64,000 nt of DNA, taken from the NCBI GenBank assembly GCA_963575745.1, contig CAUYUJ010018070.1, positions 151,258 through 215,257 of the forward strand, read 5' to 3'. The stretch is from Prorocentrum cordatum (lineage: Eukaryota > Sar > Dinophyceae > Prorocentrales > Prorocentraceae). Under the pieces are notes generated by a model. It was given only the letters and a program-made list of their open reading frames with translations. It was not told the origin of the DNA and did no database searches. Below, one piece after another: positions 1-64,000 of the stretch. Numbering within the stretch: the stretch's first letter is position 1; every line of letters begins with the position of its first letter. A program made the position numbers and the translations under genes.

Positions 1-98
1 GGGTTCGCACGTGGCCCCCTGGAAGCGGCTTCCGGGGCCTCTCCCGGGCAGCGCCCCTGCCAGGAGTGTGGGGGGAACCACGCTGCCTCCCTCCCTTC

Positions 99-148
99 TC
101 CTCCCTCCTCCCTCCCTCCTCCTCCCTCCTCCTCCTCCTCCTCCTCCC
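99..148. repeat. TCC/CCT microsatellite at the 5' flank of the LINE
   Basis: Runs of CCT with minor interruptions end directly at the first base of the spliced-leader relic. A matching TCC run lies beyond the 3' end of the element at 6232-6272, so the LINE appears to have landed in a TCC tract. Bases 1-98 hold no recognisable gene. Confidence 0.85.
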
Positions 149-169
149 CCGTAGCCATTTTGGCTCAAG
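149..169 (+). other. Relic dinoflagellate spliced leader (DinoSL)
   Basis: This stretch matches 21 of the 22 bases of the conserved dinoflagellate leader, known from every dinoflagellate trans-spliced mRNA; the variable first base is not matched (C at 148). It is followed by ACGGAG and not by a GT splice donor, so it is not an SL RNA gene. It is a leader already joined to an mRNA body and copied back into DNA. It is the strongest taxonomic marker in the window. Confidence 0.93.
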
Positions 170-364
170 ACGGAGCTTACCTCCCGTCCCGACTCCAGAG
201 GCTCGAGGCCGAGGTGGAAGGGCAGCCCCTTCCCCAGGCCTGGCTGCCTCGGCCAGCACGGGCGCCCCGCAGAAGCGCCCCCTCTGCCTCCTCGGCCGCT
301 GCCGCCATCGCCGAGGCGTCCAGATCCTGCTGCTGGCCGCCGTTCTGCTGTGTGCGGCGCAGCC

Positions 365-1504
365 ATGGCGCCAGGCGACTCTGCGCGTCGCCCCTCGCGC
401 CCGAGAGGATCGGCCAAGACTCCGAGGTGCTACACGGTCTGTTCAACGCCATCATGTGGGGGATGGTCCTGGACAGGCTTGGGACACCGTCATTGTGGTA
501 AATGCGGGAAGACCTTCACAGAGTCGGCCAACAGTACTAACAAGCAGACCGCCCAGCCCCCCAAGCCGCCCCGCTCCAGCTCGCGTGGCAACCGGTGGGC
601 TCGTCGTGTCCAGTTTGACGACGTTGCAGCAGTTCAGCAGCCAGAGTGTGACACCACCGACCCCATCAAGGTATGCGTGGCCGCCGTCAATTTCTGGCGC
701 AAGATCGAAGAAGTGGGAGGACAACATTACCTCCAAGCAGCTGAAGAACTCAAAGCAGCCAAGGCCGCCGCCTTGGCAAACAAGTCGCCCGACCAGCAGA
801 CGCAGAGTCTGTCGGACCAGCTCGCAGTGCAGCGCAAGCGACTGGAGGGCAAGCAGAAGGACGTGGCCTGGTACCTCGACGAGATTGAGAAGCTCACCGA
901 GAAGTACCAGATGGTCGCCAACGAGTGCAACGACATCTACAAGGAATGCCAGCAGCTCGAGAGCCAGCTCAGGGTCGCAGCGAAGGCAGCGGCCCAACAG
1001 GCTGGAGGTGCAGAAGGGGAAGCTCTTGGGGCATCATCAGACACGCTCGAGGAGTATATCATGGCGAAGTTCCCGCCCGGAGCGGACATCAGCCCTGACT
1101 TCAAGCAGAAGGTCAACGCCATGGCCACGGAGCTCGACTCCGAGCACAGTCGGATGGTCCAGGCGTCGGCACAGCCAGCAGCTGATGAGAAACCGCGGGA
1201 AGGACAAGCACCGCCAGAACCAGCAGCTGAACCAGCAGCTGGACACCAACCAGCCCCTGAATGTGCAGCCGCAGTCGCAGCTCCCAGCGGAGAGGGCTTC
1301 CCTGCAGGCTCCGCCGCCGACGACATGGAGCTCTCCGGCGCGAAGGAGAAGGAGAAAGGGGCCTCCAAACGGGCTGTCCAGGCCATCTCGTTGGTCTCGC
1401 AGCTCGGGACTCCTGGGGCCCTGGGGCCATCTTCTGAGGACGTCCAGAGGAGGCTCCGTTCCAAGATCGAGGGCTCGTGGCTGCCCGCATGTCTGGGGGG
1501 GTAA
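365..1504 (+). CDS. LINE ORF1 protein with zinc-binding segment and coiled coil
   Basis: A 379-codon open frame. I start it at the first in-frame ATG (365), which has a favourable GCAGCC context and lies 196 bases after the leader; the frame is open further upstream. Near the N terminus are clustered Cys/His residues (a CxxC pair in HCGKCGKTF near residue 45), probably a degenerate zinc-binding site as in LINE ORF1 proteins. Residues about 120-215 are rich in Lys, Glu, Gln and Leu and read as a coiled coil (for example KRLEGKQKDVAWYLDEIEKL). The C-terminal third is Pro/Ala/Gln-rich. By analogy it would bind the element RNA. It is followed immediately, in another frame, by the endonuclease. 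It shares architecture with the remnant at 11330-12230. Confidence 0.75.
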   Translation: MAPGDSARRPSRPRGSAKTPRCYTVCSTPSCGGWSWTGLGHRHCGKCGKTFTESANSTNKQTAQPPKPPRSSSRGNRWARRVQFDDVAAVQQPECDTTDPIKVCVAAVNFWRKIEEVGGQHYLQAAEELKAAKAAALANKSPDQQTQSLSDQLAVQRKRLEGKQKDVAWYLDEIEKLTEKYQMVANECNDIYKECQQLESQLRVAAKAAAQQAGGAEGEALGASSDTLEEYIMAKFPPGADISPDFKQKVNAMATELDSEHSRMVQASAQPAADEKPREGQAPPEPAAEPAAGHQPAPECAAAVAAPSGEGFPAGSAADDMELSGAKEKEKGASKRAVQAISLVSQLGTPGALGPSSEDVQRRLRSKIEGSWLPACLGG

Positions 1505-1514
1505 CCTCCGTAGC

Positions 1515-4500
1515 ATGAGTTTCAATGGAAGCTGTCGGGGAAGCGTCGAGACTTTCGTCGAGTCCGATGGCGCCAGGTCCATCCACGTTTTGTGTGTTCA
1601 GGAGGCCAGGCTTCTCGAAAATCAAGTTTTGGACGCCACTCAGTGGTGGAGCAAGCGTGGGTGGAATGCTAGTTTCACGGCTGGGGTTCTGAGCGACTGT
1701 GGGGCAGTTACGCAGGGCACAACCATCCTCGTGAGAGACGGGTGCGACTTCGGGGTCACAAGAGTCGACGACCCTGCTAATACGCCAAAGGGAAGAGTCA
1801 CTGCCGTAGCTCTGGAGGTGCCAGGACACGCCCCATTCATTCTAGCCTCAGCCTACCTTGCCGACAAGGTTGGGCTGAACGAGTTTAACCTCAACCTCCT
1901 CGCCAGCCTCGCGCAGCTCGGCCAGATGCATCGCATGGGCCTGATTGCAGCGGCTGACTTTAACCTCTCGCCCGCCAAGCTCACCAAGAGCAACTTCTGC
2001 CCGAGAGCAGGAGTGCAGGCCCTATCTTCAGACATCCCCACGCTCTACACAAAAAAAGACCCAGAGCCTGATAGATGTCTTCCTCGTCTCCGATTGTTTC
2101 CAGCACTACGTGAATAAGCCCAAGGTCCTCAAGGAGCACCCCCTGAGCCCCAACAGGCCCGTGTACTGCGACCTCGCCATAGATGGGCCCTTCCTGGTGC
2201 CCGTCCTGGTAAAGCCCCAGAAGATCCCAACGAAGTTGCCTGTGGGACTCATTGCGCAAGCAACTCCATGGATCCGAACAGAAGCGGCCCTGGACCAAAT
2301 GGAAGCCTTCTTGGGGCAGAAGTCAGACTACGGGGCCCTGGGCGGGGCCTTGGAGCAGACCTGCGAGATCCTGGCCAGTGACTTAACGAGTTTTTTTGAG
2401 CAAGGTCACTGGCACGCCTCTCCGCAGCCAGCGCCTACGAGGTCAAGGACCTCAGCTCCGATGGGTTCCCGCATGTGCAGCGGAGCGAGCTCGCCGTCGC
2501 AGCTGGCGCTCTCTTGCGGGCCCTCTCCGCTGGCTGAAGAGCAAGATTACTGACGCACGGCGTGCCTTAGCCCAAGCATGTTATCTAGAATCTGATTTTC
2601 AAGTTGTCTTGGAGGACCTTGGTTCGGCCCCACCTTTATTTGGTGAAATTGACGAGTTGGGAGCCCTTCGTCAAACAGTTCAGGCAGCCCAACAAACGGC
2701 CCTAGTCGGCATCCGTAGCGACGCCCTAAATACCGCAATAGCGAAGGAACTGTTCGATAAGCTCTTCGACGACATCGATGAAGCCTTAGATCGAGAAATG
2801 CACTGCGACCGATCGACCGACGAGAAAAACTGGGCCGAATGGGTCAAGACACGCACGCAGCACGGAGTGGGATGGGGCCATAGATGGACCAAAGATTTCA
2901 GCAGTTGGAAGCCGCAGCAAGTCTGGGAAGCCTCGATCGGAAGGCGGTCAGGAAGGCCGCATGATTTGCTCAACGCCGAAGCCGAACGTCTCTCGGACAT
3001 CTGGGAGACTACCCCTAAAGAGCAGGAACATAAATATCGCAGACCCAGCCCTGAAGCCCTAGCCGAACTGGAGCCCATCACTGTCGACATGATACTAGCA
3101 GCGGCAATGCGATTTAGCCATAACGCGGCCTCCACCTACGACGGCTTTCATCCCAAGCACTATGCGCTCTTAGGTGACACCGAGCTCGGGCTCGTGGCCC
3201 GCTTCATGCACGCGTTCGAGGCGGTCGGCCCCCTGCCCTCGCAGGCGCGCGCGACCGCCACCATGATCATCCCAAAGCACAAGCAGCAGGAGGGTTCCAA
3301 AGACAAGCCCAGCAACGGAGGAATAGGGTTGATGAGTTCGATCTGGAGACTCTGGGCCAAGATAAGGCAGCCATCAGCTCGACGATGGGAGTTTCAAACC
3401 AAGAGGCCATATATGGCCCGCCAGGGGGGACGAGGAATCTTAGATACCGTTTTCCTGCAGGCCCTCGAGGCGGAATCGGCCCACTATGAAGGTGTTTCCA
3501 GGTTCACTGCTGCGGTGCTCTGGGACCTCTCAAATTACTACGAACACATCAATCGGGACACATGGTTTCCCAGAGCGGTTGGCACAGGTTTCAATCAAGC
3601 TGTGGCAGTCTTGATCGCCAACCAGCATGGATCGCCCCGTCTCGTAGCCAACAGGTCGCAAGCAATCTTCGTTGGCAGCCCGCAGTACGGAGTACCCGCA
3701 AGCTGCAGCTTCGCCACTTACGCTATACAGATGTACTGCATTGTGCCGCTCGGTGTCTGGGTCCAGGACAACATAGCTACTAGCCTCCACATGTTTATAG
3801 ATGACATAATCTTACAGGCCCAGGGTAACTGCCCCAAGACCCTGACCAAGACCCTTGCAAGAGCCTCAAAGAGTATGAAGGACACCATAGAGGAGGACCT
3901 AGATAGCAACATTGCCCTCCACAAGTCAGCCGTCCTAGCCTCCCCCTTAAAGGTTCGGGAGCCCCTGGTCAAGGCCCTCGGCTCACTGGCAGGACCTCAG
4001 GCTTTGGAGCAAGTCGACGCCGCCGCCAATCTCGGTATAGACTACACGGCTGGAGGTCGTGTCCGCAGCGGCCGTGGCTCCAGGCTATCAAAAAGGCCGG
4101 GGCTGACATGCGTAAGATGTACAACACAGGCCTTGACCAGGCCAACCATTACGGAAGCGAAGTGGTAGGCCTGACCGATTCAGAACTCGCCCAGAGCCAG
4201 AACTTCTACCTCGGCAACGTTGGCCCCAGAAGCCCAACGAGATCCCGAGTCCTGAGCCTGTGCCTGCTGGGAGACCCCACCTGGAAGGCCGCCTTGGGGC
4301 CCATCATCTACTACAGTCTTCTGGTATGGAGGATTTCGGCCCAACCAGGCTTGCTAAAGTACGATCACGGTGAATTGAAACAGAAGGTGAACAGAATCTT
4401 GGGCAACCCTCCCAAAAGCTGGAGTGCCTGCCGAGGGCCCATGGGGGCTGCCCTGCTGAGCCTCAAGAGGATAGGTTGGAAGCTCCTCAACCCGTTCGAG

Positions 4501-5891
4501 ATAGAGACGAGCCAAGGCCTAATCATCCAGCTCACCGTGACCCCGCCAGCCCTCCTCAAGTACCACCTGGAGGACGCCTGGAAGGCGCAGCTCGAGTTTA
4601 AAGCAGCAGCCAAAATGGGACATCCTCAGGACCGTCTGGTTTGCTCGGCCGCAAAAGCTGTCCTGGACGACCCGAATCTCACAAAGCCCCAGAGGGGCTG
4701 CCTCCTGGCCTACCTCACCCAATTTCTCTGGACAAGGTCCCGCTTGGCTGCAGCAGGTTATGAGATCGACCAGGAATGCGAATGCGGACACCGGACAGAT
4801 GCCATGCATCACCGTTTCAACTGCCAGCTCGTCGATGACATGAAAAGTGACATCTTAGAGGCCCCCGATCTAGAATATCTTCGAGGGTGCCCCAGTGAAG
4901 CTCCACTAGCCCATGGTTTCCAATACCTTCCCGACCCCGTGTTTATAAGGCCCTCGGGGGTCGGCTTTGCCTTTGAGTTCTGGTCCAAAAATGGAGACCC
5001 GCTTATAGAAGCCGTGTCTGGCGAGGCCTTTGTCGACGGATCCTGCTATAAGCAAGGTCCTGCCGTTTGGCACAAAACGGGCTGGTCAGTAGCTGTGATG
5101 GACGAAGCTGGTGACTGCAAGGCTCACCTGTCTGGACAGACAGGAGCCGCTCTGCCGCCCACATCAGGAGCAGCCGAGCATCTTGCCCTTGCCATCAGCC
5201 ACAGGTATCCTGACATCACCCATGTCCACTCATACCACTTAGGAACCATTAGGAAGTACAGTCAAGCAGGCTTTGATAGAAAGAATATGTACTCAGGGCT
5301 GGAGCTTGTTGCCAAAGGTAAACACACTGGTGGTGCCCTCCCCCAAGTTTGTAAAGTAAAAGCGCACCTGGATTTAGACAGCCTCCCAGAAGGTTCCCGA
5401 GATAAGTTTCTGGCCCTCGGGAACGACGCTGCCGACAGGCTCGCCAAAGCGGCCGCGAAGAAGCTCGGGGGCCCCTCGGAAGCCGAAATTGATCAATACC
5501 AGGCCGATCAGGCCTTCATCAGGCGTTTCCTGCGTTTCGTCTCACAAGCCATCCTCACCTGGCCCGCCATTGCGCCGAAGCCAGGGGGAAAAGCATGAGG
5601 GAAACCTGTTTCCAAGCCAGCTGCAAAGCCCCCTGTGGGTGCTGCCCTAATTGCCCCTGCTCCGCCTCCGCCTCCCCCTCCCCCCGAGGGTCCTGGGGCC
5701 GCTGCTGGAGCCTCCCGTGGTCCGAGAGAACCAGGGCAGCACCACAAGTGGGTCTGGCTAAAAGGTAGATGGATGTGCGAGCTGTGTCGCACGCGAGCTT
5801 TAACAATAGAAGCCAAGACCCGTCGCCAACAAGAGAGGTGCCCAAGCACCTGCCCGAGCCTCTCTCACTTTTCCCTCAACCGTAATGGCCA

Positions 5892-5925
<34 letters not shown>

Positions 5926-6195
5926 GACCGCCTCGAGAATGAGAGTTGCGTTATGGCCTGCTGGAATTGTGGAGTCTATTCTGAATTCATGGCCAGAGGT
6001 TTCCAGAAAGAGTGCCTCAAAGAGCCCCAATCTAATAACAAGAAAACGGACATCCGCTGTTTCAGGTCGTGCAGACATCCCAAGGATGGCATGCAAGGCC
6101 CCATCGTATTTGCTGCTCCCATTCCTCTTGACATGATGATTCGAGAGGCGCAACGTTCGTTGGGAATTTCAAGCAGCAGCAGCAGCGGCAGCTAG
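1515..6195 (+). pseudogene. LINE ORF2: endonuclease - reverse transcriptase - RNase H, frameshifted
   Basis: Three frames must be read in turn. Endonuclease: NLRSMSFNG, the VLCVQEARL glutamate and AADFNLSP (GDFN-like) lie in frame 3 to about 2050. A run of seven A (2051-2057) shifts the frame, and IDVFLVSD follows in frame 1. Further shifts lie near 2391-2397 (seven T) and about 2520-2545. Reverse transcriptase (about 2540-4040, frame 2) shows ASTYDGFHPKH, GIGLMSSIWRLWAKI, LWDLSNYYEHI and the catalytic FIDDIILQ. Another shift near 4040-4070 leads to the thumb, a Cys/His cluster (CECGHRTDAMHHRFNC) and RNase H with FVDGS, SGAAEHLAL and GNDAADRLAK. The third RNase H acid is not evident where HSYHLG stands. 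A TGA at 5596-5598 is followed in the same phase by a Cys-rich tail (WMCELC, CWNCGVYSEFMARG) to 6195. Confidence 0.85.
5895..5923. repeat. TA dinucleotide microsatellite inside the ORF2 tail
   Basis: Uninterrupted TA repeats lie between the two cysteine-rich parts of the ORF2 tail and would be read as alternating Ile-Tyr. The frame is kept across them. Confidence 0.9.
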
Positions 6196-6231
6196 CCGCC
6201 CAGACAAGAACCCACTCAGTCAGATGCGCTG

Positions 6232-6272
6232 GTCCTCCTCCTCCTCCTCCTCCTCCTCCTCCTCCTCCTCCT
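6232..6272. repeat. TCC microsatellite at the 3' flank of the LINE
   Basis: About 13 TCC units. It pairs with the tract at 99-148 and marks the other side of the LINE insertion. Confidence 0.85.
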
Positions 6273-6360
6273 GGAATGGGGGGGGGGCGCGGGCTCCGAT
6301 CGCGGCAGAGCGTGGGCGACGGGGGGCCGTCAATGCTCTCCAGCCCTGGGCCAGTCTCCA

Positions 6361-6698
6361 GCCGGGCCTGTCCCCCTAGAAGGGGGACTTTCGAGGAAAG
6401 ATTACTCCAGATCTCGTAATAAAGGGAGGGGGGTCTCATTTCGGGGGGGGGTCTCTTCCAGGCTATCTTGGAGGGCTTGGGGGGGTCTGGGGACGATGTT
6501 TTGGAGGGTTCTCCCACGGGGGGGGTCTGAAATGGCTTGTCTTGGAGGGTCCAGACCCCCTCCCTTTTATTACGAAATCTGGAGTAGAAATAATCACAGG
6601 ATACCCCAATCATGGCCAAAAAATGCTTTAAACAAATCGTCCCCTGATTATTTTTAGACTACTGTTGAATTTTCCTCCTGTAGAGGGACAGGCCCGAC
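6361..6698 (+). mobile_element. MITE-like element, family B copy 1, split by family A
   Basis: The left end GCCGGGCCTGTCCCCCTA and right end TAGAGGGACAGGCCCGAC are inverted repeats of each other and match the four other family B copies (30772, 48731, 49992, 52933). Family A copy 1 sits inside it. No protein is encoded. Confidence 0.8.
6405..6584 (+). mobile_element. MITE-like element, family A copy 1 (TA-flanked)
   Basis: The termini CTCCAGATCTCGTAATAAA and its inverted partner ending ACGAAATCTGGAG are each bordered by TA (6403-6404 and 6585-6586), as expected for a Tc1/mariner-type target duplication. The 180-bp body is G-rich with repeated GGGGGGTCT. Two more copies lie at 10109 and 10487. 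Confidence 0.88.
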
Positions 6699-6835
6699 TC
6701 CAGGCCGGTCCCCTCTCTGTCTCGCCGCCCCTGATCGACGACGACGTCGGCGGACGATGGAGGGACAGGCCCGACTGAAGGCCAGTCCCCTCTCTGTCTC
6801 GCCGCCCTGGATCGACAACGACGTCGACGGACGAC
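6683..6835. repeat. Tandem duplication of about 76 bp
   Basis: The segment starting at GAGGGACAGGCCCGACT near 6684, which includes the right tip of the family B element, is repeated from about 6760 with a few differences. Both copies run through CTCTGTCTCGCCGCCC into GACGACGTCG. Confidence 0.75.
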
Positions 6836-7620
6836 GACCCTGGCAGGCCCGAGCTGGATCGAATCACAACATCGGATCGCCAACCCGAACCGCCCCGAAG
6901 TCGCCTCGAAACCGGGCCGCCGCGCCCGGCTCTCGCGCTGGCCCTGGCCGACACCGGTGAGCCAAGCCGATTCGAATCCGATCGGAATCGCGGCCCACGC
7001 CGGCGAATCGATTCGCATGGAGTCGGACAGGGCTGAACCTAAACGGTGTTTTTTTCGTTTTCGATTTGCTTTCGTTTTCCCATGGTTTTGTCTTCGATTC
7101 GCCCTTACCGCAAAACGAACGCGAAACGAAAACGGCCCACGCAAATCGCCAGAACTCCGTTTAGGTCCAGCCCTGGAGTCGGGCCGTCGGCGGCGGCGCG
7201 GAGGGTGCTTCCTGCGTGGCCGCCTCGGCCGTGGTGCGCAGCTTCGGGTCCGTCCTGCGGGGCAGGCGGCGGCTGGGCGCGGTGGGTGCCTCCAGTGCTT
7301 CTCACCGCCGCCGCCGTCGTCAACGTCGCCGTCGCCGCCGTCGCCGTCGTCGCCGACGGGGATCGAAGCGTTCAGGCTCTTGCCGTGCAGTAAACACATA
7401 CGATCAGACACCTTCGTGTGAGACATCTAGGGGCACGGTCGTCGACGACTTCTGGTTTCCCGAGGTGCCCCAAGGCCTCTGTGGGTATACGGCACTTCCG
7501 CGGGGCGCCTGTCAGCAAGCTGGTGTATCATGTCCCAACCCTCCTGTGGTTGGGTCCTGGTTTTGAATCGAGCGCTACTCGCGAATCTCCTCCTCCCGCC
7601 TCCCTCCTCATGCTGTATGC
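6836..7620. other. No gene recognised; GC-rich and GAATCG-rich sequence
   Basis: Bases 6955-7030 are rich in GAATCG/GATCGG words like those at 15100-15240 and 51430-51650. Bases 7295-7365 are a CCGTCG-type trinucleotide tract. The open frames here have no protein-like character. Confidence 0.5.
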
Positions 7621-7621
7621 C

Positions 7622-7720
7622 CCTCCTCTCCTCTCTACCCTCCTCCTCCTCCTCCTCCTCCTCCTCCTCCTCCTTCTCCCTGCCTTCTCCCTGCCTCCTC
7701 CCTACCTCCTCCCTGCCTCA
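7622..7720. repeat. TCC-rich microsatellite
   Basis: CTCCTCCTC units dominate 7638-7675, with looser CTCCCTGCC units following. Confidence 0.8.
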
Positions 7721-7767
7721 TCGATTCTCTCCTGCATCCTGCCCACGCTGCCTGTGTATCTGCGAAC

Positions 7768-8446
7768 CGTGAAACTGTCGCCACGCTCGTCGGCTCCCGG
7801 GAGGACCAGCGGAGTGGCGCACCACGCGGATCAGAATGAGACTTCGCCGTCCCCGGGGCGGCTGCGGACTGCGCAACCGTCTCCACGCTGGTCGGCTCCT
7901 GGGAGGTCCAGCGGAGTAGTGACCCACACGGACCAGAATGAGACCTCGCCGTCCTTGGGGGACTGAAGACTACGAAGCCGTCGCCACGCTTGTCGGCTCC
8001 TGGGAGGACCAGCGAAGTGGCGCACCACGCGGGTCAGAATGAGGCCCCGCCGTCCCCAGGGCGGCTGCGGACTACGAAACCGTCTCCGCGCTCGTCGGCT
8101 ACTGGGAGGTCCAGCGGAGCGGAGACCCACACGCATCAGAATGAGATCTCGCCGCCCTTGGGGAACTGCGGACTACAGTGGATGCCAGTCCACAAGAAAC
8201 CTTCCACAAGAAATCCAACCCTGAGACCCCAGGACGTCCATGGATCTTTGGTGTGGGAGCGTCGAGCTTTCCACAGCAAAACCATCGAAACCCAAGAAAC
8301 CCAGGGCACCCTGGAGGCGAGCAGGGTGTCTTGGCATGGGCCTCCACTGTACGACACCGTCGCCACGCTGGTCGGTTCCTGGGAGGTCCAGCGGAGTGGC
8401 GCCCCGCGTGGATCAAGAAGGATACCTCGCCGTCTCTGATAGGAGG
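7768..8446 (+). repeat. 101-bp tandem repeat, alternating subtypes, five units
   Basis: Units begin near 7768, 7876, 7977 and 8078, and after an insertion at 8355. Each carries CGCTCGTCGGCTCC-type and CAGAATGAGA-type landmarks. Units 1 and 3 read AGTGGCGCACCACGCG where units 2 and 4 read a CCCACACGGA-type sequence, so the true period is a roughly 202-bp dimer. No coding signal is seen. Confidence 0.85.
8176..8349 (+). mobile_element. Small TA-flanked inverted-repeat element inside the 101-bp array
   Basis: The sequence starts CAGTGGATGCC and ends GGCCTCCACTG, with TA on both sides (8174-8175, 8350-8351). It separates tandem units 4 and 5, which otherwise continue the array, so it is a clean insertion. 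Its 174 bp encode nothing. Confidence 0.82.
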
Positions 8447-8896
8447 CCACATGCGAACCCTGCCCCACCTCCCCTTAGTTGAGGAATGAAAACACGCCCC
8501 TACCCTGGGTTACAAGTCCGTGGTCAATAAACTTCCTGTGAACTCCCACAGGCCAGAGAGCCGCCGGGACGCCGCGCGGCACGAACGATACGCAGGGCTT
8601 GCCCTGTCAGCCCACGGGAGGTTCAGCGCACAGCGCCTCATAAACCAGGGTAGCGGCGTTTTTTTACGCCCTCGACCTAGAAATCGTGGGGTGGTGGGGT
8701 GGGCTTCGCATGTGGCCTCCTGCCCGGGGGGCTGCGAGCTGCGCATCTGCCCGCAGTCTTTGGGGGCCTCCAGCCGTCCCTGGGGCGCCTCTCTCGGGCC
8801 CCCTCTCGGGGGGGCCTCCGCTGGCCCTCTTGGAGGTCTGTCTTGGGAGCCTCTCGGGGCTCCCCTTGGGCCATCCTGAGGCCCCCATTGGGCCGT
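8447..8896. other. No gene recognised
   Basis: GC-rich sequence with GGGCCTC/GGGGCCTCC words and one A/T patch (8655-8667). I see no domain, RNA gene or clear repeat unit. Confidence 0.5.
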
Positions 8897-9470
8897 CCTG
8901 GGGTCCTCCTCCTCCTGCTCCTCCCCCTCCTCCTCCTCCTCCTGCTCCTCCCCCTCCTCCTCCTCCTCCTATTCCTCCTCCTTTTCCTCCTCCTTTTCCT
9001 CCTCCTCCTCCTTTTCCTCCTCCTCCTCCTCTTCTTGGGCGCCTCCTGGGCCGTCTTTGGGCACCATTCCGGGGGGGCCCGAAGCCGTCTCTCCGCCTGC
9101 GACCAGCTGGTCAGACCATCTTGCTTTTCCACTGGCCCGATCGACGCTTCGGTGTGATCTCGCACTGCCGCTCCTCCTGCGCGGCGTGCACATTTTCCCC
9201 TGCTGAGCCGTTGCGTCGTGCGACGTTGACGGGCCTGTCTTCCACGACGACCACCATAAGTTGGAGGGGAAGGGGGCAATCCTCCTCCTCCTCCTCCACC
9301 TCCTCCTCAACCTCCTCCTCCTCCTCATCCTCCTCCTCCTCCACCTTCCCCTCCTCCTCTTCGTCCTCCTCCTCGTCCTCTTCATCCTCATCCTCATCCT
9401 CATCCTCCACCTCCCCCTCGTCCTCCTCCTCCTCGTCCTCCTCCTCGTCCTCTTCCTGCCCCCCTCCAAC
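8897..9470. repeat. Two TCC microsatellite blocks with a unique spacer
   Basis: CTCCTCCTC tracts at 8905-9036 and 9278-9465 flank about 240 bp of non-repetitive GC-rich DNA. The long Ser-, Leu- or Arg-rich open frames here are microsatellite translation. Confidence 0.85.
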
Positions 9471-10106
9471 TTGTGGTGGTGGTGGAAAACAGGGGCCCAC
9501 CAGACGTGGTCTGCGCACGGGCGAGGCCCGCGCCGTCTCTGCCCGGCCCCGGCCCGCACAGGGCGAGAGAACCCGGCAGCCTCCGGCGGCCACGGACGGG
9601 CTCCTCCCTCTCGGAAGGTCCTGGCCAGGTCGCGCCCCCGCGATGCGGTCGGTCGCCGAAACTGGTTCGGGTTGGGCCCCAGGGCTCTCTTGTTCCCATC
9701 CTGCTGAAGGACCACGACCACATCCCAGAAATAGTTTCGATCACCCGGAGAAGTGTCCAAAGAGTGTCGGAACAGTGCCGAAACAGCGTCGGGCGAGTGT
9801 CCCCCAGGGCCCGACACGTGAAAACCCTCGAGTTTCGGCACTTTTTTCTGGCGCTCGAAATTCTTTCTGGTGGTCAAGGCTAGAGTAGGTTGGAAAATCA
9901 TAACCCCAGGGCTTTGCACGTCGTTCATTTCTAATCGTGCTCGTTTCTAATCGTGCTCGTGTCTAACTGTTCCTGGCCCCCCAGTGGCCAGGAAGAGGCC
10001 CAGGACAGAAGAATCAGAGATGACGGGATCTTGGCCCCCCCAAAAAATCAGAGAACTCTCAAAGAATTAGAAATGAACAATGTGTACTGACCTTTCTATC
10101 ACTCGC
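9471..10106. other. No gene recognised
   Basis: GC-rich to 9870, then more mixed composition with a short duplication of TTCTAATCGTGCTCG at 9930-9960. No coding or RNA signal was recognised. Confidence 0.45.
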
Positions 10107-10108
10107 TA

Positions 10109-10288
10109 CACCAGATCTCGTAATAAAAGGGAGGGGGTCTGGACCCTCCAAGACAAGCCATTTCAGACCCCCCCCCCGTGGGAGAACCCTCCAACACATC
10201 GTCCCCAGACCCCCCCAGGCCCTCCAAGATAGCCTGGAAGAGACCCCCCCGAAATGAGACCCCCCTCCCTTTATTACGAAATCTGGAG
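10109..10288 (-). mobile_element. MITE-like element, family A copy 2
   Basis: Same element as 6405-6584 in the opposite orientation: the CAGACCCCC-type tract comes first and the CTTTATTACGAAATCTGGAG end comes last. TA borders it at 10107-10108 and 10289-10290. The left tip has one change (CACCAG for CTCCAG). Confidence 0.87.
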
Positions 10289-10486
10289 TACCTCCTGTGC
10301 GTTACCTCTGGCAACACGGCTCCCGAGATCGTGGCCCCTGGATTCGAGTGCTGCTGCTCGCCTCCCGGGGCTTCTTTCACAGCCTGGTTACCACTGTGCA
10401 CACGCCGTGCTCCGGCGCCCGGGCAAAAGGTGTCCACGCCGACGGCGTGAAGACAATCGGGTGATGGCAACGACGATTGCAATATA

Positions 10487-10637
10487 CTCCAGATTTCGTA
10501 ATAAAGGGAGGGGGTCTCATTTCGGGGGGGGTCTCTTCCAGGCTATCTTGGAGGGCCTGGGGGGGTCTGGGGACGATGTTTTGGAGGGTTCTCCCACGGG
10601 GGGCCAGACCCCCTCCCTTTTATTACGAAATCTGCAG
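10487..10637 (+). mobile_element. MITE-like element, family A copy 3
   Basis: Starts CTCCAGATTTCGTAATAAAG and ends CGAAATCTGCAG, with TA at 10485-10486 and 10638-10639. It is shorter than the other copies by an internal deletion near the GGGGGGTCTG tract (about 10598). Confidence 0.87.
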
Positions 10638-10651
10638 TACATGTGGCTAGC

Positions 10652-10757
10652 CCCCCCTCACCCCCAAAACCCAAAGTTGAAGCGTCCATATTTTGTCCCC
10701 CGCGCGTTGCCTCGCACCCAACCCCGTCAACTTTGGGTTGAGGGGGGGGCGGGGGCG
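10652..10757. repeat. Inverted repeat (CAACTTTGGGTT hairpin)
   Basis: A left arm with CCCAAAACCCAAAGTTGA is complementary to the right arm TCAACTTTGGGTTGAGGGG across a roughly 55-bp loop. It is probably another small non-autonomous element, but target duplication is unclear. Confidence 0.65.
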
Positions 10758-10996
10758 ATGGATAATTGTTCGACGCAGTTCGATGTCGCATCATATTGGC
10801 GCGATGGGTGTGGACACCTTTTGTCCACCCACCGTCCGGCACACACGTTCAAGGACTCCACGCCCTGGGCGTGCTCCGCCCCCTTCCTCCCCCGCGCCCG
10901 CGCCTTCGCTTCCTGGCTGGCGACGTCCTGGCTCGGGCGCCCTGCCTGCGCCCTGCACCGGCGCATCCTTCGGCTTCAGCCTGAAGGATCTCAACC

Positions 10997-11125
10997 TTGC
11001 CATCGCTCGGACGTCCATTCCTCGTGTATTGTTAGATTTCGTGCGCGCTTTATCCGCGAAGTCATCTAGGATGCTCCTCCATGGTCCTCGCCGAGGAAAA
11101 AATGCACACGTCCGAGCGATGCCAA
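10997..11125 (+). mobile_element. MITE-like hairpin, family D copy 1
   Basis: The ends CATCGCTCGGACGT and ACGTCCGAGCGATG are inverted repeats enclosing a conserved interior with GATGCTCCTC and CCTCGCCGAG. Two further copies lie at 15740 and 50383. All are about 115-130 bp and in the same orientation. Confidence 0.82.
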
Positions 11126-11329
11126 GCAACCCTCCGTCTCTCTCACGTTCTCCTCTGGAGCAGCTGCCACCATCACGCACTCGCGGCGAGACCATGGCTG
11201 GGGGCGGCGGCCCTGGAGGCAAGGAAGACAAGACGTCCTGGCGGCCGTGGCATGCCAAATGGAGTCCGCCCCCGGGGAGTGCGTGAGTCGTGGCCATCGT
11301 TAGCATCTGGTCCCCAACATGCTCGTCCT

Positions 11330-12230
11330 GACTGTGGCGCTCCTCTGCCAGGCAGGAAGTGGACCTGCTCCACGTGCGGCTGCCGCCACAATCCCCCTCG
11401 GCACTTCGTCTGTAGGCACTGCGGCACCACCGAGGTTGATGTCAATCAGTCTCAGTGGTCGGAGTGGTCAAGCAGGTCTGGCGCCTCCCTTCTCAGGCAG
11501 CCACAAGAAGATGCAGCTCGCGTGCCTGGTCTCCAAGGGCCCCAACCTCCTCGTCAGCGGCAATTGGCTGGGCTTTCGGCTCAGGCGCTGGAGTCCTTCA
11601 ATTGACCTGTACGAGAAGATCGGCAACATCACGGAAGCGTGTCGGTGCCGCTTTCACTTGGCTCAGTTACGTCGTGCTGCTGTACCAGTTGCGTTGGAAG
11701 ACCAAATGGCTCGCTGTCAGAGGGAGCGGGTCAATCACGGTCATCGCATGGAGAAGGAGATCGAGGGAGTTGCCACCCTCGAGAGCCAGCTCACAGCGCA
11801 GAAGGCCCTCGTGTCCCAGGTGTCTCAAGAGCTGCTGCAGTTGGATACGAGCTACAACGAACGGGCTCAGAAACTGACCAACACGAGCACTCAAGTGCTA
11901 ACAGCTGCCGTGGAGCCTTCTGCGCCCACGATCAGTCTGGAGCCTCTGCCTGCACGCAAGGTCGAGGCGTTCAGCGTCGACGTCAGTACTGCATTCACTT
12001 TCGAAGAGAATTCGTCACCCGACGATCGCTCCGAAATCGACAATCGCCGTAATGCACGGTCTGCTCAATGCCAAGGGATGGTCAATGAGCTCTTCAGCAA
12101 AGCCGCTGACGCTGCTCGCGAGGCCAAGGCTGCACAGGCTGCCCAGGCCGATCGTCTTGCACGGACGCGTCGCAGGACAGAGGCAAATGCCGTCCCAGGT
12201 GATGCACCCGCGCCCGCGGCTCGGCAGTCT
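11330..12230 (+). pseudogene. LINE ORF1-like remnant with RanBP2-type zinc finger and coiled coil
   Basis: Frame 2 gives RKWTCSTCGCRHNP followed by FVCRHCGTTEVD: a W-x-C-x2-C-x10-C-x2-C finger typical of ORF1 proteins of dinoflagellate LINEs. A frameshift near 11500-11600 moves to frame 3, which continues with a Glu/Gln/Leu-rich coiled coil (ALVSQVSQELLQLDTSYNER) and an Ala/Lys-rich tail (AADAAREAKAAQAAQADRLA). The reading fades at the hairpin at 12238. No reverse transcriptase follows, so this is a truncated or recombined copy. It parallels the ORF1 at 365-1504 in architecture but is not near-identical. Confidence 0.7.
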
Positions 12231-12237
12231 GTGCATT

Positions 12238-12290
12238 GTGCAACATACCCCTACCGACCACGATTTCTGGGGGGGAGGGGTATGTTGCAC
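12238..12290. repeat. Short hairpin GTGCAACATACCCCTACC
   Basis: The left arm is complementary to GGGAGGGGTATGTTGCAC on the right, with a loop of about 17 bp. A second palindromic stretch (GCGCGTCGCC / GGCGACGCGC) lies at 12378-12412 and resembles the one at 19779-19850. Confidence 0.65.
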
Positions 12291-12650
12291 ATGCGGCCCC
12301 CTAATGTCGCGCACGCCACACAAGGTTCTGTGGTCAGAACGCGCCCGCCACGACGCACAGACCATAAGACTTCTCGGCGCGCGCGTCGCCCCGGGGGGGG
12401 GCGACGCGCATATTATAGTATGAGTAATCTTGGGGTGACGCCGCTGCTCGCGCTGCTCACACGGTGCCCCCAGGCCTGCCGTGCAACCCCCTCTGCCTAG
12501 GGAAGGGGGCACCCGTCGAGCTGCTTCTCTGGAGCTCCCGCTCGCTCCCACGAGCCGCCCCTGGCCCCCCTGCCGCCGCCCCCAACAAGGCCGACGCCCC
12601 GGAGCTCCACGTTCGGACCGTCGGTGGCCGCGCTGGTAGCGCCTCCGATG

Positions 12651-13096
12651 TTGAGCAGGGACCAACTACAACAGGGCTAGGATCGGGATAAATCGCTCCA
12701 GAGCGTTCCGGAGCGCTCTCGGAGCGTTCCGGAACGCTCTGGAGCGGCCGCGGCGCCCATTACATCCTCCAAACCGGCCGATTCTCAGAGATTTCGAGTT
12801 ATCCCGATCCGATTTTGTCCCGATCTTCGCGTCGTTTGACCAACCGTCCCAGCATTCCAGTAGTCCTACCACGACATGTTCTCAGAACCCAAACATGTCC
12901 TAAGAACAAAGACGCGGTTCTTAGGACATAAACCCGATGTGTCAAAACAAGACAGCCCCAGCCAGAAACGTTCTAAGAATACCTCGTGGAAACCACACAA
13001 GGTCCTTAGAACATTGTTTGGAGGGGCTATAGGCGAGCCGGAACGCTTGGCCACTGCTTGATATAGGGGAGCTAGGACGCTTCGCCACTGCTTGAC
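12651..13096 (+). mobile_element. Family C repeat copy 1, with nested insertion
   Basis: It matches copies at 48167-48400 and 53416-53649: TTGAGCAGGG start, several TTCTTAGAAC-type palindromes, CATAAACCCGATGTG, and the end GCTTCGCCACTGCTTGAC. This copy is interrupted after its first 16 bases by 171 bp of other DNA and has a duplicated 3' end (the CACTGCTTGA segment occurs twice). Confidence 0.8.
12667..12837. mobile_element. 171-bp insertion with 7-bp target duplication
   Basis: GACCAAC occurs at 12660-12666 and again at 12838-12844, flanking a segment absent from the other family C copies. The insert holds a palindromic GAGCGTTCCGGAGCGCTC-type cluster and a GGGATAA / TTATCCC pair. A related GGAGCGCTCTGA-type cluster lies at 13285-13345. 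Confidence 0.7.
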
Positions 13097-13284
13097 GATG
13101 ATTTGCTTGGGGCCTTGTGATCCATCAACAGCACGCGCCCCGGCCAGCCTCCCGCATGCTCCTGCTGCTGTCGCGGCGCCGGCCCCCTCCCGAACTCTCG
13201 GCCCTTCCCTTCCCCTGGGAGCAGCTGCTCGTGCTTCGAGGCTGCGCCCCTCCTCTGGCAGGCAGACCCAAGCAAGACAAACAC

Positions 13285-13640
13285 AGACCGCTCCAGAAAG
13301 ATGCCGGAGCGCTCTCAGAGAGCGCCGGAGCGCTCTGAAACGGGCGAGGCGCCGGATAGCCACCAGACCCGCCAACTCTCACAGATTCCCCATGTATCCC
13401 CATCCAAATCTAACCTCATCCCGGGTTCGGTCAACGTCAAATTGTGGAACCGGATCGAATCGGCATGTGCGTCGGATCGGGCCCAACCGGTATGGAATCC
13501 CACCAGCCCTGTGACGTAGGTGGTCTAGCGAGCTTTCTCTTCCAGCCTCCTTCTTCCTCTTCGGGGAGGGGTTCATCACTGTTCCCTATTCATATGCACA
13601 CCCTCCCCCAGACGACCAGCGGTCAACCAGGAACCGTGAT
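13285..13640. other. No gene recognised; relative of the 12667-12837 insert
   Basis: The first 100 bp carry GGAGCGCTCTGA-type palindromes similar to the 171-bp insert. The remainder is unremarkable. Confidence 0.4.
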
Positions 13641-13644
13641 CATC

Positions 13645-13904
13645 CCCCCCCACCATCCCTGCCAAAAAAATACAAAGTACACTTTGGGGCAAAATCTTGA
13701 GTCATGTTCGTGAGGCCCGCAGGCACTTTGTATGGTTTTTGGCGCGGACGGCGGGGGTGTCAGCATATTGCCTCTTGCGCGCAAGACTACCATCCCTAAC
13801 AAAAGACAGTACACGTGCACCTCGCGGCTAAATCTGGATAATGCGCGGCCACCCCGCGATCACTGTCAAGTAGTTTTTGTCAGGGACGACGGGGGTGGTG
13901 GCGT
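13645..13904. repeat. Two adjacent inverted repeats
   Basis: At 13650-13760 CACCATCCCTGCCAAAAA pairs with TTTTTGGCGCGGACGGCGG-type sequence. At 13788-13900 ACCATCCCTAACAAAA pairs with TTTTTGTCAGGGACG. The two hairpins look like diverged copies of one small element. Confidence 0.55.
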
Positions 13905-13989
13905 ATGGCCTGCTGTGCGCAGGCCCACCAGACACAATGGTGGGCATTGATTTCGGCAAGGATGGTTGAGGCCGACTTGTTTCCCGATG

Positions 13990-14165
13990 TGTGCTGTCAC
14001 GTGCGCAGGCGCACCTGACACACTCTGCACGTGCACCGAACGTGGCGCACCTGGCGCGGCTGAGTATGCGGCACACCTGGCGCACGCGGAGCACGTGCCG
14101 CATCTGGCGCTCCAGGCGTGCCTGGCACGCTCGAGCCCCAGGGGTGCCTGGCGCGCGTAGCGAGG
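13990..14165. repeat. Degenerate GGCGCACCTGGCGC minisatellite
   Basis: Short units built on GGCGCACCTGG / GCGTGCCTGGCGC words repeat imperfectly. No protein is implied. Confidence 0.6.
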
Positions 14166-14396
14166 CTACCACGCGTGGCGCACCTCACCCCAGCGTCGTG
14201 CACATGAGGTCGGTTTTGGTTCCCAGTAGCTGTCCATCCAAAGACGACCGCTGAACATGCTCAGGCTCGGGTTTTACTTGTGTGTTGGGAGGGCGGGTGG
14301 GAGTGAGCTAGACGACCTGCTATCTACGGGGTGTCTTGACCCTCCCCCTACCCCCTCCCCTGGACCTGGAGGAGGAGTGTCGCGGGTCGTTGGTGC

Positions 14397-14925
14397 GTCC
14401 AAAATGGCCCAAGATGGCGCTAGTAGGGCCTCAGAGAGCCCAAGATGACCTCCAAGATGGCCCAAGATAACCCAAGATGCCCCAAGATGGCTCCCCAAAT
14501 GCTCCAAGAGGCCCTAAGAACGCTACAAGACGGCCCCAAGTGGCCACGGAGCCTCCCCGAGAGGCCGCTAAGAGGCCAACATCCTTCCGATGGTTTTCCG
14601 AGGCGTCAAGGCAGCTCCAAGAGGGCCCATGAGGGCCCCAAGAGAGGCCCAAGCGAGCCCCAAGACGGCCAAAAGATCGCCCAAGAGCGCTTCAAGAGCG
14701 CCCCAAGAGGGGCCCAAGAGGTGATTTTTGGGGCTCCCGAGAAGGGGCCCTACAGTAATTTGAGCTCCCATCATTATTGATCGATCTCCTCCAAGATGGC
14801 CCCAAGAGCGCTCCCAAGGCTCCCAAGAGCGCCTCAAAAGGGCCCCAAGAGGCGCCCGGGGCCCAGGAGGCCCCAAGAGGCGCCCAAGAGGCCTCCAAGA
14901 GCGCTCCAAGAGTGACCCTTCCTCT
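14397..14925 (-). repeat. 21-bp helically phased array, reverse orientation
   Basis: CCAAGA words recur at roughly 9-12 bp steps (CCCAAGATGGC, CTCCAAGATGG). This is the reverse complement of the TCTTGG arrays at 26085-27330, 56270-56880 and 60740-63990. It contains the family landmark for the GGCCGTCGGAAGG segment only weakly. Confidence 0.7.
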
Positions 14926-14929
14926 GTGT

Positions 14930-15735
14930 GCTGCCCACTTCCCTGATCGAGGCAACTCCTCTGGGCATCGTCTCTGGATGGGCTGGTGGGGTTCCTTTTT
15001 TGGGGTCAGCGGCTCCAAGGCAACGGACAGGGAGCGGAAGCGGCGTCCGGGTCACGGTACGGGAAAAACTGGTGGGGTTACGCGAAGCGTCAAGAATTGG
15101 AATCGAATCGGATCGGCCGCGCCAAGATGCACAAGGACGCCATGCGAACATCAGGCCACAGGGGGTCGTCGGGAAACCAGAATCGAAGCGGACTGAGAGA
15201 ATCCACATCGACCGGGATCGATCGGATCGAAACAAACCCTGCCCTCATCTCGAAGTGAAGTCCCGGCCCTGTCCCCACGGCCGGCTTTTCATCCTGAGCC
15301 GTTTTTGGTGGTCCTGGGACCCTGCGGGGGCCACCGAAGGCCGAAAGCGACGAAAAATGTCTTGATTTGTTCAAGGCATTGGACGTGTGGGATTTATCCT
15401 CGGTCGGATTCTCAGCCTGCCTTCCTCTCCCAGTCCTCCAGGAAACGGACCCCCCTGGATCCCCCAGGATCCCAAGAGGCGCCCAGAAGCATCCAGAACC
15501 TCCTCGATCCTCGATCCTCCCTCCGACACTCCGTCCAAACACCCCGTCTTGGGGAAACCAACCAAATACGGGGACCGATGCCATTACTCCCCGGAATTTC
15601 CCCCGGGGTGCCTTCTTACCAGGACATGGAACAGAATCTGGCCGTGGAGACGCGGGCCCTCCAGGACGAACAGCGCTCACGGTACCTTTCCCCCCCAGAC
15701 TTCTGGTGACCCTCCTGCTGGTAACCCGTAGCCCC
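14930..15735. other. No gene recognised
   Basis: GC-rich sequence with a GAATCG/GATCGG-rich part (15090-15235). No domain, RNA or repeat unit beyond that word bias. Confidence 0.45.
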
Positions 15736-15739
15736 CAGC

Positions 15740-15852
15740 TTGCTGTCGCTCGGACGTCCATTTCCCTTGCATGTTTCGGCTTCGTGCGTTTTTTTTTTGC
15801 TCGTCCTCGATGGTTCTCGCCGAGAGAAAGTGCACACGTCCGAGCGATGCCA
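15740..15852 (+). mobile_element. MITE-like hairpin, family D copy 2
   Basis: It has the GTCGCTCGGACGTCCAT start and GCACACGTCCGAGCGATGCC end, with the interior CTCGATGGTTCTCGCCGAG. A run of nine to ten T (15790-15799) is specific to this copy. Confidence 0.8.
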
Positions 15853-16319
15853 CGCCAGGAGCACGGCCAGAGGCCCCGCCCGCTGCGGGCGAGCCGCCGC
15901 CGCGGGCGCCCGCCCCAGGGGCGGCCTCAGGAGGCCGGAGACGAAGGAGGCGCACTCGCTGCTGACGTGGCCCCAGCAGGTCTGGCAGGGAGGCGCCGCG
16001 GCGGCGCTCGGGGCGGACGGGACCGAAGGGGCGGACCCAGCTCTCCGACGATTTGAAAGGGGCCCCAGAACACACAAATCAATAGACACAAATAAAGATA
16101 TGCCCTATATCTTCCCATATTTTCTGAGGTGTTGTCCTCCCCCCCACTTCCCATATTTCCGCACATTTTCCTGGGGATCGACGATTAATTGTGTCTGTGT
16201 GTGTGTTTTCCCCTCCTGAGATTTTTCAGCTGGCAATTTTTCCTCAATGTGGGCACCCAGGGCCCGTTCTTGCGCCCCGGGGATACCTAAAAGGGATCCC
16301 GGGGAAGAGCTCTGTACCT

Positions 16320-17660
16320 CCGAAAGAGCGCGTTTCACGGGCGCTTGCCTTGGGAACATTCGGCGGCGCGTTTCGAACCGAGGGGTGGGCCACCCCCCCC
16401 CACCAACACTCGGCGCCGTCGATCAGAACCAAGGGGACTTCCCTCCACCCTCTACCCCCCCCCCTCCCGAACCCCTCCCTCCTCCCAAGGGGGGGGGATT
16501 CCAAACCCCTCCCCTCACCCCCAGCGCCAGCGCCGCCGGCGCCAGCGCTGGCGACCATCACAGGGCCGACTGCGGGAAAGCAGCGACGATGACCAGAGAG
16601 GGCCCAGGAGAGGGGGGGGGGTCACAACCACCCCCCCTCGCGCCGGCGCCGGCGCTGGCGCTGGCGGCGGCCAGCAGCGCCGACGGCGGGGACGCAGCGA
16701 CGATGACCAGAGAGGGCCCAGAGGCGGCAGAGGAACACACAAGTCGCCATATCGAGCCCTCGCATGCTCCTCAGACGCCCCCGTTCTGACGAGACCTCAA
16801 GAAGCATCCATAAAGCCAAAACACAACGGCGGAAAGAGCCGACGGCCACACCACCACCACCACCACCACAAACCACCATACCACCACCACCGCCACAACC
16901 ACAACCACCACAACCACCACAACCCACCACCACCACAACCACCAACATCAACACAGGCCACCTCACCACCACCACCACCACCACCACCACCACCACCAAA
17001 AACGCTACCACCACCACCACCACAACAACCCACCACAACCCACCACAACCACCACCACCACAAACCACCACACCATTACCACCACCATCACCACCACCGC
17101 CACCACCACAAACCGTCACCACCAACCACCACCAACACCACAACCAACCACCACACCACCACCACAACCACCACCACCACCACCCACAACCCACCACCCA
17201 CCACCACCACCAGCACCACTACCAGCAGCAGCAGCACCACCGCCGCCACCACAGCCCACCACCAACACCACAAACCACCGCGCCACCACCACCACCACCG
17301 CCACCACCACGACTACCACCATCACCACCTCAACCCACCACCACCACAACCACCACCACCACCAAACCACCACACAACCACCACCACCACAGCCACCACC
17401 ACCACCACCACAACAGCTCACCACCACCACCACCACCAATACAACAACCCACCACCACTGCCACCACCACCACCACCAAAATCTACGACACCACCACCGC
17501 CGCCACAACCACCACCACTACTACCAGCAACACAACCCACCAGCACCACCACAACAACCACAAACCACCTCACCACCACCACCACCGCCACTACCACTCT
17601 CACGAACACCCCCGCCGCCGTCGCCAGCCGCCGCCGACGCAAGTGCCGGCCCGGCCCGAG
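16320..17660 (+). repeat. Large repeat K copy 1 with CCA microsatellite
   Basis: The sequence from the GTTTCACGGGCGCTTGC segment (16331) through TTCGGCGGCGCGTTTCGAAC and ACTCGGCGCCGTCGATCA reappears reverse-complemented at 57120-57862. It is followed by GCGCCAGCGCC-type patches and then a CCA/CAC microsatellite at about 16845-17625. The His-, Thr- and Pro-rich open frames are translations of that microsatellite. Confidence 0.8.
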
Positions 17661-18014
17661 GAGAGGGAGAGATTAGAAGTAGGCGAGGGGGGGGGGCGAA
17701 CCCCCCCACCCCCCTCCATCCAGGGGGAGGGGGGTCCGGTTCCAGAACCCCCCCCTCCCTTCCAAGCGACCACAGGGCCGCGGAGTTACAACATCATAAG
17801 GGCGGATGTCAGGGCTCGGGGTGCTCTGCGAGGCGGGGATTCTATCCATAACCACTTCCTGGGAGACGGACCTCGACGGGCGGTTGACAAAGCACCCCTT
17901 CTGGAAGCCGCCTTCACTTCCTATTACAGTCTGTCAGGCCAACAATCTTAAATGTTTGACCCATCTTCAAACAACGGAACAAATGTATACCTCCGTGGAG
18001 GCTGCTATCGACCG
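17661..18014. other. No gene recognised; possible extension of the adjacent remnant
   Basis: The sequence loses its GC bias after 17830 and looks like former coding or unique DNA. No continuous frame or motif is seen. Confidence 0.4.
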
Positions 18015-18371
18015 CTACGACTTTGGATTTGAGCTCCATCCGTTAATCGCCGCGTTCTGCGCGCCGTCTGCAAGCGAACACGTCGCTTCTCCAAAATCTG
18101 CGTCATGTGTAACAACAAACATGAGATACAAATACACACTTGTTGCTGGATCCACTTTAACCTCAAATGCGATGTCTACCGTCCGACCCGCGGGGGCAAT
18201 CCATCCTGGTCTTCCAGGCACATCTTCATAGAATGACCATCCGTCGGTACGACCTAGAAACCCTTGTGGCCCAGCGCTGTCAGTCCAAAGTCTGAAAGCT
18301 GGTTTGACTGCACACGAGAGACGGGGACCAGTGTCAATTGATATGAAAGCAGGGCGATCTTCTTCTTTCAC
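18015..18371 (-). pseudogene. Fragment of an unidentified protein
   Basis: A 118-codon minus-strand frame has ordinary amino-acid composition, unlike its surroundings: GRTDGWSFYEDVPGRPGWIA, then FEVKVDPATSVYLYLMFVVT, then ADGAQNAAINGW. The pattern of a Trp/Pro-Gly-Trp stretch followed by hydrophobic beta strands suggests the C-terminal part of a beta-sandwich domain, but I cannot name the family. The adjoining 18372-18850 also has lower GC and short minus-strand frames but no continuous reading, so I take this as the surviving piece of a decayed gene. Confidence 0.4.
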
Positions 18372-19250
18372 CAGTCGGGGTAAGACGCCTTGTGTTTTGA
18401 AGGCAAAACAAATCCTGCAAGAAGGCGCCCGATTTTTTCGTGTGGGCTCCGGCTTCGGATGGGGATTTTTGGCACTGTCCCAAGTGTGGGTCCGAGTCCA
18501 AATTTCTGCGCACGGACCTGTAATGATTGACCGTTGGTATCATAGCCTTGCTCAACACGGAAAATGTGGAAATTCTGTATCAGGCCGGTGACAGACATAC
18601 CCACCATTTGTTGCGTTGCTTGGTTTGAAACTCTCCAGGTACACCACCGCAGGTGACCCTGGCAAACTTATCAAACGCTGTCTCCAAATGCACTTCATCA
18701 TCCTCCTATCCACAACAAGGCGCTGCGTCAGATATCGCATAACCAAATATGGAAATGTCGGTCATCGATGGGGCTTCGCGATCGAAGGGACGGACCAGAC
18801 GATCCCTTGTGGTGCCGCCCCCAGTGACTCCTTGAATGTCAACGACAACGTTTGGCCAGGTCGCTTTGCGCAGGGAATGTTCTAAACGGCTCGAGAATCT
18901 TTCCTGCTGTCCATCCATATTTTGAGAAATTATGTGTATGCCGCCGTCTGTTCTTCGAAGCCCCCCTCCCCTTCGTCGATACACTCCTCCTGCTCCTCCA
19001 TGGATTCCTTTTCCATCGCCCCCCTCCCCGCTCGGCACTGCCTCGTCCTCCACCGACAGCCAACGGGCTCCCCCAAGCCTGGCCTTCGCTCCAGCGCGCC
19101 CCCTCCTTGGACCGCCAGAGCCCCAGCGCGCCCCCGACGCCCCTGCCCGCGGCCGCGCGCCGACCCCTGGCCTTGTCAAACTCGAGCGGCGCGTGCACCT
19201 TGGAGGCCGGGTAGAAGGGCTCGTACCCACCTCGGCAGGCAGAAGGGAAA
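18372..19250. other. Unique low-repeat DNA, no intact gene
   Basis: Bases 18372-18950 are of mixed composition and may be part of the same decayed gene. Bases 18960-19250 return to GC-rich sequence. No convincing frame is seen on either strand. Confidence 0.4.
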
Positions 19251-19252
19251 CC

Positions 19253-19424
19253 TGCATAAACAGAAACTGTCGGAGCTCCGCGAGGATTCCTCGGATCGGC
19301 GCTGGGCACCCCAGGCGGCGCCTCCGGCGCCGCCCCCGGCGTGCTCCGCGCGCCTGGCACGGGGGGTCCAGTGCCGACCCAAGAAATCCGCGCGGACCGC
19401 CGAAAGTTTCTGTTCATACACCTC
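19253..19424 (+). mobile_element. MITE-like element, family H copy 1
   Basis: The left CATAAACAGAAACTGTCGGAG-like end pairs with CGAAAGTTTCTGTTCATA on the right. The interior is GC-rich (GCGCCTCCGGCGCC). A second copy lies at 28737-28908. Confidence 0.72.
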
Positions 19425-19778
19425 TTGACTATTCGAGGAAGGACGGGGGGGGGCACCGAGCGTCGCTTATGCAATCCCACCCCCCACTGGCATGGCCCTG
19501 GCCCCGCTGGCCACCTCACCCCCCAGGCGGAGATCCATGCCGTCTCCTGCGGGATTCGCGGGGGCCCGTCGCCGCCCGGGGGGGGGGGGGGGCTGGCGGG
19601 GTTGAGATGCCATAGCCCAGTGGGGATGGGGATAGTTTGTGGGGGCGCGGAAGGACGTACTGATGCTGAGCACCCCCGTTTGGGGCGCACGTCCGAACTT
19701 AACATGTAGCACAAACGCCATATGATATATCGTTGCCGGCCGGTATGCCCAGAAAGCGCCTGCCACCGAATACGTACT

Positions 19779-19850
19779 ATAAATACTATCTGCGCGCGCG
19801 TCGCCCCTTTTTTTTCTGGGGGGGGGGGGCAACGCACACGTAGTAGTTAT
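19779..19850. repeat. Hairpin with GCGCGTCGCC arm
   Basis: ACTATCTGCGCGCGCGTCGC pairs imperfectly with GGCAACGCACACGTAGTAGT around a T/G-run loop. A similar structure lies at 12378-12425. Confidence 0.5.
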
Positions 19851-20047
19851 TGTTTGGGCGATGCCAATGTGGGACAAATATGAGGCACGTCAAGGGGCGC
19901 TTGGGGATGGCAAAGGGGGGGTCGCAGCAGAGCAGAGGGGAGGGGCGTAAGACGGCTGCGCGCAGCTGGCTATCCCGCCGCCGCCTGGCCGAGGAATAAA
20001 CACGGGGCTGTGCGCCACGGATTATAAGAGGAGAGGGAGGGATTATG

Positions 20048-20215
20048 GGAGGGGGAGATGGATGGAGTAGGGAGGAGGAGGGAGGAGAGGGTGGAGGAGG
20101 AGGACAGTTGAGGAGGAGGAGGAGGAGGAGGAGGAGGAGGAGGAGGAAGAGGGGAAGGAGCAGTTGGAGTAGGAAGGAGGAGGAGGAGGAGGAGGAGGAG
20201 GACGGAGGATGATGC
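20048..20215. repeat. GGA purine microsatellite
   Basis: GAGGAGGAG units run with interruptions and are followed by a short GATGAT tract (20208-20255). Confidence 0.85.
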
Positions 20216-20439
20216 TGATGATGATGATGGTGACGATAATGATAAAGATGATGATCAGATCAGAAGCCATGGGGGGCGCCAGCAGGTACCTTCGAATCTG
20301 GAGAAGCCTCTAGGATCGGGCTGCGCCCGAGCTTAAATTCGCGATGCACGGCCACGTGCCCCGCGGCTGGCCGCACAACGATGTCGCCGTGACGGCTGCC
20401 GGTGCACGCCCGAAGCAAAAAAACGCACACAGGGCGCAT

Positions 20440-20850
20440 TGAGCAAGCTCGCTCACGGCGCTGCTCTCTGAGGCCGGTACCCTCAGCTTTCCTGCGGTGT
20501 GCGGCGTCACCAGGGAAGCCCCGGCGAAGCACCCGCCTCGCCGTGCCCTCCCACGAAGGGGAGAGACCACCGAAGCCACTCCCGCCTCAACGCGGGCATA
20601 GAATAACTACAGAGCGGCTCATCTGAACATGTGGCCCACGCGGAAGCCAAGGCCTCTAGATCCGCAGGGGGGTGCCGAGGCGATACGCCCCCGCTCAGAG
20701 CAAAAGGCTCTGCTCTCTGGGGGCCGTTGCATTCGGCCTCCCTGCGGTGCGCGGCGTCACCAGGGGCGCGCGCGCGGGGCACCCGCCCGGCCGTGCCCCC
20801 CCCCCAACGGGGGGAGTCCACCGAAGCCACTCCCGCCTCTGAAACTTCCG
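20440..20850. repeat. Direct repeat pair, family J
   Basis: Bases 20440-20607 and 20690-20850 share CTGCTCTCTG, TGCGGCGTCACCAGGG, GGCCGTGCCC-type and CCACCGAAGCCACTCCCGCC landmarks. The second copy ends exactly where HSP90 similarity begins, so it marks the break in that pseudogene. Confidence 0.78.
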
Positions 20851-21900
20851 CACCAGGTGCAGGAAGAGCTCCCTGTAGTTTTCATCCTGCCAGGCGGCTC
20901 CCTCGAAAATTTGGAGGCACTCCGTGACGAGTAATTGCTGAGCGCTCGGAGCGTTTTGTGCTGCACCAGAGGCTCGCAGGCGATATACGTCGGCAGGACC
21001 TCTGAGTCGACCGCGCCCACAAAGATGCTGAGCCACTCTGGCATCAGCTCGTCGTAGTCGTTCAAACAAACGGTGCGTCGCGCGTGCATATTGATGATTG
21101 TCGAATGGGACAACGGGGCACCGACGGGACACAAAGAGCACGACATGGAACTCCAGCTGCACCCATGCGCTGAAGTGCTTCGCCAACAGGTAGTCCTCCG
21201 AGCCGTGTGAGATGGACTCGTAGAAGTTGACGCACTCCTCGTGCGTCACTTCCTCAGGCTTGCGCTTCCACAATGGTTTGACGTCCCCGATCTCCGGGCC
21301 GAGTCCCGCCTGGATCGTGGTCATCGGCTTTGTGCCGTCAGACTATGTCAGCTGCTGCACGAGGTGCGCATCCGCGGGGTCAGTCACGATGAGAACCTCC
21401 ACGCCCTGCTGTCGCAATGCCTCCAAAATGGGCGACGAAACCACGTCACCGATGCTCGCGCAATAGATGTAGTAGATGTGGTTTTGGTCCAGCGCCATGC
21501 GGCACACGTATTCCATCAAGCTAATTCTCTCGTCCCCTGACCACGAGGTGTGGTAGCGCATCATCTCCGCGAGCTTGGTACAATTGTGCCAACCATCAAG
21601 TACGGCCAGGTGGTCCTCCCCGCCATTGGATAGGGACTTGTAGAAGGCGGCGCACTCTTCGTAGGTCACGTCCTCACGCTTGCACGTCCACAGCGCTTTG
21701 TACGTGTCGAGCTTCTCCCGCACTTGCGAGACCTCCTTCACCTGCTCCATCAGCATGTTCGGATCCTCCTTCTCCTACTCCGTTTCAAACTCCTCGATAT
21801 TCGACTCGTCTCCTTCGTTGCCCTCCTCGTTCAGCAAATCATACTCCTCCTCGTGCCCTATTTCCGTGGCCTCCTTCTCGTTCTCCTCAGACCTCTCATC
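20838..21900 (-). pseudogene. HSP90 pseudogene, partly duplicated middle domain
   Basis: Reading down the minus strand: an acidic linker (NIEEFETE, then a TAG, then EKEDPN), KEVSQVREKLDTYKALW, then ECAAFYKSLSNGGEDHLAV. About 120 residues are missing here. Next come NCTKLAEMMRYHTSWSGDER, NHIYYIYCASIGDVVSSP and DPADAHLVQQL. A second KPLWKRKPEEVTHEE then begins a repeat of the same middle-domain segment, continuing with KHFSAWVQLEFHVVLFV, DYDELMPEWL and GAVDSEVLPT and, after frameshifts, LLVTECLQIFEGAAWQDENY. These are unmistakable HSP90 middle-domain landmarks. Stops at 21750s-21790s and 21340s and two or more frameshifts disable it. The ATPase and C-terminal domains are absent. No intron or spliced leader is seen, so a retroposed origin is possible but unproved. 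Confidence 0.85.
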
Positions 21901-22600
21901 GTGCCGCTGGGTGGGGAAGCCAATGAACTCCTGTCTCAGTCTGGGCGGCGGAGCGGTCGGCGTGTCCCGGAGGATTATGATGCTGATCTATTGTGCGTGT
22001 CGGGCATGAGTGTGACGGATCCTCGCACGTCTGCGCGAGCTGGTGGAAGAACGAAATGTGAGGTCGCACAGGCATCAGCTCCCTGGCGGCACAACATGTC
22101 GCGCCCGTGTCAGATTTCAAGAGGGCGGTCGTGCATCGCGATCGCAGTGCGCCGAAGAAAGGCGATGGAATTGGGGGCGCGAGGACTGGCCCTCTTGCCC
22201 CCAGACCTCGGGGCAGGGCTTGATGATGACGATGCTGATGATGATGCTGAGAGGGCGAGGAGGAGTCGGAGGGGCGCCAGCCTGTACAGAAGCTTGGACG
22301 GTTTCAGCGTTTTTGTTTTCGGATTTCTTTGTCGTGTTCCCGCTCTCCACCTCACCAACCAAAACATGTTGTAATGTGCGCATCGTGTCAATTCATGTTG
22401 TATCCTGGTCGCTGCTTCCTATTCCTCCTCGTACGTACGTTTCATCCCCGTTTCACGTCCTCCCTCATCATCTCCGCACTCTCCCTACTTTATTCTCACC
22501 TCTCCATCTCACAATCGCTTGCACCGCCTGTCCGCTTGCTCATCCCCGCGCTGTCATCCTCCTTTCCATCCTCTCCGTCACCATCAAACGTCCTTACTCT
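21901..22600. other. No gene recognised
   Basis: Mixed-composition DNA downstream (in genome order) of the HSP90 remnant, with a GATGATGATG patch at 22223-22250. The N-terminal HSP90 ATPase domain that would be expected here was not found. Confidence 0.45.
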
Positions 22601-22604
22601 GTTC

Positions 22605-22895
22605 CCTCATCATCCTCATTATCATCACCATCACAATCAGCACCATCATGATCGTCTTACTAATCTGCCGCATCATCTTCACCACCATCACCGTCATTGC
22701 CATCATCAACATCACCACCATCCGCATCAACATCATCACCATCGTCATAATCATCACCTCCATCATCAGCATCATCATCACCTTCACCAGCCGCATGATC
22801 GTCATGCTCATCCTCATCAACATCATCAGCATCACCACCAACATCATCGTCATCACCATCATCACCATCATCATATCTCCTCCTCAGCATCATCA
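22605..22895. repeat. CAT/CATCAC microsatellite
   Basis: ATCATCACC and related units run for about 290 bp and give artefactual Met/Val- or Asp-rich open frames on the minus strand. Confidence 0.9.
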
Positions 22896-22949
22896 TGAAT
22901 CATCCACTTCCTTATCCTGGCTCTCATTCTCCCATTGCTTCCTCATCCA

Positions 22950-23092
22950 ATGCCCCCTCTTCCTCAAAATCCAACTCCGCCTTTTGCTGTGGATGCTCCT
23001 CCTTTTCCTCTTCTGCCTTCTCCTCCTCCTCCTCCTCCCGCCCTGCCCGTCCTGCTCCTCATCCTCCTCCTCCTCTTCCGTTTCCACCTCGT
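22950..23092. repeat. TCC-rich tract
   Basis: TCCTCCTCC and CCTCATCC units leading into unique DNA before the telomere-like field. Confidence 0.7.
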
Positions 23093-23289
23093 CCTAATGT
23101 ATATCGCGCTCCGTGTGTTCCGTTTGGGTGAGTTTTGCTTAGGCATGCACCCGCGGAAAAAAATAGGGCCAGAACGCACAACGTAGGACGGCCACCCCGT
23201 ATCAAACTCCCACATGCTACTCGACCCTCCTGACATCACAACCCTGGCGCCCCAGTTGTCACCCGTGCGCTCTCGCCCTGCATAAGCAG

Positions 23290-25260
23290 TCACACTGGCG
23301 CTAACGCCCTACCTCGAGCATCTTCACGCCCTGATGCCCGAGGCTCAGCACCCCACTCCTAATGACCCAACCCGAACATCATAACCCTAACACCCCAGCG
23401 CTAATCCTAGCATCCTGACCCTGAACACTAACCCTATCCCAGACAACGCAACATTGACCCTACCGCATCGGCGCAAACACTAGACCCCTAAACGAATTGA
23501 CCTAGCACCCTGGCCCTTGCACCCGTGCGCCCTCAACTTTATATTATAATCCCAGAAACCTGTCTGTTAGAATTCGCCCGAACACCAGCACCGTAACGCT
23601 GACCCTAAGAGCACAGCTTGAGCACCCTTGCCCGAACACCCTAACTCCAGCATCTTAGCCCCCTCCCTAGCGACCCGACTCCAGCGCACTAGCCTTAATC
23701 ACATACCCTTCTTCCGAACACCTTATCACCGTCACCCTGGCACCCTAACCCGTACCTTTCGATCCGTAGTCCTGAGCAGAAGCCCTAACCCTGACACCCT
23801 AATTCTTCCACCCTAACACTCAGGCTACACACCTGCGCAACATACTGCCTGGCCGTTGCACTGTGAGCCTAACGCCGGAACCGAACCAACCCATAACGCC
23901 ACAACCCGACCCGCACCAGCTTGGCTCTAACAACTTGGCCCTAACGGCATCAACCTAAGCACGCCACCAAGGTCCTCACAGACTACACATGAGCCCCAAG
24001 CAATTCTAACCCGGATGCCCTAGCCCTAGCCTAGCATACCTTCACCCTAGCCTGCAACTCTACAGAGTTAGTTCGTTCCCTTGCGCCCTAACCCTCGTCG
24101 CACCAACCCTTGCACATCAGCTAACTCTAGCAAACTACCCCGAACATTACCCCAGACCCCTGAACCTGACACCGTGACGGTGACCCTAAGGCCACAGCAT
24201 GAGCACACTTGCCCTAGCACCCTAACTCCAGCATTCGAGCCCTCTCCTCAGTGACCCGACAACAACAGCGGAGCCCAAATCACATACCCCCTCATCCTGA
24301 CACATGACCGCTGTCACCCTGGCACCCAAACCCGTACCCTTCCACTCGTAATCCTAAGAACGAGCTCTGACCCTAACACCCTAGCGCCAAGGCTACAAAC
24401 CTGCACAACATGCAGCCTGGTCGCAGTACTGTAAACATAACACCGGAACCTGACCAAACCAACCCTTACAAATCTAGCCCAAGCGCGCACCAGCCTGATT
24501 CTAACAATTTGGTCCTACCCGTATCACCCTAAGCATGCCACCTCGGTCTGCGCGCCCTAAACGCGAACCCCCTTGCCATCCTAACCTGGAAACCCTAACC
24601 CGATCCTGACACCTTTACCCTGACCCTGGCCTAACACCCTTACCCGAACGTGCTACTCTAGCTACTCTAAAGTGTCAATCCGTTCACTTGTGCCCTAACC
24701 CTTGACGCACCAATCTTAGCACCCGAATTAGCTAGTTCTAGCAGTCTGACCCTGAGCATTGCCCCTGTTCCTAAGACCCTAAGCTTGGACAATACGATGA
24801 CAATCTGGATCCTAACGCCATGACTTTACCATCCGAACCCGCACCCCAACACCCTGACCGTAAACACTATCCCCAAGGATACACATCGAACGCCGGATTC
24901 TTAACACGCCAACCCTAACAATACATAGCTCCAACTTCAACACCGTGACCCGAATATCCGAACACACACACACACACCAACGCCCGAACCCCAAGTCCTA
25001 CCCTAGCACTGACACCTTAACACGAACATAATTCTGAACGCCCTAACCAGCCCAAGCGCCCGAATCTAAAACGTAACATCCTAATCATAGCACCCTGGCC
25101 CAAACCGAGCCACCCTAGTTCTAATGCCTAGTCCTCGCGCCCAAAACCTCACGCCCTAACCCGAATCCTGCACCCTCAACATCATTCCACGGACTCGAAC
25201 CTTGACACACGTTCCTCCTAGCGCGTTACCCTGCACCGCCGATGCTAACCCTGCCGCCCC
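23290..25260 (+). repeat. Degenerate telomere-like CCCTAA field
   Basis: CCCTAAC, CACCCTAAC and CCCTGAC words recur at short irregular spacing over 2 kb, as in decayed copies of a CCCTAAA/TTTAGGG-type telomere. A longer unit is overlaid: 23581-24160 and 24165-24770 share ordered landmarks (GACCCTAAG followed by CACAGC; CTAACTCCAGCAT; AATCACATACCC; CACAACATGC-like; CGCACCAA) at an offset of about 580-610 bp. No perfect telomere run remains and no gene was found. Confidence 0.72.
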
Positions 25261-26084
25261 AATCCGAAGCCCTGCGATCGAAGCGCATCGCCCGATCCAC
25301 GACGCTACCGCCCTCCCGCCCTGACCCTCCCCATCCCTTTTGCTAGCCCTCCCTCGTCATCTCCTCTCTCCTCAATTTCTCCTCGCCGTCCCTCATCCTC
25401 GCCTCGTTGCCCCATCATCCTCGTCTGCCGCCTTCCCAACCTGATCATCCCCGCGCCCTCCTCCCCATCCTCTCTCACATTCCTCGTCGTCGCTCCTCGT
25501 CCTTCTCCTCCTCATGACGCCGCCCCCTTGCCTCCTCATCCACTTCTCCTCCCTTCCCCGAGACCCATTTTCGCCTTTTGATGCTGGTGCTGTTCCTCCT
25601 CGTGCTTCCCCTCCTTCCCCTTCTTCTCCTCCTCCTCCTCCGTTCCCTCCTCTGCCTTCTCCAACCCTGCCCGCCCTCGTCCTCCGCTTCCTCTTTCACG
25701 CGTTCCGTGCGCGACGCGCCCGAGCGCTCTCTAATTCGGGGAAGTTCTCACTGAGCCTGTCTATGCCCCTGTTAAAAAATGCCAGAACCACCGAACTAGG
25801 ACGGCCGCTCGTTTTCAAACGTCCACGTGCTACTGCCCCATCCTGCCAATCGCGTTCGCCCACCTCCTCTGCCCCTCGCCCCTTCCTCCCGCGGCGCAGG
25901 CCGCCGCGAGCATCATGCGCGCCGCGATCGCCACAGATCTGAATCGCAGTACCCTGCCAGCTCCGCCATTGCCCTGACACTCTAAGCCCTGGGCGGGAAG
26001 AGAACAGCGCGGCCCCTCCGACACTGCAACCGAGAAGCGGTCGGCGTACGACGGGCCAAGGCCAAGAATCGCACTGCGCGAACC
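25261..26084. other. No gene recognised; C/T-rich sequence
   Basis: Loose CCTCCTC and CTCCTCATCC tracts to about 25690, then unremarkable GC-rich DNA. Confidence 0.45.
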
Positions 26085-27330
26085 CGCCACGCGTGCCATG
26101 CGCACCATGCGCGCTCAAGTTGCATGCTTCTGGCTTCTCGGGGGCATTTCTAAAGAGCCTCCTGGCCACGTCCAGCCGTCGTTGGGCCCCGTCCTGGAGC
26201 ATTGTGGACGCATGCTGGGGCAATTCTGGGTGTCTTTGGGCCGTTTGGGGGTCGTTTTGGTGGGCCCCTTGGCTGGCCCTCGAGGACGGCTTGGGCGTCT
26301 CCGAGAGCCGCCTTGGGGCCGTTTTGGGCTGTCTGGGGTCCCACAATGGCTCTTGAGAAGTCCGCATGCCGCACCGTAAGGGCCCTCATGGGCCGCCTAG
26401 AGCCGCTCTTTGGGCGCGGCCCTTCTTGGAGCCCTCTTGAGTCCTTTCTGGTCCGCGTTGGGGTGATCTTGAAAACCGTTCGGGCCATCTTGGAAGCTCT
26501 CCCAGCCGAACAGACGAAGATACAGCAATCACACATGAACGACACGAAAACTTGCGAATTCTGGCAATCGGAGGCCTCTCAGGGGTCATTTCTCGCCCAG
26601 TCTTGGGAGTCTCTTGGGCCGTCTTCGAAGCGTCTCCGCTGTCCCTGGGCGCTCTGGGTTCGGCTGGAGCGTCAACTAGGGCCGCCCTGGTGCTGTTTGA
26701 AGCCAGCTGGGTGCTACGTTAGCCGCCAGGCTTCAACCGGACCCCCGAGGCGAAAGAGGGTACCTGGGGGACCGTCGCCGCAGTGCGAGATCTTGGGGCC
26801 CTCTGGGGCCGTCCTGGTCCCACTGGGCAAACTTGGGGGCCTCTTGGGCTGCTTCGGGGCGGGCTGGGGGCCCTGAGGTGGGATGGCTTGGGGCCCTCCT
26901 GGGCCGTCTGGAGCCCCTCTGAGGACCCTCGTGGAGCGTGCTGGGGCTGTCTTGGGCCCCTCTTGGGCCGTCCTGGTCTTGTCTTGGGGCCCTCCTGGGT
27001 GCCTACCGGGCCACCTTGGAGCGATCTCGGGGGCCTCTTCAGCCGTCTCGAGCGCTCTGGAGACCGAGAAGGCGATAATGCGAAAATGGCACCAGACCCT
27101 CAGGAAAACCAAGAATGTTTGCCCTTGGGGGCCTCTTGGGAGTCGTCTTCAGGACCCCCTGGGCCATCTGAGGAGCCCGTTGGGCCGTCGAGTGGGCATC
27201 CTGTGTTCATCGTGGCCGTCTTGGCGCGCTAGTCGGGCCCTCCTGAGGCATCCTGGGGCCCTACGGGGCCGTCTTGGGGCCATCTGGGGCCGTCGTGGGC
27301 CCTCCTTGAACGCTCGCGAATCAGCCTTCA
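26085..27330 (+). repeat. 21-bp helically phased TCTTGG array
   Basis: TCTTGGGGCC, CCTCTTGGGCC and CGTCCTGG words step every 9-12 bp. It is more diverged than the arrays beyond 60.7 kb but carries the same higher-order marks (GAGAAGGCGATAATGCGAAAATGGC near 27070 corresponds to GAAAAGGCGAAAATGC at 61126). The open frames here arise because 21 is a multiple of three. Confidence 0.75.
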
Positions 27331-27417
27331 CGGCCGCGCCCGAAGTTGTCCCGAATCGCCTTCCGATGCGTATAGGTATTCGTTGTATTAATACAACTAG
27401 ACGTGTCTAGACACTAG

Positions 27418-27968
27418 TTGTATACATACGCATACATACATACGTACACACATACACACATACATACGTACATATATACATGCATACATACATACATACA
27501 TACATACATACAGACATACATACATACATACATACATACATGCATGCATGCATGCATGCATACACACATACATACATACATGCATACATATACATACATA
27601 CATACATACATACATACATACATACATACACACACACATACATACATACATACATACATGCAGACATACAGACAGACAGACAGGCAGGCATACGGACATA
27701 CATACATACACACGCATGCATACACACATGCATGCACGCATATACACATGTATACATACATACATACATGCATACATACATACATACATGCATGCATACA
27801 TACATACACACATACATGCATACAAACATACTACATACATACATAGATACATGCATACATACATGCATACATACATGCATGCATGCATGCACACTTACAT
27901 ACATACATATATACATGCATGCATGCACACATGCATATATACATACATACATACATACATACATACAT

Positions 27969-27999
<31 letters not shown>

Positions 28000-28267
28000 G
28001 GCAGACAGACACATACACGAATACATGCCTACCTACATACCTACATACATACCTACACACATATATATATATGTGCACGCATTCATGCATACATGCATGC
28101 ATACACACATACATACATACAAACATACATACAAACATACATAACTACATGCATACATACATACCTACATGCAAACATACATATATGAAAACATGCAAAC
28201 ATACATGCATACGTACGTACGTACGTACACACATACATACATGCATGCATGCATACATACATACATG
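27418..28267 (+). repeat. CATA tetranucleotide microsatellite, left part
   Basis: About 850 bp of CATA/ACAT with TGCA, CAGA and CACA variant blocks (CAGACAGACAG at 27968-28000). The Tyr/Ile/His/Thr-rich and Met/Cys/Val-rich open frames on both strands are microsatellite translation. Confidence 0.95.
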
Positions 28268-28435
28268 CGGTGGGGGCAGTGGATAAGGAACCCTTAGATA
28301 AGGAATCCGGGGTCTGGAGGCCGGTGGAACTCAAATTGAGGCTCGGCCATGGATATCACCGCCACCCTCATCAGATAAGGGATCCTCAAGGGTCTGACGC
28401 CCCACAGACACATTCCTTAACCAACGCCCCCACCG
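28268..28435 (+). mobile_element. MITE-like element, family G, inserted in the CATA array
   Basis: The left end CGGTGGGGGCAGTGGATAAG and the right end, reading inward CGGTGGGGGCGTTGGTTAAG, are inverted repeats of about 26 bp. TACAT stands near both borders but belongs to the microsatellite, so the target duplication cannot be measured. The 168-bp interior has no coding capacity. Confidence 0.82.
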
Positions 28436-28720
28436 TACATCCACCCATCCATCCATCCATCCATCCACCCATACATGCATGCATGCATAAATACATACAT
28501 ACATACATACATACATACATACATACATACATACTCCTACCTACCTACCTACCTACCTACCTACCTACCTACCTACCTACCTACCTACCTACATACATAC
28601 ATACATACATACATACATACATACATACATACATACATACATTACATACGTACGCACATACACACATACATACATGTGCGCATGCATGCATGCATGTATA
28701 CATGCACGCAACTATATTTA
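28436..28720 (+). repeat. CATA / CTAC microsatellite, right part
   Basis: CATC units, then CATA, then a clean CTAC block (28540-28592) and CATA again. It continues the array interrupted by family G. Confidence 0.93.
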
Positions 28721-28736
28721 CATATGCACATGTGTA

Positions 28737-28908
28737 CACACAAACATCAACTTTCGGAGGTCCGCGCAGGCTTCCTCGAATCGGCGCTGGCCTCCCATGG
28801 CGGCGCCTGAGAGCGCCGCCCCTGGCGCGCCCCGCGCGCCAGGGATGGGGGGCGCAGCGCCGATGCAAGAAAGCCGCACGGCCCTCCGAATGTTAAAGTT
28901 TATGTGCT
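28737..28908 (+). mobile_element. MITE-like element, family H copy 2
   Basis: Shares AACTTTCGGAGGTCCGCGC, GAATCGGCGCTGG and GGCGCC-rich interior with copy 1 at 19253, and ends with CCGAATGTTAAAGTTTATGTG. Confidence 0.7.
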
Positions 28909-29138
28909 TATGTGTTTCCTGAACGCTGGGGGGGAGCCAGGAGCCCGCCTTTACTAGTGAGCGCGCCCGTGACCAGCCCTACCCCACCCTCGTCCATCCC
29001 TGGTCACGTCACGTCCCTCGGCGCCGTCTGGGAACCGAGACGTGGCCAATGCGCCTCCCCTCTCCCCTGGGCACGCCCGTGATCGCCAGGGGCTTACGAG
29101 AAACTGTCGCCAGCTCAGGAAGGGAAACCAGCGACCTC
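28909..29138. other. No gene recognised
   Basis: GC-rich, with a small hairpin GTGACCAG / CTGGTCAC at 28971-29007. Confidence 0.4.
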
Positions 29139-29409
29139 AAATCTGATATGCGTCGCCGATAGAGCGGCGGCATAAGCCCCCGACAGCGAATCTGCACGCT
29201 TCCGGGCGGGGCGGGCTGGCGGGCCCTATCGGCGATGACTGGGCAATGGGGGGTAGATGCGGCGTCCCCTTAAGCCCATCCCCCCCTAACGACGTTGCCC
29301 CGTGGCTTTCGGGTCATGACTCCGCCCTCCAGCGGCTGTTCGGGGCGATCAGGGAACCCCTGGAAAACCCTCGACGAAGCGCAGCTACTGGAAAGCATCC
29401 CGAGGCGAG
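29139..29409 (+). repeat. Dispersed repeat, family E copy 1
   Basis: Shares GCCCCCGACAGCGAATCTGC-like, GGGCGGGCTGG, CCCTATCGGCGATGA, TAACGACGTTGCC, TTTCGGGTCATGACTC-like and GAAGCGCAGCTACTG landmarks with 57932-58170, and shorter parts with 51230-51310 and 50672-51062. It is probably an ancient SINE- or MITE-like family; the ends are not defined. Confidence 0.65.
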
Positions 29410-29872
29410 AAAATCTCTGAGAGCGATCTGAGCATCGTTTATCCGACCCCCATCGCCAGCGGCGTGGCCTGGGTTCCACTGGCCGATTTACCCCCCTAGG
29501 TGGGGATATAGGCCGTTCCCTGCGGGCTTCGAGGGATGTATCCCCAACTGGGGTGGTAATGTGGTGGGGGTCTCGAAAGGGGATGAGGGTGGGGATGGGG
29601 GTCGGTGAAACGACACTGACACTCGGAACCTTCCTCCCTCTCTGCCCTCTTCGACGACGAGAACGCCCCCCCCTTCGCAGCACCTGGCTCGTGGCGAGGG
29701 TCGGACATCCCCCGCTAACGACGCTGCTCCCGAGCACCCCCGCCGCCAGCGGGCGGCAAGCCGGGGCGCCCGCCCACGACGGTGAACATGATGACGCCGA
29801 GCCTCCGCCAGAGGCGGGCGGCAGCGCGGCGGCACCGATGGGGCCCGGAGCGGCTCCTCCCTCGCGCGCATC

Positions 29873-29895
29873 TGTCTGCCTGCCTGCCTGCCTGT

Positions 29896-29983
<88 letters not shown>

Positions 29984-29985
29984 GT
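29873..29985. repeat. TGCC then TGTC tetranucleotide microsatellite
   Basis: A TGCC block (29876-29950) turns into a CTGTCTGT block, with tails to about 30030. Confidence 0.93.
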
Positions 29986-30040
29986 TGGTCTGTCGGTCCG
30001 TCGGTTGTCTGTCCGTCTCTCTCTCTTTTGCTGTTTCTCT

Positions 30041-30195
30041 CGCGTGGCGGCACCGCCCCATATCGGCACACCCCTCACACGCTCCGTGGCCCCATGGAGA
30101 GCTCCACCAAAGGCCCCAACAGCAGGGTTCGCATGGCGGCCCCGCCCCATGTCGGCACACCCCTCACGCGGTTCGTGGCCCTCATAGGGAGCTCC
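30041..30195. repeat. Direct duplication of about 65 bp
   Basis: GGCGGCACCGCCCCATATC (30045) and GGCGGCCCCGCCCCATGTC (30135) each begin the same segment ending in GGGAGCTCC or GAGAGCTCC. Confidence 0.72.
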
Positions 30196-30529
30196 GAGGC
30201 CGAAGATTGCCCGAGCATCCGCCGTGATCAGCCACGACGCAAGCAGGTTCGGCTTCTGAAGCAGCCCACATCGGCGGGGGGGGCCTCACCTCTCCGCGCA
30301 ACCAAAGGGCAAGACAGGACAGGGCAGGACACGCCGGCGCCTAGGCACTATCTAGGGCGCTGCGGGTGCGGCGCCGGGGCGCCCGAAGATAACATGCAGT
30401 CGCGCAGCGTGCTCACAGGTGGTGCGGCGTGGACTCTGATCCGAGACCGTGCCAAGCATCCGTTGATGCGACATTGAGGGCAGCTGTGATGCTCGCGTCG
30501 TCACGTCTTACACAAGGGCTCCCAACTTC

Positions 30530-30665
30530 GCGCTCCGCGCTCCGCGAAGCGCGAATAACTTCACGCTCTCGCGCCGCCACCCCAAAGGGAGGAGGACGAG
30601 GAGGAGGGGGAGAAGGAACGAGGACCGCGCAGCGCGAAGCGCGAATAACTTCGCGCCCTCGAGGG
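30530..30665. repeat. Direct repeat GCGAAGCGCGAATAACTTC
   Basis: The 19-bp word occurs at about 30544 and 30637 around a GGA-rich spacer, and GCGCTCCGCGCTCCGCGAAGCGC forms a local palindrome. Confidence 0.6.
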
Positions 30666-30771
30666 CGCCCTTGTTATATTGTATTATCGATGCTGTCCTC
30701 GTGCATCACCAACCCGTCTGGCTTGGGGCCCTCGCGTCCTGCGCCTCGAAACAGGGGGGCAATCGAGTTGA

Positions 30772-30954
30772 GTCGGGCCTGTCCCCCTACAGGGGGATTT
30801 TCGACGAAAAATGAAAAATACACAAAACATAATCAAACAATAGTTCACATATAGTCTGGGGACTAGTTGTTGATTATTGTTTGACCTTCTTGGAGCATTT
30901 TTGGGGTATTTTTTTTTTTCATCGAAAATTCCCCTGTAGGGGGACACGCCCGAC
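30772..30954 (+). mobile_element. MITE-like element, family B copy 2
   Basis: The ends GTCGGGCCTGTCCCCCTAC and GTAGGGGGACACGCCCGAC are inverted repeats; a subterminal TTTTCGACGAAAAATGAAAA pairs with a TTTTTCATCGAAAA stretch. The interior is AT-rich around GTCTGGGGACTAGT. It stands about 230 bp outside the giant element. Confidence 0.85.
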
Positions 30955-31185
30955 ATAAAACGACGGCGACCCTGTTCGGGCGGCGACCCTGGGGGGGCAG
31001 TGAGCAGGGAGGGCCTCCTCGGAAGGCTCGAAAAAAGCCTCGGGCCTGCCGAATTTTGGAGGCCTCTCTGGCCAGGGCGTCTCGGAAAAGGTTGCGAGAA
31101 CGTGTCAAGTGGGAGCCGTTATCGTCGCAGGTGGGGCTTCAACAACTGGCATTTGACAACAAGCCCGCGCTCGAGCGGGAGCCTT

Positions 31186-31205
31186 AATCCAATAGCCCTT
31201 ATAAC
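31186..31205 (+). repeat. Left terminal inverted repeat of the giant element
   Basis: TAATCCAATAGCCCTTATAA. Similarity to the other end continues less perfectly through CTGCGACGA and into the first near-palindrome. Confidence 0.9.
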
Positions 31206-31220
31206 TGCGACGAGGCGACG

Positions 31221-31287
31221 ATCGAAAGCAGTGCCCCGGCACTGCTTTGAACGCGTTCAAAGCAGTGCCCCGGCACTGCTTTGAACG
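31221..31287. repeat. Left pair of subterminal near-palindromes
   Basis: Arms GTTCAAAGCAGTGCC and its reverse complement, spacer CC, at 31256-31287. A slightly decayed copy lies at 31221-31252. The same structure occurs near the right end and in the middle of the element, and nowhere else that I saw. Confidence 0.9.
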
Positions 31288-31403
31288 TATGATATGATGA
31301 TATGATGATGATTATGATTGATGATGATGATGATTTTTCCAGCGTACACTGTCCGCAACTGCGGCAATCAACATCATGTTCCACTTGCCCGCAACTGCGG
31401 CCA
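31288..31403. repeat. Left subterminal spacer with GAT tract
   Basis: ATGATATGATGATG-type repeats (31288-31334) are followed by the first two dodecamers (about 31345 and 31389). Confidence 0.75.
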
Positions 31404-33389
31404 TCACCAACGCTGCCCCTCGAAGCTCCACGGAGGGCGCTCGGCAGGTCGCCCGCTCGAGCCCCACTCGACTTCACGCTGAGGAGGCGAGCCCTCAGGG
31501 GCATTGTCCGCAACTGCGGCATGATCAGAGGGCCACCACTGCGCGCCATCAGCGCCCCATTCGCTCGAGCTCCAGTCCCACCAGGACCAGCCCTGCCATC
31601 TCGTGGCGGGACTGCGCGCCTCCCATGCGCCGCTGCCGCTGGCGTCCCAGGACCCAGCCGCCACTGCGGCACAAGAAGGGGTCGCATCGTCGCCGTTGGC
31701 AGCTTGCGGCGGTGGCGTGTTCCCAGCTCGCTCAGCCCCAGCGTCTCTCCCCGCAACTGCGGTTCCCATCTGGGGTCGGACGCCCTTCCCCGCAACTGCG
31801 GTGTCCGCGTAGCTGCCCTTCTTGCCGCCCTTCTTGCCGCCCTTCCTGCCGCCCTTCCTGCGTTCCAACCTCGCGGCGAGTCTTTCAGGTGACCTGCGGC
31901 ACGTATTGTGCGTGAAAGCCACCAGAGGGAAGTGCGCTCCGTGCCTCGCCCTGCCGAAGGCGCCATGCCATATCTTGTCGTCGAGGTTGCCCTGCTTCAC
32001 TCTGAAGGGATGGCGCACCCAATCGTCGCGTTCCCTGCGCGCCATCCTTTGCTCGAACTCCGCAACTGCGGTCAAGGATTCGCCAGATGGCGTCAGGAAG
32101 GCGCGCATCTTGTTTTCAACGGGCTCAGCCTTGGGCACGTAAGTCTGAAGCATCTTCCCAGGGCCATTCGTGTAGTCGAAGACAGGGAAAGACGGATCAT
32201 GCTGGGTCGTCAAGAATCCGCCCTCACGGTCGTGCAGAACACTCAGGCCATGGTGAAGCTTGTACTGCCCAGGACAGTTTATGAACAAAATCGCCATGCT
32301 GTCTGCCCTGGGCTGGCCGCCTGCTGTCTTCCAGGGGGTCCACGCGGCGACGTCCACAGTCAGGCCGCAATTGCGGCACCAGGACACAAGCTGGAACATG
32401 CACATGTTGAAGTCCCCCATGCAGACCTTCACGTCCCATTCCCTGACGTAGGCGACGAACCAGTTGTAGAACTCATGGAGCTTCGTGACGCCCCAGTCTT
32501 GGTTGGCCAAGCTGTGGTGGACGTGCACCGCCATGACGTTGAAGGAGCCCCCCAAATGGGTCACGGCCTGGTCCAGGTGGACGCGCACCACCATCGCCCT
32601 GGAGTACTTGTTGTGCAGCTTTGGCGCAGGAGCCTCCGCAACTGCGGACTGTTTCTTCTTCTTCTTCGTTTTGGACTTCTCCTGCTTGTGGAAGAGTCTC
32701 GCAAAGTCTACGTGTTCAATGTGGCCGCCACTGCGGTCCCTCATGCCAACAAGGAGGGTCCCTGATGGCTCGCCGCCCTTAACGCACAGGTAGTTGTATT
32801 GAGTCCGACTCCGAAACCTATCGTCCGCAACTGCGGCTGCACTGTCCCTCGCGTCGTGCTCCCCACTGAGTACCGCGCAGGTCTCGTCGTCGCACTCGCA
32901 GAGGGCGATGATCTGGGCAGGGTTCGCGCGGAGCTGCGCCCACTCGTCCGCGCGTTGCGTGGGTCTAGCTGCAGTCCCTCCGAAGTTGGCCACGTAGAAG
33001 CCGACCCGTCCCGCTTCGAACTCCGTTTTCTCCTCCCATGCGTCGACAAGAGCTCTTTGTTTTTCCGACAGATTGCTTGTCTCGATGATGGGCACCCGTT
33101 TCCAGGGTCTCCGCGACGACAACACTCTCGGCATGTAGGAGTCATGTGCTGCCGCAACTGCGGCTCCCGCACCTCCCCGGGACTCAGCCTCGTCAGCGGA
33201 GGCAGCCGAGGACGCGACGGTGCTGTCGCCATCTTGCGTCCGCTGGTCGTCGTCATCATCCGCAACTGCGGCTTCCTCGTCTTTGCCTCCCTCCTCCTCC
33301 TCAGCGTTGTGGATGAACACCGTTCTGGCGAATCGAGGTCCACGGTCCATACTCCCTGAGGATGCGCTCGGGCGCGCGGGCGGCCACAT
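31404..33389 (-). CDS. EEP-fold (endonuclease/exonuclease/phosphatase-like) cargo protein
   Basis: A 661-codon frame from the first ATG (33389); the frame is open 30 codons further upstream. After an acidic N terminus it shows the ordered landmarks of an EEP nuclease: VANFGG near residue 135, IIALCECDDE with the metal-binding Glu near 165, VHVHHSLANQDWG, VCMGDFNM with Asp/Asn near 326-328, and TTQHDPSFPVFDY with the terminal His near 397. The core catalytic residues therefore seem present, though the family is divergent. The C terminus has KGGKKGGKKG basic repeats and a Trp/Ser-rich tail. It is the last gene of the leftward cluster. The domain cuts or trims nucleic acid or phosphoesters in known families; its role in the element is inferred only. 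Dodecamer copies give AVADD-type inserts. Confidence 0.8.
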   Translation of the reverse strand: MWPPARPSASSGSMDRGPRFARTVFIHNAEEEEGGKDEEAAVADDDDDQRTQDGDSTVASSAASADEAESRGGAGAAVAAAHDSYMPRVLSSRRPWKRVPIIETSNLSEKQRALVDAWEEKTEFEAGRVGFYVANFGGTAARPTQRADEWAQLRANPAQIIALCECDDETCAVLSGEHDARDSAAAVADDRFRSRTQYNYLCVKGGEPSGTLLVGMRDRSGGHIEHVDFARLFHKQEKSKTKKKKKQSAVAEAPAPKLHNKYSRAMVVRVHLDQAVTHLGGSFNVMAVHVHHSLANQDWGVTKLHEFYNWFVAYVREWDVKVCMGDFNMCMFQLVSWCRNCGLTVDVAAWTPWKTAGGQPRADSMAILFINCPGQYKLHHGLSVLHDREGGFLTTQHDPSFPVFDYTNGPGKMLQTYVPKAEPVENKMRAFLTPSGESLTAVAEFEQRMARRERDDWVRHPFRVKQGNLDDKIWHGAFGRARHGAHFPLVAFTHNTCRRSPERLAARLERRKGGRKGGKKGGKKGSYADTAVAGKGVRPQMGTAVAGRDAGAERAGNTPPPQAANGDDATPSCAAVAAGSWDASGSGAWEARSPATRWQGWSWWDWSSSEWGADGAQWWPSDHAAVADNAPEGSPPQREVEWGSSGRPAERPPWSFEGQRW

Positions 33390-33716
33390 GCTTGCGTCTT
33401 CGCGTGCGCCACCTCGAGCCACGGTGGCTACGGAAATGGATCGTGAATGGGCATGGGGTCGGATGGAGGGAGGAGACAAAGAGGATTCGAGGAGTGGCAG
33501 AAGGAGGGCGAGGACTCAAAGGAACCGAAAGAACAACAAATGGACTGGCGGAGAAGCAGAAGGAGGGCGACGATTGCAAGGGACTGTGAAAGGATTATTT
33601 TCACAGCAGCAGGAAGACCGCAACTGCGGTTTTGCCTCATCTCCTGCCCGCGCGGGAGCCGCTTGGAAAAACAACTTCCCTCTGGACTTCCTGTGGGTCC
33701 GCAACTGCGGCCTGCA
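33390..33716. other. Spacer between the EEP and transposase genes
   Basis: Purine-rich GGAGG/GGAAGG sequence (33460-33590) and two dodecamers (about 33617 and 33701). No gene. Confidence 0.6.
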
Positions 33717-36700
33717 TCACGCTAGGGCTGGGATTACCAGCGCCATTTGCCCTCCCAGGGTTCTCACTGTTTCCGAATGCACGAACTGCGACAGCGCCGA
33801 ACGGTTCCCAGACGCCGCGTCGTTCGCGACTTTTTGCAGCCACCCAGCAAACGTGAGCGGCCATTGCTCCTTGTGCTGCTTGCACATCTCCTCGTCCCAA
33901 TGCGTCTTGAACCATGCCCACTCCCCCCTCTGCTCGTCTGAGAGGACGCCTTTTCCGCGAGCCAGGCGATCCAGAGCTGCCATCCTGTTTTTCTTGATCT
34001 TGAACTCCTCGGGATTCCACTGCGCTAGGGCGTGTTTGTTAGCCAAAGCCGTTTCCACCGCAACTGCGGCCTCCTTCTTTGCCCTCAAGGCGGCCTCGGC
34101 CTCTCGAATCTGCTTCTTGAGATCGTGCAACGCCTTCGTCCTGTCGTTCGCTTCCAGAGCCAGGCGCCGCTTTTTCGCCACCACTGCGGCTTCGTGGTCT
34201 CGCTGGGCAGTCAACGCTCGTAGGACCTCGTTGTCCTCCCGCGCCAGCTCTCTCAACCGCTTCTTTTGTTTGTGTCGTTGCTGTCGGCAATCCTGCGCTA
34301 GTTTCTCCATGCCCACTTGGCGCAGCATATCTTCCGCCTCGCGGAGCGTTTCTGCCAAGGACGTCGCCACTGCCACCTGCTCGGCCGCCTCTGCGTCGAC
34401 CACGCAGTCCATGGATACCGAGGATCCTTGAGGCCCAGGTGCCGCAACTGCGGCATCGCACTGTTCCGCAAGAGCCTCGGCCCACGAGGCCTCCTCTTGC
34501 TCTTCGTCCTCCTCGTGCTCCTCGTGCACCTCCTCCTCCTCCTCCTCCCCGCCCTCCTCATCGCCCTCCTCGTGGCCTGGCTCCTGGCCTAGCGCTTCGT
34601 CGCCGAGCTTCTCCAACACGGAATCTGTGGCGTCGTGTTTCTCGTATTCGTGTATGAGACGCAGCACGTCATTGTAGGACCATTTCAAACGTTTCTGCTC
34701 GCATTCTTCCCTCACCTCCGCGACTGCGGTGTCCACTTTTGCTCGCAGCCCCCCTGCTTCCCAGAGTTCCGCCGCCTCTCGGCAAATCTCGAGATCTCCT
34801 GACTTGTCGAAGGGCGCTCGAATTCCCACTTTCAGGAAACCTTTCGCGGCGTCCAAGTGCAACTGCACATCCTCCAACACTGACAGCATCAAGTCGGCGC
34901 AATCGGAACGCCGCAACTGCGGCACGTGCTTCCCCAACGCCATTTGCTGCACCAGCGCTTTGGTCTCGAGGGCAATGTACCGGCGCTTCACGTGCTGGTT
35001 CAAGTCCGTGTCCACGGGCTGCGCAACTGCGGTCGTCCCCCCGCCGTGAATGATCAGCACGTAGCCGCGCTGCCAGGCGAGTCTCCGCACAGCGTCTGCT
35101 TTGTGCGGGGAATGGTCGTCGGCCATGAGGATGCGCCACTTTCCCCGCAACTGCGGGTCGTCGGGCCAGGCCCGCAAGTGCCGCTGCAAGAATGATACAA
35201 CGTCGTCTGCGCGGTAGGACCCCTTCTCGGACGTCGCCGTGCTCACCCAAGACGGATAGCCGCGACTGCGGGCATGTGCGGCCAAGCCCTCAGCGATGAC
35301 AGATCCCCCCTTGAACATTAGCTCCGCCGGCGGTGGTCCGCAACTGCGGATGTCCTCCGCGTCGCTCGACACCGTCAGGTTCGCTGTCCACCGAGCCCTG
35401 CTGTCGTCATGCGCCTCGACAAGCGGGACAATGCCACCCTTCACAGCCAAGGTCGGCTTCGAGGCCGACGACGACTCGTTGTGGTGAAAGGGCGACTGGT
35501 CCCAGTTCAGGATGTGCGGGTCGTACCCCAGAAGCTCCTCAGCAGCTGCGCGGACCCTGGCCACGTTCAAGATCATAGTCTCAAAACGAGATTGGAGCAA
35601 CCATTTTGGCACCTTGTACTTGCGGTTCGGCTTCTTCATGCTCAGGCCGTAGGAGCGCCGCCACTTCACCCACCACCGAGGCCGCAACTGCGGCACCATC
35701 GGTTTGCCTCCCCGCTTCATTGTCTCCACGCAGTAGTCCGCGACGAGTTGCTTCGCCTTCGTAACCAGCAGGGATTGGGAGAACCTGGCCAACATCTTGG
35801 GCCTCTCCTCCGCAACTGCGGTTCGCTTGGCCACCGCCTTCCAGTCCACGGAGTACCTCATGTGGGACCACCACTCGTACAGAGCGGCTTCCAGCCATGG
35901 AGCCTTGTTCGGGCGCCCTTGGTTGCCCCGCGCGCGGCGTCGGCCATGCACGCCCGCCGTGCCATGTCCACCTTGTGTGCGCCAGTTTTGAAACCACTTG
36001 GAGACGGCCTGGCGCTGCTGGACGACCCCCATGCCCTTCGGCCACGTGAACCGCCCGCAAAAAGACGCGATTGAATTCCGTGGCAGAACGCCCTCGCCCA
36101 TCCAACCACAACTGCGTGCGTGCGCCTCCAGTTCTTTGCAAACCAGTTCGCGGTCTCTGAGCATGTGCGGGCACACGCGCCGCTTCTGTTCCGCAACTTC
36201 GGGTTTTGGGCGTGCGCTGGCCAGTGCGTGCGCCCTGATCTGCTCCTCCTGCAACGCCTCGGGCATAGCCTCAGCCATGGCAAGCAATATACCCATGTCC
36301 TGCACGCCCGTCTGCCACTCTAACGCCGCCATGAGAGCGGGGCGTGGCGCGCTCGCCTCTCTCGGCGCCTCTGCTGGTTCGCCCTCGCCCTCGGAGTCGT
36401 GCAGGACCATGGGTCCAGCAGGGCCGCTGGCCCCGCAACTGCGGTACGCCCGCACCTCCTCCAAGGTTAGTTCCTGCGTGACAACGAGCATGTCGTGCAA
36501 CCACGGTTCGTCCCAGCGGCGCACCCCGAAATCGTACAGTTCCTCCCGAAGCCATTTGCGCGTCTCGGCATTTTGCGGTTTCTGCAACATCATCGCCATA
36601 AGGTCAATGCCGCAGTTTCCATCGCAAACAGTCCCTAGGACCCATTGTCCCAGAGGACCGTAGAACCTGTTCAACGCGTCCGCCCCCTCAGAGCACACGC

Positions 36701-37832
36701 CACCCACCGCAACTGCGGCCACCCAGTGGCGCACCTCATGGAGAGGGTTCTCGGGAGTCACGGGCCTGAGTTCCACCGTTGTCCATTCCCCGAACAGATC
36801 CTCAGCAGCGGCGAGTACGCACGCCACGCCGTCGACGGCGCATGGCTCAGTGCACTTCTCCTTTGCCCAAGGCATGTAGAAGTCAAGGAGGTCCTTGCGG
36901 TTCTCGCCTTCCCACACGTAAGGTCGACGCCCGAACCGCAAGGCAAACAGCATGAAAGCTGAATACCCTATGTAGGAATTCTCGGACAGAATCTGCCTCA
37001 GGAGAGCCATCACGACGTCAGGCACCGTCGCCGCCACTGCGGCCTGGATCTTTGGCGCGTCTTCCACAGGTACACCTTTCTCTGGCGCCAGGGGTGGCGC
37101 CGCGACTCGTGGCCGCAAGGCGTCGCCAACAGGCGCCGCAACTCGTGCTGCAGCCTTTGGGTCTGGGCACGGGAAGAATGCGACCTGCGTCTTCGACCAG
37201 TTCTCTGGCAGCGGCCGCGCTGGTGGCAAGCGTGCTGGAAGTGGTGTGTCTTTGTCCGCTTCCACTCCCTCAGGAGCTTCAACCGCAACTGCGGTCTCCT
37301 GCGCAGCAGGCGGGTCTGGTGTTGCGTGCACTTGAGCTGGAGGAGCTGGGGGGACTGCTGCTGCGGGTGCTTCGGGCACAGGGGCTGCTGGAGGTTTGGG
37401 TTCTGCGGGTGCTTCTGGTGCTGGAGCTGCGTGTCCTTCTTGCGCAGGAGCTGCGAGTTCTGCTGGTGTTGCTGGTGCTATGTGTGCAGGGGCCGAGGGA
37501 GCCGCAACTGCGGTGCCGCCTGGAGCCGCAACTGCGGGGGGTGGCGTCGCGCCCGGTCGCCAAGCAGACGGCCGCAAATGAAAGCGAGGCGGCTCAACAA
37601 GGCCGTACTGCGACGCGGGCCACTTCGCTAGGCACGGAAAATCCGCACATGCGTGCACCTTTATCTTCTTGGGGCACGGAACGCCGCTACTGCGGCCCAA
37701 GATGTTGGCGAGCCCAGTGGTGCCATACTTCGTTTTCCTCGGTGCGCAGCCGCTGTCGTAAGGGAGCCACTCCACCTCGAAATGCGTTCCGTCCTCCTCG
37801 CCATACCATGTCCGCCCCACGGGAACATCCAT
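33717..37832 (-). CDS. DDE transposase, pogo/Tc1-mariner-like (DD35D), with OTU-like segment
   Basis: 1371 codons from an ATG at 37832, far longer than the usual 350-600 aa of pogo-type enzymes. Residues 1-250: Pro/Ala-rich. About 270-450: a domain with VLGTVCDGNCGIDLMAMML, whose DGNC resembles the OTU cysteine-protease signature. About 550-740: basic, HTH-like region (WKAVAKR, RRSYGLSMKKPNRKYK). Catalytic core: HILNWDQSP (Asp 778), ILMADDHSPH (Asp 905) and AVAQPVDTDLNQHVKRRY (Asp 941). Exactly 35 residues separate the last two Asps. Residues about 1100-1330: acidic stretch then a Lys/Arg/Glu/Ala-rich coiled coil. All catalytic residues are present, so I expect it to be active and to recognise the element's ends. 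More than fifteen dodecamers lie inside the gene, one of them within the DD35D spacer. Confidence 0.88.
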   Translation of the reverse strand: MDVPVGRTWYGEEDGTHFEVEWLPYDSGCAPRKTKYGTTGLANILGRSSGVPCPKKIKVHACADFPCLAKWPASQYGLVEPPRFHLRPSAWRPGATPPPAVAAPGGTAVAAPSAPAHIAPATPAELAAPAQEGHAAPAPEAPAEPKPPAAPVPEAPAAAVPPAPPAQVHATPDPPAAQETAVAVEAPEGVEADKDTPLPARLPPARPLPENWSKTQVAFFPCPDPKAAARVAAPVGDALRPRVAAPPLAPEKGVPVEDAPKIQAAVAATVPDVVMALLRQILSENSYIGYSAFMLFALRFGRRPYVWEGENRKDLLDFYMPWAKEKCTEPCAVDGVACVLAAAEDLFGEWTTVELRPVTPENPLHEVRHWVAAVAVGGVCSEGADALNRFYGPLGQWVLGTVCDGNCGIDLMAMMLQKPQNAETRKWLREELYDFGVRRWDEPWLHDMLVVTQELTLEEVRAYRSCGASGPAGPMVLHDSEGEGEPAEAPREASAPRPALMAALEWQTGVQDMGILLAMAEAMPEALQEEQIRAHALASARPKPEVAEQKRRVCPHMLRDRELVCKELEAHARSCGWMGEGVLPRNSIASFCGRFTWPKGMGVVQQRQAVSKWFQNWRTQGGHGTAGVHGRRRARGNQGRPNKAPWLEAALYEWWSHMRYSVDWKAVAKRTAVAEERPKMLARFSQSLLVTKAKQLVADYCVETMKRGGKPMVPQLRPRWWVKWRRSYGLSMKKPNRKYKVPKWLLQSRFETMILNVARVRAAAEELLGYDPHILNWDQSPFHHNESSSASKPTLAVKGGIVPLVEAHDDSRARWTANLTVSSDAEDIRSCGPPPAELMFKGGSVIAEGLAAHARSRGYPSWVSTATSEKGSYRADDVVSFLQRHLRAWPDDPQLRGKWRILMADDHSPHKADAVRRLAWQRGYVLIIHGGGTTAVAQPVDTDLNQHVKRRYIALETKALVQQMALGKHVPQLRRSDCADLMLSVLEDVQLHLDAAKGFLKVGIRAPFDKSGDLEICREAAELWEAGGLRAKVDTAVAEVREECEQKRLKWSYNDVLRLIHEYEKHDATDSVLEKLGDEALGQEPGHEEGDEEGGEEEEEEVHEEHEEDEEQEEASWAEALAEQCDAAVAAPGPQGSSVSMDCVVDAEAAEQVAVATSLAETLREAEDMLRQVGMEKLAQDCRQQRHKQKKRLRELAREDNEVLRALTAQRDHEAAVVAKKRRLALEANDRTKALHDLKKQIREAEAALRAKKEAAVAVETALANKHALAQWNPEEFKIKKNRMAALDRLARGKGVLSDEQRGEWAWFKTHWDEEMCKQHKEQWPLTFAGWLQKVANDAASGNRSALSQFVHSETVRTLGGQMALVIPALA

Positions 37833-38207
37833 GAGCGGTCGCGTGGCGAACGACTCGGGCCGGGCACTCGGCTGCGGGCTACAGAACTAGGAAGAGGGAG
37901 GGGAGGAGGGAGGAGCAACTGAAGACGATGCGGAGGGGCGAAGAAGGAGGTACTTTTCAACAACGCCCGCGCGGAAGCCCCAATCATCGCGCGCACAGGG
38001 TTTCGATGCTTCACTCCATGCTTCTCTAAGAAAAACGCTCGCCCACACAAGTTGGCGCACTAAGGCGTGCACCCGTGGAACACCCTAAACCTTCCGCCTG
38101 CCTCCTCACACCGCCTCGCCCTCCGCGTGTTCACGCGCACCCAGCCACCCCGCAACTGCGGGCACTCAGTAGCCCCACCGCAACTGCGGCCCATACGGCT
38201 TCGGGCC
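37833..38207. other. Spacer upstream of the transposase gene
   Basis: About 375 bp with a GGAGGGAGG patch (37890-37915) and two dodecamers near 38151 and 38178. It probably holds the transposase promoter; no recognised promoter motif is visible. Confidence 0.5.
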
Positions 38208-39206
38208 TCAGTCGAACAGACTGGGGATTTGGAGCTCGAGGTAATCCAGAGCCGCTTGCTTGCGCTGGTGCTGCGTCATGCCCTCCCACTCGTAGTCGTA
38301 GCCCTTCACCGACTGCGCCGACTGCCACTTCTTCTTTGTAAGTTTCTTCACATCCATCTCGATCCTTTTGCCCTTGTTGGCACACTCTCGCGTGATGGTC
38401 GCGACCCAAGCGCCCTTGAAGTCCCAAACGACGGTGAAGCCAGAGCCGCTCCCCTGCGCCACGAGGGGGTCGACCTCCTTTTGCTTCGCCAGCGGGGTGG
38501 CAGGGTCAACCGCCGTTGCCCAGTCCCTGTCCGCCACTGCGGCCTCGTCCTTGTCGCCGTCGCCGATGTCGGGGACACCGCCGAGGCTCACGTCGTCCAC
38601 GATCATGTCGATCAGCCACCCAAGGTCTGCAGCGTCCAGCCACAACGTCCTCCGCTTGAAGCTGGCCACCCGCACGTTTCGAACGGCCGTGTCGTGCGGA
38701 AACTTCATGGGGCTCTTTGCGGGCATCTGTACAGAGTGCACAGTGGCTATGGCCGACTCCACGGCCTCGCCCCTGGGCAGGCCAGTAGCCGCCGAACGCG
38801 TTCCAGTCTTCTGCTTCTTGGCGCTGGTCGGGGTCGCTGCCTGCTTCTTCGTGGCGTCCGTGGAGCTGACCAGGGCCGACATGGGGTCATCTGCTTCGTG
38901 CCCCGCGTCGCCGTCGCTCTCATCGTCCGCAACTGCGGCGCCGCCCTGCTTCGCGACTTCTTTCTTCAGCGCGTCCCAGGCCTTGGAGGCCTTCAAGGCC
39001 CCTGCGGTCGGTTTACCTTTGGCGCACACCTTGAGCAGCCAAGGCTTTTGCATGTTCACGTGCACGAAAGTTATCTCTCCGAGGGGCCATGCGTGGAGCA
39101 CCTTGACATCCTTTTCGGGGACGGGGGTGGTCTGCGCAAGCCAACCTCCACGGATGCACAAGACCTTCTCAACGCACACAGGGCTCCATTCGCTCGAAGT
39201 CGGCAT
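38208..39206 (-). CDS. Unrecognised cargo protein, 332 aa
   Basis: The ATG at 39206 is the first in frame; upstream the frame runs into the palindrome region. The sequence has a basic, low-complexity middle (TPTSAKKQKTGTRSAAT) between two ordered-looking parts: an N-terminal EKVLCIRGGWLAQTTPVPEK, and a C-terminal region with RRTLWLDAADLGWLIDMIVD, FTVVWDFKGAWVATI and KRIEMDVKKLTKKKW. Two internal dodecamers give GGAAVADDE and DEAAVADRD. I know no family for it. The Lys-rich patch could bind DNA or direct nuclear import, but that is a guess. It is transcribed in the same direction as its neighbours. Confidence 0.7.
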   Translation of the reverse strand: MPTSSEWSPVCVEKVLCIRGGWLAQTTPVPEKDVKVLHAWPLGEITFVHVNMQKPWLLKVCAKGKPTAGALKASKAWDALKKEVAKQGGAAVADDESDGDAGHEADDPMSALVSSTDATKKQAATPTSAKKQKTGTRSAATGLPRGEAVESAIATVHSVQMPAKSPMKFPHDTAVRNVRVASFKRRTLWLDAADLGWLIDMIVDDVSLGGVPDIGDGDKDEAAVADRDWATAVDPATPLAKQKEVDPLVAQGSGSGFTVVWDFKGAWVATITRECANKGKRIEMDVKKLTKKKWQSAQSVKGYDYEWEGMTQHQRKQAALDYLELQIPSLFD

Positions 39207-39920
39207 GTGTGCTACTGCGCTGGACACAGCCGCAACTGCGGGCAAGGCGGGGGTGCGGGCAGTGGGGCCGCGCGCGGTTGAGCCAGATGGCGAGCTGAAC
39301 GCCTCCCTGGAGGGCCTCCCTCGGTCCCTGCGATCCTCGCGCCTCCCTGGAGGGCCTCCGCCCTCAGGGTGCTTCAAAGCAGTGCCGGGGCACTGCTTTG
39401 AAGCATCTGTGGCTTCAAAGCAGTGCCGCGGCACTGCTTTGAAGCACCCTGAGGGCGGAGGCCCTCCAGGGCCTCCGCCCTCAGCACAGGGCCCTCCAGG
39501 CCCTCCAGGGCCTCCAGGGAGGCCCTCCAGGGCCTCCAGGGAGGCCCTCCAGGGCCTCCAGGGCCCTCCAGGCCCTCCAGGGCGGACGCCCTCCAGGGCC
39601 TCCAGGGAGGGAGGGAGGGAGTGAGGAAATGAGTAGTTTCGGCTTCCAGCTTGGGAGGAAGGGGAGAAAGGAGGAGGAGAGAGGGAGGAAGTGGAGGAAG
39701 GGCGAGGGAGGAGAGGGAGAAGGGAGGGAGGAGGTCCGTTTCGAACCTCCGTGCTCGATCGTCAGCGGTCCGCTACTGCGGCATCAGCAAGTGACACTGC
39801 AAACTACACGAGCGCTCCGCAACAGCGGTCACGCGTGCGCCCCCCCTTCGGCCTGTTGCCCGCAACTGCGGTCACGCGAGCAAGCCGCCCTGACTGCCGC
39901 CACTGCGGCTTCTGAATTAC
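39207..39920. other. Spacer with minisatellite and central palindrome
   Basis: A CTCCAGGGCCTCC minisatellite (39297-39368 and 39450-39612) surrounds the internal palindrome pair. GGAGGGAGG purine DNA follows (39605-39735), then four or five dodecamers between 39770 and 39905. Confidence 0.7.
39340..39475. repeat. Internal palindrome pair within a larger palindrome
   Basis: Two near-palindromes with arms CTTCAAAGCAGTGCC lie at 39372-39403 (spacer GG) and 39413-39444 (spacer GC). The flanks CGCCCTCAGGGTG and CACCCTGAGGGCG continue the symmetry outwards, so roughly 39340-39475 forms one large cruciform-capable palindrome centred near 39408. It duplicates the signal found at the element ends. 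Confidence 0.85.
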
Positions 39921-42347
39921 TTAGAGCGACATCTTCCCGCTTTCGTCGAACCCTTTCTTCGATTTCTTCGGCGCGGGCTGGCCCGAAGGCTTCCCTTTGG
40001 CCCTCTTGGCCGCGTCCGTCTTCCACGTCTCCTCGGCCGCCTTCTTCTTCGGTGCGGTTTTGGGTCTCGCCTCCCACAGGAGCTCTTCTCCTTTCTTCAC
40101 GGCCGTGGTATTCACCAGCACAGGGACATTCACGGCGAGCACGACCCCGCCTGTCCCAGGCACGCACACCGCCAATTCTTTCGTCTCCAGCTCCATGTTG
40201 ATGCGCGCAACTGCGCTTTCATTACGGCTGTTTCTCTGCTGGATCTCCTGTTCCGTGACTCTGTTGACTGCCCAGAAGACGTGCATTGTCTCTTGCGCAT
40301 CCCACTTCCATGCTCTCAACCGCACATCGTGGTCAGCCACGTCGGCGGGCGTCTTGTCCGCAGGCGGCTTGAACTCGGGGTGCAAGTAGAAGGTCGTGGG
40401 CGTGGCCCCATTTGGATCTCCTTTCACCCAGACTTGCACGGCCACCCTCTCGGGGTGCGTGCTTGCGGCGTGCACCTTGGATGCCTTTGGGACGCACGGC
40501 CACAACTCGATGCATTTTTCGTCGTTTGCAGCGGTTGCCTTGACGGTGCGTTTCTCTGTGTCAGCGTCTTGCAACACCTCTACTTGCGCTTCCGCAACTG
40601 CGGACATGTGGCGCGCCCAAAGGCACAGCAACACTGCGCTGACCAAAGCAGGCTCCCGCCCCAGCTCCTTCGCTGCCGCTGAACGCCTCCATTCGGCGAT
40701 TGGCAAAGGGAAGGATCCGCGTGGAATGGCCGTCGTGTCCCTGCTGCGCTGGTGGTTCGTTGGTAATTGCGTCGTGGGGTCAAAGGAAATGACCGTCGGC
40801 ATCAACTCGCGCTCCTCTGCGGAAGCCTTTGTCTTCCCCGCCACTGCGGGCTCATTCGGTTCTGGGCGCGGCAACGCGTTGAAATCGAACCAATCGGGCT
40901 TCCCGCCTCCGACTCCCACTTCGCCGAGGGCCTTCTCAAGGGCGTCCCGATTGGACTTCGGCTCCACCTTCCCCGTGGCCTCCGCGCAAGCGCGGAGGAG
41001 CGCCTGACGATGTCCTGGGATACTTCGTTCCTTGAAGTTGGTGTCCTTCAGGTACTGTATGAAGCCGTCTGCGGTCAGTATGCACAGGTTCGCCTTGAAC
41101 CCGATCGCCTTCTCAGGGCCCATGCCGTCGATGGCCTTGCTCAGCGTGAACAAGTACAAACGGAGAGCCGAGTTCATGTCGATGAGGAATTCTCGGAACT
41201 CCTTCTTCTTCCACGATTGTTCTGGGTCAGGGCACCACACAGGAGTGTCAACGCCCCTCTTCCTCGTAGGCGCGTTCCTGTAGCATCGCATCACCACGGC
41301 AACCTTGACCCACGGCACGTCGTCGGGAAGCTCGCTGGCTGCCCCGAAGGCACCGAGCCGAAGGGCCCTTCTCCTGGAGTTCACGTAGACCTCGCAGAAC
41401 TGGAGCAGCAAGGGGATGAACTGCGCTTTCGTGCTCCCGAGCCCAACAACGAACGAGAACAGCTCAATGAAGTCTGGGTCCTGAACGACTCGATCGAGTT
41501 CGTGCATGACGGAGAGCTTGACCTTTTCAAAGGCAACCTGATCCGCAACTGCGGCGTGCAGCTCCGCGTCAACAGCCTTGCACAGAACACGGAGCGCGGT
41601 GAGTTCAGTCGTTCGCAACGCAAAATCGGCTCCTTTATTGAGGGACTGGCTGATGAGCGAAGCACCAGTGGGTTCCTCGTCCATGATTTTCCAGCTAAGC
41701 ACTTCCATGAGCATACCCCCCTGCACGAGTTTCTTAGCGACAGGGTCATGTTCCGCCACTGCGGCCATGTCGAGATTGCCGTCCTTATCGAGCACGCGCT
41801 TCAGCCTCGCGCTCTCGTCCTCCGTGAACTCCATGCCTTGGGGGATGGGCCACTTGGCTCCCAGGGCGCACGCCCGCAACACGAGGCACAAGTGGGAGTG
41901 CGAACACGTCCCATACGCAACGTCTGTTCCGCAACTGCGGTCGAAGCACGCAGCGAGGTGGCCGGTCGCTTTTTCCAGATTGTACTCTGTGTACGTCTGG
42001 AACTTCGGGTCCTCCTTTTTTCTCAGCACCAGCTCTTGTGCTGGGTACATCTGAACGCAGACACCTTCGTGGTCAGCTTCGGCTTGCGTGAATCCAGCCA
42101 GGAAGATTTTCACAGCGAGTTCCCGAACCCTTTCCTGCTGAGGGTAGTGCCCGCCTCGGTTGCCCGTGTGCGGGGCGAGCATGAGCACAGGGAGGCGCAC
42201 CTTGTCCCCTGTCCTGAATCTAGACCTCAAGGCGTTGGCCCTCTGAAAGATCCCTTGCGTTCCGCCTGGAACTGCGGCTGTCTCGTCCGCCACTGCGGCT
42301 TTCTTGTCCGCCACTGCGGCATTATCTGTGCCGACGCTGTCGTTCAT
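39921..42347 (-). CDS. Unrecognised cargo protein, 808 aa
   Basis: The ATG at 42347 is the first in frame; the frame is open about 15 codons upstream. The N terminus has dodecamer-derived AAVADKKAAVADETAAV. A conserved-looking region follows: RTGDKVRLPVLMLAPHTGN, HYPQQERVRELAVKIFLAGF, EYNLEKATGHLAACFDRSCG, TCSHSHLCLVLRACALGAKW and MLMEVLSWKIMDEEPTGAS. This combination reminds me of multi-copy uncharacterised dinoflagellate proteins, which I cannot verify. The middle is helical (LLQFCEVYVNSRRRALRLGA) and the C terminus is Lys/Pro-rich (APKKKAAEETWKTDAAKRAK), suggesting nucleic-acid contact. No catalytic motif was recognised. Confidence 0.72.
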   Translation of the reverse strand: MNDSVGTDNAAVADKKAAVADETAAVPGGTQGIFQRANALRSRFRTGDKVRLPVLMLAPHTGNRGGHYPQQERVRELAVKIFLAGFTQAEADHEGVCVQMYPAQELVLRKKEDPKFQTYTEYNLEKATGHLAACFDRSCGTDVAYGTCSHSHLCLVLRACALGAKWPIPQGMEFTEDESARLKRVLDKDGNLDMAAVAEHDPVAKKLVQGGMLMEVLSWKIMDEEPTGASLISQSLNKGADFALRTTELTALRVLCKAVDAELHAAVADQVAFEKVKLSVMHELDRVVQDPDFIELFSFVVGLGSTKAQFIPLLLQFCEVYVNSRRRALRLGAFGAASELPDDVPWVKVAVVMRCYRNAPTRKRGVDTPVWCPDPEQSWKKKEFREFLIDMNSALRLYLFTLSKAIDGMGPEKAIGFKANLCILTADGFIQYLKDTNFKERSIPGHRQALLRACAEATGKVEPKSNRDALEKALGEVGVGGGKPDWFDFNALPRPEPNEPAVAGKTKASAEERELMPTVISFDPTTQLPTNHQRSRDTTAIPRGSFPLPIAEWRRSAAAKELGREPALVSAVLLCLWARHMSAVAEAQVEVLQDADTEKRTVKATAANDEKCIELWPCVPKASKVHAASTHPERVAVQVWVKGDPNGATPTTFYLHPEFKPPADKTPADVADHDVRLRAWKWDAQETMHVFWAVNRVTEQEIQQRNSRNESAVARINMELETKELAVCVPGTGGVVLAVNVPVLVNTTAVKKGEELLWEARPKTAPKKKAAEETWKTDAAKRAKGKPSGQPAPKKSKKGFDESGKMSL

Positions 42348-43062
42348 ATCTGTGCCGACGCTGTCCGCCACTGCGGCCCAAAGCTCCGATATGGCGGACT
42401 ATGGCACGACGTCCGTCGCTCAGGGTGGAGGCGTGTGTGCCAGGAGCCCAACGACCTGCTGAGCCGAATGCCTGCGGACGACTGAAGGCTCAGTTTTAAT
42501 CCAAAATATCGGGCGAGAGCTTGGGGGGGGTGCAGGCTGGAGGAGGGAGGGGGGTGCAAGCTGGAGGAGGACGAGGAGGGGAAGGGGAAGGACAGCTAGG
42601 ACGGAAGTGGCGGGGGGATGCGGCCTGGAGGAGGACGAGGAGGGAGGAGGGAGGAGGGAGGAGGGAGGAGGGAGGAGGGAGGAGGGACGACGACGACGAC
42701 GACTGCTGACGACAGACGACAGACTTGACGACGACGACGACCGACGACGACTGCTGACGACAGACGACAGACGCGACGACGACGACGGCAGCGACGACGA
42801 CGAGGACGGACGACGACGATGATGATGACCCAGCGCGCGCACACTTATTGCAAACTGCGGCTTCGCAACCGCGTGCTCTCCTATTATACGCAACCGCAAC
42901 TGCGGCTTCGCAACCGCAACCCCGCAACTGCGGGCTATCCTACACCGCAACCGCAACACCGCAACTGCGGGCTATCCTACACTGGGATGCACTACGCAGG
43001 CAGCAGGCGCCCAGTAGTACCGAGCTCTGTTCCGCAACTGCGGCTCCTCGGTCTTGCCGCAC
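42348..43062. other. Spacer with GGA and GAC microsatellites
   Basis: GGAGGAGG/GGAGGGAGG tracts (42535-42690), then a GACGACGAC tract (42690-42830). A dodecamer cluster lies at 42850-43090: six copies, several separated by CAACCGCAAC words. Confidence 0.75.
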
Positions 43063-44898
43063 TCACCGCTCGTCCGCAACTGCGGCAGATCGCGCCTCTT
43101 CGTGCTTCCGCTTGCTCGCCCGACTTGCGCGTCCGTGGCCGACGAAGACGATGTTTTGGTGGATGCCCTCGCACCAGTGCGTGCTGAAGGTCTTCTCGTT
43201 GAGCTCCTTCTGAACGACCTTGCCGATTGGGGGCAGCGCTGCCAAGTGGAGCTTTTCTCTGACTCCGCTACTGCGGTCAGGGTCATCCTCCCACTTGGGC
43301 ATGTACTTCGCTGGAACCCAGCGCCGAGAGATGATGGAGTCGCTTGTTCGATGCATCCAATCAGGGAGCCACTGGGGATCGTTCTTCGACGGCCTCCCTG
43401 CAAAATCAATGTTGTAGTCCGCAATGCGCACGTCGCACGGGCCAATGGGGAGGACGTAATTCGGATGCATGACGCGTGTGCCCTTCACAATGCCTCCGAA
43501 CAGGGCGGGTCCAGCCCTGAACACCACCCCCACCGGGCAGGTGCAGCTGGCTCCGCAACTGCGGCCCAATGCTGCGAGCTGCTCAGGCGGGATGTCAAAC
43601 AGGCCGCACAAGAACCGCACATCATTTTTATGGATGGCAGCAACCGCGTCCTTGAAGAAAGCTGGATGCCACGCTTGTTGTTCTGTTTGCGTGATCTTGT
43701 GTTGGAGACGTTCGGTGACTGCGTGTCTGGACACGACGGCAAAACGGATCACCGCGGCAGGATTCATCTCGGAGCCCTTCAGGCGAAAGCTCAGGATCGT
43801 GACGGCGTGGGTGGCCCCAACAACATGACCCGCAACTGCGGTCTCTGCGATGATGTGCGGGCGCACGAGCACCAGGCCCGTCTCTCTGAACAGGGGAACC
43901 GTCGTCCAGTAAGGCTCCTCGGAGGCGTTTTTCATAGTGACAGCGTTGTCGATGGCACTCCTGAGTCCAACGCGAACGTCGTAGCTGCAAGCGCCTTCGA
44001 CGTTCCCCGTGCGGAACAGCTCGGGGTCCCATACGACGAAGACGACCGCCGCAGTTTGGTGCAAGATGCACCTGAAGACATCTTCCTTTGTTGCCACCTT
44101 CGTGATGACCACCACGTTGAACACCAAAGCGATGGTGGACGGAACCCGATTGCCGTCTGCTGTACGAAGGAATCCTTCGTTCCACTTGGGGTGTTCCCCA
44201 AAGTATTTTATCCCTGGAGGGGACCTGGTCCGCTGCTTCTTCCGCGGTGCTCCCGCATCTTCCCGCAACTGCGGTTCCGACGGAGGCCCCGCGCGACCCC
44301 GCGACTGCGGTTCTGACAGCGGCGAGTCTTCCGTGGGAGGCGGCCTTTTCCTCGGCCGCGAATCGGCCGAGGCGGTTGTCTCGGCGGCTTTCTCCTGGGA
44401 GGCGGCCTCGTCTTCGGGTTGGGCGCCTCGTTTGGACTCGGCTGCGAGCAGCACGGCCGAGGGCGCGCTGCTCCCAGATGAGCCGCGCGCGGCACCTGGC
44501 TCGCCGGCCACCCCCGCAACTGCGGTCTCGGTGGCGGCTCCCGTCACTGCTGGTTGGTCCTGCTGCTTCGTCGGCGTCTGCGCCCGAGGCCCCCATTTTG
44601 CCTTGGGGGTCAAGTGCGCCCTGCGCAACTGCGCCTCTTCGCGCCTCCCACCAGCAGAGCTCCCACTCGCAGCGCTTATCGGCGGCGGCGGCCGATATTC
44701 GATGGCCGACCGCGAGGAGCTAGACGACTGCGGGGAGGCCTCGCGCGGCGGTCGCTCGGGGCTTCCGCTACTGCGGTCCCCCGTCGGCTCCGCGACTGCG
44801 GCATCCGCGGCAGCCCCTTGCACGCCGAGCCTTTCCCGCAGTTGCTGCTTCAGCTCGGCGAACCGCTTGTCGACCTCGGCTTTGCGAGCTGGGTCCAT
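43063..44898 (-). CDS. Unrecognised cargo protein, 611 aa
   Basis: A clear ATG at 44898 (MDPARKAEVDKRFAELKQQL, a helical start). Residues about 30-210 are Ser/Pro/Arg/Glu-rich and probably disordered. From about 225 an ordered part follows: GIKYFGEHPKWNEGFLRT, IALVFNVVVITKVATKEDVF, AAVVFVVWDPELFRTGN, VRPHIIAETAVAGHVVGATH, VRFLCGLFDIPPEQLAAL and CDVRIADYNIDFAGRPSKND. The RFLCGLFD and RIADYNIDF pieces vaguely recall the EEP-like cargo protein at 31404 but lack its acidic motifs, so homology is only a suggestion. At least seven dodecamers fall in the gene. No stop, frameshift or intron is seen. Confidence 0.72.
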   Translation of the reverse strand: MDPARKAEVDKRFAELKQQLRERLGVQGAAADAAVAEPTGDRSSGSPERPPREASPQSSSSSRSAIEYRPPPPISAASGSSAGGRREEAQLRRAHLTPKAKWGPRAQTPTKQQDQPAVTGAATETAVAGVAGEPGAARGSSGSSAPSAVLLAAESKRGAQPEDEAASQEKAAETTASADSRPRKRPPPTEDSPLSEPQSRGRAGPPSEPQLREDAGAPRKKQRTRSPPGIKYFGEHPKWNEGFLRTADGNRVPSTIALVFNVVVITKVATKEDVFRCILHQTAAVVFVVWDPELFRTGNVEGACSYDVRVGLRSAIDNAVTMKNASEEPYWTTVPLFRETGLVLVRPHIIAETAVAGHVVGATHAVTILSFRLKGSEMNPAAVIRFAVVSRHAVTERLQHKITQTEQQAWHPAFFKDAVAAIHKNDVRFLCGLFDIPPEQLAALGRSCGASCTCPVGVVFRAGPALFGGIVKGTRVMHPNYVLPIGPCDVRIADYNIDFAGRPSKNDPQWLPDWMHRTSDSIISRRWVPAKYMPKWEDDPDRSSGVREKLHLAALPPIGKVVQKELNEKTFSTHWCEGIHQNIVFVGHGRASRASKRKHEEARSAAVADER

Positions 44899-45563
44899 GG
44901 CGTGGCCGCGCGCGGCCCCCGTCCGACGGGGGAACTGCGGCCGGCTTGGGAGAGGAACGGCAACGAGGGAGACGGCGGGGATGAGGACGAGGAAGGCGAA
45001 GAGGAGGATGGAGAGGACGCGACGGAAGAGGATGGCGCGAAGAGCTCAGACGAGGGTGAAAGGAGCAAGGGGACTGCGACGAGGATGACGGGGCAGAAAC
45101 GGAGGAGGAGGAATCAACAAAGTCCGCAACTGCGGCCCTCGGGGGGGAAAGCGACGAGGACGACGGGAAATGACTCGGCCAACGGAGGCGGGCTACGGCC
45201 AACGGAAGGAACTGCGACGAGGAGGAAAGGCGGAGGGAGGAGACTGCGACGAGGACGACGGGGAAGGGGCGACGAGGACGACGAACAACTGCGGATCCAT
45301 CTGTTTAAGTACCTGTCTCCGCAACTGCGGCCGCGCTAATTAACGTCACGAGTGCTTCAACGGAGGTGATGCGCGCCCGAAGCACCTAATTACAGCGGTC
45401 AGTCGTGGGAGCGCCGCAACTGCGGCCAAGCTGTATGAAGTCGCTAGAAGGCAGCGCCGCAACTGCGGCCGAAAGCGCGCATAGTGAGTCAAACGAGCGC
45501 GGCGTCACGCGATCGGTTTCCGCAACTGCGGTTCCATGGCTGCGCAATCCCGCAACTGCGGTG
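44899..45563. other. Spacer, purine-rich with dodecamers
   Basis: GGAGGACGACGG-type tracts (44960-45290) and eight or so dodecamers or partial copies, the densest between 45290 and 45550. No gene. Confidence 0.6.
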
Positions 45564-46730
45564 TCAAGGCTGCGCGGACCACCGCGGTTGCAGCTGCGCC
45601 CCCTTGCTCGCGTCGAACCGCCCAGGATTCGGATGGGCGTGCAGCATCTTCCAGAACGTGAACGTTCCGTGGCCATCGCTCTTGCCGAGACCTGCCCTCG
45701 GGCCCCGCACGGGATGCGAGTGCGGCTCCACCTCATACGTGTTGAACTTCGGGCTAGACCAGGATGGGTGGACGCGAATGCCCGAGCCGTCGTCGCGGAT
45801 GAGGACGAAATCCCACTGGGGCAGAGGGATTCTTTGCGCCTGTCCTCTGTCCACCCCTTTCGTGTGCCTCATGTTGTCGAGACTGCTAGGGCACGGGCGG
45901 CACTCGCAGCGGACCAACCCGCGACTGCGGTCATTGTCAGGGCCGCACACGACGCGCAGCATTGTAGGTCCATCCATCTGCGCGACCATCTCCAGCCAAG
46001 ACCACGGCACTTTGACAGTGTGGTCCCAGTCCCAATCCCTGTTGTCCTGCGCCTTCCCCTTTGCGCGGTACTTAAGGATCTTCGAAATTTCCTCCGCAAC
46101 TGCGGTACCTCCGAAGACGGGCGTGCGGCTGCCGAAAGGGTTTTCTCGGTCTTCGTACTCGTCTCGGAACCACTTCAAGGCCGCGTTGTGCTGCTTATAA
46201 TTGCCGTTCCAGTTCGCCCTGAAGTTCTCGAAGAATTCCAACTTGAAAATTGGCAGCGGCTCATTGCGCACAATTTGAAACAGCGCAACTGCGCCTTGTT
46301 CTTCGCGCCCTGGGGGAAGCAGGGGACCGCCTCCTTTGCCCGCCGCTGTTGCGGCCGCGGGCTCCGCGGCAGGAGAACCTGCCGAGGCACTCGAGCGGCC
46401 ACCTTCCCATGCATTCCACCAGCCACCCTCGTCGTCCCACCAGCGGGCGCCCTCCATTCCCCAACCCTCGCATCCGTTGCCGCCCCATCCGCCGCCCTCC
46501 CATCCGCGACTGCGGTCACTTCCGTCGCCGCCATCCTGCGCTTTTCCTCTCCATCCGCCAAGAGAATCTCCGCCGCCCCAGCCGCCACTGCGGTCACCTC
46601 CGCCGCCGTATCCGCCACTGCGGCCGCCCCAACCCCCACTTGTTCCCCAACCGCCGCCGCTGCTCTTTGAAGAATCCGCAACTGCGGCCCGTGTTTCCTC
46701 TTCCGCTTTGTCATCCCACCCTGCACGCAT
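45564..46730 (-). CDS. Unrecognised Gly/Trp-rich cargo protein, 388 aa
   Basis: First in-frame ATG at 46730. The frame is open 68 codons upstream, but that part is a translation of GGA-rich repeat and I exclude it. Residues about 20-130 are built of Gly-Gly-Trp and Gly-Gly-Tyr repeats (SGGWGGRSGGYGGGG), partly contributed by dodecamers. The remainder looks ordered: FFENFRANWNGNYKQHNAAL, ALKWFRDEYEDRENPFG, DWDWDHTVKVPWSWLEMVAQ, RLVCGP-like VVCGPDNDRS, RIPLPQWDFVLIRDDGSGIR and HGTFTFWKMLHAHPNPG. No family is recognised. It is the first gene of the leftward series, so it lies nearest the right end of the element. Confidence 0.68.
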   Translation of the reverse strand: MRAGWDDKAEEETRAAVADSSKSSGGGWGTSGGWGGRSGGYGGGGDRSGGWGGGDSLGGWRGKAQDGGDGSDRSRGWEGGGWGGNGCEGWGMEGARWWDDEGGWWNAWEGGRSSASAGSPAAEPAAATAAGKGGGPLLPPGREEQGAVALFQIVRNEPLPIFKLEFFENFRANWNGNYKQHNAALKWFRDEYEDRENPFGSRTPVFGGTAVAEEISKILKYRAKGKAQDNRDWDWDHTVKVPWSWLEMVAQMDGPTMLRVVCGPDNDRSRGLVRCECRPCPSSLDNMRHTKGVDRGQAQRIPLPQWDFVLIRDDGSGIRVHPSWSSPKFNTYEVEPHSHPVRGPRAGLGKSDGHGTFTFWKMLHAHPNPGRFDASKGAQLQPRWSAQP

Positions 46731-47528
46731 CTCTGCCCCGACTGCAGGCCGCGGAGGCGGGCGCGAGCCCGCCCAACCGCCGTGAAACCTACCGTCGGCG
46801 CGGGCTTGAGCCGAACGTGCATGGAGGAGGAGGATGAGGAGGAGGAGGGTGAATGTGAGGAGGATGATGCGTTCCTGGGAGGTGTGCCTTCGCGTGCAAC
46901 ACAAGAGCCCTGAGAATTCCTGAGGCCCCTCCAACAGCCAAGGACGCGGATGACAAGAAAGTCGAGAAGATTGGGAACCGATTGAGGATTAAGAGGCGTG
47001 CGACGAAAGGGATGATGATGACGAAGAGGAAGATCAGTGAAGGGGAGGAGCGGACAGGAATTATGGAGGAGTGATAGCAGAGGAGGAAGAGGGGGAAGGG
47101 GGAGGAGGAGGAGGAGGAGGAGGAGGGAGAGGAAAAGGGGGAGGAGGAGGAGGAGGAAGAGGAGGAGGAGGAGGAGGAGGAGGAGGAGGAGGAAGAGGAG
47201 GAGGAGGAGGAGGAGGAGGAGGAGAGAGGAGGAGGACGACGACGACGAGGAGGAGGAGGAGGAGGAGAGGGAGAAGGAGAACGGGGACAGGAGGACAAGG
47301 ACGGAGAAATATAACAAATGAGGGGGAGGAGGCGGAGGAGGAGGAGGACGAGGAGGAGAAGCAGGAAGAGGAGGAGGAGAGGGGGGAGGAAGAGTGCGCG
47401 TGAGACTGGGAGAACGAGGTAATTAATTAGAGAGGGAACGGGGGAGGAGGGAGGACAAGGAAGAGCATACAGCGACGAGAAGAGGAGAAGGAACAGACGA
47501 AGGCTCCTGCTGATCGCATTTCCGCATC
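46731..47528. repeat. Right subterminal spacer with long GGA microsatellite
   Basis: Non-coding DNA to about 47040, then roughly 350 bp of GGA/GAGGAGGAA purine repeat (47055-47400). No dodecamer lies here. Confidence 0.8.
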
Positions 47529-47600
47529 GTTCAAAGCAGTGCCGGGGCACTGCTTTGAACGACTGGTGATGTTCAAAGCAGTTCCCCGGCACTGTGTTCC
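47529..47600. repeat. Right pair of subterminal near-palindromes
   Basis: Arms GTTCAAAGCAGTGCC with spacer GG at 47529-47560, and a decayed copy at 47571-47600 (GTTCAAAGCAGTTCC left arm). They mirror the pair at 31221-31287. Confidence 0.9.
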
Positions 47601-47610
47601 ATCGTCGCCG

Positions 47611-47630
47611 TTATAAGGGCTATTGGATTA
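47611..47630 (-). repeat. Right terminal inverted repeat of the giant element
   Basis: TTATAAGGGCTATTGGATTA, the exact reverse complement of 31186-31205. The flank beyond begins CTCTCAAAG. Confidence 0.9.
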
Positions 47631-48166
47631 CTCTCAAAGAAAATGCAGCCAGCGTCGAGGCGAGAGATCCCAGAATCGCCCCCCATAGGCCAACACCAAT
47701 GACTCTCTACAACCATTAATATCCGACGACGGCGACGACGATGGAGACGTGGAAGCGGCCGGACCCCGAGACATTTGTCAAGAGGGGGGGCGAGGGCAAA
47801 TCTGCTCAGAATCAGTCCCCGGGCCCCTCCCGGGGTCGAACCTGACACAAATTTCCCGAGCCGCGTCCCTAACCTTGGCGACGAGGAGGCCCACCACAGG
47901 CCAACTTCCGTTGCCTCGGCTGGCCCTCCTCTGAGACGACGACGATGGAGACGCTTGCAGCGACGACGACGTCGACGGCGACGGCGGAGGCGGCGACATC
48001 GGCGCCGACCGCCGTCGACCGCCGGCCCGACTGCCCGGCCCATCCGACTGCCCGACGGCCGCGGGCGACGGGGCCGAGCCCCTCCGCGCGCCGCGGGCGG
48101 GGCCGCGCGAACATGTCCACGGCGCAGTCGTAGTCCTCGGGCGGCCGGGGTGCCAAGGGCGGGGAC
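47631..48166. other. No gene recognised; GAC/GTC trinucleotide patches
   Basis: GACGACGATGG words recur at 47725, 47938 and 47965. Otherwise GC-rich unique DNA. Confidence 0.45.
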
Positions 48167-48400
48167 TTGAGCAGGGGCCGACCGTCCCGGCATTCCTATA
48201 GTCCTACCACGAAATGTTCTTAGAGCACAAAAATGTTCTAAGAACAAAAACAGTGTTCTTAGAACATAAACCCGATGTGTTCAAACAAGACAGTCCCAGC
48301 CAGACCTGTTCTAAGAACATTCCGTGGGAACCACAAAAGGTTCTTAGAACACTGTTTGGTGGGGCTATAGGCGAGCCGGGACGCTTCGCCACTGCTTGAC
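48167..48400 (+). mobile_element. Family C repeat copy 2
   Basis: The most intact copy, with TTGAGCAGGGGCCGACCGTC at the start and GCTTCGCCACTGCTTGAC at the end. Between them lie five TGTTCTAAGAACA / TGTTCTTAGAACA palindromes and CATAAACCCGATGTG. Confidence 0.83.
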
Positions 48401-48730
48401 GGGGCGCCCCGACCAGGCCCCGGGTGCTGCCAGAGGTGTCATCGGCTCAGTCTGTCCCCAGAGATCCAAGGAGGCCACACACGCCCTGCAGAGAGCATCC
48501 CACTGCGAGGCCGAGAGGGGCCCATGGGGCTCCAGAGTGGAACGAACGGCCGTGGAGGCACTGGCCCGGGGACACCCCTGGCAGCACCCGAAGGGGAGGG
48601 GCCCGGGCTCCCCAGTCGACCAAAACGCAGCTCAGCCAGGTGCAGTTTTGCAGGAGCTCTCGCAGCATAGAAACCAGCCTGGACACAACTCGAAACTCCG
48701 CGTACGGGCAGGAACTTTTGATTCGCTTAT
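48401..48730. other. No gene recognised
   Basis: GC-rich unique DNA between two repeat elements. Confidence 0.4.
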
Positions 48731-48916
48731 GTCGGGCCTGTCCCCCTACGCGGGGACGTTCGACGAAAAATAAAAAAATACCCCCAAGATGCTCCACAAA
48801 GATAAAAAATACTCAAAAAATAATCCCCAGACTATTTTTGGGCGATTTTTTTGATTATTTTTAGGGTAGTTTTTATTTTTCGTCGAAAATCCCCCTGTAT
48901 GGGGGACAGGCCCGAC
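48731..48916 (+). mobile_element. MITE-like element, family B copy 3
   Basis: Ends GTCGGGCCTGTCCCCCTAC and ATGGGGGACAGGCCCGAC. The interior is AT-rich with GACGAAAAATAAAAAAATA and its inverted partner TTTTTATTTTTCGTCG. Confidence 0.86.
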
Positions 48917-49057
48917 TTAAGGATCCGCGTGTCGCGGCAGCGGCCCCGGCAGCACGCCACGCCGAGCGAGCTGACCGGCGTGTCGCTCTGCCCCGCGGGG
49001 CGGGATAACATTGAGGCCTGTTGACTGGGACACGTGGCCCGCGTGCCGCGCCGAAGA

Positions 49058-49151
49058 ACTCCTCCTCCTTCTCCTCCTCCTCCTCCTCCTCCTCCTCCTC
49101 CTCCTCCTCCTCCTCCTCCTCCTCTTCCCCCTCCTCCTCCTCCTCCTCCTG
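49058..49151. repeat. TCC microsatellite
   Basis: About 30 TCC units with few interruptions. Confidence 0.92.
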
Positions 49152-49991
49152 TTTCTCGGCGAGCCAGAACCTCTAGAACCCAGCGGCGCGACACGCTGAG
49201 CCGAGGTTCCTGCGGGGTGTGTGGTGGGGGTCTCTCTATCGACAGCTCCTCCGCAACACGTTTTCACGGTCAAGTGGCCACAGACCGAGTGCACATGGAG
49301 ACTTTGAAGTGCATTCTAAACAGGGGTCGTATAGAGTGCACGTCTCACTGTTGTTGGCATTTCTATTACAATTGACAATGGAATTGCTCCGAGGAGTCGG
49401 CGTATAGCGCGTACTCGTTTGAATATTTTGCTGTCCCTCGAGGGGGCTTGTGCACGCTATCTGTGGCTGCTTGACCGCAGAAAAACGGCTCGCCAGAAAG
49501 GCAGAAAGGCCGGGGGGGGGGGCCCTGGGGGGGGCTGGCCGGCAGCGGACTCGGAGACTCGATGGTCTCCCGAAGGGTCTCCCGAGTGGTCTCCCGTGAT
49601 GCCTTCTGCAGGACATGCCCGTGGCCTCCCATGTCGTCTCGACGAGCTCCCGTACCCAGACGTCCGACGTCGTGATCTTCGACAGCGTGGGCCTGGACCC
49701 CATCCCCGGCGCCAGAAAGCCCCCCGTCGTGACTCTGTCGAAGCGCGAGGATGCCAGGGCGTGGTCTCCCGCAGCATCTCTCGGCGTGGATTCCCCCGCG
49801 GCCTCCGGCAGAAAGAGGCGAAACACGGCCAGTCTTGCCGAGACGTCTGGAACGTCTGGGGCGTGGCCGCGGTCCCGGGCCCGAAGGGGGAGGGGAGGGC
49901 GCGCGGAGGGCCTGGCAGCACGCCGACAAGGCAGTGCCACGGGGAGTCGCAGAAATGCCAGGGGGGGGAGGAGGAGGGGGAATAGGGCTAG
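49152..49991. other. No gene recognised
   Basis: Bases 49250-49440 have lower GC and short frames; 49500-49990 is GC-rich with repeated GTCTCCCG words. No motif was recognised on either strand. Confidence 0.4.
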
Positions 49992-50140
49992 GTCGGGCAT
50001 GTCCTCCTACAGGCGGATTTTGGACGAAACATTAAATGTTCAAAGAATGTTCAAACATAGCCAAAAATAAACCAAACAGCGTCCCCAGACTAGTTCTTGA
50101 CCACTTCTGACTATTCTTCCTGTAGGAGGACAGGACGGAC
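49992..50140 (+). mobile_element. MITE-like element, family B copy 4
   Basis: Ends GTCGGGCATGTCCTCCTAC and GTAGGAGGACAGGACGGAC; shorter and more diverged than the other copies, but keeps CCCCAGACTAGT in the middle. Confidence 0.8.
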
Positions 50141-50382
50141 TTAAGAATAGGGAAGGGCAGGGAACGAGGCAGGGAGGAAGGGAGGAGGAGAAGGAGGAGC
50201 AGGCGCGGCGAGAGGCATGCGCAGGGGCGCAGGCAAGGGAAGGCGAAGGGCAGGGGGGGGGGGGCAGGAAGGCCCGGCGGGTCTGTCAGGCAACGGCTCC
50301 GCTCGCAGCGCGGACCACGTGAGCCAGGCCATGCCATGCAGGGAGGGGGGCGCCGCTTGGTAAGGCTCCAGGCCGCACACCT

Positions 50383-50512
50383 GGCCATCGCTCGGACGTC
50401 CACTCCCTGTGTTTTTTGTCGGTTTCGTGCGTGGTCTTTTCGCGACATGATCAAGGATGCTCCTCGATGGCCCTCGCCGAGGGAAAAATGCACACGTCCG
50501 AGCGATGCCAAG
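50383..50512 (+). mobile_element. MITE-like hairpin, family D copy 3
   Basis: CCATCGCTCGGACGTCCACT to ACGTCCGAGCGATGCC, nearly the same interior as copy 1 (GGATGCTCCTCGATGG, CTCGCCGAGGGAAAAATGCA). Confidence 0.84.
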
Positions 50513-50671
50513 ACACAGGCAGCCCCTCCAGGCAGTCCGGGCGGGCCTCACCGGGCGCCCCGAGCAGTCCGGGGGACGGTCTCTCAACGCCCCGACCCTG
50601 GGGCGCGGAGCGCCCCAGGGGGACGCTGCCGGAGGCGACGTGAGGGCGTTGAGCCCGTCCCGGACTACGTG

Positions 50672-51062
50672 GGACTGGCTCAGCGGGTGGGACACGTCGA
50701 GGTGGAATCCGCGCTACGCCGCGATAGATCGGCCTATCGACCCCCGAGAGCGAAACTGCACGCTGCCGTGCGGGGCGGGCTATGGGACTGGCTCAGGGGT
50801 GGGACACATCGAGAATTACCAGCCTGGAACATATCCCTACCCCTATGCTGGGCACCTCCTCATCACGATGCCAATCATAAGGGTTCCCTTATTTTTTGAG
50901 GGCGAATCCCTAAGATTGTCGTCGCCTTTTGGCGTGTCAATCTTAGGGATAGGGATACGTTCGAGGCCGGTAAGAGGTGGAATCCGCGATACGTCGCGAT
51001 ACATCGGCCTATCGACCCCTGAGAGCGAAACTGCACGCTCCCGAGCGGAGCGGGCTACAGTC
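50672..51062 (+). repeat. 112-bp tandem dimer, second unit interrupted
   Basis: GGACTGGCTCAG at 50672 and 50784 start the two units. Each has GTGGAATCCGCG, ATCGGCCTATCGACCCC and GAGAGCGAAACTGCACGC. The second unit is split by the insertion at 50814-50974. The unit resembles part of family E. Confidence 0.8.
50814..50974 (+). mobile_element. MITE-like insertion inside the 112-bp dimer
   Basis: The left end AATTACCAGCCTGGAACATA and the right end, reading inward CTTACCGGCCTCGAACGTAT, are inverted repeats of about 30 bp. AG flanks both sides. The interior repeats CCCTAAGATTG in inverted form. Confidence 0.8.
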
Positions 51063-51229
51063 GGGGCGTTGACCCAAGGAACCCTAAGTAGGGAACGAGG
51101 CCCCTTCTTTCCCATATGTTAACTTCGATTTCCCATGGAAGACCGAAGGAAAATCCGAGGCAAACGGTAAAACAGTCAAGGAACACCGAGCCCCTCCCAA
51201 ACGAAAAGGGTTCCTTGTCCAGCGCACCG

Positions 51230-51310
51230 ACTGTATGGGGCCCCTATCGGCGATGAGTGGGCGATTGGGGGTCGATGCGTCCCCCTTGAGAGCCTGCACC
51301 CCGCACACGC
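51230..51310 (+). repeat. Family E fragment
   Basis: GGGCCCCTATCGGCGATGAG, GGGCGATTGGGGGTCGATGC and the CCCCCTTGAGAGCCTG segment match the middle of the copies at 29139 and 57932. Confidence 0.65.
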
Positions 51311-51945
51311 TGCCCCATGAGGAAGGCGGCGACCCGTCAGGACCCCCGAAGCCCGCCAAAAAACCGATCGAAACGCTCAGGACGTCGTAAAACAGGTGTT
51401 CAGCCCATCCTCGGACCTCGATCCTCGGAAGCAGGAGATCCCAGAATCGAATCGACAAGTCGGACCGGCGATCGAGATTAATCGGATCGGCGGAAATCGG
51501 CAACCGAGTCGGGAAAAGTCGAATCGGCGGAAATCGGCAGGCTAGTCGGCCTCCAGTGAAAATCGGATCCCAAATCGGAGTCCGAAGTCGAAACCAATCG
51601 GAATCGGAAGCCATGGAAACCGAATCGAATCGGAGGAATCGAAACGAGCCCTGCGGAAGGGGCTGGCGACCCCATTGGTGGTGACCCCGGTTGAGCTGAA
51701 GGGTCCCGTGGCCCGAGAGGACGCCGAAGCCACGACAGATCGCCCGCCGAGACTGCTCCGCCAATATTCTCGTGGGTGGCACAGAGCACCTGGCCTGGAA
51801 GGACATCGCCTGTTTTGTCGCCACGATGTCTGGCCTGGAAGCAGCGGCTCTCCAGTCCTCTCTGTCCAGGAGCTCCGGCGCGAAGTAGCCGTGGGTCCTG
51901 CCGCAGAGGTCCCTCCCGCTTCCGTCTCCACTGGCAGCTGCGGCC
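51311..51945. other. No gene recognised; GATCGG/GAATCG-rich stretch
   Basis: At 51430-51650 AATCGG and GGAAATCGGC recur in short direct repeats. The rest is unique GC-rich DNA. Confidence 0.45.
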
Positions 51946-51949
51946 GTGA

Positions 51950-52229
51950 CACTGCTCGTCCGCCTCCTCCTCCTCCTTCTCCTCCTCCTCCTCCTCCTTC
52001 TCCTTCTCCTTCTCCTCCTCCTCCTCGTTCTCCTTCTCATCATCATCACCACCATCATCATTATCATCATCACCACCATCACCACCACCACCATCACGAT
52101 CATCATCACCATCAACAGCAGCATCATCATCATCAGCATCATCATCACCACCACCATGAGCATCATCAGCATCACCACCATCATCAGCATCATCATCAGC
52201 ATCAGCATCAGCATCCTCACAACCACCAC

Positions 52230-52306
<77 letters not shown>

Positions 52307-52365
52307 CCATCATCTTATTACCAGCATCATCACCATCGCCATCACCATCACCATCACCATCGTCG

Positions 52366-52415
<50 letters not shown>

Positions 52416-52685
52416 GACAGCAGCATCACCACCACCATCATAGTCATCATCACAGTTACCATCATCATCACCATCATCACCATCACCATCACCATCACCA
52501 TCATCGTCATCATCACCATCAGCATCATCAGCATCATCAGCATCATTCATCATCATCAGTATTATCGTCATCAACATCATCATCAGCAATGTCATCATCA
52601 CCGTCATTATCAACATCATCATCACCATCATCACCACAACCACCGCCGCATCCATCTCCCTCGTCAGAATCACCATCCCCACCAC
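51950..52685. repeat. TCC then CAT/ATC microsatellite
   Basis: CTCCTCCTTC (51962-52035) turns into ATCATCACC/ATCATC repeats for about 650 bp. Acidic, His- or Met-rich open frames here are artefacts. Confidence 0.93.
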
Positions 52686-52932
52686 CACTAGCAGCTCAGG
52701 GGGCCCGACAAAATATGGAAACCCATCAGAGTCCGGGCCAGAAGAAGGTCGGGGGGACACGGAGGGGGACGAACAGCTGGTGCTGGTGGTGGAGCCGTAG
52801 GGGGCCCCAGGCCAACGCCTTCGCTCACGTCACGCCCCTGAGAATCGCGGCCTGCGGCCGCCCGTGGGACGCGGGCCAGCCGTCTGCTGGACACCCGCCC
52901 ACTCCAGCAGGAGCTCCCTGCAGTAGCCTTGA

Positions 52933-53085
52933 GTCGGGCGTGTCCCCCTACAGGGGGATTTTCGATGGAAAACAAAAAAGACTCAAAACATATTCCAAAA
53001 TGGTCAATAGATACGATATCAAATAGACCCCAGACTAGTGTTTTACAATTTTTGAATACTCCTCCCGTGGAGGGACGGGCCCGAC
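52933..53085 (+). mobile_element. MITE-like element, family B copy 5
   Basis: Ends GTCGGGCGTGTCCCCCTAC and GTGGAGGGACGGGCCCGAC, with TTTTCGATGGAAAACAAAAA inside and CCCCAGACTAGTG in the middle. Confidence 0.84.
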
Positions 53086-53151
53086 GTAACAGTAGGCTGC
53101 TGGCAATCACTGCCCGAGGACTGGCCAAACCTCCCGCCCAGGCCGAAGCCG

Positions 53152-53205
53152 GAGGAGGAGGAGGAGGAGGAGGAGAAGGAGAAGGAGGAGGAGGAGGAGG
53201 ACTAT
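53152..53205. repeat. GGA microsatellite
   Basis: GGAGGAGGA units with GAAGGAGAAGG interruptions. Confidence 0.88.
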
Positions 53206-53415
53206 CCCAACCGGGGGATAGGCGGGGGACAAAAACCTGGGGGCGGGCGGAAAGCTAGCCTCCGCGGGCCACCACCGCCGCCCGCCTGCCCTCTGCAAAA
53301 CAACCTGGAGCTCCTCTCCCCCTTCGGCGCCGGGCCACGAGGAGAAGGCGCGAGGAGGAAGGAGCAAGGACGCATGAGGAACAAGCAGGGCGGAGCCACG
53401 AAGAGGCAGAAGGAA

Positions 53416-53649
53416 TTGAGCAGGGGCCGACCGTCCCGGCATTCCTATAGTCATACCACGACATGTTCTTAGAACCCCAAAATGATCAAATCACAAAAAC
53501 AATGTTCTTAGAACATTAACCCGATGTGATAGAACAAGACAGTCCCAACCAGAAATGTTCTAAGAACATGTCGTGCCAACCCCGAAGGGTTCTCAGGACT
53601 CTCTTTGGTGGGCCTATGGGCGAGCCAGGACGCTTCGCCACTGCTTGAA
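53416..53649 (+). mobile_element. Family C repeat copy 3
   Basis: TTGAGCAGGGGCCGACCGTC start and CGCTTCGCCACTGCTTGA end. It has fewer intact TTCTTAGAAC palindromes than copy 2. Confidence 0.82.
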
Positions 53650-53669
53650 GGAAGGAGGGCCGGAGAAGG

Positions 53670-53930
53670 AATCCTCCTCCTCCTCCTCCTCCTCCCCCTC
53701 CTCCTCCTCCTCCGCCTCCTCCTCCTCCGCCTCCTCCTCCTCCTCATCCTCCTCCTCCCCCTCCTCCCCCTCCCCCTCCCCCTACTCCTCCTCCTCCTCC
53801 TCCTCCTCCTCCTCCTCCTCCTCCTCCTCCTCCTCCTCCTCCTCCCCCTCCTCCTCGTCCTCCTCCTCATCCTCCTCCTCCTTCTCCTCCTCCTCCTCCT
53901 CCTCCTCCTCCTCCTCCTCCTCCTCCTATC
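53670..53930. repeat. TCC microsatellite
   Basis: Roughly 260 bp of CTCCTCCTC with CCCCTCC and TCCGCC variants. Confidence 0.95.
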
Positions 53931-55080
53931 GACGCGGGGGGCGGCGCGGACGGCAGGTCGCCGCGCGCGTGCGGACGGCAGGCCGCCGCGCCCCGCGCGG
54001 CCTGCGGGCCGCGGCCGACGGCGGCCCCACAGAGGCCCAGGCCCTGCTTGCAGGACTCCCGGCGCCGCCTCGGAGGAGGCCGCGGTGGGCCCCGCGGAGC
54101 GGAGCGCCAGCCTCCTTCCCGATTCTCCTGGGCAAGAGTGACCTGTGGTGCGCGGCTTCGTTGGGGGCTGCGGGGGGGGGGGGGGGGGGGGGCAAAACAC
54201 GAGCGCGCGAGACGCTGCCTTCGCACCGCGCCCGGCGATCGGAGGGCCCTACATGGGCCCGCACCAAAGGCCACTCTGGCGAAGGGCCACTCTTGCGTGT
54301 ACAGGGCAGGTTTTAACACATGGGATTTTTAAGAATCGGATTTTAATACATGATTAATGTATCTATGCATTTATACATGAACTTACCGTTGTTGTTTATT
54401 ACATGCTCCGCACGCGGAGCATGTATGAAAAACGGCACTGTGGTCGATCTTCTCTCGCGGCAGAGCGCCTGCGGCGCCAGCTCCCCGGCGCCTCGCCGCT
54501 GCACAGAGCGTCCGTGGCCGCCCGCCGTGGGGCGGGGAAGAGGCCGTCGGGCCCGCGGGCGTCCCGCGCGTGGGGCCCGGGCGCCGCCCGTCCGGCCAGG
54601 CGCCCGCCAGAAGGGGCCCCACCAGCTCCGAGAGCTCGCCTCCGCCATCCCCCCCTGTTCTGACTGCCTACCAGTACCTGCCAGACCAGTTGTGCCGGTC
54701 ACCTCGAATGAGGGTCATTTTGTCCCTGGCACGTGCACTCGCCATTGCGCCTTACGCGCTGCTTTGGCCAATTATCTACGACATGTGCCCCAGCCGTTTA
54801 TCCCGCTTCCTGACCCTTGTCTTGGAGCCGCCGACCAAAAAGTACCGTCAGACCACCCCAACCCGACCCGAAGACCCGAATTTGACCCGAATTTCGGGTT
54901 GGGGGGGGTACGGGTTCCATGTGGTTTTGCAGTGTTCCCCGACCCCTCCCCCTCCACTAGAGATGGAGGGCAGATCGGGGCCATCGGGTTGGGTTGGGGT
55001 GGTTTGGTGGGCGGTGGAGCTTGCCTCCTCCGTCCTCCCTGTGCTGCGACCCTGCGAGAGCACAGCTGCAGCACTGGACC
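53931..55080. other. No gene recognised
   Basis: GC-rich to 54290 with a G20-type run at 54174-54192. AT-richer DNA at 54305-54410 with a GCTCCGCACGCGGAGC palindrome (54406-54421). A hairpin of CGACCCGAATTTCGGGTTGG lies near 54885-54905. Confidence 0.45.
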
Positions 55081-55089
55081 TACCCATGG

Positions 55090-55680
55090 GCCACAGCGAC
55101 ATGACGGGACGGGCATTGCGGATGGCATCGCCGCTCACCTCGATCACCTCAAAGTTATGCCGTGGATGGAAGCGGTTAACAAGAAACCAACTCAGAACGT
55201 TGGAATTCTGCCATCCAATGAGCCGGGCGACGGCCCAGACACCAACGACCGCCTGCTGAACAAAAATGAAAACGCATTTCGCCTTCACCTCTTCGTGTTC
55301 AGAGGCAGCCGCCGATCGTGCCCAGCCAGGAACGCGCAGCTTTAGAATGGCGGAACTCAACGTTACGATCAAAGCTCGCATTATTTTCCATCCGCGGTTG
55401 AGTGGAACTGCGTAGCAATGATCAACACGATGGGTCCGACACTGGCGCCCTTCGCGTAACCCCCAATTTTGCACAATCCCTGGGGAACGCGACCACTCCG
55501 TACACACCCACTTACCCTCGCGCCGCCACATGGCATGGCCTGAATATGCCACCCGCTGACCGCGGATATATTTGACTGTGGTGCTGTACTCGTTGCTCCA
55601 ATCGTGCTTGGTGCAGTCCTAGTCCTTACATGCATCGTAGGTGATGGCCGCCATCCGAATCTAAGCATTACCTTAAGATG
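55090..55680 (-). pseudogene. Decayed coding remnant, unidentified protein
   Basis: On the minus strand from about 55665: MAAITYDACKD, a TAG, then DCTKHDWSNEYSTTVKYIRG and GHAMWRREGKWVCTEWSRS. This is ordinary protein composition with paired Cys and Trp. Further down, in other frames, are WKIMRALIVTLSSAIL-type and FEVIEVSGDAIRNARPVMSL pieces. The stop and frame changes show it is broken. I do not recognise the family. Confidence 0.4.
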
Positions 55681-56024
55681 GAGGGCCTAGAGTGAAATTC
55701 CTATGGGCGCTTCCACCTCGAGAATCAATCCGTCTTGTGGTGCGCTGGCTTCCAGGATGACTCGTGTGCTGTATAGCGGCCTGTACATTTGCAGCGCTTG
55801 GCTTCTGCTACGACGTCGCCACGGTGCTTACATATGGTGAGACACGTTTGCTGGCTCTCACGCACACGTCTGTCCCCTCAAGTGTTGCACCACTGCCGAT
55901 GTCACGCGCGGGCTGGTCGTGCCTCGACTGTTCCACGCGCAGCACATTTGAGAATAGCAAGCGGGCGCGGACTCGTTGACGCTTTCCTCGGGGATTCGCC
56001 CTCTGTCGCTGGCAGCCCGTCCCT
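55681..56024. other. Unique DNA, no intact gene
   Basis: Mixed composition, possibly part of the same decayed locus. No continuous frame is seen. Confidence 0.4.
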
Positions 56025-56995
56025 GATTGGCTTGATGATTGGCTGGCGGGTTATCGAAGACGCATACATCGAACCACCGCCGCCCCCTGCCTTTTTAGGA
56101 TACGCCTGTGTGGCCAAACGATTGGGCGACGTTTGGCTACGCTGTTGGACCATGCGTTGCCTCAGCCGATGTGGAAGCCCTTCGGTGAACATGAGGGAGA
56201 GGAAGAGGAGAATTCGGAGAGGGAGGAAAAAGGAGGATGAGAAGGATGAGGAGACCTTTCGGGTGCTTCTTGGGTCATTCGGGTGGCCTCCTGGGGGCAT
56301 CCTGGAGGGCTCTTGGGGGCCTCACAGAGCCACTTGGGGGCCTTCGCGGGGGGCTTCTTGAGGGGCCTCTGTGGAAACTTTTACGGCGTTCCTGGCCCGT
56401 CTAACGCCGTCGGAAGCCTCTCTGGGCCGTCGTGGGGCCCTCTTTGGGCGCTTCAGGGTAGTCTGGAAGGCCTCTTGGGCCATCCTGGGGCCATCTTGAA
56501 GGCATATTGGGCGATCTTGGGGAAATATTGGGGGCCCGTTGGGCTGCCTCGGGCCGTCGAAGGCCGAATCGAAGCAAATACCAAAATCTTTCAAACATCT
56601 AAAAACAATCAATGATGTTTGTCCCTTCGAGGTTCTTGAGGCACTTTATGGAGGCCTCTTGGGCCGTCTTGGAGGCCTCCTGGGGGCCTCTTGGGCAGTC
56701 TTTGGCCATCTTGGAGCCATCTTGGGCTGTCTTAGTGGCTTCTTGAGCGAACTTGGGGGCATCTGGGATCCTCTTGGGCCGTCCTGGAGGCCATATTGAA
56801 CCATCTTGGGCGAACTTGGAGGCCATCCTGGGCCATCTTAGCCATCTGTTGGCCGTCTTGGAAGCCATCCAGGGTCCGAAAACCAACGACCTGTCAATGT
56901 TTCGGGTGGCCGGCGGGATCGGCCGAAACCCCAGGGGGAGTTCTAAAAGAACCATGAAACCCTGAAGTTTAGCACGCCAGGCACCCCTGTGGGAA
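56025..56995 (+). repeat. Family F element, diverged copy
   Basis: The head module (TATCGAAGACGCATACATCG, CCGCCGCCCCCTGCCTTTTT) at 56055-56190 is followed by a TCTTGG array (56270-56880). The tail module (GGTGGCCGGCGGGATCGGCC, CCCCAGGGGGAGTTCTAAAA) ends near 56995 at CACGCCAGGCACCCC. Confidence 0.75.
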
Positions 56996-57119
56996 GCCAG
57001 CAGGGGGGCGCCGATTTCCTTTTTGTGGCTGGTTGGCCGACTAGCTGGCTGGTTGATAGCTGGCTGACCCTATCTGGGCCACCGAGCCCGCGACCGGCGG
57101 CCGACAGGTGAACGAGCAC

Positions 57120-57862
57120 GCGACGAGAGGTGGTAGATTGTGCAGGTGGTGGTAGATTGTGGAGGTGGTGGTGGCGTGGTAGATTGTGGAGGTGGGGGTT
57201 GTAGTGGTGGTGGGTTTTTGTGATGGTGGTGGTGGTGTGGTGGTGATGGTGAGTTGTGGTGGTGGTGGTGGTAGTGGTGGTGGTGGTGGCTGTGGTGGTG
57301 GTGGTGCTTGTGTGGTGGGTTGGTGGTGATGGTGGTGGGTTGAGGCGGTGGTGGTGGTGGTGGTGGTGGTGGTGGTGGTGGTGGTGGTGGTGGTGGTGGT
57401 GGTAGTGGTGGTGGTGGTGGTGGTGGTGGTGGTGGTGGTAGTGGTGGTTATCGTCGCTGCGTCCCGGCCGTCGCCAGCGCCAGCGCCAGCGCTGCTGCCG
57501 CCGCTAGCGCCAGCGCCGGCGCCAGGGGGGTGGTGGTTGAACCCTCCCCCCCCCCCTCGGCGCCAGGGGGGGGAGGGGTTAAACCCCCCTCCTCGGGCTG
57601 CCTCTGGCCATCGTCGCTGCGTCCCCGCCGTCGGCGCTGCTGGCGGCCGCCGGCGCTGGCGCTGGGGGGGGGTTCAAACCCTCCCCCCTTCCTTGGGAGG
57701 CGGGGTGGGGTTCGGGAGGGGGGGGGGTTGGGGGGGAGGGGAGCCCCCCTGGTTTTGATCGACGGCGCCGAGTGTTGGGGGGGGGGGGCCCACCCCCGGG
57801 TTCGAAACGCGCCGCCGAATGTTCCCAAAGCAAGCGCCCGTGAAACTTGCTCTCTCTGATGT
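57120..57862 (-). repeat. Large repeat K copy 2 with GGT microsatellite
   Basis: Reverse complement of the sequence at 16320-17660: GGT/GTGGTG microsatellite (57130-57450), GCGCTGGCGCC-type patches, GTTTGAACCC-type and GATCGACGGCGCCGAGTGTT, GTTCGAAACGCGCCGCCGAA and GCAAGCGCCCGTGAAAC. Confidence 0.8.
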
Positions 57863-57931
57863 TTGCCACGACGCGAGGGGGTCTGGGACAGGCTGAAGGA
57901 CAGGCTCAGGGCCGGAGACATCGACCTGGAA

Positions 57932-58170
57932 CCGACGATGCATCACCAACAGATCAGCGACAGGCCCCCGACAGCAAATCCGCACCTTCCTGGGCGGGAT
58001 GGGCTATCGGCCCCCTATCGGTGATCAAGGAGCGATTGCGGGTCGATGCGCATCCCCCCCATGAGCCTGTCCCGCTTAACGTTGCCTCCCGGATTTCGGG
58101 TCCCGGCTCGGCGCGCACGCTGGAGGGCTCCAGGCGAGGCGCAGCTGCTGCAACGCACCCCGAGGCTGGA
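57932..58170 (+). repeat. Family E copy 2
   Basis: GCCCCCGACAGCAAATCCGC, CCCCTATCGGTGATCA, AACGTTGCCTCCCGGATTTC and GGCGCAGCTGCTGCAACGC correspond in order to 29139-29409. Confidence 0.65.
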
Positions 58171-59616
58171 AAGCAGCCGAGGACCGACGAATGTGTATCA
58201 GAACCTGACGGCGGGGTGGGCTAGAGGGCCCCCTGAACCTCCTTCCTCCAAGGTTGCCCCTGACAGGCGACGACGTCACTGGCGACGATGACGGCGACGA
58301 CGGCGACGACGCCGCCGCCGCCGACGGGAAGCGACAGCAAAGCACACGCATGCACAGAGAGGCCCGACGCAGCGGGCGTGTCCCCGCCAGTCTGTAGAAG
58401 TGGCACTTGCCGCCCGCGGGCACCTCCGACGCCGCCGCCCCCCGTGGACGGCCATGACCCCCCCGCGACACGCTCCAGCCCCCGCCCCCGCCCCCTCCCC
58501 AGACGAAGCCGGGACAGGGACCAAAGTCGGACAAGGGACAAGTCGGGGATCTCTGAGATCCGGCGGTCCTGGAGGGTAGGGCCTGGATGTTTTAGAAAAC
58601 TGTACACGCGAGCGACCTTTCATCCGATGCTTCTGTGCAGTGCCATTACGTGACACAGCACGCACGTTCGGGAGTGGCCGAGAGGGGGGTGTCCAAGAGA
58701 GGGGGGTGCAAATCATGACCGGCGGCATTGTGCGCGGCCCAGCGGGGGGCCAGGGACGTATTGAAATGAGAAGAGGCGCCATGAAATCTGCGGAAAAATC
58801 ATGACCCGCGCCTCGAAATCCCCCCCCCTAGTCATCACCCCCCTCTTTGCCGCCCCTGACACGTGGAAGGTGCATCCGCCCTTCCGGGACCGACACCGGG
58901 AGGTCTGGCGGTGGGCCCACAAGAACCCAGCGGCTCGTTCGGGGCCCGTGCCTGGGGCCTGGCAGGCCCCAGGGGCCCTTATGGACGCCCGGGGCCTCTC
59001 GACACCCTGAAAAACAAAATCACGCTCGAGGTGATCTGGCGCTGGCTCTCTCCCCCTCCCTCACCCTCGTCTCTCTCGCCGCCCCCCCCCAGTCGCCGCT
59101 GAGTAAGGAGCGTTTGTTTGGCCACGGCAAGCCTCGGCCACGAACAGGTGTCCCTGTCTGGATCTAAGGAACGGCCCGAAACCCAGAGCTCCTCCTGATC
59201 CCAGAGCGGACCTTGTTTTCCTTCCCCTCCTTCCTATCCTTGATTTCCCTGCTCCTTGATTTCCCTTCTTCCTTCTTTTCCCTCCCTGAAGTCCTCCGTC
59301 TCGCCACCTGGGCCCAAGTGCTCCTTATTTCTCTTCCTTTTCTTCTTTTTTATGCGTAAGGGCTTCGCCCCCTGCCGCCGGCCCCCTCTCGATCAGAATG
59401 GGATGTCTCAGAGTCGCGTCGGTGCGTCTCGGCGCTGCATTGGCGCATCTAGGAACATCATGCGTGGGCGGATAGAACTCATCAGCGCGTCGGAGGTCGG
59501 GGGGGGAGATCGCAGTGGAACGGAGACCCCCAACGGGAAATCGGTTTCGGTTTCGTGTTCGTGTCGTGCGTGCGGGCGAGGCGAAGCTGCGCGTGATCCT
59601 CCTGTAGCTAGGCCGA
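58171..59616. other. No gene recognised
   Basis: GC-rich unique DNA with a GACGACGGCGACG patch (58270-58325), a doubled AGAGGGGGGTG word (58682-58708) and a pyrimidine-rich stretch (59215-59355). Open frames here lack protein-like features. Confidence 0.45.
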
Positions 59617-59880
59617 AGTAGGAGCGAAAGTCCGTTTCCCGTCCGCTGGTGGCCGGGAGGTGTCCCAATTGGGCCGAGCGGTGTCCCGGATGCCCCGGGT
59701 GTCAGTAGGAGCGAAAGTCCGTTTCCCGTCCGCCAGTGGCCGGGAGGTGTCCCAGTTGGGCCGGGCGGTGTCCCGGGTGTCCCGGGTGTCAGTAGGAGCG
59801 AAAGTCCTTCCCGTCCGCCGGTGGCCGGGGGGTGTCCGTGCACTTGGTCCGGGCGGTGTCCCGGGTGTCCCGGGCGTCCT
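59617..59880 (+). repeat. 87-bp tandem repeat, three units
   Basis: AGTAGGAGCGAAAGTCC starts each unit at 59617, 59704 and 59791. Units share GGTGGCCGGGAGGTGTCC-like and CGGTGTCCCGG words. Confidence 0.92.
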
Positions 59881-59884
59881 GGCG

Positions 59885-60385
59885 CTAACGCATGTCCCTA
59901 ATTTCATTATTCATTTTTTCGGCGCCTGCGGAAGACTTTCTTATCAAATCCAGCTTATCTTATCCAATCCATCTGGTCCAATCCAATCAATCTTATCTTA
60001 TACCATCTTGCCCCATCTTATCTTATCCCACCCAATCCAATCCACCCAACACAATCCATCAATTCATTTGTTTCTGCGGCTGCGGCGGGCGAATCCAATC
60101 CATCTTATCTTATCCAATACATGTCTTCCAATCCAACCCATCTTACCCTATCCAATCCAGATTATCGCATCTTCAATCCACCCAACCCAATTCATCAATT
60201 CAGTTTTGTCGGTGCCTGCGGCGGGCTTTCTTATCCAGTCCAGCTCATCTTATCCAATCCATCTTGTCCAATCCAATACATCTTATCTTATCCAACCCAT
60301 CATGTCCCATCTTATCTTATCCCACCCAATCCAATACATAGAGAAAGAGAGAGACAGAGAGAGAGAGAGACAGAGAGAAAGAATG
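59885..60385 (+). repeat. TTATCCAATCCA-rich composite repeat
   Basis: Local TCTTATCTTATCC and CCAATCCA words lie within a longer unit marked by TCAATTCA followed by GCCTGCGG-type sequence near 59900, 60058 and 60195. A GAGA tract (60328-60385) follows. This is the most AT-rich repeat of the window. Confidence 0.8.
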
Positions 60386-60470
60386 AGATGAGATCAAGGT
60401 GACAGGCTGGAGGTCAGTCAGGGAAGGCGTTTGATCTCAATCCCCCCTCAATCTCCTTATCGCCCGCAGG

Positions 60471-61745
60471 GCGGTCGATGATGGCGTTATCGAAGGCGCC
60501 TACGGCGAATCACCGCCGCCACCTGCCTTCTAGAATCGCCCATTTGGCCGAACGTTGTGGCAAGAGCTCCGCCAAGCTATCGGACCATGTGCTCCCCCAA
60601 CCGTTGTGGGAACCCTTCGGGGAACTTTTTGGGGAGGATGGCGGGGAAGATCAGGAGGAAGCGGGGGAGGTGGAGGAGGAGAAGATGTAGGAGGGGGAGG
60701 AGGAGAAGGAGGAGGAGGAGGAGGAGGAGGAGAAGGAGGGGGCATCTTGGGAGTCTCTGGGTACACTCTTGGGGCCTCCTGGGAGCTTCGTGGGAGCCTC
60801 TTGGAGGCATCTTGGGGGCCTCCTTGGGCCTCTTAGGAGCCTTTGGGGGCTTCTCGGGGGCCTCTGTGGCCGTCTTGGTGGGCTCCTGGCCCGTCTGACG
60901 CCGTCGGAAGCCGTTTGGGGGGCCTCTCTGGGCCGACTTGGGGCCCTCTTCGAATGCTCCAACGTCTTCTTGGAGGCCATCTTGGGCGTCTTGGAGGCCT
61001 CTTGGGCCGTCTTGGGGTTGTCTTGGAGGGCTCTTGGGCAGTCATGAGGCCATCTTGGAAGCCTCTTGGGCGCTCTGGGGGCGATCTTGGGGGCCTCTTG
61101 GGCCGTCTTGGGCCGTCGGAAGGCCGAAAAGGCGAAAATGCAACAAAAAAAAAAATGTTGGTCTCTTCGGGCCCTCCTGGAGGACCTCTCGGAGGCCTCT
61201 TGGGCTGTCTTGGAAACCTCTTAGGGGGCTCGTGGGCCGTCTTGGGCCATCTTGAGGCGGTCTTAGGTGCATCTTGGGCCATCTTGGAGGCATTCGGGGG
61301 CCATCTTAGCCGTCTTGGAAGTGTCTTCGGCGTCTTGGAGGCCTCTTGGGCCGTCTTGGGGACCTCTTGGGGGCCTCTTGGGCCGTCATGGGGCCATCTT
61401 GGAGACCTCTTGGGCGATCTTGGGGCGATCTTGGGAGCCTCTTGGGCCGTCTTCAGCCGTCGGAATCCCGAAAAGACGCAAATGCCAAAATCCTTCGAAA
61501 ACATACGGAAATCAATGATTTTGGCCTCTTCGGGCCCTCCTGGAGGAGCTCTTGGAGCGTCTGGGAGGCCTCTTGGGGGCCTCTTGGGCCGTCTTAGGCC
61601 ATCTTGAGGCTATCTTAGGCCGTCTTGGGTGCATCTTGGAGCCGTCTGGGGCAGGAAAACCGTTTGCAACCGGGTCTTCCAGGTGGCGGGCGGGACGCGC
61701 CGGAGCCCCAGGGGGAGTTCTAGCACGCCAGGCTCCCTGCGATGA
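60471..61745 (+). repeat. Family F element, first of three in tandem
   Basis: Head module (TTATCGAAGGCGCCTACGGC to GTGGGAACCCTTCGGGGAAC, 60487-60625), GGA spacer (60650-60735), TCTTGG array (60740-61650), tail module (GGTGGCGGGCGGGACGCGCC, CCCCAGGGGGAGTTCTAGCA, 61682-61745). Within the array, landmarks of the AAAATGCCAAAATCCTT type recur at 61126 and 61478. Confidence 0.82.
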
Positions 61746-61746
61746 A

Positions 61747-63322
61747 TCAAAAGGGGGCGGCGGATCGAAGACGCCTAGGGCGAATCACCGCCGCCCCCTG
61801 CCTTTTTGGAAGCGCCTATGTGGCCGAACGTTGAGGCCAGACCTGCCAAGCTATCGGACCATGTGTTCCCCGAATCGGTTTGGAAAACCTTCGGGGAACA
61901 CGTGGGCATCTTGAAGGTCATCTTGGCCGTCTGGAGGCCATTTTGACCATGTCGGGCCTTCTCGGAGGACGTTTTGGAGGGCTCTTGGGCCGTCTTGGAG
62001 GCCATCTTGAGCGTCTAGGAGACCTCTTAGGCCGTCTTGGGGGCCTCTTGGGGCCGTGTCTTGGGCCTGTTGGGCGATCTTTGGGGGCACTTGGGCCGTC
62101 TCGGGCTGTCGGAAGGCAGAAAAAAAAACTAATGCCACAATCCTTCATAAGCCCACGAGAATTCAATGATTTTTGCCTTTTCGGGCCTTCCTGGATGCCC
62201 TCTTGGAGGCCTCTTGGGCCGGCTTGGGCCATCTTAGGGCCATGTTCGGCCGTCTTGGTGTGCTCCTGACCCGTCTGACGCCCTCGGAAGCCGTTTGGGG
62301 GGCCTCCATGGGCCGACTTGGGGCCCTCTTGGAATGCTCCAGGGCCGTCTTGGAGGCCATCTTGGAGGCCATATTGGGCGTCTCCAAGGCCTCCTGTGCC
62401 GTCTTGGGGCCCTCTTGGGCAGTTTTGGGGCCATCTTGGAAGCCTCTTGGGCGATCTGTCGGCGATCTGTGTGGGCTCTTTGGCCGTCTCGGGCCGTCGG
62501 AAGGCAGAAAAGAAGCAAATGTCAACATCCGTCAAAAACCTTAGGAAAATCAAGGTTTTTGCCCTCTTCTGGCCTTCCTGGAGGCCATCTTGGGGGCCTC
62601 TTGGGCCGTCTTGGGCCAGCTTCGAGCCAACTTCGGCCATCTTGGTGGGTTCCTGGCACGTCTGACGCCGTCGGGAGCAGTTTTCGGGGCTGTTCTGGGC
62701 CGACTTGTGGCCCTCTTGGGACGCTTCGGGGCCGTCTTGGAGGCCATCTTAGGCGTCTTGGAGGCCATCTTCGGCGTGTTGGAGGCCTCTTGGGCCGTCT
62801 TGGCAGCCGTCTTGAGCGTCTTGGAGACCTCTTGGGCCGTTTTGGGGGCCTCTTGGGGGCCTCTTGGGCGATCTTGGGAGCCTCTTGGGCCGTCTTGGGC
62901 CGTCGGAAAGCCGAAGAGGCGCAAATGCCACAATCCTCCAAAAACCTAAGGAAAATCAATGATTTTGGCCTCGGCGGGCCTTCCTGGAGGACCTCTTGGA
63001 GACCTCTTGGGCCGTCTTGGAAGCCTCTTGCGGGCCTTTTGGACCGTCTTAGACCATCTTGAGGCCATCTTGGGCCGTCTTGGGTACATCTTGGGGCCAT
63101 CGTAGCCGTCTTTGAGGCCATCTTGGCCGTCTTGGAGCAACTTGGAGGCCATCCTGGGACATCTTGGCCGTCTTGGAGGCCATATTGGGCCATCTTGGGG
63201 CAAGAAAGGCGACGACAGGCGGCTTTTCCGGGTGGCCGGCGGGACGGGCCGAAGCCCCAGGGGGAGTTTCTTTTGGAAAACAACAAAACAAAAAGCCATA
63301 TCATCGGGCACGCCAGGCACCC
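61747..63322 (+). repeat. Family F element, second of three
   Basis: Begins ATCAAAAGGGGGCGGCGGAT and ends CAGGCACCCCTTTGAT; the tips are inverted repeats (ATCAAA...). The head has CGGTTTGGAAAACCTTCGGG; the array is longer than in the first copy, with the AATCAATGATTTT-type landmark near 62160, 62545 and 62955. Confidence 0.82.
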
Positions 63323-63324
63323 CT

Positions 63325-64000
63325 TTGATAAATCAAAAGGGGGCGGCGGATCGAAGACGCCTACGGCGAATCACCGCCGCCCCCTGCCTTTGTGGAAGCG
63401 CCTATGTGGCCGAACGTTGAGGCCAGACCTGCCAAGCCATCGGACCATGTGTTCCCCGAATCGGTTTGGAAAGCCTTCGGGTAACACGTGGGTATCTTGA
63501 AGGTCTGGTCGCCGTCCTTGGAGGCCTCTTGGGCGATTCTTTCGCGATCTTGGGGCCTCTTGGGCCGTCTCGGTCCGCGGAAGGCCGAAAAGAGGGAAAT
63601 GCCAAAAATCCTTCAAAACCTTAAGAAAATCAATTGATTTTTGGCATCTTTTGGCCTTCCTGGAGGCCCTCTTGGGGGCCTCTTGGGCCCTTTTGGGCCA
63701 GCTTCGAGCCAACTTCGGCCATCTTGGTGGGTTCCTGGCACGTCTGACGCCGTCGGGAGCCGTTTTGGGGGCCTTTCTGGGCCAACGGGGGACCCTCGTG
63801 GGGCGCTCCAGGGCCGTCTTGGAGGCCATCTTGGGCGTCTTGGAGGCCATCTTGGGCGTGTTGGAGGCCTCTTGGGCCCTCTTGGGGCCCTCAAGGGGCC
63901 ATCTTGGAGGCCACTTGGGCCATCATGGGGCTCTCTTGGGGGCCTCTTGGGCGATCTTTGGGGCTTCTTGGGCCGTCTTGAGCCGTCGGAGAGCCGAAAA
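63325..64000 (+). repeat. Family F element, third copy, cut by the window end
   Basis: Starts ATCAAAAGGGGGCGGCGGAT directly after the tail of the second copy, has the same head module (63332-63488), and continues as TCTTGG array to the last base. Confidence 0.82.

What the first reader, a model, noticed from the sequence alone, without database searches (positions are those of the whole stretch)
31345..46690. About 75-80 copies of a directional dodecamer, all in one orientation, confined to the element
CCGCNACTGCGG looks palindromic, but the central AC gives it a strand. Every clean copy I counted between the inverted repeats reads AC on the plus strand, about one per 200 bp, and none was seen outside. 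The single orientation over 15 kb argues against chance and against a simple dyad-binding site. It looks like an address signal that marks the whole element: for its own DNA-binding protein, for processing, replication or packaging, or for evading or inviting modification. I know of no described system that matches.
Basis: seen in the sequence. Interest (0 to 1): 0.96.

Follow-up and report, generated by a model that had tools for sequence, protein, structure and literature searches.

The report
Hairpin tag peppering a dinoflagellate transposon
A giant jumping gene in what is probably the alga Prorocentrum cordatum carries one 12-letter hairpin about 70 times, always on the strand that its genes are read from, and evolution guards it more tightly than the proteins it overlaps, so it looks like a self-tag of a kind not known from DNA transposons.

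Summary
Confirmed and extended. The element (31185-47631, inverted termini, TA ends, six uninterrupted ORFs on the minus strand) holds 71 exact CCGCNACTGCGG, none reversed, none elsewhere in the window; about 0.03 are expected by chance. On the gene strand it reads CCGC-AGUN-GCGG, a 4-bp stem with an AGUN loop. Inside ORFs it lies in all three codon phases (33/13/5) and it is denser between them, so it is not a peptide motif. Seven family members hold 347 copies on the gene strand and 4 reversed, all four in a segment inverted together with its genes. The outer base pair covaries. Against the window copy its 11 fixed bases almost never change: 3/3025 in 25 close copies (38.8 expected), 0/650 at fourfold-degenerate sites (9.7 expected), while the free loop base drifts. 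A relative with broken genes and no codon-position constraint still conserves it (36/668, about 121 expected). Genome-wide: 33,633 copies against 5,177 for a permuted loop. Best reading: a cis-acting, strand-specific hairpin tag, probably in the element's own RNA. RNA versus single-stranded DNA, and the binder, remain unproven.

The parts
31185..47631 (-). whole element, a DNA transposon of about 16.4 kb; TA at both ends
   Evidence: inverted termini TAATCCAATAGCCC / GGGCTATTGGATTA; similar ends in C7777 and C15 (both ends), C84 and C7667 (one end seen)
31353..46687 (-). array of 71 exact hairpin dodecamers; sense reading CCGC-AGTN-GCGG on the minus (coding) strand
40205..40216 (-). compensated variant GCGC-AGTT-GCGC (outer pair C-G swapped to G-C)
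   Evidence: position read, count; G-C in five of the six aligned elements at alignment column 10661 (assigning this copy to that column is my inference from order)
44623..44634 (-). compensated variant GCGC-AGTT-GCGC
   Evidence: position read, count
46283..46294 (-). compensated variant GCGC-AGTT-GCGC
   Evidence: position read, count
31404..33479 (-). ORF 'EEP', 691 aa; endonuclease/exonuclease/phosphatase-like by eye (MGDFN motif, recalled); no Pfam match
33717..37832 (-). transposase-like ORF 'DDE', 1371 aa; NWDQSPF / MADDHSPHK / QPVDTDLNQ at residues 776, 903 and 938; D-D-D triad by eye
   Evidence: Pfam DDE_1 only 12.7 bits, cut-off 22
38208..39434 (-). ORF O3, 408 aa, unknown
39921..42371 (-). 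ORF O4, 816 aa, C-terminal SET-like fold (residues 585-777)
43063..44898 (-). ORF O5, 611 aa, unknown
45564..46934 (-). ORF O6, 456 aa, Gly/Trp/Arg-rich N-terminal half, unknown
   Evidence: AF2 model unusable
46935..47631 (-). 697 bp upstream of the first gene without a single dodecamer
39345..39471 (.). internal copy of the subterminal palindrome (TTCAAAGCAGTGCC..GGCACTGCTTTGAA), also near both ends

Best explanation
The dodecamer is a 4-bp hairpin with an AGUN loop in the strand from which all six genes of the element are read. SHOWN: it is a nucleic-acid signal independent of reading frame, follows the gene strand, has a covarying outer stem pair and a free fourth loop base, and is conserved against base-matched expectation even in one lineage whose genes are broken and show no codon-position constraint. 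INFERRED: because it is guarded more tightly than the proteins (which other copies can supply in trans), it acts in cis, on the copy that carries it. Most likely it is read in the element's own RNA: many low-cost binding sites for one RNA-binding protein, element-encoded or recruited from the host, which marks transcripts along their length (CDS and between-gene regions, not the upstream end). The mark lets that copy stay transcribed and mobile, for example by tethering element proteins to the locus or by exempting long intronless transcripts from silencing.
For: All three codon phases plus 20 of 71 outside the six ORFs. Gene strand: 347 against 4 in seven family members, the 4 lying in the one segment of C17225 whose genes are inverted too; 317 against 0 in 30 three-kb loci, two of which are C15 and C226 again. 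Outer pair, distinct alignment columns: C-G 111, G-C 9, T-A 2, T.G 4, non-pairs 13; about 1.4 G-C columns are expected if the two sides were independent (my arithmetic). Swaps occur at orthologous sites (columns 3247, 5555). Constraint: 3/3025 against 924/72069; fourfold sites 0/650, 3/72, 2/26 against 9.7, 21.2, 14.2 expected; the N base drifts at 1/125, 3/14, 2/5. Base- and trinucleotide-matched controls hold. C7777: codon positions diverge 0.190/0.216/0.207, motif 0.054, motif outside ORFs 0.025 against 0.281. L092: 1/109 against 13.8 expected, with codon-position differences 144/170/159. At motif CpGs 12 C>T against 3 G>A, as G.U tolerance on the gene strand predicts, while CpG decay outside is symmetric (139/142). 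0 motifs in the 697 bp upstream of O6.
Against: No transcript data and no identified binder. The predicted hairpin appears in the MFE fold of only 57/71 (15-nt flanks), 36/71 (30 nt) and 27/71 (60 nt), and no better than on the antisense strand. The stem does not extend: pair -1/+12 marginal (P 0.03), pair -2/+13 none. Genes and motifs share one strand; the C17225 inversion carries motifs and genes together, which a recent rearrangement would do anyway, so RNA and single-stranded DNA are not separated. The transition asymmetry is small, partly shared by descent, and over all eight stem positions only 19 C>T against 11 G>A; the innermost pair goes the other way (2 against 5). Inner stem pairs show wobble-type changes but almost no double swaps. 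C226 has only a 335-nt empty 5' stretch. L093, the most diverged locus, does not conserve the window's sites (41/118). 19 of the 25 close copies have no stop codon in the stretch, so their proteins are not free of constraint. The 25 copies share ancestry, so counts are not independent.
Confidence: 0.5

Rival explanations
1. The hairpin works in single-stranded DNA: during transposition or replication one element strand is exposed and a protein binds the hairpins to protect, count or orient it, a Chi-like or KOPS-like directional code.
For: Fixed strand over the whole element, cis-type constraint and stem covariation fit equally well; G.T mismatches are tolerable in DNA hairpins too (general knowledge).
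Against: Inverted termini, TA ends and a DDE-like transposase suggest cut-and-paste of double-stranded DNA (general knowledge); the upstream end lacks motifs in E, C7777 and C7667, though less so in C226, which follows transcription better than DNA length; in C17225 the four motifs of the inverted segment follow their genes.
Confidence: 0.25
2. An mRNA export, stability or translation tag that acts only by raising expression of the element's proteins.
For: CDS and between-gene location, gene strand only.
Against: Such a benefit is shared in trans, so constraint should not exceed that on the proteins, yet it does, also where genes are broken.
Confidence: 0.12
3. A molecular-drive tag like DNA uptake sequences: segments with the motif are preferentially copied between elements by recombination.
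For: Perfect copies far outnumber near misses; patchy, chimera-like differences in L073 and L081.
Against: Uptake sequences occur in both orientations (recalled); drive does not predict covariation or a free loop base.
Confidence: 0.07
4. Sequence-specific protection from mutation, or an assembly or alignment artefact, and no selection.
For: Conservation persists in copies with broken genes.
Against: Trinucleotide-matched rates still leave 3.3- to 7.3-fold deficits in four of five whole-element comparisons and 2.3-fold in C15 (my ratios); the base N inside the motif mutates freely; orthologous pair swaps.
Confidence: 0.04
5. A repeated peptide (AVA) with no nucleic-acid function.
For: 33 of 51 ORF copies encode xAVAx; homologous proteins are AVA-rich.
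Against: 18 of 51 encode RSxG or PQxR-type peptides, 20 of 71 are outside the ORFs, and synonymous sites are frozen.
Confidence: 0.01

Closest known systems
Dispersed RNA packaging signals of viruses (e.g. satellite tobacco necrosis virus, enterovirus-E; PMC3593212, PMC7793301, seen in search listing only)
   Same: Several small stem-loops with a shared loop motif scattered through one RNA strand, read by one protein in cis (partly recalled).
   Different: Those copies are degenerate (recalled) and belong to RNA genomes; here 71 nearly identical hairpins lie in a transposase-bearing DNA element with no capsid-like Pfam match in its six ORFs.
AGNN-tetraloop substrates of yeast RNase III Rnt1 (PMC13183374, passages)
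   Same: Loop is A-G-N-N with the last base free; the third base tolerates C.
   Different: Rnt1 cuts 14/16 nt from the loop, hence a long stem; here the stem is 4 bp and does not extend.
DNA uptake sequences (recalled)
   Same: Short exact repeat, dense, tolerated in several reading frames, perfect copies in excess over near misses.
   Different: Single orientation, stem covariation, concentrated in a mobile element family in a eukaryote.
Chi / KOPS-type oriented DNA signals (recalled)
   Same: Strictly oriented short signals over long DNA.
   Different: Not hairpins; no covariation expected.
Bacterial REP and Rickettsia palindromic elements (recalled; REP papers in the listing)
   Same: Palindromic repeats able to form hairpins.
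   Different: Those are mobile inserts, REPs mostly extragenic; here mostly in coding sequence, in one orientation, with many sites private to one lineage (42 of 111 columns).

Membership tests
Tc1/mariner-pogo type DNA transposon | terminal inverted repeats | tested here: met
Tc1/mariner-pogo type DNA transposon | TA target duplication | tested here: inconclusive
   TA at both ends with unrelated flanks in E and C7777; no empty site compared
Tc1/mariner-pogo type DNA transposon | recognised DDE transposase domain | tested here: not met
   Pfam DDE_1 12.7 bits, below cut-off 22; the motif triad is by eye
Rnt1-type AGNN hairpin substrate | A and G at loop positions 1-2, position 4 free | tested here: met
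Rnt1-type AGNN hairpin substrate | stem long enough for cleavage at -14/+16 | tested here: not met
   no excess pairing at -2/+13, marginal at -1/+12 in the 71 window copies
Viral dispersed packaging signal system | dispersed one-strand hairpins with common loop | tested here: met
Viral dispersed packaging signal system | capsid protein that binds them | not testable with these tools
   no capsid-like Pfam match among six ORFs, but most ORFs have no known fold
DNA uptake sequence | both orientations used | tested here: not met
   4 of 351 reversed, all in a segment inverted with its genes
SET-domain protein (ORF O4, residues 585-777) | SET fold | tested here: inconclusive

The most novel reading that the evidence does not exclude
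A DNA transposon that writes a self-identity mark into its own nascent RNA: dozens of identical AGUN hairpins recruit a factor that exempts that copy, in cis, from surveillance of long intronless transcripts (or tethers its transposition proteins to it), so the hairpins, and not the proteins, are the most constrained part of the element.
Probability: 0.25. Interest if true: 0.95.

Novelty: categorically new. Interest (0 to 1): 0.86.

Why it matters
If right, a eukaryotic DNA transposon carries an element-wide cis code of identical hairpins that outranks its own proteins in selection. That would be a new way for mobile DNA to be recognised as self, give a natural tag-binder pair, and offer a handle on how dinoflagellates, whose genomes are large and repeat-rich, distinguish transposon transcripts. 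329 places with the transposase signature and some 28,000 motifs above the permuted-loop control make it statistically testable.

Tried and rejected
Chance: rejected. Peptide motif: rejected. RNase III substrate: stem too short. Viral arrays: a two-copy pattern hit 43 stretches of viral contigs; 41 held two or three copies, and L009/L018 (one contig) hold 8 and 7 copies as 24-bp coding tandem repeats; they were not aligned to the element. Alignment-based search of viral contigs for the transposase: 20 stretches matched a pattern, none confirmed. Matches to solved structures: O4, O6 and EEP 0 each; the transposase profile only two weak ones, E 0.19 and 0.98. O6 structure: unusable. A ParB-like N-terminus of O4 that I suspected by eye was not tested. 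A transposase search widened with alignment A1 added no relatives. Genome-wide count of the compensated variant: asked twice, not answered. L093's full element could not be fetched. Ten ORFs outside the element gave no Pfam match above its cut-off.

Rows set aside before a count: for the E-subfamily count five of 30 loci (L069, L070, L077, L092, L093) were kept apart; L093 is but not in the codon table. In some searches one inverted segment of C17225 was left out of the alignment; it holds 4 reversed motifs and none in sense, so the '319 sense, 0 antisense' is without it. C84 (partial) was not in that alignment. In some searches, 91 sites within 6 columns were merged. One search's substitution counts use only sites perfect in two or more lineages and cells with up to two mismatches; 45 gapped cells were set aside. 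In L092 12 of 121 motif bases fall in gaps.
Full report
WHAT IS THERE. The window lies at G000:C17221:151258-215257 of a 4.13-Gb assembly in 21,875 contigs. Size and G+C (60.5 percent in the window) fit Prorocentrum cordatum (4.15 Gb, 59.7 percent; PMC10666404, passages). The name is my inference; the assembly is unnamed. The element runs from 31185 to 47631, with inverted termini starting TAATCCAATAGCCC and TA at both ends. Six long uninterrupted ORFs lie on the minus strand. In P. cordatum 83.7 percent of genes have introns, 9.8 per gene on average (PMC10666404), so genes without introns are in the minority there. The 1371-aa ORF has a D-D-D triad by eye (motifs at residues 776, 903 and 938), but Pfam DDE_1 stays below its cut-off.

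THE MOTIF. There are 71 exact CCGCNACTGCGG on plus and none reversed, with 0.03 expected. On the coding strand this is CCGC-AGTN-GCGG. Within the six ORFs 33 copies encode xAVAx, 13 RSxG-type and 5 PQxR-type peptides (4 PQLR, 1 PQSR); 20 of 71 lie outside the ORFs. Density is 3.9 per kb in ORFs and 5.9 per kb outside them within the element, and 0 in the 697 bp upstream of the first gene. The amino-acid sequence is therefore a by-product.

THE FAMILY. Copies examined besides the window's: C84 (partial, 98 percent), C7777, C7667, C226, C17225 and C15, the last at about 58-60 percent, with matching gene order where tested except for one inverted segment in C17225. The seven together hold 347 motifs on the gene strand and 4 reversed; the four all lie in the C17225 segment whose O3 and O4 pieces are inverted, which has none in sense. 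So the motif follows its genes even there, although a recent inversion would carry both along. In the six-element alignment, made without that segment, there are 319 against 0; the 10-mer core occurs once in antisense, in C226. The degenerate pattern for WDQSPFH finds 329 places genome-wide. The 30 three-kb loci fetched, two of which are C15 and C226 again, hold 317 perfect motifs in sense and 0 in antisense. The genome holds 33,633 motifs, against 5,177 with the loop permuted. About 329 elements with 40-70 motifs each would account for much of the excess (my arithmetic). Proteins related to the transposase (four besides the window's own) and to O4 (thirteen besides the near-identical P0006), at 31-80 percent identity, are rich in AVA, RSxG or PQxR peptides, in part at differing places; 16 of these 17 exceed shuffles at P of 0.014 or less, P0018 does not (P 0.12); P0008-P0011 resemble one another in score and identity to O4, and P0002 and P0007 probably share a contig. 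Their DNA was not seen, so the motif in them is inferred.

IT IS A HAIRPIN. Given the core CGCAGTNGCG in six elements, the outer bases are C-G 319, G-C 22, C.C 9, G.G 5, T.G 4, C.A 3, T-A 2, A.C 1, A.G 1. Counted by distinct alignment columns: G-C 9, T-A 2, T.G 4, non-pairs 13. Independence of the two sides would give about 1.4 G-C columns (my arithmetic). Column 10661 is G-C in all five elements that have the core there; columns 3247 and 5555 show C-G in one relative and G-C in others at the same site. The three inner pairs vary little: wobble-type changes (T.G or G.T) 5, 8 and 2 at pairs 2, 3 and 4, other changes 3, 7 and 8, one of the last a T-A double swap. Loop bases A and G are nearly fixed, T tolerates C (25 cases), N is free. 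At the two CpGs of the motif decay is 12 C>T against 3 G>A, while outside it is 139 against 142; C>T leaves a G.U pair on the gene strand and G>A does not. Over all stem positions it is 19 against 11, and the innermost pair goes the other way (2 against 5). The counts are small and partly shared by descent. The 12-mer folds at -5.0 kcal/mol, but in longer context it competes: 57, 36 and 27 of 71 form with 15, 30 and 60 nt flanks, and the antisense strand does as well.

IT IS GUARDED AS NUCLEIC ACID, IN CIS. Around the transposase core, 25 close copies differ from the window at 3 of 3025 motif bases against 924 of 72,069 others; expected 38.8, or 34.8 base-matched and 22.5 trinucleotide-matched. 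These copies share ancestry, so the counts are not independent. At fourfold-degenerate third positions: 0/650 (expected 9.7), 3/72 (21.2; L070, L077, L092), 2/26 (14.2; L069), while the N base changed 1/125, 3/14 and 2/5. Differences at the three codon positions of the close copies are nearly equal (292, 295, 337), although 19 of 25 have no stop codon in the stretch, so the protein is weakly constrained and the motif strongly. In the near-identical C84 copy the motif has 1 of 319 changes against 6.1 expected. C7777, whose frames are broken, diverges 0.190, 0.216 and 0.207 by codon position but 0.054 in the motif (36/668; 121 expected) and 0.025 in motifs outside ORFs against 0.281 around them. 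L092 shows 1/109 against 13.8 expected, with three stops and 12 motif bases in gaps. C15, the most diverged full copy, has lost more (127/735, 290 expected), and L093 keeps none of the window's pattern beyond expectation (41/118), though it has five motifs of its own, all in sense. A signal more constrained than proteins that can act in trans is most simply a cis signal. Mutation shielding is the alternative; the freely mutating N base speaks against it.

NOVELTY. Searches for the motif letters (1 paper, a Bdellovibrio study, listing only), dinoflagellate transposons, palindromic coding repeats, dispersed packaging signals and a first general search listed nothing that describes such a tag in a DNA transposon; I judged by titles and abstract starts. 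Only this open library was searched.

Noticed in passing
window 31222-31290, 39345-39471, 47529-47590: A palindrome TTCAAAGCAGTGCC..GGCACTGCTTTGAA sits near both ends and in the middle of the element, and recurs in C7777 and C84 and, with changes, in C15.
   Followed up: partly
C17225 (L067+L065), sense coordinates about 9400-11000: A segment with O3 and part of O4 is inverted relative to the rest of the element, and its 4 motifs are inverted with it.
   Followed up: partly
L081, L073: Differences from the window copy are concentrated in one part of the 3-kb locus, which suggests chimeras made by recombination between copies.
   Followed up: no
L092 and C7777: AT-to-GC bias of substitutions: in L092 139 A>G and 80 T>C of 473; in C7777 A and T sites change about twice as often as G and C.
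   Followed up: partly
window 39921-42371 (-), residues 585-777: ORF O4 has a SET-like C-terminal fold in a modest AF2 model.
   Followed up: partly
P0003-P0005, P0012-P0014: These homologous proteins come from contigs little longer than the gene, as single-gene transcripts would be.
   Followed up: no
window about 56400-64000: Long degenerate arrays of GGCC(A/G)TCTTGG-type units, mostly on one strand.
   Followed up: no
L009, L018 (IMGVR_UViG_3300020034_000040): 8 and 7 copies of the same dodecamer in 24-bp coding tandem repeats; apparently coincidence.
   Followed up: partly
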